From Coptis chinensis (lineage: Eukaryota > Streptophyta > Magnoliopsida > Ranunculales > Ranunculaceae), in contig CM027381.1 in assembly GCA_015680905.1 (NCBI GenBank), positions 65,213,501 to 65,277,500 of the forward strand: a stretch of 64,000 bases of DNA. The letters are read 5' to 3'. Position numbers and translations under genes: made by a program. The notes below the pieces were generated by a model, which saw only the letters and a program-made list of their open reading frames with translations, made no database searches and was not told the origin of the DNA. This document shows positions 1-64,000 of the stretch, piece after piece; position 1 is the stretch's first letter, and each line of letters opens with the position of its first letter.

Positions 1-125
1 GAGCGCGACCCACGCCCATCTTAGGCAAATTCCAAACGCGCCCCACGCCCAACTGCCTGGAAGTCAAGCAAGACAGGAGCGCGACCCGCGCACTTCCACA
101 GCCATTCAAGAGCGCGACCCGCGCC
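1..125 (+). repeat. CpG-rich GAGCGCGACC repeats upstream of E1 ORF
   Basis: The core GAGCGCGACC(C)RCGC occurs at about 1, 77 and 110, with a related ACGCGCCCCACGCCC near 35. The surroundings are AT-rich. Similar islands lie upstream of both env-position ORFs in E2. They may be a 5' leader or promoter element of the downstream ORF; the function is not known. Confidence 0.6.
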
Positions 126-210
126 TTGGCCTTTGCAGTCAGTTTCACTTCTGATTTTTTGTGGATTTTTCCGAGGTTGTTTCCAGTAGTCGTAGAGTGT
201 ATTTGTTGAA

Positions 211-1124
211 ATGAACTCTCCTACACTCATACCGGAGCAGTCTTTTGAAGATTTGTTCCGAAGCGACACCTATGGAGGATGGTTCCACGATAAAATCGTG
301 CAGTCAAGATGGCAGCATCTACCGGTAAGTCCTAATGACTCGTATTCACCTCAACTTACTGAATATTTCTATAATAATTCAAAGTTCTTTTGTCAACCAG
401 ATGGATAACAATGTTCTCTATCGTAGTTAATGATACGATAATGGATTTCAACAAGTTTTTTGTTGCTTTTGTTGTGGGAATGTCCATGCCTGTTCCTACA
501 AACTCATGGGGATATCTAACTAATAATGCATACCTTTATAACTATGAGTACTTTCATGAGACTTATGGGGGAGGAGTTTTTCGTGTAATGGACCGAGGGC
601 AGTATAACATAGCCCTTGGTAGCCTGTCCCTGAACGTAGGCCTTACCATGTTCTTCATTATGATGAATATTTTAGGGGATTGGCAGTTTACTTATGCAAA
701 TAATACCATTGGTTGCATTTTCCTTGCTTTAGCTGAGGGACGTTTCCTATATGACATTCCCAAGGTTTTAGTGTCTAGTCTAGCTAGAGGCCATAGTATG
801 AGGCATAAGTACCTTCTTATGCCTGTTTTGGTTTGTCGTATCATGTGCTATTTTTTCCCTGATTTCTATGCCCGCTACATGGATTGGGTTGGGGTTGAAA
901 TTATGAGACCCACCAATTGCGTTGTTCGTTCATTTCATGTTATGACTTGGCCGGGATGGAAGGTACAACCTCAATGGGTTGCTCCTTACACCCAATCAGA
1001 TTGAGTAACACTTAACAAGTTAGCGCGGGTTGATGATACATGGAGAAAGGCTTGGCAAGTTATCATGGCGAGGCAGGACGCAAAAGAACCTCGCTTTTAT
1101 GTAGAAGAGGATGATGATGCCTAA
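211..1124 (+). pseudogene. env-position ORF of E1 (putative plant transposon protein type), broken
   Basis: A reading frame starts at the ATG at 211 (MNSPTLIPEQSF...), shifts frame near 400-408, runs open to a TGA at 1002-1004, and resumes in the same frame as an acidic tail ending at 1124 (...EEDDDA). The length is about 300 codons. It is co-linear with the broken ORF at 56330-57224 (shared IPEQSF, SDTY, MDW(V), WPGW). The N-terminal layout also resembles the ORF at 58940-59320, the type often annotated in plants as 'putative plant transposon protein domain'. Such ORFs sit where env sits in Athila/Calypso elements; the function is unproven. One frameshift and one stop make this copy non-functional. 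Confidence 0.7.
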
Positions 1125-1334
1125 ATGCTGGATATGAGGTAAGTTTTTATTTTTGTTCGTGTCTGTTTATGTCCCAAGCAATTTGATCTTTGTTTTCCCC
1201 ATAACGGGTGGAACTCATATAGAGTTGCGTTTGTTTTTATTTACCTATATTATTATGTTTTAACTTTGTGTTGCAGATGTTCCAAAATTTCACGCGTTTC
1301 CATGGTATTTTTCCTACCCTTCGTATTTCTATAC

Positions 1335-1368
1335 TTTGAGGACAAAACATGCTTTTGTTTGGGGGTGG
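1335..1368 (+). other. internal polypurine-tract-like motif of E1
   Basis: TTTGAGGACAAAACATGC followed by TTTTGTTTGGGGGTGG, about 200 bp after the env-position ORF. It closely repeats the true PPT at 2896-2929 next to the LTR. The same doubled arrangement occurs in E2 and E3. Confidence 0.6.
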
Positions 1369-2895
1369 CAAAGAAACACGTGTAATTTAAGACACCTGTT
1401 AGGGTATAGATATGTACAATATGCACTTGTTTTCTAGTAAAAAAATTCAAAAAAATTAAAAATATAAATAAAAAGTTTATGCTATACACTTAGGAATACT
1501 GGTATTGTTTCTTTTTCTATAATGATAATATTCTAGAAGTTTCGCGTTAACTTTTGCATTAGAATAGTTTTTATAAACTTAGGTAATATGTAGGTAATAA
1601 TTTTTGCATATTTCTATAAATATATATTACATGAGTATCTATGATTGTTGGACAGTAAGTTTCTGAAATCTAGGCTAGTATACTTATTCTATAAATCCTG
1701 TGAGAATATAGCTTAAAGCCTTATATGAGTGATATATTTGAGAAATGACACAAGGGAGAAGTAAATTCCGAATAGAGAAATCACAAGTCCACTTGCTTGA
1801 TCACTATACCATATCCTAAGTGAGAATTTAGGCCCTCTTTGGATTGATATAGCCAGAAATTCAAACTTTATGAAATTATTTTCCGCTAGTCGCCCCTCTG
1901 AGCCTTTCTTTAGCCTTTCATAAACCGCAAATCTTTTACCCTTTTACAAAACAAAATAAAAATAAAAATTAGCCTACCCATTTTTTAATGAGTATGAGAA
2001 TAGAGATGAAATGAAGAATAGGAAAGAGAAAGACTTTGAAACCAAAAATTTGTTAGTTACTTCAAATAAGAAAAGAAAGTTTCCATCCAAATAAAATAAA
2101 AGAAAATAAAGAGTTAGAACTCCAAAACCACATAATCAAAGGAGTCAAAAGCCAAAAAAAAAAAAGGCTAAGGATGGAAACAAAGTGTAGAAGCAAAATA
2201 AAGAACAAGGTTTTCTCTAGTTACAGAATATGAAGACTCTATTATCTTAGACTAGTTCTTTTTGAATATCTATTTTCTTCATTCTTAAACCATCACCTAA
2301 TCCCCGCAACACCTAATAAAGACCTCTAGCTCAATTAGGAATAGGTTAGTATAATGGTAAGTGGCAGATGTGTTTGATCAACTTCGGCTTCCTTGTGTGT
2401 CATTAAGATTGTAAGGTAAAGTGTACCCACTGGACACTGGAGTGAGCGAAACTTGAGTGGAAAAATCAGAGTGGTTTTTTTTTCTTGACATTTATGTGAG
2501 GACCTACTTAAGGACGTTATTCCAAAGTTTCAGAAACATACCTATTATTGCATTTTATAGCATAGTTCATTATATATATGTTTATTCATAGATGATTGAT
2601 TATTATGCATATATTAGCTTAGGTTTTGATTTGATTATTCTGTATTCATTGCTAGTGAGATGGATAGATATCTAAGAATAAGTAAAAAACAATAGTTATA
2701 TTTCTTAGTCATTGTAGTATAGATGAAGTTTGTGATTACCTTCACTAGAAAACTCTCATGAGGCTATAACTTGTTCACTAGGGAATTCCTAGTGGTTTAA
2801 GCCCTTGTTGCATATGGTCAATGCAATCGCACTCAGTGAAACGAGATTAGTTAGAACTTCATTTTTGGTCACTTATTCTAATTTCTCATGTTTGC

Positions 2896-2929
2896 TTGAG
2901 GACAAGCAAAATGCTGTTTAGGGGTGGTT
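2896..2929 (+). other. polypurine tract of E1
   Basis: TTGAGGACAAGCAAAATGC followed by TGTTTAGGGGTGGT, ending directly at the LTR start TGATAAGAG. This is the expected site of plus-strand priming. Confidence 0.75.
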
Positions 2930-3163
2930 TGATAAGAGTCCAAAATTGTAGTTTTAACCTCTTAACAATATTGCTTTTAGACCAATTATGTGATTAATAA
3001 ATAAGAGTTAGTGTTGTTTACGTGTTTTTATGTATTTTAGGCATTGGAGTCAATTGTGTGCAAAAATGTGTCCCTTTTGCGAGATAAAGGAGAAAAGGTT
3101 GGTTGCTAAGAAGTTCTATGATTAAAGGCCAAGATTCAATGAGAAAAAGCCTTTTTAAATCCC

Positions 3164-3190
3164 GGTCAAAGCTGAAAAGTCAAAGTCAAC
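3164..3190 (+). promoter_or_regulatory. GTCAA (W-box core) cluster in E1 U3
   Basis: Three GTCAA cores within 27 bp, about 290 bp upstream of the TATA box. GTCAA is the complement of the WRKY-binding core TTGAC. A regulatory role is inferred only. Confidence 0.4.
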
Positions 3191-3480
3191 GCGAGCAGAA
3201 ATAGCGCACAAAAGTTAACAGAACTTCTATAGGTCGTAGCTTTAGACTTAGACCTCGGAATTAGGCCTACCATATGTCAAAATGACCGGCTCGAAACGAG
3301 ATTTCTAATGGTCTAGGCCTTAATCCAATCAAAGGAGTAAAAGTAGATGAAAAGATTGTTGAAGTCATTTCCAATAGAAAACCCATTTGTGGACTGAAGT
3401 AACGATGTTTTGGGCTCGATTTTATGGCCCAAAACATGGCTCCAAAGCCCATGCACGATTTTGTAGACCTAGACCTCTTC

Positions 3481-3489
3481 TATATAAAG
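3481..3489 (+). promoter_or_regulatory. TATA box of E1 LTR
   Basis: TATATAAAG in the middle of the LTR, a typical position for the U3/R promoter. The equivalent motif occurs in the E2 LTR near 53950 on the minus strand. Confidence 0.55.
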
Positions 3490-4332
3490 AGGACTAAGGC
3501 ATAACTCTAGATATATAGTTAGTTATCCATAAATTTAGATTATACTTAATTAATTAGTCAGTACTTAGTTTTTAATACAGTTTTGAATCATTAGACTCTC
3601 TGTCAATTAGATTAATAAAGTAATTATTATTCTTTCAATAATGTCTTATTCTTATTGTTCTTATTCTATGAATGATAGTTTGATTGAGGAAGATTCGATG
3701 AAAACTTGATTGTGTTAGCATAGAAATAGTTGTAATAATCTATTCTACTCTCGAAAGTAATTAGTTCACCATGAGAATGGATTTAATTGCTTCACATGCT
3801 AATTATTAGTTGGTAGAGATTGTTATGAATAATTAGGAATTAGAAATACCCAAGCTTACATAAAAACGTAAAGATTAGGATTACAACAAATTCTATGCTA
3901 GTTTATTAAGTTAAATTCAAGGTGGAATCAAATTCCCTTAATTCCTTCCCATATTCACATCGTAGTATTGAATAGCCGTAGTTTAAATCATAACATCAAA
4001 ATTAGTTAAATTACCGTCTTACCGTAATTTCATTTCATTACTCTCATCGATTTTGTTAGAATTATATAAACTAGGAAACGTTACATCTAAACGAGCTAGG
4101 AGTGGAACGAATTATCTATTCCAATTATATTCTGATTCACGAGAGTAGAACTTTGATCAATAGTGTAAACATCATTTAGTTTTACTTATTCTAGCATAAC
4201 TAGTTAAGAGTAGGTAAAACTATAGTTTTTACGTTTATCACCAAGATATAGTAAATCATTAAAAGCTTGACTTATCCTGGGTGTCACGGTAGATATGCAC
4301 TGTCTTATATAGGAATGGGTTAGAGTATAGTA

Positions 4333-6200
4333 TTACTCTTCAGTGCTCACTAAGTCACAGACATAATTCAGTTGGCCCATTGAACCTAGATCTTGGGATC
4401 TCCAGTAAACTAGGTTGGCTTTTCCATTATGAGGACTCTTGGTTAAAGGCTTTAAGCCCATTCCCCTTGATAATCTTTCCACTTGCTCTCTTGTTAAACA
4501 TTTTGTAAGTGGATCCGCAATGTTATCTTTTGACCCTACATAGTCGATTGAGATAACTCCATTTGAGAGCAATTGTCTAACGGTGTTATGTCTACGACGG
4601 ATGTGTCGAGACTTTCCGTTATACATGCTACTCTCTACTCTACCAATAACAGATTACTTATCACAGTGTATATACACTGCTATCATAGGTTTAGCCCAGT
4701 TTGGAATATCCTCTAAGAAATTTTGAAGCCACTTTGCTTCTTCTCTAGCCTTGTCCAATGCTATGAATTCTGATTCCATAGTGGACCTCGCTATGCACGT
4801 TTGTTTTGAGGATTTCTAAGAAACAGCTGCACCTCCAAGTGTAAAGACATATCCACTTGTGGACTTTGAGTCTTTAGTGTTAGATATCCAATTAGCATCG
4901 CAGTACCCTTTTAGAATTGAATGGCTGGATATCTTGTATAGTGCAGACCAAAATTCTGAGTATACTTTAAGTATCCCAAAACTCTCAGTATGGCAGTCTA
5001 ATGATCTCTGCCAGGATTACTCATATATCGACTTAGCTTACTTATAGAGTATGCTATGTCAAGTCTTGTACAATTCATGACATACATTAAACTGCCAAGT
5101 ATACGAGAGTACTCTAGTTGAGATATGCTACCTCTAGTATTTTTGTCTAAATGAAGATTTACATCAACTGGTGATCTTTTTGGTGTGATGTTATATTTCT
5201 TGAACTTTTCAAGAATCATCTCAATGTAATGAGATTGTGATAGAACAAGTCCATCCTCCATCCTAGAGATCTTAATTCCTAGGATAACATTAGCGACACC
5301 TAAATTTTTCATGTCAAACTTACTAGACAACATTTATTTGGTAGATTTTATGACATCCATATTACTACCCAAAATTAGCATATCGTCTACATAGAGACAA
5401 ACAATAACACATCCCTTTTGAGTGCTTTTGACATAGACACACTTGTTACACTCATTTATTTTGAAACCGTTTGACAACATTTCATTGTCAAATTTCTCAT
5501 GACATTGCTTAGGTGCTTGCTTTAATCCATATAAGGATTTAACAAGCTTGCAAACTTTCCTTTCTTGTCCAGGAGCAATAAACCCTTCGGGTTGTTCCAT
5601 GTATATTTCTTCAACTAACTCACAATTTAAGAATGTCGTATTTACATCCATTTGATGTATCTCAAATCCATGTATTGATGTTATTGCTATTAACATCTTT
5701 ATGGAAGTTATTCTTGTAACTGGAGAGTAAGTATCAAAATAATCCAATCCTTCCTTTTGTATAAAGCCTTTGACCACAAGTCTAGCTTTATACTTGTCGA
5801 TTAATCCATCAGTCTTAAATTTCTTTGTGAATACCCACTTATATCCCAAAGTCTTGGAACCTGGTGGTAAATCCACCAATTCCCATGTATAACTTTGCAT
5901 TATGGATTCAATCTTGTTATTTATTGCTTCTTTCCAATAAGTAGCTCCTGGAGATGACATCACCTTCTTGAACGTTTGATGATTATTTTCCAACAAGTAT
6001 GTTATAAAATTAGGTCCAAAAGACGTTGACGTCCTTGACCTTTTGCTACGTCTAGGTTCCTCCTCAATTTCGCTTTGTGTAGGATGGTTACTAGTTATAG
6101 CATCTAAAGTTCTCTTTGTTGAACTTGGCTCTATACACATGTTATATGGAAATGCATTTTCAAAGAATGAAGCATTCCTTGACTCAATAAAAATTAACAT
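4333..6200 (-). pseudogene. C1 reverse transcriptase and RNase H
   Basis: The copia RT starts near 5990 (ATYWKEAINNK...), with the second-block YKARLVVKGF motif and the catalytic YVDD at about 5375-5390. RT continues in a second frame at 4998-5333 (MLSSKFDMKNLG...). The RNase H tail at 4333-4626 keeps DNIADPLTK. At least two frameshifts or stops interrupt it, around 5333 and across 4630-5000. In an active element the enzyme copies RNA to cDNA in the virus-like particle. Confidence 0.85.
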
Positions 6201-6215
6201 GTATATCTTGAATCT

Positions 6216-7562
6216 CTAATTTATAAACCAAAAATGATATGTACTACTATTGTTTGTATATCCAATGAATACACAATCAATAGTCTTGGGTCCTATCTTC
6301 ACCTTCTTAGGTTTAGGGACTTCCACTTTAGCAAGACAACCCCACACTTTTAAGAATTCGTAGGAAGTTTGATGACCTATCCACAATTTGTATGGTGTTG
6401 TAAGTGTCTTCTTGTTAGGAATCTTGTTGAGAATGTAATTGGTGGAAAGCAAAGCTTCCCCCCCCACAAATTCTAGGGTAAATCAGAACTTAACAACATA
6501 GCATTCATCATCTCTTTTAGAGTTCGGTTTTTGCGTTCTGCAATACCGTTTGATTGAGGTGCATAAGGAGCTGTAGTTTGATGAATGATTCCATGTTCAG
6601 AACATAAACCTTCAAAAGGTGATTCATATTCACCTCCTCTATCACTCCTTCTAGCCTTAATCTTTTTGCTTAGTTGATTTTCAACTTCATTTTTATTGTG
6701 TTTGAACAATTCAATTGTCTCATCTTTACTTCTCAACAAATAAACATAACTATATCTAGTGCTACCGTCAATAAAAGTAATGAAATACTTTTTACCACCT
6801 CTAGTTTGCACGTACTTAAGATCACATATCTCTGTGTGTATTAAGTATAGAGGTTAAGTACTTCTTTCAATGGAATGAAAGGATGATCTGGTCAACTTGG
6901 ATTTTACACAAGTTTCACATTTATGTTGTGGGTCTATTTTTATCTTTGGTATATAGTCCAAATTAATTAATCTATGCAAAGTATCATAATTAACATGTCC
7001 TAATCTACCGACCATGCCATAGATGTGAAGACTCAATCAAGTAAACAAAAGATTCAACTTTATTGGCGCTCTTTGGCACAATAGTAAAACAAGACATCCT
7101 AAAGAGCCCATCCTGAAGATAACCCTTACCCACGAATACATTTTTCTTAGTTAGTACAAATTTATCAGAAACAAAGACTAACTTAAAGCTATTCTTGCTT
7201 AGCAGCGACCCAGAAACCAAGTTCTTGCGAATGTCAGGCACATAGAGCACCTCATTTAGAGTTAGTTCCTTCCTAGAAGTCAACCTCATCACCACCTTTC
7301 CTTTGCCTTCAACCTTGGACGCAGAAGAGTTTCCCATAAAGAGTTGTTTTTCCTTTTCTACAACATGATAAGTGGTGAACATCGACTTGTTGGAGCATAT
7401 GTGGCGAGTAGCACCAGTATCCACCCACCATTCCCTTTCATTTCTAATCATGAGACATTTAGAAACCACAACAGATAGGCTCATGTCATTAACATTGTCA
7501 GAAAGCGTGTCTATTGTCACATTTGCTTCAGTCCTTTGCTTCTTGTACTTTTTTGGCTTGCG
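6216..7562 (-). pseudogene. C1 protease and integrase
   Basis: The aspartic protease core is WWVDTGATRH (DTGA at about 7410-7421). The GAG-pre-integrase segment is near 7000-7030 (HLWHG.. / GRLGHVNYDTL). The integrase core at 6473-6830 has SDRGGEYES and AERKNRTL for the second Asp and the Glu. The first catalytic Asp seems replaced by Glu (HTEICD instead of HTDxC). The integrase C-terminal part follows at 6216-6467. Frames change near 7030, 6850 and 6470. Confidence 0.8.
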
Positions 7563-8378
7563 ACATTCACTTGCCTTATATCCAGCCTTCCCATAGTTGT
7601 AGCACTTGCCCTTGAACTTAGTAGGCATACTACTCTCTTCGCCTTGAGCTTTGTCTTGGCGCTTCCTCTTTCCCTTAGCACTTGATCCTTCCACAACATT
7701 ACCCTTTGCCACCATGGGATCATTGCCCTTCTTCTCAGATAGATGGTTATCTTCCTCTATCCTTAGACGGACAATCAATTCTTCAAGATTTATATCTTTG
7801 CGTTTATGCTTAAGATAATTCTTAAAATCCTTCCAAGATGGTGGTAATTTCTCAATCATAGCAGCCACTTGGAACGATTCTCCTAGGGTCATTCCTTCAG
7901 GAATGACATCATGGAGGATTACTTGAAGTTTTTGGACTTGGCTTATGACGGTCTTACTATCCATCATTTTGAAACAAGAAATCTACCAACTATGAATTTC
8001 TTCATGCCAGCATCTTCACTCTTGTATTTCTTGTCCAACGAATCCCAAAGTTCCGTAGCAGTCTTGAATACACTATACACATTGTATAATGAGTCAGCTA
8101 ACCCGCTGAAGACATAATTTCTACACAAGAAATCAGCATGAAACCAAGCATCCTGCTTGTCCAAAACCTTCTCCTTGTCGGTTTCATCAGGGCTTACATC
8201 AGGAGCCTTATCCCACAAAAACCTTGCCAAGTTAAGGGTGGTTAGATAGAAGAGCATCTTCTATTGCCAGCGACTTGAAATTAGTTCCATTAAACTTTTC
8301 AGGCTTCTCCCCATGAGGAACAGAATGGGGAATAGCAGTAGGAACAGTAACAGCAGGAGTAACTAGTGGTGTTGCCAT
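7563..8378 (-). pseudogene. C1 Gag with degenerate zinc knuckle
   Basis: The start ATG is at 8378 (MATPLVTPAV...). Frameshifts near 8270 and 7968 split the ~270-codon gag. The central UBN2-type capsid region is recognisable (FLWDKAPDV..., [14 protein letters not shown]). The zinc knuckle at 7563-7604 reads CYNYGKAGYKASEC: the second Cys and the His of CX2CX4HX4C are both Tyr, so RNA binding would be lost. Confidence 0.8.
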
Positions 8379-8579
8379 ATTCTAAAATACAACTACACTT
8401 TGTTATTCCTTTAAATCAAAATAGAAACAAATTCTGTTCGGTAAAGAAGAAGAAGGAAAAGAGATCTGCCTTAAGTTGTTATACAACTTAATTGTACTTA
8501 CTCTTTACCAATTACGAAACTATACAAACATTTTGTCTTGTATGTGTCTTGTACTTCTTAGTTAAATCCGAGCCTAGTA

Positions 8580-9045
8580 TAGATACACTATGTCCTTAAG
8601 ACAGATTTTCCCCCTCACGGTGCTTGAAGGTTGATGGGAAACTGTCTTCCAAGATAGAACGGATTTCCTTCTATAGAAAGCTAGCACTTTAATTCTACAG
8701 AATCAGTGAACACAACATAGTATTTGACTAAGAACAGAGGGAGAAGAGAAAGATCAGAACTCTGTGTAATCTGGTGTGTCTTTCTCTCCAAATTCATCCA
8801 CTATTTATAGGTGAGTGGTGCCTCTTCGAAACAACATAGTGACTATTGGGAAAAAGTAAGCAACTCTTTGAAAAGTCACATGTTTCGAAAGGACACACCA
8901 TTTCAGCATAAAGCACTGTTTCGAACCAGTGCCTATTTCGAAAGGTCACACCTTTTCGGCATGATGCACTGTTTCGAACCAGTGCACATTTCGAAAGGTC
9001 GCACCTTTTTGGCATAATGCACTATTTCGAACTAGTGCACCCTTT
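8580..9045 (-). repeat. partial 5' LTR of C1
   Basis: The sequence upstream of gag has a TATA box (8800-8818, CTATAAATAG on minus) and a tandem U3 repeat, as expected of an LTR. The inner boundary is approximate. The outer part is replaced at 9045/9046 by the C2 3' LTR. Confidence 0.5.
8860..9045 (-). repeat. 53-bp tandem repeat with palindromes in C1 U3
   Basis: A unit containing GCACTGTTTCGAACCAGTGC (an imperfect palindrome) starts at 8913, 8966 and 9019, a period of exactly 53 bp, with a partial unit before. Each unit also carries TTTCGAAAGG. The position upstream of the TATA box suggests duplicated enhancer units. Confidence 0.75.
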
Positions 9046-9276
9046 TGATAAATTAGAGAGAGAGATTTGAGAATATTTACTTGATTGATTTCCAATGAGA
9101 TTATAATGGTTTATATAAAGATTACAAGTTCCTAAAATAGGAATAAACACAAACGGTGCGAGTCTGTACAAACACAAGCGGTGGATTTCTAAACAGGACG
9201 CGAGGCGTGGGCGCACTCTAATTGTGACTTGAATAGATCGAGCACGTGCGTGCTCTGTACTCTGACATACAGAACA
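9046..9276 (-). repeat. 3' LTR of C2 (231 bp)
   Basis: On minus it reads TGTTCTGTATG ... AATTTATCA. It matches 15023-15248 along its length with scattered differences and two CpG-rich stretches. The adjoining PPT at 9285-9304 (minus AACTTGAGGGGGAGTATT) fixes the boundary. Confidence 0.88.
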
Positions 9277-9299
9277 ACTTTTAATACTCCCCCTCAAGT

Positions 9300-9872
9300 T
9301 GGAGAGTGAATGTCAAGAACTCCCAACTTGCAAATTAATCTTAGAAATGTGTCCTTGCCGAGAGGTTTAGTGAAGGCGTCAGCCACCTAATCTGAGGATG
9401 GAATGAATGTAGGAGATAGTAACTTGGCCTGTATCTTGTCGCATAAGAAATGACAGTTCAATTCGATGTGGTTCGTTTGTTCATGAAAAACTGGATTTTG
9501 AGAGAGATGGAGGGCGACCTGATTGTCGCTGAACATGTTCATCGGAGAAGGATGAGAGACGCCTAAGTCATGCATAAGATACTTCAACCATTAAAGTTCA
9601 CACTCAAGGGTAGCCATGGAATGATATTCGGTTTCAGCAGAAGAACGGGATACAGTGCTCTGTTTCTTAGTTTTCCAGGATATAGAGCTAGAACCAAGAA
9701 AAGTGCAATAACCACTAGTAGAACGCGAGTGACAGGGCAGCCAGCCTAATCAGAGTCACAGAAACCAGAGATGTATAAAGAACTATTAGCAAATAAGAGA
9801 ATCCCTTTGTTGATAGAACCTTTAAGGTAGCGGAGTATACGATGAGCAACATCTAGATGTGGAGTCTGTGGA
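9300..9872 (-). pseudogene. C2 RNase H, 3' part
   Basis: Copia RNase H: HLDVAHRILRYLKGS next to the solo-LTR junction at 9872, then FSDNQVALHLSQNPVFHEQTNHIELNCH (9387-9587) and a terminal DAFTKPLG segment. It is split from RT by the LTR insertion, and the reading frame is broken near 9750 and 9600. Confidence 0.82.
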
Positions 9873-11115
9873 TGATAACTGTTAAATGTATAGTCTACCT
9901 ACGAAATGAACGATGAATTCCAAACGTAAGTAAACTAAACTATTCTTTTTGTTACTTATTTATCAAAGTTTTCTTCTACTCTCGATCCTATGAGATATAG
10001 TGGAGTAAAGTGATTCGTTCCACTCTTAGTCCTTCCGTACCTTGTTTTCTAGTCTCAATACTCTACTTAAAGTCAATGAGAGCTTTTACTGAAAAGGGGA
10101 CTACTCTGATGCAACTACCCACCTAAATGCAAAGTCGGTTATCGAATATTGCTACGGTGATTCTATGATAAGGAGTTAGAGGGGATTGATTCCACCTTAA
10201 CTCAACTTAATCCACTAACGACGAAATCTATGAGAACAAAGCGGTTCTTCCTATCCCCTAATTACAATTTCTACCAATTAATAACTAGCATGTGAACAAT
10301 TAAACCCATTCTCATGGTGAACTAATTATTTAAAAGTGGAATAGAAATTTGTTTCATCAAGGCTTCTCAACCCCTCTAATGGAGGTTTAGCCTTGAATCA
10401 TTCCGAAATCATTTCCATTTAAATTAAATCTAAACATAATATAAAGCATTGAAATTTACTAATTTAAACAATAATGAAATCTAAATTAATGAGTCCGGAA
10501 TGAAATAAGAACAAGAATTGAAATTAGATCTAGAAATGGAAATGACAAAATCGAGATTGATAAAAAAATACTACTTTATTGATCTAATCAAATGAAGAAC
10601 AAGATCCAAAGGTTTAATCTAATAAATGATTTGAAACTAATTAAATAAAACAATTAAATCTAGATCTAGAAGCTATTTTAATGGCTACTTTCTATTCTAA
10701 GCTATCTACCTAACCTAACTGCCATTGACTCCATTAACACTGAGTCAAGCTTTTGTTTTTATACATCCAGATCCAAAAATCGTGCATGGGCTTGGAGCCA
10801 TGTTTTGGGCCAGAGAATCAAAAACCCAATAAGTTGGCTTCCACAGACTTTTCGTCCACTTCTTCTGATTGGGTCAAGGCTTGGATCATTGCAAAGCTTT
10901 TCCGAGAGGTAGGCCTCAATCCGAGGTCTGAGTCCAAAGATATGGCATTCGAAGTTCAACTTTTGCTCCTTTATCTAAAGATTTACGTAATGGACTTTGA
11001 AGCCCGAAATGCATAAAAACACGTAATCGTATATTAACTCTTACTTATTATTCACATAATTGGTCTAACAGTATGATTATTAAGGGGTTAAAACTACAGT
11101 TTTGGGCTCTTATCA
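9873..11115 (-). repeat. gypsy solo LTR inserted in C2 (1,243 bp)
   Basis: On minus it starts TGATAAGAGCCC and ends in TTATCA, the same family as the E1 3' LTR (2930-4240). Direct GTGGA copies at 9868-9872 and 11116-11120 are a perfect 5-bp TSD. The RNase H reading resumes across the site. A TATA-like TATAAAAAC lies near 10755. The internal region was lost by LTR-LTR recombination. Confidence 0.93.
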
Positions 11116-11120
11116 GTGGA

Positions 11121-12025
11121 GACTGCATGAAACGGCTGAGATAATTAACAAAATAAGTGATATCTGGACGTGTAACTATGAGATATAAGAGACGCCCAAT
11201 CAAGCGACGATAGACAATAGGATACTGAAGTAATATGCCATCATTGGTATAGAGGTTGATGTTTTGTTCCATAGGGAACTCAGAAATACGACCACCAGTG
11301 GTACCATAATCAGACATAATATCCAAAAGACATTTATGCTGTGTAAGAAATAATTCTTCTTTAGAACGAGCCACCTTAATACCCAAGAAATATTTTAGAC
11401 GTCCTAAGTCCTTGATATAGAACTTTGCTTCTAAAAAATGCTTCAAGTTCTGAATGAGATATGGATTGTTGCATGTGATCAGAATGTCATCCACATAAAC
11501 AAAGACAAATATAGAATTAGAACCACAAATATTAGTGAATAGAGAATAATCAGACTTAGACTGAGTGAAGCCAGCAGTGATAAGAGTGGTAGATAGTTTG
11601 GCAAATCATTGCCGAGAAGCCTGCTTGAGTCCATATAAGGACTTATTGAGACGATAGATCCTATGCTCCCCCTGTTTGGCAAATCTAGGAGGTAAGGTCA
11701 TATAGACAATTTCATCCAAATTGCCTTGGAGAAAGGCATTATGGACATCCAGCTGATGAAGGGACCAATGTCTGATAGCAACAATGGAGAGAAGTAATCG
11801 AATAGTGACTAATTTAGCAACGGGTGTAAAAGCTTCATGATAATCTTGGCCTTCAATCTGATTGTAACCCTTATCAACAAGATAAGCTTTGTAACGTTCA
11901 ATAGAACCATCTGAATGATATTTAATCTTGAAAACCCATTTACGACTAATAGGCTTATGATGAGAAGATAACGGAACAAGAGTCCATGTATTATTCTGTT
12001 CCAAAGCTGCAATTTCAGCAGCCAT
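11121..12025 (-). pseudogene. C2 reverse transcriptase
   Basis: RT begins [14 protein letters not shown] near 12025, with SRKWVFKIK and [15 protein letters not shown]. The catalytic FVYVDDILI is at about 11480-11505, and the connection runs to SRFMQSP at the solo-LTR junction. A stop after LKQASRQ (near 11606) and a frame change near 11500-11600 disrupt it. Confidence 0.85.
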
Positions 12026-12826
12026 AGCAGCTATCCATTATGGAATTTTGACAGCTTGAGAAAAAAATGTAGGAACAATTGAAGAAGACACTTTAGACAA
12101 AAAAGCTTTATGACAAGTAGAAAAATTAGTGTCAGAAACATAGAAAGCCATAGGATATGGAGTGGAAGACCGTGTTACCTTAGAGTCCGATTGGAGGTTG
12201 ATCGAACAAGGGACTGTAGGTGCCTTGGTGAGAGTAGGACAATGGTAATCTTTGATGAGAAGTGGTGGGGGGTTTTGCACTCTAGTAAATCGAGGTGAGG
12301 TAGGAGGGTTGGGGTGTGGTGGCTGAGGGAGTTCCAAAATTGCGAGTGACAGATGTGTTTGAGTTGGAAGATTGTCAGGAGGGAGGGCGCAGGCATGCTC
12401 TGTCTGTACTGGAGCAAAGGGCATGCGCGCTCTGTCTAATGGAATTACAAAAGGGAGGGCGCGGGCGTGCTCCGTCTACTGGAATTACAGGAAAGGATTG
12501 AATGTCGAAAGTTTTATTGTCTGGGATTGGTAAGGGATAAACTGGCAGATGTGATGGTGGGGAAGATAAATGTTGATAGGGGAATACATTCTCATGGAAA
12601 ATCACGTCACGGGAAGTATAAATTTTCTTGGAAGATAAATCATAAATGCAATACCCTTTTTGAGCATAAGGATAACCAATGAAGATCCCAGGTTTTCCGC
12701 AGTGATCAAACTTATTTTTAATGAAAGTGTTGTGAGCAAAACATAAACAACCAAAAACATGAAGATGGGCAAGGGTGGGAGGTGTTGTAAAGAAAATCTC
12801 ATGAAGTGATTTGCCATTTAACAAGG
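12026..12826 (-). pseudogene. C2 integrase C-terminal region with CpG-rich insert
   Basis: This continues the integrase (HVFGCLCFAHN, FIGYPYAQKGYCIYDL, DVIFHENVFPY). The hinge to RT at 12370-12480 holds three CpG-rich units that translate to short Arg/Ala/Pro-rich peptides (GARPRPP, ACLRPPS, EHACALPPD). A frame change lies near 12400. Confidence 0.75.
12375..12485 (-). repeat. CpG-rich imperfect repeats in C2 hinge
   Basis: Three copies of a GGGCGCRGGCRTGCTCYGTCT-like unit on the + strand, two followed by TGGAATTACA. They resemble CpG islands in the C2 LTRs, in C2 gag (14090-14140) and in E1/E2. Confidence 0.6.
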
Positions 12827-13994
12827 TGCTAGGAATTTTATTAATGAGATAGCCTGTGGTGAGAATGCATTCACCCCAGAAGGATAATGGGAGATGAGCT
12901 TGAAAATGTAATGCTCATGCAACGTTAAGTAACTGACGATGTTTTCTTTCAACAACAACGTTTTGTTGGGGAGTAGCAACGCAACTACGTTGGTGGATAA
13001 CCCCATGTTTAGAAAAAAATTGTTGCATGTTGTAGGATATAAATTCGGATCCATTGTCGGATCGAAGGACTTGGATTTCATGAAAATGGTCATCAATGTT
13101 GCTATGGCCAGATATGAGCGAATGTATTATAGAATGAAATTGAGTATGAACCATGGCAAAAAAAGATTGTAAATGTATGGCAGTTTCAGATTTGACAGTC
13201 ATAAGATAAATCCATGTAGCACGACTAAAATCATCGACAATAGTTAAGAAAAAACAAGCACTGGAATAGGATGGTAAATGAAAAGGACCCCAAATATCAC
13301 AATGAATCATTTGAAAAGGTCTAATAGTTTTTATTGAGCTATGAGAAAAAGATAAACGTGTTTGCTTAGCTTGCAGACATATATTGCAAGTAGCATTATT
13401 GGAACTATAAGTGAAAGGAAATTGCTTAGCTAAAATCTGTAAAGGCGTGGAAGAGAGATGTCCTAAGCGATAATGCCATAAATTATTGGTGGTAGAGTTG
13501 TGGGATGAGCAAGCGGAAGCTAGTTGGAGATAGTAGAGTCCCCCATTAAGTCGTCCTAATCCAATCTTCTTCTTCGATAACTGGTCCTGAAAAAGGCAAG
13601 AATCATTAGTAAACGTGATAGAGATAGGGTGAGATTTGACTAGTTCACTAATGGAAAGCAAATTAAAATAAAAAGTGGGAATGAACAGAATGTTGTCAAG
13701 ATGCAATAGAGGAGAGAGAATAACACTACCAACATGAGTAATTAAATGGTCTGTTCCATCCGAAAGTTTAAGAGTAGAATGTGTTAAACAAGTATGATAA
13801 TGAGAAAATAGATGTAATGATGAACAGACATGATTAGTAACACCAGAGTCAATGATCCATATGGATTTAGAAAAACACGAGAGAGATATACCTGTCAGGT
13901 TTGCTTGTGAAGTGGTAATACCTGAATCAAGCAAACTGAGAAGTTGGTTGTATTGTTCGGTGGAGAAAACAGGAGAATTGGAGTCCGTAGCCAC
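12827..13994 (-). pseudogene. C2 protease and integrase core
   Basis: An open frame from 13994 to 12915, continued in a second frame at 12818-13096. The protease is [10 protein letters not shown] (DSG about 13850). The GAG-pre-integrase block is [10 protein letters not shown]. The integrase core shows [17 protein letters not shown] and VVVERKHR as the D, D and E positions. This is the least damaged part of C2. Confidence 0.87.
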
Positions 13995-14039
13995 CGAATT
14001 GGCTTGAGCAGGCTTGGGAGGATAACCGTGCAGTTTGTA

Positions 14040-14951
14040 ACATGTACTAATATGATGTCCAACGCGGTTACAGTGACTGCAGAATGGACGAGCGCGTGTG
14101 TGCTCTGGTTGCCCTGTATCTGAGGGTGTGCACGCTCGAGGCTGTTGCGAACCAGTGTCGTGCTACGGAGGTTTAGTCGGGCCTGAATTCGAAAAAGAAG
14201 CCCAGTTGGACTTTTGAAAGTGGGTAATCAGGGCAGCAGCGTCTGGAGCAAAAGGAAGAGAGAGTGCATGAATCTTTTGTTGCTTCTCTTCCTGTCAGAT
14301 TAAAGAATAAATCTTGGACATACGAGGAAAAGGATCCATTAAGAGAATTTGACTACGAATGGATTGAAAACGAGTATCTAGGCCTTGCATGAATTTCATA
14401 GAACAACTGTCTTCAACCTTTTCGGCAAAAATAGTTGCATGACCACAAGTACAAATAGGCATAATAGACAAATAACTTAATTCATCCCATAAAGATTTAA
14501 GAAAGTGAAGTAAATAGATACTGGATGATTGTCTTGTTTGAGAAGAGTGACAGAATCCTTCAGTTGAAAGACCTTGGGTGCATTAGTTTGTGAAAAACGG
14601 TCACTTAGATCTTTCCAGATCGATTTCGGATGCAGAGTCGGCATAGAGGATGCTTCCATAGATATCTGGAGTAACAAAATTGAGAATCCATGAAACAACG
14701 AGGTCATCACATCATGACCACTTGGATTTTTCTTTGGGAGTACTGGGAGGTGTGACAGAGCCATCGACAAAACCAAACTTATTCTTTGCTCGAAGGGCTC
14801 TAGAGATAGACCATAACCAAGTCGAATAATTGTCATCGGATAACAGAGGAGAGATGAGAATATCCGTGGGACTATCTGAGTGGTGTACAAATAAAGGATC
14901 ATCGAACCTGGAGGAGAGTCATGCATTATTGGTGTTTGAGGCATCGACCAT
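14040..14951 (-). pseudogene. C2 Gag with zinc knuckle
   Basis: The ATG at 14951 is followed after ten codons by a stop. Downstream, typical copia gag motifs follow (ILISPLLSDDNYSTWLWSIS, RALRAKNKFGFVDG, DLV..WILNF) in shifting frames. An intact CX2CX4HX4C knuckle ([14 protein letters not shown]) lies at about 14045-14090. The segment between (14090-14140) is CpG-rich. Confidence 0.8.
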
Positions 14952-15011
14952 TGAGAATTAAGAGGAGGCAGAAGCTTAAAGCGGTTAGGGTTAGGGTTTG
15001 GATCGAAATTA

Positions 15012-15022
15012 GGCTGATACCA
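15012..15022 (-). other. C2 primer binding site
   Basis: On minus TGGTATCAGCC follows the LTR end (TTATCA) directly. It matches the plant initiator tRNA-Met complement TGGTATCAGAGC except near its end. Confidence 0.75.
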
Positions 15023-15248
15023 TGATAAATTAGAGAGAGAGATTTGAAAATATTTACTTGATTGATTTCTAATGAGATTACAATGGTTTATATAGAGATT
15101 ACAAGTTCCTAAAATAGGAATAAACACAAATGGTGTGAGTCTGTACAAACACAAGTGGTGGATTTCAAACAGGACGCAAGCCGCGAGTGCGCTCTAATTG
15201 TGCCTTGAATAGAGCACATGCGCGCTCTGCACTCTGGCATACAGAACA
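15023..15248 (-). repeat. 5' LTR of C2 (226 bp)
   Basis: On minus it runs TGTTCTGTATG ... TTTATCA and matches the 3' LTR at 9046-9276. It includes a TATA-like stretch (tatatagag region, + strand about 15090) and the CpG-rich motif GCGCGCTC near 15225. Confidence 0.88.
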
Positions 15249-15253
15249 ACTTG

Positions 15254-16045
15254 GGAGACAAATTACTCATTCATATCTCAATGGATTTGTGCAAATCCAT
15301 TTTTCTAACAGATTTCAATATTGATTGCCATAATTTGAATGAGATCTGTTTTGGTTCGATCTAGGTTGCGTGAGCATACTACAATGCTGAGCTACAATAT
15401 TAGCAACAATTTGATGTTGTAGTAGTGCAGTTTGGGCTTCAAGTCGCATATCAAAAGCTAAAAGATGAGCGAAGAAGTCCTCCATGTTGATATCAAGAAT
15501 TGTAACAGTAAGTGTGGTAACAATAGCATCATACGCAGCATCGAGACAACCAAGAATAATTTGTTGAAGATTGCTTCATGTACTGGGTGTCCTGAAATGG
15601 CAAGACTGTCAGCCAATTGTTTGGCATGCAGAAAATATTGTTGCATAGATTTGGAGCCTTTGCAAGGTTTGTAACTCACGTCAAAGCTGCATAATTCTTG
15701 CTCATGATTTTGAGGCTTAATGCTTCTCTAGAGCCACCCAAACTTCACGAGATGTATTCAATCCAACAACTTGAGCGCTGCTTCCGAAAAAGAAGACGAC
15801 AACCATCCAAGGAGAACCTGATCTTGTTTCTACCGTTGTAGATAGGCTGGGTTGATGGTAGAATTAGGTGCAGATAGAGTACGAGGAGGACATCCCAATG
15901 TCCCATCAACATACCATTCAAGGTCATAGCCTTTCAATAGTGGCCTAAACTGTGTAAACCATAATAAGTAGTTATTGTTGTCAAGTTTCACGGATATGAG
16001 ACAATGAATAAGTCTGGAGCCTTTTCAGGTGGGAGTGAGAGTCTA
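15254..16045 (-). pseudogene. third copia gag fragment (C3)
   Basis: Reading down from 16045, the N-terminal copia gag signature is visible (HCLISVKLDNNNYLLW, ..EWYVDGTLGCPP), then DQVLLGWLSSSFSE and the UBN2 segment KGSKSMQQYFLHAKQLADSLA (15550-15680). It then runs to 15254, where the C2 LTR begins. Frames change several times. No LTR or pol of this element is visible in the window. Confidence 0.75.
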
Positions 16046-16227
16046 TTTATACCTGAATCATTGTTACACATGGTTTTGGATAAACATTATTAAAACAGAA
16101 CTTAAAACAAATAAACTCTTATCTATATCTACTCTTATCTCACTAGATATTTGAATCTTGCGAGCTAGTTCTAACAGTCCAGAATCATCAAACTGTTTTT
16201 CAGAATCCACAACTTTATATACTAATA

Positions 16228-18008
16228 GGGAGGGGTTCAAGGGACATATTTTATCATGACACATAAATAAACTCAAAATCGTTAAGGCATTTATAAGTTT
16301 CGGCTAATATTTTGTAGATATGATCTCCTAACTATTCTAAACATTGCCACAAATAATCAAAAAAATCAAATTTTTTTAAACTTGCCAAATATAATATAAA
16401 AAATGGTGAAAATGAACGGTCTACAATTAGTCAAATTTTGTAAATTGTTAACTACATTTAGCAAGTTTGGAATTTTTTGATTTTTTTGATTATTTGTTAC
16501 AATGTTTAGAATAGTTAGGAGATCATATCTACAAAATATTAGCCTAATCTGAAACTTATAAATGCCCTAACGATTTTGAATTTGTTTAGGTGTCAAGAAA
16601 AAATATGTCCCTAGAATGTAATGACCCGAAATTTTACCTACTGGTAAACCGGTCATTTTACGTGTTAGTTCAGTGTCACTCTAGGTAATTACGTACTATA
16701 GGGCGAGGTTTAACATTTATATATTTGGATATGAGTTTGATTTGAATTTGGATAGTTGTTTGAATTGGGCTTTTGTGTGGGCTTGGGTAAAAATATCTGT
16801 GCATATTCTATTAAAATGGAACCGGTCAATTACTAGATATATAGTGGGGTTTAACGTTTATCATTGGCGGGGTGATAACGTATATTATTGGCGGGCTTTG
16901 ATGATTATGGGCTTTTCATTGATGGTTATTTTTATATTGGGCCTAGTTATAGTATCGAGCTTGTTATTCTGTTGGGCCGTTATATAATTATTGGGCTTGC
17001 TCTATATTATTGGGCCACCTTTTATGTTAGTGTGCCTGTTAAGTATTAGACTTGCTATTATAGTGGACCTATTAGATTAGGGGGTGGGATATATATGTTT
17101 TGGGCCCGTTTTATTAGAGCCACCCATGGCTTATGGGGGACGGGATAAGGGGGAAAATAAAAAAGAGGAAAAAAAAAAGAAAAACTCTCGGTGGTTTTTC
17201 ACTTTTTCACTCTCCCATTAGATCGCTGTCTCTCTCTCTCTAAATTTGGGGGAAATCAAATTGGATGAAGAGAAAGAGAGAGGGAGGAAGTTGAAGTAGA
17301 AAAGCTGGTCTCAAAATTGCAAGAGTGCAAATGCTATCACGACGCGGGGTTTGGTTTTTGGTTTTCGAACTTCGATTTCGGCGCGCGATAGTTTTCAATC
17401 TTCTAACACACAAATCTCAAGCTTGAAGTGCTTGATAGTGAGTGGTTGCATTAAATTCGATTTCATTGGCAATACTGAAATTGGCAAAAAGTGGAGTTTC
17501 ATTCTTGAATGGATTCTCTCTTTTTGGTACAACAAGAAGGTAAGTGGTAAAGTCAAATTCATTTGATAATCTAAGGAATCGGTCGGTTATGATGCAAGTA
17601 TTTTAATTTGATTGATCTCGAGCAAGAGATTGGTTTCGGAGCGCTGAAGCTACTTGATTTAACTGGCATTTGTCGAGATGGTTAAGCAGCCGGTGCCACG
17701 AATCAATATCTTATAGTAGTTGGGTTTATGGTTGAGGTTTTAATATCCTAAATGGAAGTATATTATTTGGTTTTCAGGTTAGGACAGGTTGTAAATTTAT
17801 GAAATGTTGGAAATACAGAGAAAATTATGTCGAAAATTCTTTGAACACGATGTTCAAAGGGGTATTTTATAGTTTAGTTCTAGTTTGACTCATATGAGTC
17901 AAAACCGCTCACGTCTTGGTTTATTATATGGTTGAATATTTGGATCGAGCTTTTTTATCCGAATATTCAATTGTCTAGAAAATTGGGGCGTTACATAGAA
18001 CCCCTCCC
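16228..18008. mobile_element. Mutator-type MITE with 9-bp TSD (interrupted)
   Basis: Terminal inverted repeats start GGGAGGGGTTC and extend through AGGGACATATTTT and well over 100 bp of fold-back sequence (16228-16350 versus 16490-16616 plus 18001-18008). ATACTAATA at 16219-16227 and 18009-18017 is a perfect 9-bp TSD, typical of Mutator-like elements. Without the inner solo LTR it is about 397 bp. No coding capacity. Confidence 0.88.
16617..17995 (+). repeat. solo LTR inside the MITE (1,379 bp)
   Basis: Starts TGTAATGACCCGAAATT and ends TTGGGGCGTTACA, with TAGAA at 16612-16616 and 17996-18000 as a perfect 5-bp TSD. The termini resemble long gypsy LTRs of the TGTAACACCC...GGGTGTTACA kind. It carries a CT/GA-rich tract at 17225-17290. 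No gag or pol is present. Confidence 0.92.
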
Positions 18009-18111
18009 ATACTAATATACCCCAGAGAACATTTTCCCATTTTTTAAGTGCACACTTGGAGAAAGTTTCCCAGTTAAATTCATTAATGGTTCGAATTGAA
18101 GATCCATCCAT

Positions 18112-21052
18112 ACTAGAACGTGTACGCTTAATAGTTCATTGGGTTACCAGCAGAAAAGTTTATGTGAAACACACAGTGACACAGATCTTAAGACAATAAG
18201 CACTTTTAAACGCCATAATTTTGAAACTTAACCTTTGAGATTAAACAAGTGAACTTGTGTTTTGGCCGGGTTTTAAAGGAAAACCGCCCTACCTATATGA
18301 TAGCCGGGTTTTCAGGAACCCCCTCCCCGCCATCGAGTAGGCAATTTGGAATCTCCCTATTTGCTGAATTAATAAGAAACACCTCCCTCACAACAATTAG
18401 AACAAGCTCCCGTTTATTAATAATTTAGAAGAACCTCCTTAATGTCATTTAAATTATACAATTATCCTGGCCTCCATTTCTCTCATTGAATTTAAAACAA
18501 GCCCTCTTTTATTAATAATTTAGAAACACCTCCTTAATGTCACTTAAATAACATAACTATATCTTTTTTGTAAATAGATGAGTCTCCCTATATAATTACA
18601 ATTAGAATCTGAAGAAACCATGCCTAACTATCGATCTTCAATGATGGGCTTCAAGACTTTAGAAAAAAAAATGATGCGTAGCACGGTTTGTATATTTGTT
18701 AAGAAGTAAGAACGGAGTTATCTAGTCTAGAGTCTAGACTCTAGTCTAAGCAAATTGCACTTTTAGTTCATTGCGAAAAGCCCAAGATGAAGACCACTAT
18801 TGGACTAATGTTTTGTTCAATCAATACTATGTAAGCTCTTTATGTAATATATATTTTGTTCTTTTGGTTTAAAATAGTTCACAACAGGGAGGCTGATGAA
18901 CTAGGTAAATGGACTCTACATTATGCTGCTATTAGTCCTCCTCCCTATTGGACTCTAGATCGTAGTCACACAAATCGTGGGGTTAGTATAGAGCTCCCGC
19001 TCTAAAATTGCAGTTTGGATGAAAAACTCCTTCAAACCGCGCTCTCAATTTCTGGAAACCACGTTTTACACATTGCTTATAAAGCACTTCTGAAGGTTTT
19101 TAATCATTCATCCTACCTACATTAATATCCGTTCAGCCAAGATGCTCATAGAGAGCCACGTCAGCATTATTTTTTTTAAAATTCCTACTTAAAAAATAAT
19201 TACTACAATGATTACCAAGTTAGCCTTATTATTGGTGTGTTAAGCAATTTATTAAAAACTGTTTTGGTCTTTTCACATGAGTAGGAAATAAAAACCAAAT
19301 ACATGCCCATATTTGAGTTATTATACGCCGGGGTAATTGAGTAATTAACCACCGAAAACATATTCAAAGCCCCAACCCTTTGTTAAATAATACATCTCTC
19401 AAATCTCTCTCTGAAGAAGAAGAAGACAATTTTTATTTTTATTTTTTTATATATATTTTTATTTTAACCCCTTTTCAACAATTTGACCATTGATGGTTTT
19501 AATGGGTAAAAAATAGTGGAAGAAGGGAAGAGGCATTTCTTCATATACAAAAAATAGATTTTTCTTTGTGCTTCCCAATTTGCGATTAAAGGTGTTATCA
19601 AATTTTGGGGTTTTCGTAAGCCTAAAGAAATAGTTGAAGAGATATAACCAACTGTGGTTATCTCGGATATGGTCAACGCTTAATTGAATATGTTCAGTGC
19701 TTAATTGGTGGTTATCTCGGTAGTGAGATGAGATTTTTGTTTAAATTTGATTCATTTATTAGATTTGTATCATTTGTTTGCATGTGTGGAAGTGTTTGAA
19801 GCTATAGAGGACCTAGAAAGGTTCAATGAGAATCTACTTATTGATCCTTTTCAGGTATTCCGTCTGAGTTATATTGAGGTTATATTGGAGAGTCAGTCCT
19901 CTTTCCTTGAAGTATTGTTTTCCCTGAAGTATTGCTGATGAGTATTGTTTTTGTTGTGATGGTTGCTTTTTTGAGAAGGAAATAAGGATTAGGGAACTAA
20001 CTTTTGTGTAACTTTATACTGAGGAAGTTAATAGTTAGCAATATAGGACTTTATGCTATTGCTCAAGCTTCTTAGTGGTGACTCGCCATTTCATATGAAT
20101 TTATCATTTATAATTTTTTTGTCTCTTCAATATTATTAGTTTTTTTTTTTTTTTTTTTTCTTTTTTAAGTGGAAATTTTATTGATACTGATGAAGAATTT
20201 TACAAATAATTAGGACAAGCGTGCAACAAGCTGCGCCGCAAGTCCTTTCTAAATAGCAAATCCTATCCTTCTAAAAACAAACTCGTTAGAACCAGCTGTC
20301 ATAACGTTACTGTTCATAACTTTCTGAAGTCTCTTGAGAAGCTCAACAGACTGTTGTTCCAAGAAACCGAAAGTGTCAAAACTAAACAGAATGAAACAAT
20401 GTTGGTCACACAACATAATGATCCCTGCAAGCTTATTATATATATGGTATAGTTAGTTGTTTTCAAAGATTAACACGTCTTCAAATCTCTTGATAATTGA
20501 TATATAGCTTATTATTTTTGAAAATTAAAATTAAGGTTGAAGCTGATATTCAGTTATGAGTGTAGATGTTAGTCGGAGAGATACATTGGTCCTCTTTATT
20601 GGTTCCAAATACAATGCAAGGAGAGATGAGTTGTGTGAAAGTAGGTTAGATTGTAAAGTTCAGAGTTGTGATATATATATACCCTTCTTCCATATGTTTA
20701 TGCACTCATCAGAAATAAAAACGGACATCTGATCCTCAGCAATGAGCTTTGTTTAGTAAGTGTATAGTGAAGTTGAATTCTAATATAGGATATAACTAAA
20801 TGCCCACATGAGCATCTAGTATTACTTCAAGGAAGTTGGATTTAACTTTGAACAAGGATAAAGGATATAGTGAATATTGAGGTGTGCCAAATTTTTAATA
20901 AGGTTATCTTATCTATTGTGGTCCCTAGGCATAATACTCAATGAATTGAATTATTTTAAAAAAAATGTTTTCCATCTCTACTGCATTGTATCAATTTAAC
21001 TCTTTCGTGAGGATGATATATTCAAATTTTTGTTGTACTTGCAGATGGAATC
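18112..21052. other. low-information region, no supported gene
   Basis: AT-rich DNA with only short ORFs. Visible items are an imperfect direct repeat at about 18400-18560 (ATTAATAATTTAGAA...CCTCCTTAATGTCA twice, about 90 bp apart), a palindromic ctagagtctagactctag near 18730, and a T22 tract at 20144-20166 with a possible retroelement 3' end. With 29466-30781 and 38157-38900 it probably represents the older host sequence. Confidence 0.5.
20144..20440 (-). pseudogene. possible 3' end of a polyadenylated retro-sequence
   Basis: A poly(T) tract at 20144-20166 is followed on minus by an open segment ending ...RRIGFAI, stop, KGLAAQLVARL. I associate this C-terminal peptide with a widespread repeat-derived protein in plants, but the family is not certain. 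The poly(A)-like tail on minus suggests a retroposed 3' fragment. I could not identify flanking TSDs. Confidence 0.35.
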
Positions 21053-21331
21053 TGTCACAGCCTGAATTTCTAAACAATAAAAAAAAAAATGGAATTTGCT
21101 GGTATGAGTAGACTAACCATATATAAACATTATCATACTTTAATTATCCAAACAATCACGTTATATTTTCCAATAACTTAATCATTCTCAGCTTGGAAGA
21201 TAGGTAGTTCCGTCATGTTAACCGGCATAGTTTCTTCCCAAGCAAAACTTCCATTATATTAACTCATTCTAATAACTCGTTTTAATATCTAAATCATTGA
21301 ATTACAACTTACCGATATCCACTGCTGTATA

Positions 21332-21377
21332 AGGGTAGGACCGTGTCCCTGCACAAAATATTATTAAGTCCTACCCT
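21332..21377 (-). other. conserved stem-loop in 3' LTR
   Basis: AGGGTAGGAC at 21332-21341 pairs with GTCCTACCCT at 21368-21377, a 10-bp perfect stem. The same stem occurs at 26119-26167 and 37430-37475 with different loops. It lies several hundred bases downstream of the TATA box and would be transcribed. Confidence 0.6.
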
Positions 21378-21967
21378 CCTGCAAAAAAAAGTTAGAACTT
21401 GTATATAACATATGTAGATATCCTATATGTATTCAAAAGAAAACTCAAACACTCGCATAATCAAATTAATACCACTAACCCGCAAGGCGAATACCTTAGT
21501 TCCTCTCTAGGGCAGTCCAAACAATCTGGTCATTCATGGCACATTCAATGAACACCCGGGTCATTCATGGCACATTCAATGAATACCCATAGATAACGCC
21601 AACGGGCCATTTATGACACATTCAATAAATGCCCACCTAACATATGACATCAACAGTCATAAAACTCAATTCTAAAACTTGAGGCGTGGAGAGTTCTAAA
21701 AGAGTGCGGTAAATTTGTTTATACATTATTGAACTTTATTGCATATATTATTTCAGAGAACGTAGGAGTATCTTGTTTCATGTATTTTTGGTTTACGCGT
21801 TATTAATTAGATTGATGTCTAAGTGTCATAACATTGCATATCATAAAAACTGAAACATCACATAGTAGTTAATACACATACACACGTATATATAAAGGTC
21901 TTAGCCTAAAGCCAAGCATGCTAATAGCCCTAGACCTATCTTAATAACCCAAATCATAATCCGAGTA

Positions 21968-22088
21968 AAAAAGTCAAATTGGGTCAACTGGTCAAAGTCA
22001 ACCCTGGTCAAAAGTCAACTCTAGTCAAAGTCAATTCTGTTCAAAGTCAAAGTCGACTTGCCAAGGGTCAACCGCAGTCAACCAGTCC
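21968..22088 (-). promoter_or_regulatory. W-box (TTGAC) array in 3' LTR
   Basis: More than ten GTCAA cores on + (TTGAC on the LTR sense strand) in about 120 bp, about 80-200 bp upstream of a TATATA motif near 21888. It is duplicated in the 5' LTR at 26760-26885. Confidence 0.5.
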
Positions 22089-23417
22089 TAAAGTCAATCC
22101 CTCCAAAGTCCCAAAGATTAAGGCCCAAAACCCTTGGCCTTTCCCAAGCCCAATCTAATTAAGCCCATGAGTGAATATAAAAAAAACACTCAAGCCCACT
22201 AGCTTTGTTTTTTTTAGCCCAAGCAAAATTTACTGTTCATAAATTATAACCTGACCCACTTGGATTTATAAAACCAGCCCACTCAAAACTAAAACTTGGC
22301 CTAAAGCCCAAAACTGAAACCGGCCCAAACCAAACAGATTTCGGCCCAAGCCCAAGCAAAATAGAATTTGCACTGGTGAGATGTGGAGCACTGGATCCAA
22401 ATCGCAATCATTCCCTCCACCACACCAGTTCGGTTTCCGACCACCACCATCCTCCAAACCTAACCAAAAATACTCCCCATCAAAAACCAACAACATTTAA
22501 TGAAAGAAAAAACTTCAAATCATTAGATCAATTATCCTCATCCAAACTAGATCTGGATTCGCCCTCCATTAAAGCTTGTTCAAAGCTTCAATCTTTAATA
22601 GCTCCACCCAATTTAACATTCAACCCTTCCACTACAACCAACATCAACCCAACAACTACAAAACAAAATACACAACATCCAGATTCAAATCTATATTTCT
22701 CCTCATAGTCGGGGCGATCCCGCCGCCATTAACACTCATCTCAAGCTCCCAACAGCCCTCATCCAAACGTCCAAACACCTACCCAACACTTCTCAACAAC
22801 AACCAAACATAAACCCATCTTCACCATAGCAATACGAGTTCAACTCACAACAATAGGACAGGCGACGCCATGAACAACTTCTTCACAGTTTCGACAGTTC
22901 AATGCTAAAATTCGTCATAGTTTATTTACTGTAATATTTCAAAGTTTTGTATCTAACAGCCCCACCATTATTAACGGAGTTTACAATATCTCAAATAGGG
23001 AAAACAGTATTACTGATATGATTAGCATAAACAAATAATTAAACAAAATAAACATCTTCAGACTACTCACTGTTTATAAACCGAACAACTTTCCGAAAGC
23101 GGGAAAAATCCTGAAAGACCGAAGTCGACTGTTGCGCGAAAGGACGATCTTCCTCGTTCAAAACCTTTTCTTCTTTCAGTAACTCCCTTTTTTTTTTCTA
23201 AAACTCTCGCTGTGTTTTTCCCTAAAAACTCTACGTGAGAAACCCCTTTTGGTTTTTAAAAAAAACCCCCACCGAAAAACATGGATGAAAGGTTTATCTC
23301 TTAATCTACGGGGTTTCCTATCCTTAACAAAAGTTTATCCTATTTTGTTTTACTTATTATTATTATTATTATTATTATTATTAGGAAAATAAAAGAATAA
23401 AAACACGGGGTGTTATA

Positions 23418-24359
23418 ATATACACACCTTAAAAGGATCTCGTCCCGAGATTCAAGGTAGAGTGTAGATTAACTAAACAACCAGTACGTCAACCAATAAA
23501 TCTTTATAGAGTATAAAGTTAACAACTTATATCCCAACAACTAAACTTTAAGTAATAATGTATAACATATCACCAGGGAGATTAAATTAAACACATCATT
23601 TACAGCTTGCACCCAATAATTATAGTACACCCATATAAAATGAGACATACGTGTATACGCAAGTATACACACATTAAAAGGAATAAACGTAATTAGTTTT
23701 CTTCAATTGCCAACACTTAATTAAAATCATTCTTTCACAGTTCAACAAATTCATATCATCAACGACTTATACTATGTCCACTATCACATAGGATCAAACA
23801 CCTACAATGTGATGCATGCACACCGCTCTCACACCAAACGATATGCAAGTATACACTGGTTCACACACCAACGATGCATACTAACTCTCTACCATCACAT
23901 AGGATCAAACACCAACAATGTGTGGTATGCACACTGGATCACACTCCAACAATATGCAAGTATACACTGGTTCACACACCAACGATGCATACTAAGAGAT
24001 GTTATGTATATTGGATCACACACCAACGATATACATAACTTGGACAATATATATAAAAAAAAACTTTCAAATCCAACCTTTATCAAAAGGGTTTTCCTTA
24101 TTCCTTGGGTTAATTCCAAATTACTCAAATATGAAATTTTAAAATAACAATTTCTTCTTTAGCCAATACTTACTTAAAATAGAAAACTCCGTTAGGAAAA
24201 CAACACTATAACATGCTGAACAATTTCAATTATAAATTCCATAAGAAACCAACCGTTAAAACAACCAGCATTTTATTTTCATAATCATACGATAATTTCT
24301 TACATGCTAAGTACTAATAAAGGAACTAGTAAACAACAAATTCAAACATACCTAACACT
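23418..24359 (-). other. non-coding internal region with tandem repeats
   Basis: This lies between the gag stop and the 3' LTR, where pol should be. 23780-24030 holds about two and a half degenerate ~105-bp units (GGATCACACACCAACGATRYA, GTATACACTGGTTCACAC). The end next to the LTR (23435-23460) still resembles the region just after pol in such elements (CTCGGGACGAGATCC on minus). Confidence 0.6.
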
Positions 24360-25310
24360 AACCAGTGCAACTCTTAGCATAGTGTCCCAACTTTCCACAT
24401 TTATAACACTTGCCCATTAGTTCATTTGGTTTAGAACATCTTCGAATAGTATGCCCAACTTCCCCGTAGTTCAAACAATTACCATCAAATTCTTTAGCGA
24501 AGCACTCGCGTCTTTATTCACATGCTTACTTGTTTGCCTATTATATGGGTGATGCTGACTTTTTCTCTGCCCTTGACGTGGTTGACTAGAAATAAGGTGT
24601 AAGCTGGCTTGTTTTGGGGCATTCTCTTTAATCTTCTCATCTCTAGGTTTATTATCCAATTGTTCATATCTTAATGTCAAATCTAACACGCGATCGAAAG
24701 TTTCTGAATCAAAAGGTATCAAATAACTTGATAGATATGGCTCTAGTCCACGGATGAACTTCTGGTTCTTCTTTACTTGGGTATCCACTAGATAAGGAGC
24801 ATACCTCGATAGTTCATTGAACTTAGTCACGTACTCTGTAATAGTTTTCCCTCCTTGGGTCAGATGAAAGAATTTCTCAGTTAATTGCTCCTTAACAAAA
24901 GATTAGGAACAAACCTTCCCTCAAATCTTACCTGGAAATCCTCCCAAGTCATAGTTCTCACATCCACATTATCCTTGATAGACCTCCACCAAAATAAAGC
25001 TGACCCCTCCAACTGGTGAGAAGCCAACTCCTGCTTCTGCACCTCAGTGAGTTATATCTTAGCAAACACGGACTCACACATAGTAACCCATTTCTCAGCA
25101 TCAATGGACCATTTCTCTCCCTTGAACTTCTGGCCTCCTAAAGTAGCAAAATCCTTGTTTCTCCTAGCAAAAGGATCTCCTAGATTAGCATGTTGACCCC
25201 TCTGAATAGTTTGCACCAACTGAGTTAATATTGCTCCCAAATCAGCAGATATAGTACTACTTCCAAGATTACCGATGCGCCATTGTCATCTCCAACCATC
25301 ACCTTAAACA
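24360..25310 (-). pseudogene. gag of chromovirus-like element
   Basis: Retrotrans_gag-like region: GQKFKGEKWSIDAEKWVTMCESVFAKI (25052-25240), then ELASHQLEGSALFWWRSIKDN, FEGRFVPN, and TKFNELSRYAPYLVDT to LDLTLRYEQL (24471-24830). Two CCHC knuckles follow at 24360-24480. The second is intact (CYKCGKLGHYAKSC); the first has Tyr for its second Cys. In-frame stops near 25052 and 24905 and a frame change near 24835 break it. In an intact element it would build the particle. Confidence 0.8.
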
Positions 25311-25410
25311 AAACGGACTTCTATTAATACTCCAAACATCTTAAACTCAAACACACCCAATCACCACATTCCGAGGATCACCTAGACCTTCCAAATCTAG
25401 GCTAACCTAA

Positions 25411-25422
25411 GCTCCGATACCA
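25411..25422 (-). other. primer binding site, tRNA-iMet type
   Basis: On minus TGGTATCGGAGC lies three bases after the 5' LTR end TGTGACA. It differs by one base from the initiator tRNA-Met complement TGGTATCAGAGC. Confidence 0.85.
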
Positions 25423-26118
25423 AAATGTCACAGCCCGAATTTCTAAACAATTAAAAAAAAATGAATATTTGAAATATAAATATCTCAAACATTACTCAGT
25501 TTAATTGTCTAAAAACCCAGGCTATGACGGGGTGGATACAACACATGTCAAAACCTAAAACCCACACCATAAAGAATCTTAACAACAAAAATAATCTCCA
25601 AAATTCTCTTTATTACTTTATAAAAAAATCTATCTTCCATCCCAAAAATCATCAATATAACATTCTAAGAATAATAGGTCCTCCACATCGTATTCTCATT
25701 CCATGATGAATATGAAAGTACGTTATTACATACTTCCAAAAATATCAGACCTAATAAAAACTAACGGACTGCTCCAGATCAAATCCAAATCAAACATCGC
25801 GGTTCCACTGCCTTCCACCTATGTTCCCAAGAACACACACACGTTGCCAAAACAAAGCAAATATGGGTCAGCAAAATGGAATTTGCTGGTATGAGTAGAC
25901 TAACACATATAAACATTATCATACTTTAATTATCCAAACAATCACGTTATATTTTCCCATAACTTAATCATTCTCAGCTTGGAAGATAGGTAGTTCCGTC
26001 ATGTCAACCGGCATAGTTTCTTCCCAAGCAAAACTTCCATTATATTAACTCATTTTAATAACTCGTTTTAATATCTAAATCATTGAATTACAACTTACTG
26101 ATATCCACCGGCCAGATA

Positions 26119-26167
26119 AGGGTAGGACCCGGCCCCTCAAGCACAAAATATTATTAAGTCCTACCCT
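26119..26167 (-). other. conserved stem-loop in 5' LTR
   Basis: AGGGTAGGAC at 26119-26128 pairs with GTCCTACCCT at 26158-26167. Part of its loop differs from the copy in the 3' LTR while the stem is unchanged. Confidence 0.6.
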
Positions 26168-26759
26168 CCTGCAAAAGAAATTTAGAACTTGTATATAACA
26201 TATGTAGATATCCTATATGTATTCAAAAGAAAACCTAAACACTCGCATAATCAAATTAATACCACTAACCCGCAAGGCAAATACCTTAGTTCCTCTCTAG
26301 GGCAGTCCAAACAATCTGGTCATTCATGGCACATTCAATGAATACCCGGGTCATTCATGACACATTCAATGAATACCTATAGATAACGCTAACGGGCCAT
26401 TTATGACACATTCAATAAATGCCCACCTAACATATGACATCAACAGTCATAAAACTCAATTCCAAAACTTGAGGTGTGGAGAGTTCTAAAAGAGTGCGGT
26501 AAATTTGTTTACACATTATTGAACTTTATTGCATATATTATTTCAGAGAACGTATGAGTATCTTATTTCATGTATTTTTGGTTTACGCGTTATTAATTAG
26601 ATTGATGTCTAAGTGTCATAACGTTGCATATCATAAAAACTGAAACATCACATAGTAGTTAATACACATACACACGTATATATAAAGGTCTTAGCCTAAA
26701 GCCAAGCATGCTAATAGCCCTAGACCTATCTTAATAACCCAAATCATAATCCGAGTTAA

Positions 26760-26885
26760 AAAGTCAAATTGGGTCAACTGGTCAAAGTCAACCCTGGTCA
26801 AAAGTCAACTCTGGTCAAAGTCAATTCTGTCCAAAGTCAAAGTCGACATGCCAAGGGTCAACAGCAGTCAACCAGTCCTAAAGTC
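26760..26885 (-). promoter_or_regulatory. W-box (TTGAC) array in 5' LTR
   Basis: More than ten GTCAA cores in degenerate GGTCAAAGTCAAC units. They lie just upstream on the sense strand of a TATATA near 26680, in U3. Confidence 0.5.
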
Positions 26886-27174
26886 AATCCCTCCAAAGTC
26901 CCAAAGATTAAGGCCCAAAACCCTTGGCTTCCCGGCCCAATCTAATTAAGCCCCATGAGTGAATATAAAAAAACACTCAAGCCCACTAGCTTTGTTTGCT
27001 TTCGCCCAAGCCCAAAAAATTTATCGCTCATAAATTATAACCTGACCCACTTGGATTTATAAAACCAGCCCACTAAAACTAAAACTTGGCCTAAAGCCCA
27101 AAACCAAAACCGCCCAAACCAAACAAATTTCTACCTAAGCCCCAAGCAAAATAGAATTTGCAATTGGTGAGATG

Positions 27175-28423
27175 TAGGGGTGGGCAATGGGCGGGTCGGG
27201 CTAGTCTGCCCTAAACATTTAAAGCCCTTCAGATATTAGGGGTCGGCCGTCCGCCCTAAAGTCAAAGATAGGGTCGTCGTCGGGTCACAAGTCTAAACCT
27301 CAAGCTCCTCCCCGACCACTAGCCCCTTTTTAGGGCTTTAGTGGTCGGCTTTAGGGCGGGGCTTTAGGGCAGCCTATATATTTTTTTTTTTTACTACATC
27401 GCTTTTAAAACTCATTTATATTACAAAAAATGTACAATAATCTACAAACTCAAAGTCCAACCAATCTAGTAATAATCATGTATAAGTCCAAAATTTAAAA
27501 TGCACATCCACAAAAATGAATCTAGTAATAATCATGTACATCGAGAGTTTAAAATGCACGAATTTGTTCTTCCTTGTACTCAAACCTCACTAAAATTACA
27601 TTTAACATTGAAATACATAGACAAATAATTATATTATCATTTTAAAGGAAGAAGTAATAGATATAAAGAAGAAACATAATAGTTTTGGTTAAGGGTCATA
27701 GAAGTTGTTAAACTATTTGTAATATCATAAATTATTTCTATAATAGATTCAAACAAATATAATATTACATTTCTTCTAATTTAAAAGTGATTCAAGCTTT
27801 GTATATGGAAATGAAAATATTGGCTTTTGAACAAGTGATGGAGAAAGGTTTGAGATTACAAATGTCATTTTTCTGACAAAGGGTGTTTTTTGGTTTCTAT
27901 GTTACAAATGTCCGCTCGTATTTTTGCTTTAATGGTGTGGAAGGAAACCTTTAGTTTTAGACTTGGCTTGGATGTGAATAAAAATATAATTTATAAGAAA
28001 TAAGTGAGAAAAGAAATTGAGAATAATAAGTTATGGACTTTGATTTGATGATCAAAGGAATAAAGTCTTATTTTTTATTAGGCTAGTGCTCATTGTTCTT
28101 CATGGCTACTAAGTTGACAAGTTTTTGTTATATAAAACAAGTTATTGGAAGTACCCTTGGGTGTAAGTGATAAATTACAAAGGACAATGTTATTTTAATT
28201 GAAAATATTTAACAAAGAGTTGGACAATTATGGTATGTGTATTTATAGTGAAAGTCCAAAGGGCTTGGTTAGGGCTTGGTTAGGGGTCATCCCTTAGCCC
28301 TAGCCCCACACTAGAAGGCATTAGAGGTAGGCCGGCCCCCTAAACTCTCGTGAGGGCTTTAGTTGTGAGGGCTTTATAGGGCTTAGGGTCTACTATCCTA
28401 GGGTCCAAAAATTCCCACCCCTA
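27175..28423. mobile_element. non-autonomous hAT-like element (1,249 bp)
   Basis: The ends are TAGGGGTGGGCAA and (complement) TAGGGGTGGGAAT, the usual plant hAT termini. The flanks GTGAGATG (27167-27174) and GTGTGAAT (28424-28431) are an imperfect 8-bp duplication. The allelic 3' LTR is uninterrupted at this point (about 22376), proving an insertion. GC-rich subterminal GGGCTTTAG-like repeats occur at both ends. There is no transposase ORF. Confidence 0.85.
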
Positions 28424-29555
28424 GTGTGAATGGGGAGCACTGGATCAAAATCGCAATCATCCCTCCACCACACCGGTTCGGTTTTCCACCACTACCATCC
28501 TCCAAACCTAACCAAAAATACTCCCTATCAAAAACCAACAACATTTAATGAAAGCAAAAACTTCAAATCATTAGATCAATTATCCTCATCCAAACTAGAT
28601 CTGGATTCGCCCTCCATTAAAGCTTGTTCAAAGCTTCAATCTTTAACAGCTCCACCCAATTTAACATTCAACCCTTCCACTACAACCAACATCAACCCAA
28701 CAACTACAAAACAAAATACACAACATCCAGATTCAAATCTATATTTCTCCTCATAGTCGGGGCGATCCCGACGCCATTAACACTCATCTCAAGCTCCCAA
28801 CAACCCTCATCCAAACGTCCAAACACCTACCCAACACTTCTCAACAACAACCAAACATAAACCCATTTTCACCATAGCAATACGAGTTCAACTCACAACA
28901 ATAGGACAGGCGACGCCATGAACAACTGTTTCACAGTTTCGACAGTTCAATGCTAAAATTTGTCATAGTTTATTTACTGTAATATTTCAAAGTTTTGTAT
29001 CTAATGTTTCCCACCATTATTAACGGAGTTTACAATATCTCAAATAGGGAAAACAAGATATTCGATATGATTAGCATAAACAAATAATTAAACAAAATAA
29101 ACATCTTCGGACTACTCATTGCTTATAAACCCGAACAAATTTTCTTTGAGCGGGAAAAATCCCGAAAGACCGAAGTCGACTGTTGCGCGAAAGGACGATC
29201 TTCCTCGTTCAAAACCTTTTCTTCTTTCAGTAACTCCCTTTTTTTTTTCTAAAACTCTCTCTGTTTTTTCCCTAAAAACTCTACGTGAGAAACCCCTTTT
29301 TGTTTTTAAAAAAAACCCCACCGAAAAACAAGGATGAAAGGTTTATCTCTTAATCTACGGGTTTCCTATCCTTAACAAAAGTTTATCCTATTTTGTTTTA
29401 CTTAATATTATTATTATTATTATTATTATTATTAAAATAAAATAATAAAAACACGGGGTGTTATAGAATCTGTCTATATTATACTTTTGCAAGCTAAACA
29501 ATCAACTCAACTACTTTTGTTTTGAGCCATTGGCATTGCAGCGCTCATTTTCATT

Positions 29556-29873
29556 TTGTTAGTGTGTGTTCTTATTCTTCAAAATAATAATAAGGTAGTC
29601 ATTGCAACCATCAAGGAAGTAAGTGGATACTACATGAAAGCATTTGCTACAGATTCCTTTTCCTTTCTCATTTTTTTTTTTTTTTTTTTAGTAGGCTGGG
29701 TTGTGACATCTAAGAAGAAACGCCATGCTCACCTTTGTTATCATCAGGCTGTCCGAGGAAGGAAGGATGAATCATCAAGATGGAAGAATGCAAAAGAAGA
29801 AGTACTCTCAGAGATTCCAAACGACACAGTAGCCAACATCTTTCTAAGGCTACCTGTTAAATCAATCGGTTGA
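29556..29873 (+). pseudogene. F-box protein N-terminal remnant
   Basis: The end of this frame reads LSEIPNDTVANIFLRLPVKSI, the first half of a plant F-box (L-P/I-x2...RLPVKS), at about 29803-29868, then stops. The upstream part contains a T20 tract (29668-29687) encoding a Phe run and is probably not coding. The rest of an F-box gene is not visible. F-box proteins act as SCF ubiquitin-ligase adaptors. Confidence 0.5.
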
Positions 29874-30781
29874 TCAAATCTCGCTACCAACATAGAATAG
29901 AGGTGTTATTCTATTTAACTTTGTTGCTCTATTTCATTCTTTAATCTTTTATTCCATTCTTCTATGATCTTTTATCGATTTGAGATTTTCATATTAAGTT
30001 ATTTAATGGGGATTGATGGTGTTTGTTGTATGTTTCGTTGGTATTTGTTAATATTTTATTATCTAACAACAATAAGACCGGTTTGTATTTAGGTTCCAGT
30101 ATGAGTGACTTCACTCAATAGCCAGGGTGAGATTTTGAGTTGTTGTGTCAATATGGTATTTGGAGAAAGGGGCTTCAGTATAATATTTTATGGTCTATAG
30201 CAATTTGGTATGTCAAAGGTAGTTTGCTACGTGTATATGGCTCTGCTTTTGAACACACAGTAAGTAAGTTGAACCTCACTTTCCTATGGTTACAATTGTC
30301 ACTCATGGTATGGAACTTACCATATATTTTGAATTGCATATATGCATAAATACCTATCAAGCTCAGTTACAGTGCTATCAGTCGTCCTTCGGTTGCATTC
30401 CATCTACATATTGTCTGATAGATTTTTAGGCTGACTAGACTATGCAAAAGAATGTTTGAGATTCAAATTACATATACAATCGTGTAACTTGAAGAGATTC
30501 AAATTACATATACAATCGTGTAACTTGAAGGTTCATCCAGTAGCGGAACTTTCGTTTTTTTAGAACCTCCTATATGACCATTATAATTGAAAGTTCAACA
30601 TGTTCTTCTAATTACACAAATATGCACATCAAGAAATCACGGTTTTAGAACGAGTTTTGGTTCTCACTATGTTTTTCAATATTTTATCAATATTTTATTC
30701 ATCCATATTGCAGTGGTAAAAGCTGTGCTAACTATCATTCACTATTTGAATATAGTTGAATGTCATATTGATGAACTAAAT
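29874..30781. other. no supported gene; short duplication
   Basis: AT-rich sequence without a convincing ORF. A 42-bp perfect tandem duplication (GAGATTCAAATTACATATAC...CTTGAA) lies at about 30448-30530. It is probably old host sequence between the chromovirus and the next LTR. Confidence 0.5.
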
Positions 30782-30831
30782 TATAACACTCCTATTTTTA
30801 TTCTCTTTTTAATTAAATATATATAAAATTA

Positions 30832-30884
<53 letters not shown>

Positions 30885-32069
30885 GGATAATAATAATAAG
30901 GATAAATATTAGAAAGAGATAAGGTAAAGAGGATAAACCTCATTCCCTATTTTTAAAGGGTTTTTGAAAAAAAAAAATGTTTTACACAGGAGTTTACACG
31001 GAGAGTTTTAAACAGGGAGAGAGAAAGAGTTTTACACAGAGTGGAAAAAGGATTGAGAGAATGGCGAAGATTATTGGGATTGCTTTCTGACGATTGTTGC
31101 GTGGCGTTTTTCGTTCTCAAGTTTATATTCCTACACGCCGCTCGTAAACACAATAGAGGTGAGTAGATTTTTAATCTTTCACAGAACTTTTATTGAATGT
31201 TTTATCTCGAAGCAAAAGGTTTACTGATTCTATAAAACTGATTCCATATAATTGTGCCTTATACAAAACTGATTACATATAACTGTATAACTGTGTTACT
31301 TAAGTTTTATTCACTCTGTGTCGTTCTAAATTATTCTGTATGCTCTGTCAAAATTGTTCTCCTTAAATTTAAAGTAATGGGTATTGAATACTTTTATATT
31401 GCCGATTGAGATGGAGTATATAAGTTGTATTATACTTTCGTTTTAGATTGGATATAAGGGTTGTTGTATACTGCCGAATGAATATAATATATGGGTTGTT
31501 GTGTTTGAATCGAGAGTTTTGGTTGATTAATTTCTTGGTTGTTGTTGCAGAGGGATGATGGATAGAGGTTGATTGTTGTTTGAGTGTTGTTGAAGCTTTG
31601 ACAGGAGTGTTAATGGCGTCCAAACGCGATTTCTAGCGAGTGATGGAATGGGGTTTTAGTGGTATCAAAACATTAGGTTTTTAGGGAGGAGCAAAACCGA
31701 TGGGTTTATAGTGGAGTAGGGTTGGTGGTTGATGGTGGTCATTCGGTGGAGGTGGCGAGCTATGAGGAGGAAGAAGACGAAGGTAGAAGACGACTTGAAG
31801 TGGGCGTTCTTTCAGTTAGGCTTGGGCCGAATTTGAATGGCGGGCTTGAGTTGTTTTATAAACTTTTAGGCTTAAGTCGTTTATGGTTTTGGGCCTTGAG
31901 TTGTTGAGCTGGTTTCTATTATATTTGTGGGTTGGGTCTTTTTTATTTTAAGTGGACTGGATTCTATTAATTTAGATGGGCTTTGTGTTATAGTTTGTTT
32001 TTGGGCTGAATCTGTGTCTGGTTTGGAATCGAGTTTTCACCTAGTTAGTGTCAGATTCAAACTCTTGCC

Positions 32070-32600
32070 AAAACATAAAAAAGTGAGTTTTCTGAGTCTT
32101 CTTTCCAACCCAATTGGTCTCGTCACATTCCGAGGTCTGTGGAGATAGATATAATATCTAGAAGTTTGGTTGACAGAAAACAATGCGTCAGAAATCAGTT
32201 TCTGCGCACTGTGTTCAAGTCCAATTTTAAAATATTTAGGGTGAGAGTTATAATTCTTATAAAACATAAAAGAGTAATATATGGAAGTCTTATTTCTATT
32301 CCAATTGGCCTCATCTCATTCGAAGGCCCGTGGAATTAATTATGACATCTGGAAGTTTGACTGGCAGAAAATAGTGCGTCAGAAATCAATTTCTATGCAC
32401 TGTGTTCGAACCTAATTTTGGCACATTTAAAATGAGATTGAGTATTTTTGTAAAACATAAACGAGTAATTTCTGAGAGTCTTCTTTTCAACGCAAAAAGC
32501 CTTGTCATGTTTGGACACCTGTGGAAAGAGTTGGGGTCTCTGGAAAATAACGCGTCAGAATTCTAGTTTGCTGAAAATTATGATTTTTACCATTTTCAAC
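32070..32600 (+). repeat. 191-bp tandem repeat in solo LTR
   Basis: Units begin AAAACATAAA(A/C)(A/G)AGT at 32070, 32261 and 32452, a constant period of 191 bp, the last unit partial. Each contains TGCGTCAGAAATCA and a CTTCTTTYCAAC block. Confidence 0.75.
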
Positions 32601-33700
32601 CTAAGTTTTCTTCTCGATGGGCTAAGATTGGGACTTTGAGTTCTACATGAAAAAGTAAGTATACTTATCCTAGTTTTCAAATAATCAAGTGGTGTATCAT
32701 TTGGATGGCTATAGAAAATGTTATTATTTTGGCAAGTTATCTAGATAACCTACCATGTTTTCTTTTTAGGGGAGCTCTAGTTAACTTTTCTTATTGTAAT
32801 GAGATAAATGATTTTACTTAGACATACGAGTGTCTTGAATCTTGATTGCTTAATTTCATATTTGTATTATATTCCAAGTACAATTGTTGCATATATACTA
32901 AATGTTAATATAGATTTATGTTATCTCACGTGACATGTTACATTAAAGTTTGTGTTTAATATATATATAATTGAGGAATGAAAGGGAAATGAAATGTGCA
33001 ACCTTAAAACATGCATTCTTATTGTTCTTTAACTTTTACTATGTGGCTGATAAGAACTACGAAGGCTTGATTCCAATCTTAAAAGATTTAGATATGTAGG
33101 TAGCTTTGAGCAAAAATTCAGCCACTATATTATATATTATATATTAGTTATTAGTTATTAGTTATTGTGATAACTATATGTGAACAATATTAGTACTTAA
33201 TTGTGTACGTGATTGTGGTTGTTTAAAATGTATTCACTAGACATTTAACTAATGCGTTATTCCTGATTGAACCTTTTGATATCTATAATTTATATAATTT
33301 ATAATGGGGTGAGTTAATTAGTTATTGTGTTTGGAATCTTCAGTAATGAATTATTGTTTGAGATGATGTTTGTTTTGTAATGAAAATATTATAATAAATG
33401 AGAACTCTGGAGTGTTAAAATCCGGTGAAAATTTAATGTGTCGCCCACATCTTTAGATCTCTCCACACCTCTTTGATGAAAAGAAATGTTTATGACTAAT
33501 GATGTCATGTGAAAAGCCACCTTAAAGAGGAACTAAGGCATTCGCCTTGCGGGTGGGTTGTATTCCTTGAGTGTACTTTTTTTTTTGCTAAAGGTAATTG
33601 ATTAATAAAGAATAAGGATTACAAAAGTGTCAGATACATATTAAGAACTGCTTACAGAAGGCTACATCATAAATGTATCATTCCTAAAAACATCAATGCT

Positions 33701-34069
33701 CTAATGGACAAAGCGGAAATAAGTGGTGTAGTGATTCTCTAGATTCTTCATGAAGAGTGGTCTACTATCCCACCATTTCCTTTCACCTTGAACCAAGTTA
33801 GCCCCATGTTTAGAACAGCTATCGGCACCAAGGTTGGTCTCTCTCCAAGTGACTGTGACATTGATCCATTCTGCATGTTCCTTCATAGTTTGCCACCTTT
33901 CCCGGACTCTCCAATGTAATTTATTCTCCTGAAAAGCTTGGACCACCGATTTCAAATCACTCTCCACCCATATATACTTCCATCCCATTTCCAGTGCCTT
34001 GTGTACAGCTTCCACAATAGCCATCATTTCCGCCATGTAATTAGTATTGACCCCATACCTCCCGGCCAC
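33701..34069 (-). pseudogene. LINE RNase H domain (RVT_3 type)
   Basis: Motifs MAEMMAIVEAVHKALEMGW, WVESDLKSVVQAF and ETNLGADSCSKHGA fit the plant RNase H domain at the end of L1-like ORF2. It is the most intact piece, 122 codons to the stop near the poly(A). Confidence 0.8.
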
Positions 34070-35138
34070 CCTAAGAATTCACCCTTATAGTTTCTCATAA
34101 CTATTCCCCAACCCGATCTCCCAGATTCCCTCTCGAGCACCCATCAATATTTACCTTTATTATTCCAGTGGAGGAAGAGTCCGAAGCATTCAATGATTTT
34201 CGTGCTCTTCTCAGCTTGTGATGAAGATTGAAGACTCTAAGAATCTTTAAGTCATGTGAACCGAAGTTCTCCATATGCCCCAGTAGATCGTGGGTGAGCT
34301 TGAATGATTGCTCGTCTAGCTAAAAAACATATATGCGATAAGCTTGAGTCTTTATTGTCGTAAAGCACTCTGTTCCGGTTCTTCCAAAGACTCACCATCA
34401 TAGTGATAGAGCAAGCTTTCCACATGTCAAGAATGAGGGAGTTGTAATGCTTACCTTGTCACCGCACATCCCAAAATGATTTCGGTTCTTGGAAGTGCTG
34501 AAAATGTCTCGAGCATAGTTCCAAACTGTTTTGGCCAGCTTGCATTGAAAGAGTATATGCTCTAAAGTTTCTAGCTGAGTACGGCAAATGCAACATCTAG
34601 AGGCCAGCTGCATTTTCCGCCTTTGGAGCTGATCGTTTGTTCTTGTTATACATCGCCCGACTTCCATGCAATATACCTTGAGTTTTCGGTAGAACCTTTG
34701 AGCTCCATATGAATTTACACCAAGCTGGTTTGGCTGATTTCTTTTGGATGGCATCATGCGCTTCCGAAACTATGAATTTCCCATTAGAATTGCCTAACCA
34801 TACCCTTGTATCCTCTCTTGCATCTTTTAGGGTGTAGAGTGCCCAGTTTCTATGCCCATTTGCTGCAACAGTTGAGTCATGTTTACCGAAAAGTTCCAAG
34901 TATCTCCCAGAATACACTCACTGAGCTTTGACTGAAATTTGACAATCTTTTTGCTCTCTTCCTGAAAGAAATCGCAGAGCGGTTTATTCAATAATCAATT
35001 CTCTCTCCACAGATTGATAGAGTTTCCATTGCCCACTGTCCAGCCATGCAGATGCTTCATCTCACTAAGTGCCCATTTGATACCTTTCCAAACAGTGGAG
35101 GTTTTGTAGTTTGACCATCCCCCGCTCGATTGGTATAT
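34070..35138 (-). pseudogene. LINE zf-RVT region, frameshifted
   Basis: It includes VWLGNSNGKFIVSEAHDAI (34780-34840), WCKFIWSSKVLPKTQGILHG, and CCICRTQLETLEHILFQCKLAKTVWNYARDIF (34500-34600), the zinc-binding reverse-transcriptase domain C..C...H...C. Two overlapping frames show a frameshift near 34620-34680. Confidence 0.8.
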
Positions 35139-36273
35139 TTACCTTTCATGTATGACGCCAATCACTATCCTCTCGTTAGAAGACTCCACGCTTGTTTCAT
35201 AAGCATTGAGAGATTGATATCGTGTAATCTCCTTAACCCCAGTCCCCTTCCTCTCAGAGGCTTTGCAAGCTTTCTCCCATGATACCGTGATAGCTTTCCG
35301 TTCTGCCGGGTTTCCACTCCAAATGAAATTTCGGATAATAGCTTCACATTCCTTTATCACTTATCTCGGCCACTTGTAGATAGCCATATTATGCACTGGG
35401 ATGCTGTTTAGAACGTGTCGTGCAAGAACTACCCGTCCTTGGAAAGATAGTAACTTCCCGGCCCATCCCGAAGCTTTGCTTCTGATCTTATCCACCAAAA
35501 GAGCAAGTGCTACTTTCGTTAATCTCCCCTTGACTAGAGGTACCCCAAGGTACTTTTCAGGCAAGGTACCTTCCTTGATTTTCAGAGTCTCCTGTATACT
35601 CTGCTTCCATCTGGTTGTCATTAGGCTGAGAAATTTTTTGCATTTGTCTTTGTTAATGATTTGTCCCGACGAGTCTTGATATCTGTTAAGAATCTTGACA
35701 ATCTATCTGATGCATCTCATGTTAGCATTACTAAACAAGAAAATATCATCTGCAAACATTAGGTGTGATGGACTGCAGTATTTACCATTAACCACCATTT
35801 GCCGAATCTTCTTCTCGTGGACAAGCTTGCTGATGTTTCTGCTTAGATAGTCCTCTGCTAATGCGAAAATCATTGGGGAGAGAGGATCCCCCTGTTTTAG
35901 CCCTCTCTCCGCCGAAAAATGCCCTATTGGTCCACCATTGATCATTATAGACATTGAGTTGCTAGAGAATGCTCCTTGTAGCCATTGAATCCAAATGTCA
36001 CGTAATCCCACATGCCGCGGATCGCCTACGAAATTCCCAATCCATTGTATCAAAAGCTTGAGAAATGTCAAGCTTGATTGCTAAACTTCCTCCATGCCGA
36101 GGTGTTTGCAGCTCATTGATTAACTCGGAGGCTAACCCGATGGCTTGCTAAGAGTTTCTGTTTGGTATGAAACCATATTGCTCTTTGCTAATGATCCTTT
36201 CAGCAATTGGGCTTAATCTTACGGCGAGAATCTTGGTGATGATCTTGAATACAAAATTGGAGAGACAAATAGG
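35139..36273 (-). pseudogene. LINE reverse transcriptase, 5'-truncated
   Basis: It starts in the conserved NFVFKIITKILAVRL segment, then GFIPNRN, LDISQAFDTMDW, GLKQGDPLSPMIFALAEDYLS and the catalytic MFADDIFLF (about 35735-35765). The thumb LGVPLVKGRLT and ...LSFQGRVVLARHVLNSIPVHNM follow at 35361-35621. At least three frameshifts or stops are present. Confidence 0.85.
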
Positions 36274-36724
36274 CCTTGAGTGTACGAGAATGTAGGTATG
36301 AGTATTCCTTGAATGTGGTAGGAATGATCCAAGGTATTCATTGAATGTGCCATGAATGACCTGTTAGTGTTATGATGGGTATTCCTTGAATGTGGCAGGA
36401 ATGACCCAAGGTATTCATTGAATGTGCCATGAATGACCTGATATTTTGTTATGCCCAAAAAAGGCTTTGTGTATGTGTATGGAAAGCCCAGAGATGACTG
36501 TGACTCACAAGTTACGAGTTTACAAGATAAAAATATGTATCCTGGAGGCAATATCCCCGCTTGGGATATATGTCTTGTAGTGGTATTCGGTGTGAGTGAG
36601 GCACACGGATATGTGTGATTTGGCAAATGTGTGTAGTGCAAATCGTGGAGTAGGAACTAAATGTTGGGCTGTGTCTTTTAATAAATGAGTCAACGAAATA
36701 ATTAATAAGCAAAATAAAATATTG

Positions 36725-37350
36725 ATTTTACGTGTGTTGGAGCTATTGCATATGATATATATGTTTTCTTATGAGAAATATTTATGTGGTTTGTGTGAGT
36801 TGATACTCACGAGGGATGAATGTACTCCCTAGTTGTGACTTTTTCCTCGCTCTCATAAATAGACGAGTGATATTAAAGTAAAATATTGATTTTTACGTGT
36901 GTTTGAGTTATTGCATATGAATATTTATGTATTATGATGTACATGATTTCTTACAAGGAAATGTATACATGGTTTGTGTGAGTTGATACTCACGAGGGAT
37001 GAATGTACTTCCTAGTTGTGATATAGTTCCTCGTTCTCATCAGTAGACGAGTGGTTTTTTAAAAAAATATTGGCTTTAAGTATGAGCAAGTTGTTGGATA
37101 TGATTGGTGATATATTATGATATGATGCATATAATTTCTTACGAAGGAATATGAATATGATTAGCGTGATATGATTGATATGGTTGTGTGATATGAATGT
37201 TAGTTAATATTGGTGATATATTATGCTATGATGGATATGGTGGTGTGATGTGAATGTTAATTAATATTGGTGATATATTATGATATAATGGATATGGTGG
37301 TGTGACATAAATGTTAATATTGGTGATATATTATGCCAGATTATATATAC
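36725..37350 (+). repeat. tandem duplications in solo LTR
   Basis: A ~170-bp unit (TTTTACGTGTGTT...GTTGATACTCACGAGGGATGAATGTACT) occurs at about 36725 and 36890. After it come three ~65-bp units with AATATTGGTGATATATTATG (37215, 37263, 37316). Confidence 0.65.
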
Positions 37351-37429
37351 CCATGATGGTTGCAGTGAGAGTGAAATAGATGTATACTATAAATGATTAT
37401 GCTTGGAAAATCTAACTTTGTTTTGCAAG

Positions 37430-37475
37430 AGGGTAGGACTTATTAACTTTTTATGTAGAGACGTTGTCCTACCCT
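37430..37475 (+). other. conserved stem-loop in solo LTR
   Basis: AGGGTAGGAC (37430-37439) pairs with GTCCTACCCT (37466-37475), identical in stem to the two chromovirus LTR copies despite strong divergence elsewhere. Confidence 0.6.
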
Positions 37476-38156
37476 AAGACGACGTGTTGGCTTAAAGGTA
37501 AAGTGTATCGAACTCATATTTAAATAAGTTATCATATATGTATGTAGTAAGTTGAATGTAAGTGGAAATTATATTGTGAGTTATTTTGGAAAGTGAGCAT
37601 GATGAATACTGTTATCTGAGATTTCTTGGAAATGTATACTGGGGGTTGAAATTTTACTTAGAAAGAAACTTCATGCCGTTTTAAGAATACGGGAACTAAC
37701 TTCTCTTCTAAGTTGAAATGATTGAATAGTATATTTCTTTATTCGAAAAATATGAATGTATTGCTATTTTATATTTAGTCTTATTCATACTAGCAAATTC
37801 AATTTGTTGACCCATGTTTGCTTTGTTTTGCAATGTGGGTATGTTCTTAGAAACATAGATGGTGGAGTGCAGTGGATAAGGACACGTGATTTGGAGTTGC
37901 TCTTGGAGTCTTCTGGTTTAAGTTTTTTTGAAGTGTATGGTTTTGTTTTGAGACAAATGTACTAGAGTTGGTTAGTTTCTTTGTAGTTTAATAATGTACG
38001 AAGAGTTGTATATATATATATATATAACTGAAATCAAAAGAAAACTAAAATATATATCTTGTTTAATAACAGGGTATTGGGTTTTGTTTCACCCCGGGTT
38101 TTCAGATGATTGAATATCATTGTTTTAAATATTGTCTGAAAATTTGGGGTGTGACA

Positions 38157-38900
38157 TAAATTGTCTCCGTATTGTTGAACATTACTAAAAGTTTAATTTA
38201 AATGTTTAGTTTAACTACGTAAGAAAATGATACATGTTATATTCTCTTAAACTCTTTGTGATTTTTGTGTTTGAAGTTTTAATGGCTTGGAGTAGTTGTA
38301 TGTCCATCTTACCACATGCAATTAATCTAGGGATAAACTTAGCGTATTTTTATGACATATAGTATATATTAGGAGTAACGGTATTGAGGATATTAGTTGT
38401 GCATTGTTTATATCCATACTACTAAGTCAAGTGATGGCATGACTACTTTCTATTCTGAACGGATGGTAGCGGTAGAAAATAATAAGAAGAAGGACCTTCC
38501 AACCTTAGTAGATTCACATATACAAGATAAATCACTTATTCCACAAAAAAATATCTAAACCACTTATAATAGATTTTACAGGTTCTTTATCGGAGATTAA
38601 CTAATAACTTCAAATATATTGGTAGATCAACTTAAGACTTGCTTTGGTTGCTCAACAACCTTGGCCATTACTTCAAAACTATCATTCTTGACTCATTACG
38701 TAGTTAGTGTATTTTATTTTCCATAATGAATCATTGATTTAAGTTGGAAGGAGACGACAACTTTTTTTTTTCTTTGCATATGTTTATGTTGTTCACAGGT
38801 TGCTGAAGTTGTAGTAGTTGTGGAAGTCTTCAAAAGATAAAAAGTGAGGTTCACCATAGATTGTTTAGAGTTAAATGATTGAGAGTTTTAGAAGAAAGTA
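38157..38900. other. no supported gene
   Basis: Host-like AT-rich sequence between the solo LTR and E3. A splice-acceptor-like TTCACAG followed by a short open stretch (VAEVVVVVEVFKR) at about 38795-38840 is the only coding-like hint. Confidence 0.35.
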
Positions 38901-39688
38901 AGGTAGTTTCTTTTTAGGACTTGTTTAGATTCTAGTTGAATAAAAAACATTTAAAGCTTAAGTTGTTTTGAAGATTGAAATAACACAAACATTGAAAGAA
39001 ATTATTGAAACGAAATATTGGAACAAAGAATAACAAAAAGAAGATTGATTGATTGAATAACAACACAAAATGACAAGATTGAAATGAAGAACAATACAGT
39101 AAAAAGACTTGAATAAAAAATACTAGAAAAATAAATCCTACATGACACTAGATTAAGTCTAGGTGCATTCTTTACTCCTACAAACCAATTGGTTTGGACC
39201 CTAAATGCAATGGATATCTAATTCTCTACATCTCTTTGGCTTATATATGACACCATTACAAAACTACCCCTCTCCTATAGATTCATGACACCTCACAACT
39301 TGCTTTTACTTTATGTTTTTCTCCTTTATGTTTTTCTTCTTGACCAAGATAGGTTTTAGAGAATGCCATATTTTGTACTAAGGACCTCCATCTCTGGTTT
39401 TCTGAGTTGAGGGCTTTGACCTTTGACTTTGATATTTGGCTTTGACCCTTGACTTTGACCTTTGACTTTGACTTTTTCAACACTTTTTCATAGCAGCTTC
39501 TGGTCTTCATAATAAGTGTGATTAAGGCTCATTTTGGTGCTAAGACGCAACTTTTATGATAAGTGGTCTGAATTTCTCTATAACCTAAAAAATACAATAA
39601 AAGCTATGAATTGTCTTTTCATTAAACGTAAGGAGGGCTGTAATACAATATTGTAAGGGTAATAAAATACACATTTGGGAGCTGATCA
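38900..39688 (-). repeat. 3' LTR of E3 (outer end approximate)
   Basis: On minus it starts TGATCAGCTCCCAAA directly after the PPT. It has a TATATAAG box at about 39240-39250 and a GTCAA array at 39408-39481. I could not find the terminal CA with confidence. Confidence 0.6.
39408..39481 (-). promoter_or_regulatory. GTCAA (W-box core) array in E3 U3
   Basis: Eight or so GTCAA/TTGAC cores in 70 bp, some 160-240 bp upstream of the TATATAAG box on the minus strand. Confidence 0.45.
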
Positions 39689-39722
39689 CCACCCCCAAAT
39701 AGCATCTTGCTTGTCCTTAAGC
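39689..39722 (-). other. polypurine tract of E3
   Basis: On minus AAGGACAAGCAAGATGC followed by TATTTGGGGGTGG abuts the LTR start. It is the counterpart of 2896-2929 and 54505-54538. Confidence 0.7.
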
Positions 39723-40174
39723 AAGGATGAGAGAAAAAAACTAAGATCACAAATGAGTTATTTATTATAAGTTATATTAATCTCATTTCGTAGAGTGCAA
39801 TTGCATTGACCATATGAAACAAGGCCTTAAATCACTAAAAATTCCCTAGTAGATAAGTTTTAAGCCTTGTGAGAGTTTTCCAGTGAAGGTACTCTCAAAC
39901 TTCTTCTATTTAGTACAAAGGATCTTGTTTCCTTATTTATTCTCAGAAGTCTATACATCTCATTAGCGGGGAATAAGGACAAACTCCTTTGAACTTTGAG
40001 TAATATATGTACAGTAATTTAATCACCTAAAGATAAATATGCAAAACATGAGCAATGAAATGCAAAAGCAGAGTCATTTCTGAGACTTATAGAAAGCGTC
40101 CTTAAGGTGGTTTTCACAGGGGTGTGTTGCAATCACAACTCTCTGATAGATTCACTCAAGGTTCGTTCTCTTAA

Positions 40175-40560
40175 CACTACTAAAAAAAAAGGTTTTTATC
40201 TCGGTTCTAAAATTAGCCTTATCTCGGTTCTGCTGATAAGAGAGATAATATGTCTTGTGAATGAGATAATATGTCCCATAATTTAGGTACTAACTCTGAG
40301 TATAAATCTGTTATCTCTCCTCTTACTTAACCGAGATAAAATATATGGATTTTACCACTGGTGGTATGGAACAGATATAATAGGAAATTTCATTTATCTC
40401 ACCATTGTGGAACTGATATAATAGGAAATTTCAACCATCTCACATTGAACTGATATAATTGATATTAAACCAAATATCTCGGCACTCAAATGATATAATT
40501 GCTATTATACCAAATATCTCGAAATAAATTTGGCAAAGAAAACAAAAATCCCAAAAAAAA
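40175..40560. repeat. left subterminal region of CACTA
   Basis: The 18-bp terminal repeat is followed by TATCTCGGTT at 40198, 40219 and (inverted) around 40330, plus degraded GAGATA(A)TATG copies. Such repeated motifs are known transposase-binding sites in En/Spm; here it is inferred from position. Confidence 0.65.
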
Positions 40561-40610
40561 AATAGAAGTCCCGCTCTACAGTACTCTCTCGTGACTTTCA
40601 CGAACTCACG

Positions 40611-40965
40611 ATGGCAACTGCCGTTCTAATCTCCACTATCTCTTCGTGTATATTGCCCTCTCTTAACCTCTCGCACCCATTTCAACTCCACAACAGTTCA
40701 ACAATTCTTCTGGGTTTTCAGGTACTAAAATGATCGTAGATTAAGCTAGGAGATTATATAGTGTTCAAAACTAATCAGATTTTTGAAAAATGATTAATCA
40801 AACTTAGAATATTGAATCTAAGTTATTCATGTATAAATAAGTTAGTGCCTAACCTTTATAAACTGATTTGTAGTTCTTCCATCAGCTATTCATTCGTTGT
40901 TAGAACAAATTGGATCTGAGGAGGTTCTGGTCGTCCTGCCTCAACTTGATTTGCTTTTGAGCAGG
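40611..40965 (+). pseudogene. two unidentified captured exons
   Basis: Exon 1 (40611-40721) opens with ATG and codes 37 residues rich in Ser and hydrophobics (MATAVLISTISSCILPSLN...), ending exactly at a GT donor. This could be an organelle transit peptide. A second exon-like segment (40874-40965; LPSAIHSLLEQIGSEEVLV...LDLLLSR) lies between an AG acceptor and a GT donor. I do not recognise either, and they may come from one gene or two. Confidence 0.45.
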
Positions 40966-41154
40966 TATTACTCTTTTTTTTTTTTTTAGATAAGGCATTC
41001 TTGTACGTAGCGAGCTTTTTTCTTGTATCTATGACTATATCAACTTGGTTTTACTAACAGAGACCAAAAGAAATTTACAGTGGTACTATATTCTACTAGT
41101 GTTATCTGCGTTCTTTCTTTGTTTCTTTCCGTCTATTAACTGCTCTCTTTGCAG

Positions 41155-41616
41155 TGTCATGTGATTTATGGCGCAGATATTGCCCAAGACCTGAAGGATT
41201 TGCATGAAGAAGATGACTTAGCCATTGTTCTTGACTCAAAGGATTGTCCACGCTGCATCATAGAATTCATTTCTCAGAGCCTTCAAATGCTACCTTTGGA
41301 GGATTCAAAGAGAGACCTCTTGGTATATCCATCTTGGCCTAGCAAAGCACTTCATTATAGTCATACGATTTGATTATGCTTTGGCTTATGGTAGGCTCAA
41401 TGCATTGCAGGAATCCAAATTTACTTGTTTTCATGAAGGAATTGCTATCTGCGAACAGCTCATTGGTATCCCAATTCCTCTCTCTTACACTTGCTTGACC
41501 TCAAGGTTTCTAGTGCTTTGGCATCTCACCCTTTCGGTCATACTCTGGGACAACTGCAGGTGGATCGTTGTCCCTGCTACTTTTATCAGCGCGCCCTCTT
41601 TGTTCTGCATTTAGGA
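41155..41616 (+). pseudogene. captured bestrophin-like channel (UPF0187/VCCN1 type) fragment
   Basis: Two exons with proper AG/GT borders. 41155-41322 encodes CHVIYGADIAQDLKDL...CIIEFISQSLQ...SKRDLL; 41411-41616 continues in phase with ESKFTCFHEGIAICEQLIGIPIP...TSRFLVLWHLTL...PATFISAPSLFCI. These match the central part of plant thylakoid bestrophin-like voltage-dependent chloride channels. A TAG at 41612-41614 stands where the family has Glu, just before the donor. N- and C-terminal thirds of the gene are missing. Confidence 0.85.
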
Positions 41617-41970
41617 AGTATGTTTCACTTTAACAATTTTGCATTATGTTTTACTTAATTACGTTTAGAGTGCATCCTGTGCTTTCTTATGCTATTTATT
41701 CATTTTTGACCTGTGAATCCTGTGAGGCATTCTTTATCTCCTTCTCACTGCATTTTGTTTGCTGGTTATATTGATTCATGTATACATACATCACAGTATC
41801 CATATGCATTTATCTATACAGACGATTCCTATAAAAAAAATATCTATACAGACGTACAGATAACTGTATATATTTGTTAAGTTTATTTACTTCTTGCTTG
41901 TTAACTCCTTTGAGTAAACCTAGGTTAGCAATCTACATGGTTGCCTCGGTAACGTGCTTGGGTCTGGCAG

Positions 41971-44104
41971 AGGGCAGATGCATCCACTTTCTGGAAGGAA
42001 TTCACGGGCGACGGAAGAATGTGGGTGACATTCTATACTGGTTTTAATTGATTCAGCATTCTTTACTTTATTTATGTTTACTGTTTAGTTAGAATCCAGA
42101 TGTTAAACGTCTCTTATTTTTTTAGGTACTATTACAATAAAGTCACAAAGCAATCTAAGTGGACGATTCCTGATGACCTAAAGGTTTCTTCTCGCGGTTT
42201 CTCCACATATCGTAGTCTTTTCCCCTCCTAAATAATTTCTAGTTACCTATTCCGTCTTTCTTATCTTGCTATATAATGCTTCCAGTTGGCTCGTGAGCAA
42301 GCAGAAAATTTGTCTAGTCGTGGATTTCAACCGTAAGTCTTTGCTTGACCACCACTCAAGCCGCCGTGTGATAAATGTTTCTACATGAAAGGACCATCTA
42401 CCTCATCCGTTTTGAGCCATTGATTGTTGCTGTTGTGGAGTTCGCTGCCTGGCGGCCCTTGGGATCACAATCTACTCAAGTTATTCCTTCCGTGGCACCA
42501 AATGTTGCTGGAGGTCACTCTCCTGTGGCATCTGTCACTCCCTTACATGCTACGATCACCGGGAATGGAGTTTCTATGCTGTGCTGGAAAACACTACATT
42601 GACGTATTGACCTGTTTAGTCCTATTGAATTTTACACACTATTGGGAGTGAATTTTGGATAATCATAGTTTGCTGTTTCTGCTGTCAATGGTTTCAGGAA
42701 TACTTCCGTGAATTTACTTCCTCAAGATGTTGCAAATTTTGCTGATGTAGCCTCTTCGGGATCTTGAGGTCTTGAGGTTTCAGTTCTCTCTCTTATCGGA
42801 TGCCTTCTTATGTCAGAAAAAGACTGATTAAATTCCTGTTTCCCTTTGCCGAAGTCAATAAGTATACAAAATAGATAAGCATCATTTGTACTATCTTCTT
42901 AGGGATGGTATATGGTTTCATATGGATCTTTTATTTCTCTACTTGCAATGGAGTTTAAGGCACTTGATCCTATTAATCTAATAATTATAGTGATTAGTTT
43001 GCTAATTTAACTTGCAATCGCGTATCATCTTTGATGTTTTTACTTTTAGCGAGAAGTAAAAAGGGTATGGCGATTCTTTGGAAAAATAAATATTACTCCA
43101 ATGGAGGAAAAGTCGAGTTGATGATGAACCTTTGGTTTATGCTAGTAAGCAAGTTTGCTTAGGATTCTCCTTTTATAGCACTGAATTAAAAATAAAGTAG
43201 AAAATACCTTTTTATAGTTGACTTTTACAGACTAAAAGAAGTTTTGGTTATGTATCATTTTAGGAGGCAAAAATTGCGTTTAAAGAACTTTTGGAATCTG
43301 CGAATGTTGAGTCTAATTGGAGCTGGGAACAGGTATATTTATCTCTTCCCAATATTTCAGTTTCTAGATATGCACTTTGATTTAATGATGAAATCAAAAT
43401 ATTACAGGCCATGAGAGTAATAGTTAATGACAAAAGATATGCTGCTTTGAGAACACTTGGAGAAAAGATATGCTGCTTTGAGAACACTTGGAGAACATTT
43501 TGAGAACACTTGTGAGGTAAGCCTTCACAATGGTGATTCTTCATTTTCTTTTTCTTCTACGCTTCTCTTTGTTTCTCGTCATCAGTGATATCGTAATTAC
43601 TTGTACTTTTTGTATTTTAGTACTTGGGTCAAAGGAAAAAACAGGAAGCCGAGGAAAGACGCATTAAACAAAAAAAGTCTCGAGAAGAATTCACGAAAAT
43701 GCTAGAAGTAAGACGGATAGTACTCCCAAATCTATTATTTACAACAATAAGATGGGAAACTAATTGATACTTTTGCTTGACAGGAGTCCAAAGAACTAAC
43801 GTCGTCTACAAGATGGAGGTTTGTCTTCTCTCTTAAGTACCACTGATTTTTCGTGTTGATAGTAAAGTTTGCTATAAAGTTGAAACCTTTCAACGTATTT
43901 CATACTGTTATTCGTATTTTGAGATGGCATAAGCAGAGTACTATTTAAATGTAATGTCACTTCTAACGCTCTATATGAATTGTTTCATTATTATCTAGCA
44001 AAGCGATATCCATGTTTGAGGATGACGAGCGATTCAAGGCTATTGAACATCCTAGAGATCGCAAGGATCTTTTTGAAAACTATTTGTTGGAACTTCAAAA
44101 AAGG
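41971..44104 (+). pseudogene. PRP40: captured PRP40 fragment (WW and FF domains)
   Basis: About ten exon-like blocks with introns. The second WW domain is RADAST.WKEFT.DGR / YYYNKVTKQSKWTIPDDLK (41971-42183) followed by LAREQAENLSSRG (42286-42332). A linker follows near 42440-42760, with a stop at about 42760. The first FF domain is EAKIAFKELLESANVESNWSWEQ (43264-43332) / AMRVIVNDKRYAALRTLGEK, then YLGQRKKQEAEERRIKQKKSREEFTKMLE and the start of FF2 (...SKAISMFEDDERFKAIE) to 44104. PRP40 is a U1 snRNP-associated splicing factor. The copy is truncated at both ends, has a 31-bp internal duplication at 43422-43490, and lacks full WW1 and later FF domains. Confidence 0.9.
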
Positions 44105-44820
44105 CAAGTTTTACTTGTTATTAAATTTCTCTATGTTTGAATGATGTGATTTCTCCTCATGTGGTCTTTAATTCAGTATATTCCACCTATCTAAGTTTTA
44201 CTTTACAAGACATCTTCCATCGTTCCAGTCTATTGAAGGTCATATGTTGTGTTAAGTTGCATGTTTTCAAATTTTCGCAACCCATCTTATACTGTGTTCT
44301 AGTCTTTACCTTACCTTCTTTATTTACTCAAGTCATTTGGTATTCCTTGCTAATTTTGAGTCACAAGACATGCTGGTAAGAGTAAAACCCTTGCTTTTTC
44401 ACGACACCTTCTTACCAAAATTTCCTTTTAGTGGTAACAAAAATTAAATAAGAAATACCTGCCTTGGCATAGGTGTGAGTGTAAGGTCTCCGGGAGGACT
44501 ACAAATAGGGTGAAAAGAGAAAGCAATTAATAGAATTAACTTTGATGAATCACTGTTTGCCTTTCAAGTGTCCCTCGATTTTCTTGCCACAAGAACCCCA
44601 ATATTTTTTCTTAAATCTATGATCTTCAGCTTTTGTTCTCTTTTCTCCTCAAAACTCCATCGGATATGTTACTTGCTTTATTTTTTCATTATAGTCCACA
44701 GACCCTCGTTCTTCCGTTCATCTCAATTTTGTTCTCTCTCTGTTATGCATGTTGGTTCTTTAGATGCTAGTCGTCTCTATATGGTACATTGCAAGGAAGT
44801 TGTTACCTAGTACTTAGTAT
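44105..44820 (+). other. CACTA spacer, no supported gene
   Basis: AT/CT-rich filler between the PRP40 and DnaJ fragments; short ORFs only (such as 44137-44379 and 44568-44810, low complexity and hydrophobic). It may include intron or flanking DNA of the captured genes. Confidence 0.4.
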
Positions 44821-45924
44821 TTCACTATAATGAAATGTTTAAGGAGATGATTCTGAAGCAGTTGATATGTTTAAGGAAGCCACATTTTCTTACAATATTT
44901 TGTTTGATCCGGATAAACGTCGTCAGTATGATACTGCTGGCTTTGAGGCTATTGAAGCAGAAAGTCAAGAATTGGAGCTAGACTTATTGAGTTTGGGAAC
45001 TGTCAACACCATGTTCGCTGCACTTTTTAGTAAGCTAGGTGTGGCAATAAAGATTACTGTATCAGCAACTGTGTTGGAGGAAGCACTGAATGGTGCGGTT
45101 ATTGTTCATCTACTTCAGCTGGGACAATCTTGTTTTAAGAAGGTTGAGAAACAGTGTGCTCACTTTTATTCTGTCGACATAACCGAACAGGAAGCACAAG
45201 CAAGCCTTGTCTGTCGAGTCCAATCATCGGACAAGAGCAAGTTTAAGCTATTTTATTTTGAACTCAAGGATAACGATGGATTAAGCCTGGCATTGCAGGA
45301 GGAGAGTGCAAAAATTAGAAAATGTACCTCAGCTGGGATGTATTTTCTTGGTTTTCCTGTTTACTGGTTGGATCAAGCAGTCAATTCGTTGGCAGCATCA
45401 AAGGATCCCAATACTGCTTTCCTTAAAAAATTGGACAGATTTCAGCATGTGAAATATCTGAGCTAAAAGAAGGCACCCATGTATTTTCTATTTATGGTGA
45501 CAACTTCTTTAAAAGTGCAAGCTACGTAATAGAAGTTCTTTGTGCTGGACCTTTTTCAAAAGAAAAGGATAAACTCAGGGTTGTGGAAGCTCGAATCTTG
45601 ACTAAAAGGGTGGAACTATCCAAGTTTGAAACCGAGTATAGAGAGGTGTTGGCACAATTCACAGAGATGGCCAGTAGATATGCATAGGAAATGCAAGCTA
45701 TTGATGAACTACTGAAACAAAGAAACACAATCCATGCCTCCTACTCAACTGCTCCTCCTCTGAAACGAAGTTTGAGTAGTAGCAAAAGCAGTGATTCCTT
45801 CAAAGAATTCAAGAAGGAAGAAGAATGCCAAACCAGTCGTAAAAAACATTGGGCAAAGGATAGGCCGAAAAAAAGCAAATGGTTCAATGTTCGCTTGAAA
45901 ATGGATAAGGACAAGCCTTGCTGA
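44821..45924 (+). pseudogene. ARG1: captured ARG1-like DnaJ protein fragment
   Basis: It begins inside the J domain after the HPD motif (MFKEATFSYNILFDPDKRRQYDTAGFE), then LGTVNTMFAALFSKLGV, VLEEALNGAV, KQCAHFYSVDI, SKFKLFYFEL, GLALQEE-type and SAGMYFLGFPVY segments (44867-45440). After a frameshift near 45450 comes GDNFF, FETEYREVLAQF, an in-frame TAG at 45686, then DELLKQRNTIHASY and the C-terminal KSKWFNVRLK. This matches the ALTERED RESPONSE TO GRAVITY1/ARL family from helix III to the end. The HPD-containing helix II is lost. No introns are visible over about 365 codons. Confidence 0.88.
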
Positions 45925-46440
45925 ATTGGAGCATATGATTTGCCTTCCTAATGGGTCTTCATGTGTACCGAAGGTCCGATTCTGTCATCTTCTTGGGTTG
46001 TACACTCTCTGAATCTGAACAATTGTTGAATGACTTCCCAACAACTTAAGGGTGATCTGCTCTTTGTACTCGACATTTTTTGCAGCAGTTGTGCAATCGC
46101 TCAACTACAACCTTGGTCTGGCATTTTGCTCTCCTATTCCTCCCATAGCCATGAATTGATGGCTTATTAGTGAAGGAGATGATGCTCCTAGTACAATATT
46201 TGCATAATCTTGCATGTAAAGGATAAATGCTGCGATTGTAAAATTCATGCAATTTATTATTGCTTCTCTTGTTATTCAATTTATAAGCATTTTGCTTGTT
46301 CCATGCCTAAAAAAAAGTACATGTGATCGAGGTTTTTCTTTTGTCTGTCTCTGAGTATCTCTAAGTGTTATGCTTTAATTTGTATGGGAGTCATGGTTTC
46401 TTATATCAATGATTAATGTCTTTGGTGAATCTGTGGCTTA
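45925..46440 (+). other. CACTA spacer, no supported gene
   Basis: Probably the 3' flank of the DnaJ fragment followed by the 5' flank of the DCD fragment; no motif recognised. Confidence 0.4.
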
Positions 46441-46445
46441 ATAGA

Positions 46446-48210
46446 ATGGCAGGTGGACGGAGAAAAGAAACACACTCAAAGAAAAAGAAGAACGAAACAC
46501 ACACTTTGGGAGACAGAATTCCACATACCCCTGGTGTTAATAGCAGTGCACCTGCATATCATTATACAAAAGAGCAGCTTGGTGCGGTAATATTTGGCTG
46601 TAAACATGAGACAATGGGCGAAAGCCCTAAGGAACCTGTTATTTGGTTAGTATAGTAGTACTTCAGCTTTTAACTGCATATTACTTAAAGCATGTTATTT
46701 TGTCTCTAGCTACAAGCCTACAACCACCAAAATTGGGATTTTTTTAAACTACTTCTCTAGTAGATCTTCAATTCTGTTTATGCAATTATGCATAGTATAA
46801 AAAACAGATAACGTATATAACTAATAATTAAGGACACACCCCCCTTATTAACATTTTACCGGATTGGACTTGGTTAATACAGTAGATTCGACCCCGAAAA
46901 GCTACTTTGATTCCAGAGACCCAGAGAAGAGCCACACATGTTTACATGTTCCATTATTTCACTTAGGGTATCAATAAATGAGGGGGTATTCGGATTGATT
47001 TTCAGCTTTAGACATAATCCATAACTTTTTATTGGAGAGCTGTTGCTTGATCGAGAAAGAAAGCATACGGAGAACATTCATATCTTTTAAATTCAGACTT
47101 AACTAATAGATGCAGCACCACTGCAGCAGATTTTCTTAAGTGTGAGTTGTTGGCTTTCTTCCACTCAATAATATCACACATACCGTTTTCTTCAATTATG
47201 CGATAATCCACTGAATGACATTGTCAGAGCTCTCCTGTAGTGGCCCTAGTAAAAGCATAGGTGCATAGCGATTTTGGAATTTTCAGATATGAGTTTGTTT
47301 GTTTAAAATCCCAGATTTTTCTATTAATAAAACTTTTTTGTAGTTTGTTAACATATCTAACTTTCATATTAATTTATTTTCATTTCTAATAACTTATACT
47401 ATGTTTTGGTTTGAACTCTCATTAAATCTCTATTAACTTTTGTGCAGGCTTACCAATTTGGCATTTCTCGTATATAAAAAATATTGAGCCAGGGTTGCCG
47501 ATATTCCTATTCAATTACAATGGTAGGAAATTACACGGCATTTACGAGGCAACTAGTCATGGCCGATTAAACATTAACCCACATGCATGGACAAATAAAG
47601 GTTCTGACCAGACTCAATTTCCTGCCCAAGTACGTGACCGCATACTTCTTTTCCCCGATTCTTTAGTGATATCTCTATATATATCTTGTATTCGATCACA
47701 TGATGTTTGATTTTCCTGTGTCCTTGTTCAGATCAAGAAGCAATGCAAGTCCTTGCTAGAGGACCAGTACAAGAAGGTCCTAGAGAAAAACTACATGGAT
47801 GAGCTGTGCTTTCGGTTTGAACTTGATCACAGACAAACTGCTCAACTCCTTTCCTTGTTTGAGTCTTCTTCTGCAACTAGCCCCTACAATGCACCGATCA
47901 GAAGACCTTTCAAAGATATGCTCCTAGAAACGAAGACAGACCGAAGTTAACTTCAGACGGCGGTGCTTCTGTTGAGTTCTTTAACGAAGCATCAGCAGTT
48001 GGAGCTGAATTTACCCTTCCTATGACACGGACATGGGCTTCTCTCTTCGAAGAGACTCATGGCTCTGATGCTAAGCCTAGTACTAGTTGGAAGGAAGCAG
48101 GGGCTTCATATGTTGTTTCTGGTTGGGACGAAGAGGAAGGGCCTTGTTGGACGAACAACCCATATATGGAGGATGAACATTCTCCTATAGCACCTTCGGT
48201 ATCTAGGTAA
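46446..48210 (+). pseudogene. captured DCD-domain protein fragment
   Basis: Exon 1 (46446-46645) has MAGGRRKETHSKKKK... then the DCD start LGAVIFGCKHETMGE. Exon 2 (47449-47630) continues LPIWHFSYIKNIEPGLPIFLFNYNGRKLHGIYEATSHG...INPHAW..., ending at a GT donor. Exon 3 (47733-48208) has the DCD end (LLEDQYKKVLEKNY, FRFELDHRQTAQLLSLF), a frame change near 47920, and a downstream segment ending at a GT donor. DCD proteins act in plant stress and cell-death responses. Intron 1 (46650-47448) is unusually long and contains minus-strand ORFs. The 3' end of the gene is missing. Confidence 0.87.
46874..47211 (-). other. unidentified open stretches inside DCD intron
   Basis: Two overlapping minus-strand frames (47211-47029 and 47077-46874) encode peptides such as GMCDIIEWKKANNSHLRKSAAVVLHLL. 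They look protein-like rather than low-complexity. They could be a further captured gene fragment in antisense or chance ORFs; I do not recognise a family. Confidence 0.3.
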
Positions 48211-48920
48211 GTATAAAAATCTCTTAATTGATTACAGATTGTGCGATTAAGCAATGTGAGGACCCTACATCTATCCTACCAGAGCTTCATTAGGGTGAGA
48301 TAGCTTCCAGTGACACACATATATAGTAATGATGTCCTTGAGCAATCAAATAATTCTGTTAAGGTAGGGGCCTCCACTAAAGATGCACTTCAAGATGAGT
48401 CCTTGGTTGCCAAGCATTCCGCTCCAGAGCGTGGACATATTCTTTAGATTCTCAAAAAAAAATTTAGTAGGAAATTCAGTAGGAACCATCTGTAAGGAGG
48501 AAATTCAGCAGGAACCATCTGTCTCAGTTCTTAACTATATAGAGAAAGGTTAAAAAATGTCTTATTATAGTTCGAAGAATAGTACTTGATACAATATTTG
48601 AGTTTCTATAAATAAATGACTGATCACTAGTACTCTTTGAAAGTTAAGATCATGTTCGACATTGTTCTTTCTTATCTTAATGAAATACGTTTTTCAAAGA
48701 ATTTACTTATGTTGGGTTGCTTTTGTTAATTGGTGTTGATGTTTATGAATATGAAAGGGAATTGTTAATTGGTGTTGATGTTTATGAATATGAAAGGGAA
48801 TGTGGTGGTTTGGGATAGGTTTTTACTTCCTGGTTAATTGTCATGAGCAATACCAACAAAAAATGATAAAAAATGACAAAGGGTGAGATAAAAGGTTGTC
48901 CAACAATCTCCCTTTCCAAA
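48211..48920 (+). other. CACTA right internal region, direct duplications
   Basis: No gene seen. A 39-bp perfect tandem duplication (TTGTTAATTGGTGTTGATGT...AAAGGGAA) lies at 48724-48801. A shorter one (GAAATTCAG(T/C)AGGAACCATCTGT) lies at 48470-48525. Confidence 0.55.
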
Positions 48921-49240
48921 AGAATTTATCACGGTTATTTTTTGATATTATCTCGGTTTCAATATAAAAACATCTCAGTTTTCTTCTATACTAATTGGTT
49001 TCAATCAACAATTTATCTCGGTTTTATTCTATATTATATCGGTTTTATTTAGAAAACCGAGATAATATATTTAGATAAGATGTCAGACTTCTGAGATAAT
49101 TTTGTAGCTTATTATCTCAGTTTTATAGAACTCTATTACCTCAGTGGATTTTACCTCGGTTGTTTTTTCCTAGAAAACCGAAGTAAAAACTCTAATATCT
49201 CACCTTTTAGCTGAGCTTATAAACCCTTTTTTTAGTAGTG
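48921..49240. repeat. right subterminal region of CACTA
   Basis: About ten TATCTCGGTTT / AAACCGAGATA motifs in mixed orientation between 48930 and 49200, then the 3' terminus CCCTTTTTTTAGTAGTG at 49240. Denser than the left subterminal array. Confidence 0.7.
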
Positions 49241-49243
49241 TAA

Positions 49244-52139
49244 GTGCAATTAGTACTTATATTCCTCACATACTCAAATGACGTCCAAAGAAACCGGGGT
49301 CGATTGATCACGCTTGCCACTTACTATCACATCATCCTATTCTTAATTAAGCTAGAGATCTTTTATTAGGAGTTACGGGGCTAGGGTGATGGTTTAGAAA
49401 AAAAAAAAAAAAAAAAAGAAAACAAAATTTGACAAGTTGAGAAACTGGGTTTTCAAGATACTTGTAACTACAGAAAAACCTCGTTTTGTTCTTTTGCTTC
49501 CGAATTGTGATACATTCTTTTAGCATTTTGGCTTTGTGACTCCATATGATTTTGAATTTTGGGAGTTCTAACTTTGCTTTTGTTTCTTTTTATTTTTGTT
49601 TATGATATCGTCTCCTTTTGATTTTGAACTTTTGGGAGATTCGATTTTTGACTCATTTGATTTTTTTTTTTCTTTTTGAGTTTGGGCTTTTTTGATGGGT
49701 CGTTCTTTTTTTTTCCTTTCTTTTCTTTTCTTTTCTTTTCGAAGCAATTAACTAATCTGTTTTTATACAAGGTCTTTTCTTCTCTTTTTTCTGATATCCA
49801 TCTAGTTTTCAACTCGTCAGCTGAGTAAGCTTTTTATTATGTGTTGTAACAGGTTAGGAATTTTTGGTGAAGAATAAAAAGGCTTTTAAAAAATAGTGAA
49901 GGCTTAAGGGGGATAACTAGAGGAAAAACTATCTTTTTTGGTTTTTAACGTTTATTTGGATGTATCGATCTAAAAATGGCCTAAATTCTCTCTCCTAGGA
50001 TATGGCATGGTGATCAAGCAAGTAGACGTGTGGTCTTTATATCCGAACATCCTTTATGTCATCACTCAATAATCATTCAGATGAGGCTTTTGTCTAGATT
50101 CTCACAGGATATGAAACTTAATTGTTCTAACCTTGGTCTCGGAAACTCACTGCTATATACAAACAAATGCTGATGCATGTCATTCATGAAAAGATGCAAA
50201 AACTATATATTGTACGTATATTAGTCTAAGTTTGAGTAACGAATCCTTACTCCATTGCTATAATTAGACTTCTAAACTTTTTATTTATCATAGAAAAGGA
50301 AACAAGACTTTTTAATACTAAACAGAAAAATATTTTTGGTCTTTTTTGAATAAAATTTTAGAAAGGAAGAAATATATTATTATATCTACTATATAGAAAA
50401 TGCCTAGTTTTTGCAAAATGTTACTATATTACCCCCAAATAGAACTATGCTTTGTCCTCAAAGTATAAATAGATAAGGAAAAGACATTACCATAGAAACA
50501 TGAGCAAAAACAGTAATACACCTGTATTATGTTCTTCATGATAAAAATACGTCACCCCCAAATAAGTTTGGGGCATGGATTTGCTTGATATAGATCAATA
50601 AATACATGCATGGTTTATGATACTAGGGATAATTATTCTACTATGAAATCTTTTTGGGTTTTTGTATTTTTGAAAACATATATGAAATGCAGAAATAAAT
50701 GAAATTTTTTGGCATAATGTATTTGTATTACCTTCTCCTCATATACCAAATTCCACAACAAAACAAATAAAACAAGCATATATAATATTAAACATATAAT
50801 TAAACGTCATAATAAAGAGAAGTAAAACAACGACTAAAGATTATAAACTATCTATATGGACACTAGGGAGTTGCCTAGTCAAAATCTGTGCATGATTCTT
50901 CATGACGTCGAGAAGATCCTTCTCCTTGATGACGTCGGGTCCTATCGTGTCTATCACTATGCGGGAGCGCAAATAGAGAGGTGGAGGCACAAAATAGAAT
51001 TAAATAGAGAATAGTATCACTTTGGGTTACTCTATTTTGTTTAATTCTCTTTTGGAGACGCCTCATTTTTTTTTAGTTGGTTTTCTCAATCAAAAGATAT
51101 CTCTAACCATATAGAAGTTTTGACAAGAAGATAAAATTATACATGAATCCGATATCATTTTGGTTATTCTGGGGCATATAATTTTCATTCTTATATCCTC
51201 TAGTTTTGAAAACTATATAGAGATGTTTTAAGATACTCGTACTAAAAAAGCTGTGATTCTAAATGCTAAGCTTTTGAAAACAAATCATAACAGGTAATCT
51301 CATGCAACTTTCATATCGGCTTTTTATTGAACCCAATCCAATCAGATTGTGGCTTCAGTTATGTGTGTTACGGGGGTTTACTGCGCAAGACATAATGGAA
51401 GGGTTTAACTAATTGGACAGTAGTGGGTGGTGGAACTAGGTCTTTTTGGTGGATTTTGGTAGTTCTGGTTAAAATGGGATGGGAACCAATACTCTGTTTT
51501 GATTGTTGTAGATACCTTGTCCTTGTCTAAATGTATTTGATGGTTGATGTGATGATATGTTATGAGCAAGGGACAACTGGTATCTATATGGTTTAAGCTG
51601 AGACATAAAGTGCATGGTGATATGGTCGGGTGACCCTTAGTAACACATAACCATAACTGATCCTCAAACCGCCCTTAGAAGAATGGAGATTGCGTACTTA
51701 TAAGGGTTGGTCTATGTGGAATCCATTGCCCGTGTTTTTGGTTTTAGAAAATCACATAACTGTTGGTGTATCGAGAACCTTGCATAATGAGAATGGAGAA
51801 AAATAACTATTTTGACAAAGAAATGTAAAATAAAGAAAAGGAAAATTGTATACTCACTCTATAAGATTACACTTACTCAAACGACAAGTAAAAAGTGTTA
51901 TACAAAGAATATGCGAGATATATGTGGACTAAGGCTCCATCACTTACAACCACACACTCCAAGTGGAGTGGTCCGGTTACCTTAAGAATGTACTCCCATG
52001 GATGCATCAAGAAAACATAACATGAATCTTTTATACTCAGATATTTAAGACTATATGTGTGAGGTCGTTTTAAGTCAGATTCCCTAAGACTACGCATATG
52101 AGATGGATGTTGTTAACTATATATTAATAGTCTAAATAG
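49244..52139 (-). other. E3 spacer with internal polypurine motifs
   Basis: Homologous to the E2 3' spacer: the ATGACGTCCAAAG...GGTCGATTGATCAC block (49277) pairs with 55033, and 51890-52010 pairs with 60120-60245. Polypurine motifs on minus occur at about 50430-50462 (TTTGAGGACAAAGCATAG then TTCTATTTGGGGG), 50551-50570 and 52165-52185. No counterpart of the two E2 env-position ORFs is recognisable here. Confidence 0.6.
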
Positions 52140-53190
52140 TTAGGGATCTTTATAGAAAAACATATGAAAGCATACACCCCCAAACAAAATGAAATGATGT
52201 ATTTGGAGTGTAAGATGCAAAATGATAAGAGAATGTTTGTATAACCCATCATAGAACTTATGAAATAACCCGTCATGTTTGACTTGTCCAAAAGAGTGAG
52301 AGGTTGGTAGTAGATGTCCTTCATGAGGCTCAAATGATGGGAAATAGGACATACCAGGTTTCTCAACTACTGAAATGATGGACTCTTGCGTTTGTATATT
52401 GGACAAAGTCTCTTTACTGGGAAGGTTTAGAAAATTATGAATGATCTCAAAGGCAATTGGTTTAAGTGCAAATTTGAGGTTTCTTTGAAATGGTTTAGTG
52501 GTGCAGTCCTCAGAAATTAGTGGATTTTTTATGAATAGAGGTTGGATTTCAAGATTTGTTAAATTGGGATGGTGATGGTTAGGTGGTGGTTCTTCACATG
52601 ATCTCGAGGACTCAAAGAATTCTTCATCTAGTTTTGGCGTTTCCACAAGATTGTGGTTCATATATGTAATAGTAAGGATATCACAAATTTGTTCCATCGA
52701 TAAGTCTTTAACGGCCAAACTAAATTGAAGTCCACTTTCCATCATAGAATTTATTCCCTCTTTTCCAACCACTTCATTTTCTTTGTCCTCTCTGCCTAGA
52801 TCTTCATATATAAATTTTCTCAATGCCATTTTTTAAGTGTGTCAAGTCCAATACATGCTCTTGAGTTTCTTTTGTCGGAGTTTTCTCATTTATGGGTGAT
52901 GATGCATTAAGGCATGTGAGAGAAACTATGACTTTGGGCATATAGTCATTGTCATGATAGCTGGAATTCTCACGATAGTCAGGTGGAGGTTGATGATGAT
53001 TTGATTGGTCATGAGTATCAGGATAGGCTTTAGCAATGAGCTTTGTTATAGTAACACCTTGTTTCTCTTGTTGGTTGGGTTCTGGACCGGCGGGAAGAAT
53101 ATTAGTCTCAGATGTGGTATCATTTGAACCGGATTGGAAAAAACATAAGGTAGTTGCTATTTGCTGAGTTAGTATTGTATGCTTGGCCAT
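52140..53190 (-). pseudogene. E3 ORF of unknown function (~350 codons, one frameshift)
   Basis: Two minus-strand frames, 53190-52804 and 52829-52140, overlap at a T6 run (52829-52834), so one slip would join them. The first half is polar (TQQIATTLCFFQSG, then an acidic and His/Pro-rich part). The second contains FSLAVKDLSMEQICDIL, a PPPNHHHPN linker and QRNLKFALKPI, and its end runs into a polypurine motif (HHFILFGGV). The position and Gln-rich start suggest the C-terminal gag/linker region of an Athila-like element, but there is no protease signature. It is cut by the E2 LTR immediately upstream. Confidence 0.5.
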
Positions 53191-53197
53191 TTCCTGT

Positions 53198-54504
53198 TGA
53201 TAATAATGGTGATGAGTATTTAACTTGATGAACAGTAGATAAAAGAGATCATGAATAGTAAATTATGGTGGAAAAATAGTAGATAAATATTCTCTAAATC
53301 ATGTGAGATAAAGGGGAGTAGTCGTGTTTGTCAAACTCTAGTTGTACACTACTTGGATGCGAGTCTAGATTAGAAGTATGCTTCACTAATGAGAGTCAAA
53401 ATAGTAGATATGAAGTAAAAACAGTGAATTTAGAGAATGAATAAAAGAAATAGAAGGGGTTTAATCTACCACGCGATTCGATTAACTATTAGATAGTATC
53501 GAATCGCTTATATTGATCCCTAGTGAATACCAAGTCCTCTCGGATCGAGGTTTTACTAGTATGAGAGTGTATCTCCACCACAAATCTCTTTGGTGATGGC
53601 TCTATACTCTAGTTCTCCGTTATGAGTTCTATCTCTAGTTACTCATAACGAAGAACTTGAAGTTCTTAATTGCAAAACAATAATTACTAATGATTAATCA
53701 TCCTCACATGACTTCATAAACCTCTTCTAATGGAGGTTTAGCCTAGTGTCATAGGAATCATGCTAATTAAACAATAATAATAAGACATAATGTAAAGCAC
53801 ATTTATTGAAATTAAACTAAAACTTTTTATTGATGAGAAATAATGGAGGCTACAATGCTAAACCTAATTATAAACTAAATAAACATAAACCAAAATTAAA
53901 CTAAGGGTTTGCTAGAAGAGAGGCTTAATGTTTAGCCTTAACCCTCTTTATATAGGAGACGGTTAGGGTTACATTTTCGTGTATGGGACAAAAAGGGGGA
54001 CTTTGGGCCTCTAATGTGAGCCCAAAGTCCATTAGGTTAAACCTAAAGAGGCCACGGCTGTTTGAAATTAGTTTCGTGCTTTTTTTTGTCCACTTTTACA
54101 GCTCTGATTGGGGTAAGTTTAGGTCCAATGGAAAGCTGATTCCGAGCCGGTCGATTTGACATAAAGTGAGCCCAATTCTGAGGCTCAAGTCCAAAGATAT
54201 AGCCTGTTGAAGTTATGTTGATTTTTCTGTCTTTTTTCTACCCGGATTGACTTTGACTTTCCCGCTTTGACTGGGCTTGGAAAAGGATTTTCTCCATGAT
54301 TCTTAGGCTTTAAATGTAAAACTTCTTGGCAATCATCTTGACTTGTTTTCCATGCAAAAGTGGTGCTTTTAGTCACCTAATCAACTTCAAGTCCTGAAAT
54401 GCACAAAAATATGTAAACAGTACTAACTCTCATTTATTATAAACATAATTGGCCTAAGTAGAGTACTATTAAGGGGTTTAAACTACACCTTTGGGTGCTT
54501 ATCA
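53198..54504 (-). repeat. 3' LTR of E2 (about 1,307 bp)
   Basis: On minus it starts TGATAAGCACCC at 54504 next to the PPT and ends ATTATTATCA at 53198. It has a TATATAAAG box near 53945-53953 and a GTCAA cluster at 54248-54272, placed as in the E1 LTR. Confidence 0.78.
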
Positions 54505-56329
54505 CACCACCCCCAAACAGTATTTTGCTTGTTCTCAAGCAAAGATGAGAAATAAAAACAGATAAGTGGCCAAAAATGTGGTCCTAACTAATCTCGTTTC
54601 GCAGAGTACGATTGCATTGACCATATGCAATAAGGCCTTAAACCACTAAAAATTCACTAGTGGACGAGTTATTCCTCGTGAGAGTTTTCCAGAGAAGGTA
54701 CTCACAAACTTCATTTATACTACAACGACTAAGAGATAAAAATAAAATTTCCTAATTTAATATCAAATATCTATACATCTCAATAACAATATAATAAAAA
54801 TATTGCTTTCTAAAACCTAAGCTAATGCACACATAATAATCAAATCATCTAACAATACACATGCATGCTATGAACTATGTTATGAAATGCAATGGCAGGT
54901 CCGTTTCTGAAACTTTTGGAATAGCGTCCTTAAATAGGTCCTCATAACTTGTCAAGACAAAAATACTCTGATTTTTCCACTCAAGTTAGCTCACTCTAGT
55001 ATGCAGTGGGCACACATTTTCTTACAATCTCAATGACGTCCAAAGGAGCCGAGGTCGATCAATCACATCTACCACTTACTATCACCCCAAATTAATCCTA
55101 ATTGAGCTAGAGGTCTTTATTATGTGATACGGGGTTGAGGTGATGGTTTAAGAAGAAATAGAATGGATATTCAAATAAACAAGTCTGAGATAATAGGGTC
55201 TTCAATTACATGTAACTAGAGAAAACCTTGTTCTTACTTTGCTTCTATACTTACCTAGTTTCCATCATTAGCTTTTCTATTTTGGCTTTTTGACTCCTTT
55301 TATTCTATTTTTGGAGTTTTTGTTTTATTTTTATTTTTATTTTTCTTTTCTTTTCTTTTTTTTCTTTGGATGGAAACTTCTTTTTTTTTTCTTTTCTAAA
55401 GCAACTAACTAATTTTTGGTTTTCCACAGGTCTTTCTCTTTATTCTCTTTACTCATCCTATTCTCAAACTCATTCAAAGATGGGTAAAGGATTTGTGGTT
55501 GCGAAAAGGATAATTGAAAGGCTCAAAAGGGCAACTAGCGGATAATTACTTATAGGTATGATTTTTAGCTATATCAATTCAAAGAGAGCCTAAATTCTCG
55601 CTTAGGATATGGTATGGTGATCAAGCAAGTGGATGTGTGATTCCTCTACTCAGATTATATGTCTTCTTTGTGTCATCACTCAAATACTCACTCATATGAA
55701 GTTTTTAAGCTAGAATCTCATAGGATATGTAAAATTAAGTAGTCTAACCTAGGTCTCAAAAAAATACAGCCAAGTATACTTATACATGCTCATGCAAGAT
55801 GTTAATGAAAAGATGCAATGACTATTATCTATGTATTAACCTAAGTTTCTAAGAACTACGCTTAATTCTATTGCTAATTGAGATTTCTATACTAATATCA
55901 TCATGGAAAATGAAATAATACCATTATCTTAAGTGCATAGTATAAACTATTTTTATGCTTTTTCTATTTTTTATACAACAAATAATACGTAATATACAAC
56001 ATAATATGTGCTTAAACATTTACAGAGCGTGTTTCTATACCACCCCCAAACATAATCATGCTTTGTCCCCAAAGTATGGAATGAAAAAAAAAAAGGATAG
56101 AGAGTACCATAGAAACGTGCTTGTAAATGGGAGCACCTATAAAAGAAAATTAAATAATACAAATATAAAGAATTAAAATGCAGACGCAACTCCTATATGA
56201 GTTCCATCCATAATAGGGATAACAGTAAATAAAAAGTCGTTTGGGACATAAGCAGACTCTAACAGAAAAATAATAAATATTACCATATATAGTTGTTTCT
56301 AATCATGCATTTCTCCTCAAGTTGCTCCT
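54505..56329 (-). other. E2 3' spacer with two polypurine motifs
   Basis: The PPT at 54505-54538 (minus TTGAGAACAAGCAAAATAC then TGTTTGGGGGTGGTG) adjoins the LTR. A second motif at 56038-56072 (minus TTTGGGGACAAAGCATGA then TTATGTTTGGGGGTGG) lies about 270 bp after the env-position ORF. No coding content is supported between them; the region aligns with E1 1125-2929 in reverse. Confidence 0.65.
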
Positions 56330-57224
56330 CACTTGTGAAATGAGGTTCTTTTAAATCTTGCATATCTATGACTACTTTCCAAGCCTTCATGTTGTTTTCA
56401 TCTACCCTAGCCAACCTATTTAGTGCAATTTGGTCGGACGGAGTGCATGGAGGCTACTAGGTGAGGTTGTAGGCGCCAGCCAGGCCAAACCATAGCACAT
56501 AAAGAACGGACTATAGCATTGGTCGTGCGCATTGTATCAACCTTAACCCAATCAATGAAACGTGTACAGAATTCAAGGAAAATAAATCGCATTATGTGGC
56601 AAACCATAACAGACATAAGAAGGTACTCATGCCTCATTGTATGGGCTCATGCTAAACTAGACATTATGGTCTTGGGAATATCAAAATGTATACGCCTCTC
56701 AGCTAAAGCAAGGAAGACGTGATAAGTGGCGCTATTCACAGTTGAAAAATGTCATTCCCCTAATATATTTAGCATAATGAAAAACATAGTAGAGCCTATG
56801 TTAAGTGACAGGCTTTTAAGTGCTATGTTATGTTGGCCTTGGTCTTCTAAACGAAAAATGCCCGCCCCATAAGTCTCATGGAAGTATGCATAGTTATAAT
56901 AGAAGGCATTATCCGACATTTAATCTCATGTGTCTTGGCCAGGAGGCATAGAAATTCCTAGTACCAATGCTAACAAATACTTGCTTAAATCCATTATTTC
57001 ATTATTTATGGTGACATAGAACACTTGTTCTTCATCTTGGTTATTAAAAAATTACAATTATCATAGCAATAAGCAGTAAGTTGATGTGAATAAGTATCAC
57101 ATGGATACACCAATAGAGGGTGCCAACCTAATTGATTAATCATGTCATCAAAGAAAAAGTCATAAGTGTCACTATCAAGCAAGTCTTAAAAAGACTGTTC
57201 CGGTATAATTTTTGGAATAGACAT
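56330..57224 (-). pseudogene. second env-position ORF of E2, heavily broken
   Basis: The ATG at 57224 begins MSIPKIIPEQSF, with a stop right after. Continuing through many stops and frame changes are SDTYD, an EIMDLSKYLLALVLGISMP segment, and the best preserved part at 56416-56637 (RHEYLLMSVMVCHIMRFIF...WVKVDTMRTTN...WPGW). It is co-linear with the E1 ORF at 211-1124. Between this and ORF1 lies a CpG-rich patch (57300-57440). Confidence 0.65.
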
Positions 57225-58204
57225 AGCAAACAAATAATGAATTGAAGTACTAGAAGTTAGAAAAGTGGAACCTGGAAATCCGAGCCTAGAAGCTTGCAGT
57301 GAGGGTGCGCGTATGCTTAGAATGACCTTTGGGTGGGCACGGTGCATGAGTTAAAATGCTGATACCAAATTATACGAGCGCGGTGCACACTAAGTTTATT
57401 CTTGTGTGAGGCGCGTGCGCACTCTAAGATTCAGCTGATATGTTTAGGGTTTTCAGTTATGAAACTACATGCTTAGAGATTGATTTTATAGTGTTTGGTT
57501 GCTAAGTTTAAGGCTGGATTGTTGCTAAAATAAAAAGATGTGAAAAACATATTTTTAGAATAATTTCCTACACAGTAATTTTATTTCAGTTTTTGAAATT
57601 TCTATATATGATTAGCCTCCGAAATTTCCTGAAATTTTGACATTCCATGAAATTTAGGTTCCTAATTACATTATGGATCCTAATTGATTTTAACAAGGCA
57701 CATAGGCTGCATATAATGGGTTTCTCTATTATATTAGCTTCTGAAATTTCGTAAAACTTTGAAATTCTTTGAAATATCAGGTACCTAATTACATTGTGGT
57801 CCCAATTAAATTAAACAAGGCTTAAGGGTTCTTATATTTTGGCCCAAAACTTATAAAAATGTGATTAAGGCATGCAATTTCATACGTTAACATATATTAA
57901 AATATACCAGCCCCAAACAATTTGAGAGGGGGAGGGTTCATGACATTGATCAATTATATTTTCTAAACATGTTGAATATCAACATAAGAACTATATGGTA
58001 AATAATATGTGATTAATCATGTATTAAATTTAACAATACATGCATAGATAAATAATCACAAAAACAAATAAATACTAACTACTTAACTAAAAATGAAATT
58101 AACCAATAATTAAACTAAAATACGGAAACAAATACGAAATTTAAATAGTTATTACAAAACAAGAATAAATTCTAATCAAATTCATCACAACAATGCAAAT
58201 ATAA
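57225..58204 (-). other. spacer between the two env-position ORFs, CpG islands
   Basis: No ORF. 57300-57440 contains GGTGCGCGTATGC, GAGCGCGGTGCACAC and GAGGCGCGTGCGCACTC (+ strand), immediately upstream on minus of the second ORF, matching the position of the CpG repeats at 1-125 in E1. A TGAAATTT-rich direct repeat lies at 57590-57800 (AGCYTCYGAAATTTC twice). Confidence 0.55.
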
Positions 58205-59320
58205 ATAAGCTATCCCTGAGAAAAAGATGGTCCATAACCATCAGCAAGACGACGACGACGACGCTCACATCTCGAGTTAGAAGAGGAAGGTGAACCTTCT
58301 GGCTGGGGCAAACATCTCAAGACCTCGGCCTGAAAACCTGTTTGCGCTGCTTCCATATTCTCTAAAGTGTTAAACATGTCAGCGTGGTTGTCGGCTATGG
58401 TTCGAACGCTATGCTCCAGGCTGCGTTGATCACGTTGAATGGAACCCTGACGCTTTTGTATAGTTTCATAGAGCGTAGAAAGGGTTCACTGAGGATTGTA
58501 AAGCGTACGCATCCCGCTATGGAGTAGTGAAAAACGTGCAAAATTAGAAGAAGCATGGTCCAAAGCATTCTCAGCAAAACAAACAGGATATTCATCCTCA
58601 TCCTCATCCTGATCTATCCCATCAGCTCTCTCTTCAAGCAATGTACAATTCCTTTGGACACACTCACTATACGCCTTTGCGTTTGAGTGAAGCTTAAGAT
58701 GAGTCCTATGTGACTCAGGCATGCAACCCAAAAATAACATAATCTTAGTAATTAAAACAAGGAGGGGTGAAGTACTAAGGCCTACAGTCATAAGCTCATC
58801 ACGCAGAAAATCAATGAGGCAAAAACCATACCTCCTGTTCTGCAAAACCCAAAGAACATGCAAGAAAGACAAGCTGATGTCACTCGGCCTCGAAGTGCTA
58901 CAGACGTTCTTGCCTAGCCACTGCATCACAACCAGCTGGTTAATCCTGTCGCTGTCTGGCATAGTGAGAACGATCATTGTATCGACCCCCAAGCAGCGTC
59001 TCAAGTATCAGCTGATGCACTCCATCAAACTGGGATCGTTGTAAGGTTAGGGTGACCTGTTTTACTGGTATCCCAGTGATGGTAGCGAGCAAATCATAAG
59101 TCACATCCCTCTGAACTCCGTCCAAATACACAAACATCCTCCCTGAAGGAAGTATCCTCTTATTCCTATAAAACTTCAACACCAAATCCTCATGGTAGTA
59201 CTCCTCAGTAGAGTACCACACTCTATCCCACCCTCTAGCATGCATCTCCATACCATAGAATGGATGGAATATCTCACCGTTAAATGCGAATTCTGGTAAG
59301 ATTTTTATTGGTCGGGCCAT
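58205..59320 (-). pseudogene. first env-position ORF of E2 (putative plant transposon protein type)
   Basis: It begins MARPIKILPEFAFNGEIFHPFYGMEM at 59320 and includes YSTEEYYHEDLVLKFY and LDGVQRDVTYDLLATITGIP. A frameshift lies near 58980. The middle part has VCSTSRPSDISLSFLHVLW and LITKIMLFLGCMPESHR, then an acidic stretch (DEDEDEYP). A stop at 58486 is followed by a coiled-coil-like, then Arg-rich tail (CERRRRRLADG) to about 58205. About 370 codons originally. Such ORFs sit in the env position of Athila-like elements; function is not established. Confidence 0.7.
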
Positions 59321-60289
59321 TTTATGGATGAAATTTGAATACGGGTAGGGGTTTAAATAGTGGATTATGGTGGGAAGGTGCTGTAAAAATTTGGATAAGG
59401 TCTATTTCGATGGAGGCGCGGGGCGTGCTTCAATTTAGTCTTTGATAGGCGCAGTGTGTGCTGGGATCGATTTAGGTTAGGTTTAATTTTGTTTGAGAAA
59501 ATGAAGGAGTTGGGCCGGTGTTGGACTTTAAATGGGATGGTTGGTGGGGTGTAAATATCATGGGTTGTGTGGAAAAATGAATTTTGGCCCAAGCCCAAAT
59601 CTTTTCAAAAATACAGATCCTGTCCTGCTGCCTTGTAAACTTAAAACTAAGATTCCCGATTCGTTTGCGGTCCGATTTTAGCAAATGGGCTATGAAAATG
59701 ATCAACATGAAAAATTATATCTAATGATCTAGGAAAAACTCAAATCTAACTGTGGGTGACATATGAAATAGTGGAAGAATGCCTCAAAATGCGTAAATGG
59801 CATAAGTTATGAGGTCGAAGGACATCTAGGAGACTAGATTGCGTCACACGAATCTATACAACTTAAAGCATCATAAACAAAGATAGGGAATTGAGAGAAT
59901 AAGGTGAGGTGACTACCCACCCCCAAACAAAATTTTAGAATAGGATGAAAAATTTCGTTGTGGTGAAAAATAAGGTCTTTTAAAGTCAGATACCCTAAAC
60001 TTTCTACTCTATCTAATAGTCATGGGTTTTATATTTTCTAATTTTTATTAAATTGATTTTTGAAAAATATAAGAATAAAGCAAGTACAAATGTAAATCAC
60101 TCTATAGATAAGCACTACTCAAAAGAAACGAGAAAAAGTGTATGAAAGGAATGCGTGAATTATATGAACGTGGACTAAGGATCCGATACTTACAACCACA
60201 CACTCCGAAAGGAGGGTTCAGTTACCTTAATGGAGTACTCCCAAAATATAGAATTAATATAGGAAGTACATCAACATAGATGGTCAGTC
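59321..60289 (-). other. spacer between integrase tail and first env-position ORF
   Basis: No coding support. It contains a polypurine motif at 59920-59940 (ACCCACCCCCAAACAAAAT on +), a CpG patch at 59412-59460 (GGCGCGGGGCGTGC) upstream of ORF1, and a block at 60120-60245 shared with E3 (51890-52010). Confidence 0.55.
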
Positions 60290-60475
60290 CTCATTGATAG
60301 GGTCTTGTAGAAGGGTTTCTTCTACAGTGGGCGAACGTAATTCGTGAAAATGTTTTAAGCGTTGGCCATTTACTTGAAAGGTACTATTGTCTTTGGGATT
60401 TACCAAAGTAATTACTTCTTGAGGAGTGACATCAATAACCATAAAAGGTCCTGACTTGATGAGGGGTTTGATGAA
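60290..60475 (-). pseudogene. E2 integrase C-terminal tail
   Basis: Reads IKSGPFMVIDVTPQEVITLVNP..., then STFQVNGQRLKHF, an acidic tail and a stop near 60285. GPF...V.P.GA.....NP......VNGQR.K.. is the normal end of Athila-type integrase. The zinc-binding, catalytic and most of the C-terminal domains are absent. Confidence 0.78.
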
Positions 60476-60479
60476 GCTT

Positions 60480-61007
60480 GATGAATACTTGATGTGTTAG
60501 TTAGGATTATTGCCTTTTAAAAGTTTCACTCTAGTAGATTAGTTGATTCGCCATGAGAATGGGTTGGACTTCCTCACATGCTAATTATTAGTTGGCAGAG
60601 ATTGCCATGAGTAATTAGGGATCAAACACTTAATTTTATTTGATTAAGATTGCAATAATCTATACTAGCATATTAGGAGTACATCAAGTGGATTCAAATC
60701 CCCTTAATCCTTTCTCCATATTCACATTTTAGTATTCAATTATCATAGTTTAAGTTAATACATCTAAATTAGTTCAATCTACATATTAGTATAATTTCAA
60801 TTCATTACTCTCAAATGTTTTGTTAGAATCGATTAAACTAGCGGAAACTTATGTTTAACAAGCTAGGAGTGGAACGAATTCTCTACTCCATATATTTCAC
60901 GATAACCGAGAGTAGATAACTTTGATACATAGCAATAAATAAACATTTAGTTTAGTTATTCATAGCATAGTTAAGAGTAGGTAAAACTAGTGTTTTAGGT
61001 ATTATCA
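60480..61007 (+). repeat. truncated gypsy LTR fragment replacing integrase
   Basis: The + strand matches the right part of the E1 LTR (CCATGAGAATGG.., CACATGCTAATTATTAGTTGG..), ending TAGGTATTATCA at 61007 as LTRs of this family do. Its left part is missing. It lies opposite to E2 and creates the stop of the RNase H frame, joining RNase H to the integrase tail. Confidence 0.75.
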
Positions 61008-61532
61008 ATGCTCATATGGAAAAGAGTCAGATATCGATTCGGAATCACTGTCATCCTCATTAGCTAACCTAGATAAATGATCTACAACTACATTTTCAGC
61101 TCCTTTTTTCTCCTTAATTTCTAAGGTAAATTCAGTTAAGAAAAGAATCCAATGGATAAATCTCTGCTTAGCATCCTTCTTCGCAAGAAGGTACCTAAGC
61201 GCAGCATGGTCTGTATAGACGATGGTCGTGGAACCAACTAAGTAGGGATGGAACTTATCTAAGGCATAGACAACGACCAGAAATTCCTTTTCAGTAGTAG
61301 TGTATTTACATTGAGCATCATTTAAGGTCTTACTAGCATAAAAAATTATTATAGACTTATTATCTAACTTCTGTCCTAGCACAACACCAACAACATAATC
61401 ACTAGCATCACACATAAGTTCAAAAGGTTTAGACCAATCTGGTGGTTGTATGATAGGTGTAGAGGTTAAAGCGGCTTTCAAAATTTCAAAAGCTTGTTTA
61501 CAATCATGATTAAAATAAAAAAAAAATGGCAT
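61008..61532 (-). pseudogene. E2 RNase H
   Basis: [67 protein letters not shown] and [13 protein letters not shown] are typical gypsy RNase H and connection motifs (Asp, Glu, Asp, Asp residues present). It is linked to RT through a frameshift at an A-rich run near 61520-61535. The open frame ends where the LTR fragment begins. Confidence 0.88.
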
Positions 61533-62560
61533 CTTTTAAAAGCAATTGTGTTAATGGCTTAGCTATTTTTGAAAAATCTTTTATGAAATGTTTATAGAAA
61601 CCTACATGGCCTAGAAAAGCTCTAATGTCATGAATAGTCCGTGGTATAGGCAGAGACGCTATCTTATCTATTTTAGCCTTATCTACTTCTATTCCATTTT
61701 TAGAAATTATGTGGCCTAAGACTATGCCTTTAGTAACCATAAAATGACATTTTTCCCAGTTTAAGACTAAGTTCTTTTCCTGACACCATTTCAAAACTTG
61801 AGAAATATTTGAAAAACAATCTTCAAAGGAATGACCATGAATGGAAAAATTATCCATAAACACTTCCATGAATTTATTTACCATGTCACTAAAAATATTT
61901 AGCATACAACGCTGGAAAGTACCAGGTGCATTACAAAGGCCAAAGGGCATTCTTTTATATATATATGTACCAAAGGGACATGTGAATGTAGTCTTCTCCT
62001 GGTCATCAGGGTCATTAATAATCTAAAAATAACCAGAGTAGCCATCTAAAAAATAATAGTAAGTGTGGTCGGCTAGACATTCAAGCATTTGGTCAACAAA
62101 GGGTAAAGGAAATTGAACCTTACTTGTCATAGCGTTAAGCTTCCTATAATAGATACAAATCCGCCATGTTATAGGAATTCGGGTGGAAACTAACTCTCCA
62201 TTGATATTATGAATAACTGTAACACCTGATTTCTTAGGGACTACATAAATTGGGCTTACCCATTCACTATTTGAAATGGGGTATATAATGCCAGCATCAA
62301 GTAATCTCAAAACTTTTGCTCTAACTACCTCTTTCATGGCTGGGTTCAAACGATGTTGTGGTTCATGGGTGGTTTTCGTATTATCCTCTAAATGTATGCG
62401 ATGTTTGCATACGCTAGGGTCAATACCATTAATATTCGTCTAAATACCAACCAATCGTAGAACGATGTTCACGAATAACCCTAATCAAATTTGCCTCTTC
62501 AGTAATAGATAACTGAGATGAGATAATAATCGGGTGAGTGCCATCTGGATCTAAATGAAT
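61533..62560 (-). pseudogene. E2 reverse transcriptase with altered active site
   Basis: Linker HELKHLPTELKYIHL... then GIIYPISNSEWVSPI.VVPKK, RKLNAMT, LPFVDQMLECLADHTYYYFLDGYSGYF (stop after it near 62022), TFTCPFGTYIYKRMPFGLCNAPGTFQRCM, and VFMDNFSIHGHSF, LGHIIS, KIASLPIPRTIHDIRAFLGHVGFY. The catalytic FMDD is FMDN here, which would abolish activity. The frame breaks at several points upstream of 62349. Confidence 0.87.
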
Positions 62561-62863
62561 ATACTTTAACTCGGTAGGAAGATGTTTAAGTTCATGGGTG
62601 GGAGGAGTGGGAATGAAGGAATCAGGAAGGTTTTCCTCCTCTAAAATGCAAATTTGATCAGGAATGAGTTTTTCAAACTAAGGAGCTATATCATGGATAG
62701 GAGTAGATTCTAAGAGGTCATATATTTTTTGGATATAAGAATTTTCAGTACTGCCAAAGGAAAGAAATTGGTGTATCTTATTATCTGGAAAAGTTTTATT
62801 AAAATAATTTTAAGCGAGACTCTCTATCATGCTAATTTCGATATCTATAGTCGTGTCTAGTGT
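62561..62863 (-). pseudogene. E2 protease-RT linker
   Basis: Continues the polyprotein with several stops (IPDQICILEEENLPDSFIP... near 62620-62660), a region common between protease and RT in Athila-like pol. Confidence 0.55.
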
Positions 62864-63571
62864 CTATTGCATCATTTTAAAAAAAATTACCTCAATAGCA
62901 AGATTTCCAAAGGAAATGGACATCGAACCATCGCGGCAATTAATGAGGGCATTGGCAGTTACCAAGAAAGGACGCCCTAAGATGATAGGAATAGAGTCAT
63001 GGGCGACTTCTGTGTCTAGAATGACAAAATTGGCTGAATAATAGAAGTCTTGTACTTTAATAAGAATATTCTCAACTATGCCCTTAGAATACTTAATCGA
63101 ACGATCGGCTAACTGCAAAGTCAGTTTAGTCGGTTTTAGATCGTGTATACCTAGTTGTTTATAAAGGTAAAATGAGAGTAAGTTAGCACTCTCCCCTTGA
63201 TCTAGAAGAGTAGTTGTTGTGAAAGAATCACCTAAGGTGCATTGTACAGTGGGATGACCATGGTCCTTGTACTTAACGATTCTATTGTACTCAGATAAAG
63301 AGGGCAATTGTTCTGTTAAGAAGGCTTCTTTAGGTATGTTTGTTTTCCTCTTTGTGGTGCACAAATCTTTAAGAAACTTAGCGTATGTTGGAAGATGTTT
63401 TATGGCTTCGAGGAAAGGTAGGTTTATAGTTAAATTTTTAAAAACTTCCCTAATCTCATCAAAATTATCATCCTTCTTTAGCATAACTAGTCTCTGGAGA
63501 AACGGTGATTTTTCTCTATATTTAGCATAAGGGTCAGTATGAATATTTCCTTTTTCTTTAAGTGTTGTCAA
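62864..63571 (-). pseudogene. E2 protease region
   Basis: N-terminal FKNLTINLPFLEAIKHLPTYAKFLKDLCTTKRK and FLTEQLPS are typical of Athila/Calypso gag-pol before the protease. The protease core is TLLDQGESANLL, where the family usually has D-L-G-A-S: the Asp is kept but Q and E replace conserved residues. Flap and C-terminal motifs FVILD and IPIILGRPFL.TANALI are present. This 235-codon frame is open, ending in a shifted junction with the linker. Confidence 0.83.
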
Positions 63572-63603
63572 TTTCCCTTTAGGTTGAGGTTTAACTAGTA
63601 CTT

Positions 63604-64000
63604 CTACCGTGGTAAGATTTCAGTTTCAACTATGGTATCTAGTAAGTTTTTTTTATCTTGTTGAGGGGAATCCTTAAGCATTATTACTTTGTTGTCAACC
63701 ACTTTCCCTAAATGGAAAGTAGTTACGGTCTTTAGTTCTCCTTGTATTATATTTTCATTACTAGAACTACCATTTAATTCAAAGGCTATGTTTGTTGATT
63801 TTGGATTAGGTACGGGTTGACCTGAAAACATGCCTTTTTGTTGTGGTTTTTCTTGGGCTAATTGTTGGATGGATTGTTGGATTGCTAGTAATATCTGTTG
63901 TTGAGCTTGCATGTATGCATCGAATCTATCAGTTTGGGAAGGTTGAGTTGCCACGGGTTGCGTAACAAGAACTATCTCACGTTGATTATTAACAGGTGGA
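63604..64000 (-). pseudogene. E2 Gag C-terminal part (runs out of window)
   Basis: A Gln-rich frame (MQAQQQILLAIQQSIQQLAQEKPQQKG) then GQPVPNPKSTNIAFE, as in the Athila gag spacer after nucleocapsid. It is open upstream to the window edge and ends with a stop at 63604, 30 bp before the protease frame; a frame change is needed between them. Confidence 0.6.

Follow-up and report, generated by a model that had tools for sequence, protein, structure and literature searches.

A Pack-CACTA element of Coptis chinensis with pieces of four host genes, one of them copied from a spliced, polyadenylated mRNA

Positions 40175-49240 of the 64,000-nucleotide stretch of Coptis chinensis DNA analysed here (the window) lie between CACTA-type ends and hold host gene fragments, and the question that this locus poses is what kind of element carries them and whether they were copied from DNA or from RNA. 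We find that these positions form a non-autonomous CACTA element of about 9 kb, and that one of its four gene pieces, related to ARG1-like genes, is a 5′-truncated retrocopy inside the transposon that has spread along with it.

Termini, target site and relatives of the element

The element is delimited by the following features.

40172..40174 and 49241-49243, no strand: target-site duplication TAA (both flanks read, empty site)
40175..40187, + strand: left terminal inverted repeat CACTACTAAAAAA, 13 bp (exact motif search)
40197..40520, no strand: left subterminal repeat zone, TATCTCGGTT and variants in both orientations (motif search)
40560..41056, + strand: the CACTA family's own 5′ leader, common to transposase-bearing relatives
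48252..49227, no strand: right terminal region with subterminal repeats at 48927-49161 (motif search)
49228..49240, − strand: right terminal inverted repeat, exact match to CACTACTAAAAAA

Without mismatch, CACTACTAAAAAA occurs at just two sites in the window, 40175-40187 (+) and 49228-49240 (−), giving an exact inverted pair at the two element ends, where an earlier note on this DNA had described CACTA termini; when up to two mismatches are allowed there are 7 matches in the window versus 5.25 expected, and the exact pair alone stands out. The subterminal motif TATCTCGGTT, with at most one mismatch, has 13 matches in the window versus 3.33 expected (0 of 100 shuffles reach 13), and 10 of the 13 fall in the two subterminal zones. 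TAA is present on both sides of the element, again as described, and the resumed homology to an 'E3' sequence on both sides, which we take to be the surrounding repeat, is borne out by the empty site: the joined flanks (260+260 bases, with a single TAA) align through the junction with two sister repeats, at 69% identity with each of these two other window copies and with no large gap. Pfam searches of + and − strand translations reveal no transposase inside the element. The inverted CACTA termini, 3-bp duplications and subterminal repeats place it in the CACTA (EnSpm/CMC) superfamily, and as an element without transposase, carrying host coding sequence whose parents lie elsewhere, it is a Pack-CACTA.

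Two further end-to-end copies are present in the genome, at C3:82.52 (95.4%) and C2:29.89 (93.7%), and the composite now exists in at least three end-to-end copies; a third locus, C2:101.44, holds the entire cargo (93%) without the left 628 bases adjoining its cargo. A check proposed earlier was whether the termini recur with target-site duplications elsewhere, and they do: among 13 loci compared that have the left end, 10 have both ends in the stretch examined, and all 10 of these fetched elements have matching 3-bp duplications, comprising 8 different trinucleotides, although two of the ten share the same flanks and one right end is weak. The segment at 40560-41056, formerly read as 'two unidentified exons', is really the leader of the CACTA family, which sits 2.37-2.86 kb upstream of a same-strand PF02992 (Transposase_21) transposase at at least five places, among the 40 (of 164) leader candidates and the 150 (of 2715) transposase candidates that were scored. 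These five relatives are identified by leader plus transposase, their right ends lying outside the stretch read. Transposase-bearing relatives at C4:77.92 and C4:78.67 Mb may be complete elements with PRP40/ARG1-like cargo.

Four gene pieces and their parents

Between the leader and the right terminal region the cargo is arranged as follows.

41116..41961, + strand: bestrophin-like fragment, intron retained, copied at the DNA level from C6:84.477 Mb (95.7%)
41962..44826, + strand: PRP40 (WW + FF) fragment, introns retained, copied at the DNA level from C2:114.174-114.177 Mb (92.6%)
44827..44843, + strand: filler of ~17 nt between PRP40 and ARG1-like sequence, containing ATGTTTAAGGA
44844..46311, + strand: ARG1-like/dnaJ16 spliced cDNA copy, 5′-truncated in an early exon, with the gene's stop codon and 3′ UTR kept
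46309..46316, + strand: poly(A) remnant of 8 A, abutting DCD sequence
46315..48251, + strand: DCD-domain fragment, introns retained, copied at the DNA level from C7:92.723-92.725 Mb (92.9%)

These are pieces of four ordinary genes, and aligning each with its parent, as had been suggested, places the bestrophin-like parent on C6, PRP40 on C2, ARG1-like/dnaJ16 on C1 and the DCD-domain parent on C7, four chromosome-sized contigs, which rules out a contiguous origin at one ordinary locus. Pfam, the parent loci and recurrence together confirm the earlier description of four unrelated gene pieces in a single orientation. In + strand translations Dev_Cell_Death (2.1e-31), Bestrophin_2 (7.8e-17) and FF (2.6e-8) score above the cut-off, and a second FF part (2.6e-4), DnaJ (0.0077) and WW (0.043) below it; − strand translations give no Pfam match at E up to 1. 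With DnaJ below the cut-off, the ARG1-like piece is identified as DnaJ-related because the product of its C1 parent matches dnaJ 16/ARG1-like proteins, with 87% identity to Thalictrum.

The bestrophin-like, PRP40 and DCD pieces keep introns, unlike the ARG1-like piece. More exons of the same gene lie beyond the captured part at the bestrophin and PRP40 parents, while the C7 DCD 'gene' is recognised solely through match and domain. All three pieces have decayed: the bestrophin piece has an in-frame stop codon (41612-41614), the FF exon of the PRP40 piece a tandem duplication, and the DCD exons small indels. On either side of the bestrophin/PRP40 junction, the donor of the former and the first acceptor of the latter both survive, and to that extent the retained splice sites previously reported stand; the report fails for the last captured PRP40 donor, which is GC versus GT in the gene, and for the ARG1-like piece, which has no introns. 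We considered whether some precursor held more of PRP40 and rejected this, as the gene alone matches the whole 501-base stretch beyond 44826 (40 of 1405 candidates scored, the remainder covering a short repeat within the query). Counting against the reading favoured below are also a CACTA-like 12-mer located 1.3 kb from the C6 bestrophin match and a CACTA-like right end ~4 kb upstream of the C7 DCD gene.

The ARG1-like piece and its origin

The C1 parent is a multi-exon gene, and nine of its introns are missing from the ARG1-like piece, with 9 of 9 junctions at exon borders. The 3′ UTR is followed by an A-run, absent from the C1 gene, that joins the DCD sequence directly in all 8 copies read (8-20 A); the longest run is 10-20 in the seven copies besides the window element. 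The locus C7:23.87 has DCD but no ARG1-like sequence, and native DCD upstream sequence stands there in place of the composites' poly(A). The coding frame of the piece contains a 1-nt deletion and a stop. No target-site duplication was recognised by eye around the insert, whose flanks are PRP40 and filler on the left and DCD on the right, so that classical retroposition is a candidate route. Since one piece copies a spliced, poly(A)-tailed mRNA, DNA and RNA both contributed to the cargo.

The relatives add a complication. Lineage A comprises 13 loci in which the four 5′ introns (in 45103-45498) are gone, with separate downstream exon blocks, and three 3′ introns are present; in all 12 of these loci that were fetched, two of the introns can be aligned to the gene's and the third is a gap of the expected size. 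These half-processed relatives do not fit a single simple event. The poly(A)/DCD junction is common to lineages A and B, being present in 3 of the 3 lineage A copies that reach it. All 5 lineage B copies read have the identical filler, whose ATGTTTAAGGA recurs ~30 nt downstream within the ARG1-like piece. Bestrophin-only relatives are found at C7:28.26 and C3:55.72, and we count these as fitting stepwise cargo growth.

We put at roughly 85% the reading that this is a Pack-CACTA with stepwise cargo, three pieces from DNA and one from mRNA, mobilised in trans; the structure, copies, duplications, parents, intron absence and poly(A) are direct observations. Relatives that combine the same 5′ leader with a transposase would have moved the element, and its cargo would have built up in steps, in an order that is conjectural, the bestrophin-like, PRP40 and DCD pieces being copied as genomic DNA including introns. 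A spliced, polyadenylated ARG1-like mRNA would have been reverse-transcribed, by an enzyme of presumed source, and placed 5′-truncated in the element with its poly(A) against DCD DNA, after which the completed composite would have transposed to yield the end-to-end copies. Most likely the element has no present host role and is a neutral passenger with decayed frames.

It is somewhat improbable, though a serious contender, that the element instead captured a pre-existing genomic processed pseudogene as ordinary DNA, with no RNA step on the element itself. DNA-level capture is the known route of the other three pieces, and there is a separate retrocopy of the ARG1-like gene at C8:80.05 Mb; however, the poly(A) abuts DCD with no retrocopy-flanking DNA intervening, and among the 34 candidates, all of them scored, the 3′ UTR is matched outside elements just by the gene and by this C8 copy. 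The C8 copy finds no support as direct source, as it stops short of the A-run and 3′ end, has its own indels and differs in 5′ sequence. Evenly balanced, in our estimation, is the suggestion that the cargo was first half-processed and lineage B lost three introns via a second RNA-derived conversion, or else that gene conversion by the parent gene gave lineage A its introns back: both the 13 loci lacking only the 5′ introns and the shared poly(A)/DCD junction favour it, but the clean sites left after masking gaps and CAG/CTG sites are too few for segment distances to time the ARG1-like states or separate the directions. More speculatively, CACTA elements might take cargo straight from cellular cDNA in break repair, with poly(A) joined directly to element DNA and the opposite end marked by templated filler. 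Exchange with cDNA or with the parent gene might also switch cargo from spliced to unspliced form and back, so that Pack-CACTA elements would link host mRNA and mobile DNA in both directions; we regard this whole scenario as unlikely.

The earlier note saw the element as an exon-shuffling vehicle. Chimeric transcripts are possible judging from the sequence, and soybean Tgm-Express1, in the published description (PMC1947982), produces such transcripts. The larger proposal, that a single chimeric spliced RNA is made under control of the leader or that small RNAs hit the four parents, we think improbable: all four pieces share the leader's orientation and splice sites survive across the bestrophin/PRP40 junction, but a common orientation arises by chance 1 time in 8, the last PRP40 donor is GC, and stops, frameshifts or indels affect the exons of all four pieces. 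With coding frames so damaged, a chimeric protein is therefore unlikely. An assembly artefact joining unrelated loci is barely credible; indel clusters at CAG/CTG sites of some copies point to local errors in the consensus, but identical junctions recur at several loci that differ in contig and in flanks.

Comparison with known gene-carrying elements

Pack-CACTA and other Pack-TYPE elements are described in Arabidopsis, rice and maize (PMC8903248; review PMC13317346). Multi-gene Pack-CACTA forms are already known from soybean (Tgm-Express1) and maize. Tgm-Express1, in the soybean wp allele, is a CACTA element with five host gene fragments; it resembles the present element in carrying exons and introns of several unrelated genes, but the exonic and intronic regions described for its cargo are spliced into host transcripts (PMC1947982), whereas ours, known here from sequence, includes a spliced cDNA with poly(A). 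In the literature examined, CACTA gene capture is explained by DNA-level models, such as neighbouring insertions with aberrant excision that take genomic DNA, and as presented there this Pack-TYPE model alone leaves the poly(A)-tailed, intronless piece unexplained (PMC8903248; PMC13317346). RNA-derived sequence in CACTA elements has a parallel in the reverse-transcription-mediated intron loss, partial and complete, discussed for CACTA transposase genes (PMC4158355); that case as reported concerns the transposase gene, and ours captured host cargo. The ARF6 retrogene in MER20 likewise associates a retrocopy with a TIR transposon, but as published is a single animal case for which the authors allow recurrent retroposition (PMC8277862), unlike the present composite, which has multiplied. 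Searches among open-licence PMC papers showed no case of cDNA cargo in CACTA elements. What sets the present element apart from the gene-carrying CACTA elements compared here is a cargo piece copied from spliced, poly(A)-tailed mRNA.

Pipelines that drop intronless captures, as described for animals in PMC8277862, would overlook such RNA-derived cargo. An amplified family with one RNA-derived piece, together with its half-processed sisters and with simpler relatives that are bestrophin-only or DCD-bearing, all in one genome, would allow the order and mechanism of cargo assembly to be reconstructed.

The element, its insertion site and its copies

The element at 40175-49240 is 9066 bp long and starts with CACTACTAAAAAA, whose reverse complement stands at the other end; within the window the exact 13-mer occurs at these two ends only, and matches with up to two mismatches are near chance (7 versus 5.25 expected). 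TAA adjoins the element on both sides, and 10 of the 13 TATCTCGGTT-like repeats in the window (3.33 expected) lie in its two subterminal zones. Self-comparison located two further copies of the repeat around the element in the same window; the flanks, joined through a single TAA, align with both across the junction at 69% identity, and the element is therefore an insertion into that repeat. Termini, TAA, subterminal repeats and the empty site in the sister repeats thus bear out the CACTA element proposed in the earlier note. Upstream of the insertion is a LINE-like element with Reverse transcriptase and zf-RVT domains (34001-40172, - strand), and the window also holds a repeat of ∼2.3 kb at 95% identity (21086-23417 and 25873-29465, the second copy split).

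In the genome searched (G000, 935.6 Mb, 116 contigs; places are given as contig and Mb) scoring 40 of the 258 candidates for the left 1001 bases of the element gave at least 55 matches. The earlier note had staked its reading on the terminal repeats recurring elsewhere with duplications, and they do: end-to-end copies are present at C3:82.52 (95.4%) and C2:29.89 (93.7%), and a left end was compared at 13 loci, the window's element included. All ten that have both ends inside the stretch examined show identical 3-bp duplications, the right end at C7:51.06 being a weak match. Two of the ten share their flanks, which brings the number of independent insertions to nine. The elements on C1 and C6 (L017-L018 and L021-L022) have common flanking bases and the duplication TGA, and so sit in duplicated or repeated host sequence. 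The whole cargo also occurs at C2:101.44 (93%), where the left 628 bases are not next to it and the match to the leader (the element's 40560-41056) is ∼15 kb off. The right half of the element is found at C6:69.77, and simpler relatives with the ends and the bestrophin piece only are at C7:28.26 and C3:55.72.

Sources of the cargo and of the leader

Alignment of each fragment with its parent placed the pieces at four loci on four chromosome-sized contigs (C6, C2, C1 and C7), in agreement with the suggestion that they come from four unrelated genes.

Pieces carried by the element and their parent loci
41116-41963, bestrophin-like piece; parent C6:84.477 Mb, 95.7%, with more bestrophin exons upstream at the parent
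41962-44826, PRP40 piece; parent C2:114.17 Mb, 92.6%, with another FF domain downstream at the parent
44844-46311, ARG1-like piece; parent gene C1:26.251-26.2615 Mb, exon-by-exon match
46315-48251, DCD piece; parent C7:92.72 Mb, 92.9%, with a DCD domain at the parent

Of the protein relatives of the C1 gene that carry a source name, the best comes from Thalictrum (87%). The likely reading of the C7:92.72 DCD locus is a gene, and a CACTA-like right end lies ∼4 kb upstream of it. Because the introns of the bestrophin, PRP40 and DCD pieces align without large gaps (part of this checked base by base), these three were copied as DNA.

The leader has at least 58 matches in the genome (40 of 164 candidates scored), at five of which (C2:15.96, C5:32.25, C4:77.92, C4:78.67 and C8:43.36 Mb) a PF02992 transposase lies 2.37-2.86 kb downstream on the same strand. 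With 150 of 2715 candidates scored on the transposase side, a uniform model puts the chance of at least five such places among 40 at about 7e-12. Since the leader recurs upstream of the transposase in these five places, we conclude from the comparison that 40560-41056 is the 5′ region of the CACTA family itself and may comprise its promoter and first exons; two exons counted as cargo in the earlier note both lie inside it and have to be reassigned. No transposase was found inside the element. At C4:77.92 and C4:78.67, loci with a half-processed ARG1-like piece (lineage A), that piece lies ∼10 kb downstream of the transposase with a matching leader upstream, a layout suggesting that transposase-bearing elements probably carry cargo too.

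The common orientation of the four pieces has a chance of one in eight. The bestrophin donor and the first PRP40 acceptor are intact on either side of their junction, and the last captured PRP40 donor is GC. An in-frame stop interrupts the bestrophin piece at 41612, a 31-nt tandem duplication lies in a PRP40 FF exon, the ARG1-like frame is broken by a 1-nt deletion and a stop, and the DCD exons contain small indels; a chimeric protein from the element is unlikely.

The ARG1-like piece and its half-processed sisters

Nine introns with GT...AG borders divide the captured stretch in the C1 gene, and in the element its ten exon blocks are fused; the retained splice sites claimed for the cargo are therefore wrong for this piece. 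The 3′ UTR runs to CCTAAA, after which the C1 gene goes on with TCATTC. In all eight copies read (five of lineage B, the composites with the fully spliced piece, and three of lineage A) CCTAAA is followed by an A-run and then directly by DCD sequence. The longest uninterrupted stretch of A ranges from 8 to 20, with T interruptions, a final G, and a T replacing the first A in one copy each. The DCD gene has native sequence in place of the A-run, as does C7:23.87, a DCD-bearing locus whose match extends into the element's right region. The native DCD-upstream query also matches C7:17.00 and C7:51.09 (29 of 29 candidates scored), each 15-16 kb from a DCD match and not directly adjoining it, and none of the ARG1-like matches (34 of 34 candidates scored) lies beside any native DCD-upstream match. 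The 5′ truncation of the piece falls inside an early exon; before it stand ∼17 nt of filler, 11 nt of which recur ∼30 nt downstream, and we infer templated end joining from this repetition. Around the piece no target duplication was recognised.

A separate retrocopy of the same gene at C8:80.05 Mb (L029:1160-2604) has its start upstream of the J domain and then skips to the same early exon, landing nearly at the base at which the element's copy is cut off; the retrocopy has no A-run at its end. Seven more places (C7:94.17, C5:69.81, C4:16.37, C2:7.91, C2:69.12, C5:68.93 and C9:36.76 Mb) carry a 5′ part of the gene across exon borders (query 94/99 to 252/393, 76-93%); three of them score identically, which would fit uptake of this part by another repeat family as well.

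At 13 other loci the ARG1-like match starts at one common point (34 of 34 candidates scored), and in each of the 12 lineage A loci read PRP40 at ∼44375 is joined to ARG1-like sequence at ∼45103. Lineage A lacks the first four introns, its 5′ ARG1-like part being continuous, and has the last three, two of which align with the C1 gene's introns and one of which is seen as a gap of the size expected. In all three lineage A loci that extend far enough, the poly(A)/DCD junction is the one found in lineage B. Either a partly spliced transcript gave rise to the original cDNA, with later conversion of lineage B, or introns returned to lineage A from the gene; distances computed on clean columns do not favour one over the other.

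Some of these alignments have indels crowded at CAG/CTG sites: 58-59% in two lineage A pairs, with 11% of bases near such sites (loci with the crowding include L036, L045 and L046), and 50% between the PRP40 gene (L033) and the element's 41962-44826, with 13% of bases near, against 0-18% in the remaining six pairs. The pattern resembles consensus errors at methylated CHG sites, or else a real process linked to CHG.

Relation to known systems

The earlier note was correct in its observation, and its main class, multi-gene CACTA cargo, is already known. Soybean Tgm-Express1, a CACTA element of 5.7 kb, carries five gene fragments and has their exons spliced into host transcripts (PMC1947982). In maize, Pack-CACTA elements frequently contain coding DNA drawn from several loci (PMC8903248), the mechanism proposed for Pack-CACTA capture being DNA-based (PMC13317346). 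Reverse-transcription-mediated intron loss has been proposed for CACTA transposase genes, with partial loss by the same route discussed (PMC4158355), and an animal survey that discarded intronless captures notes one retrogene within a MER20 element (PMC8277862). Searches of open-licence papers showed no CACTA element whose cargo includes a cDNA piece with a poly(A) tail. What is new here is an amplified CACTA cargo built from genomic DNA together with a spliced mRNA copy.
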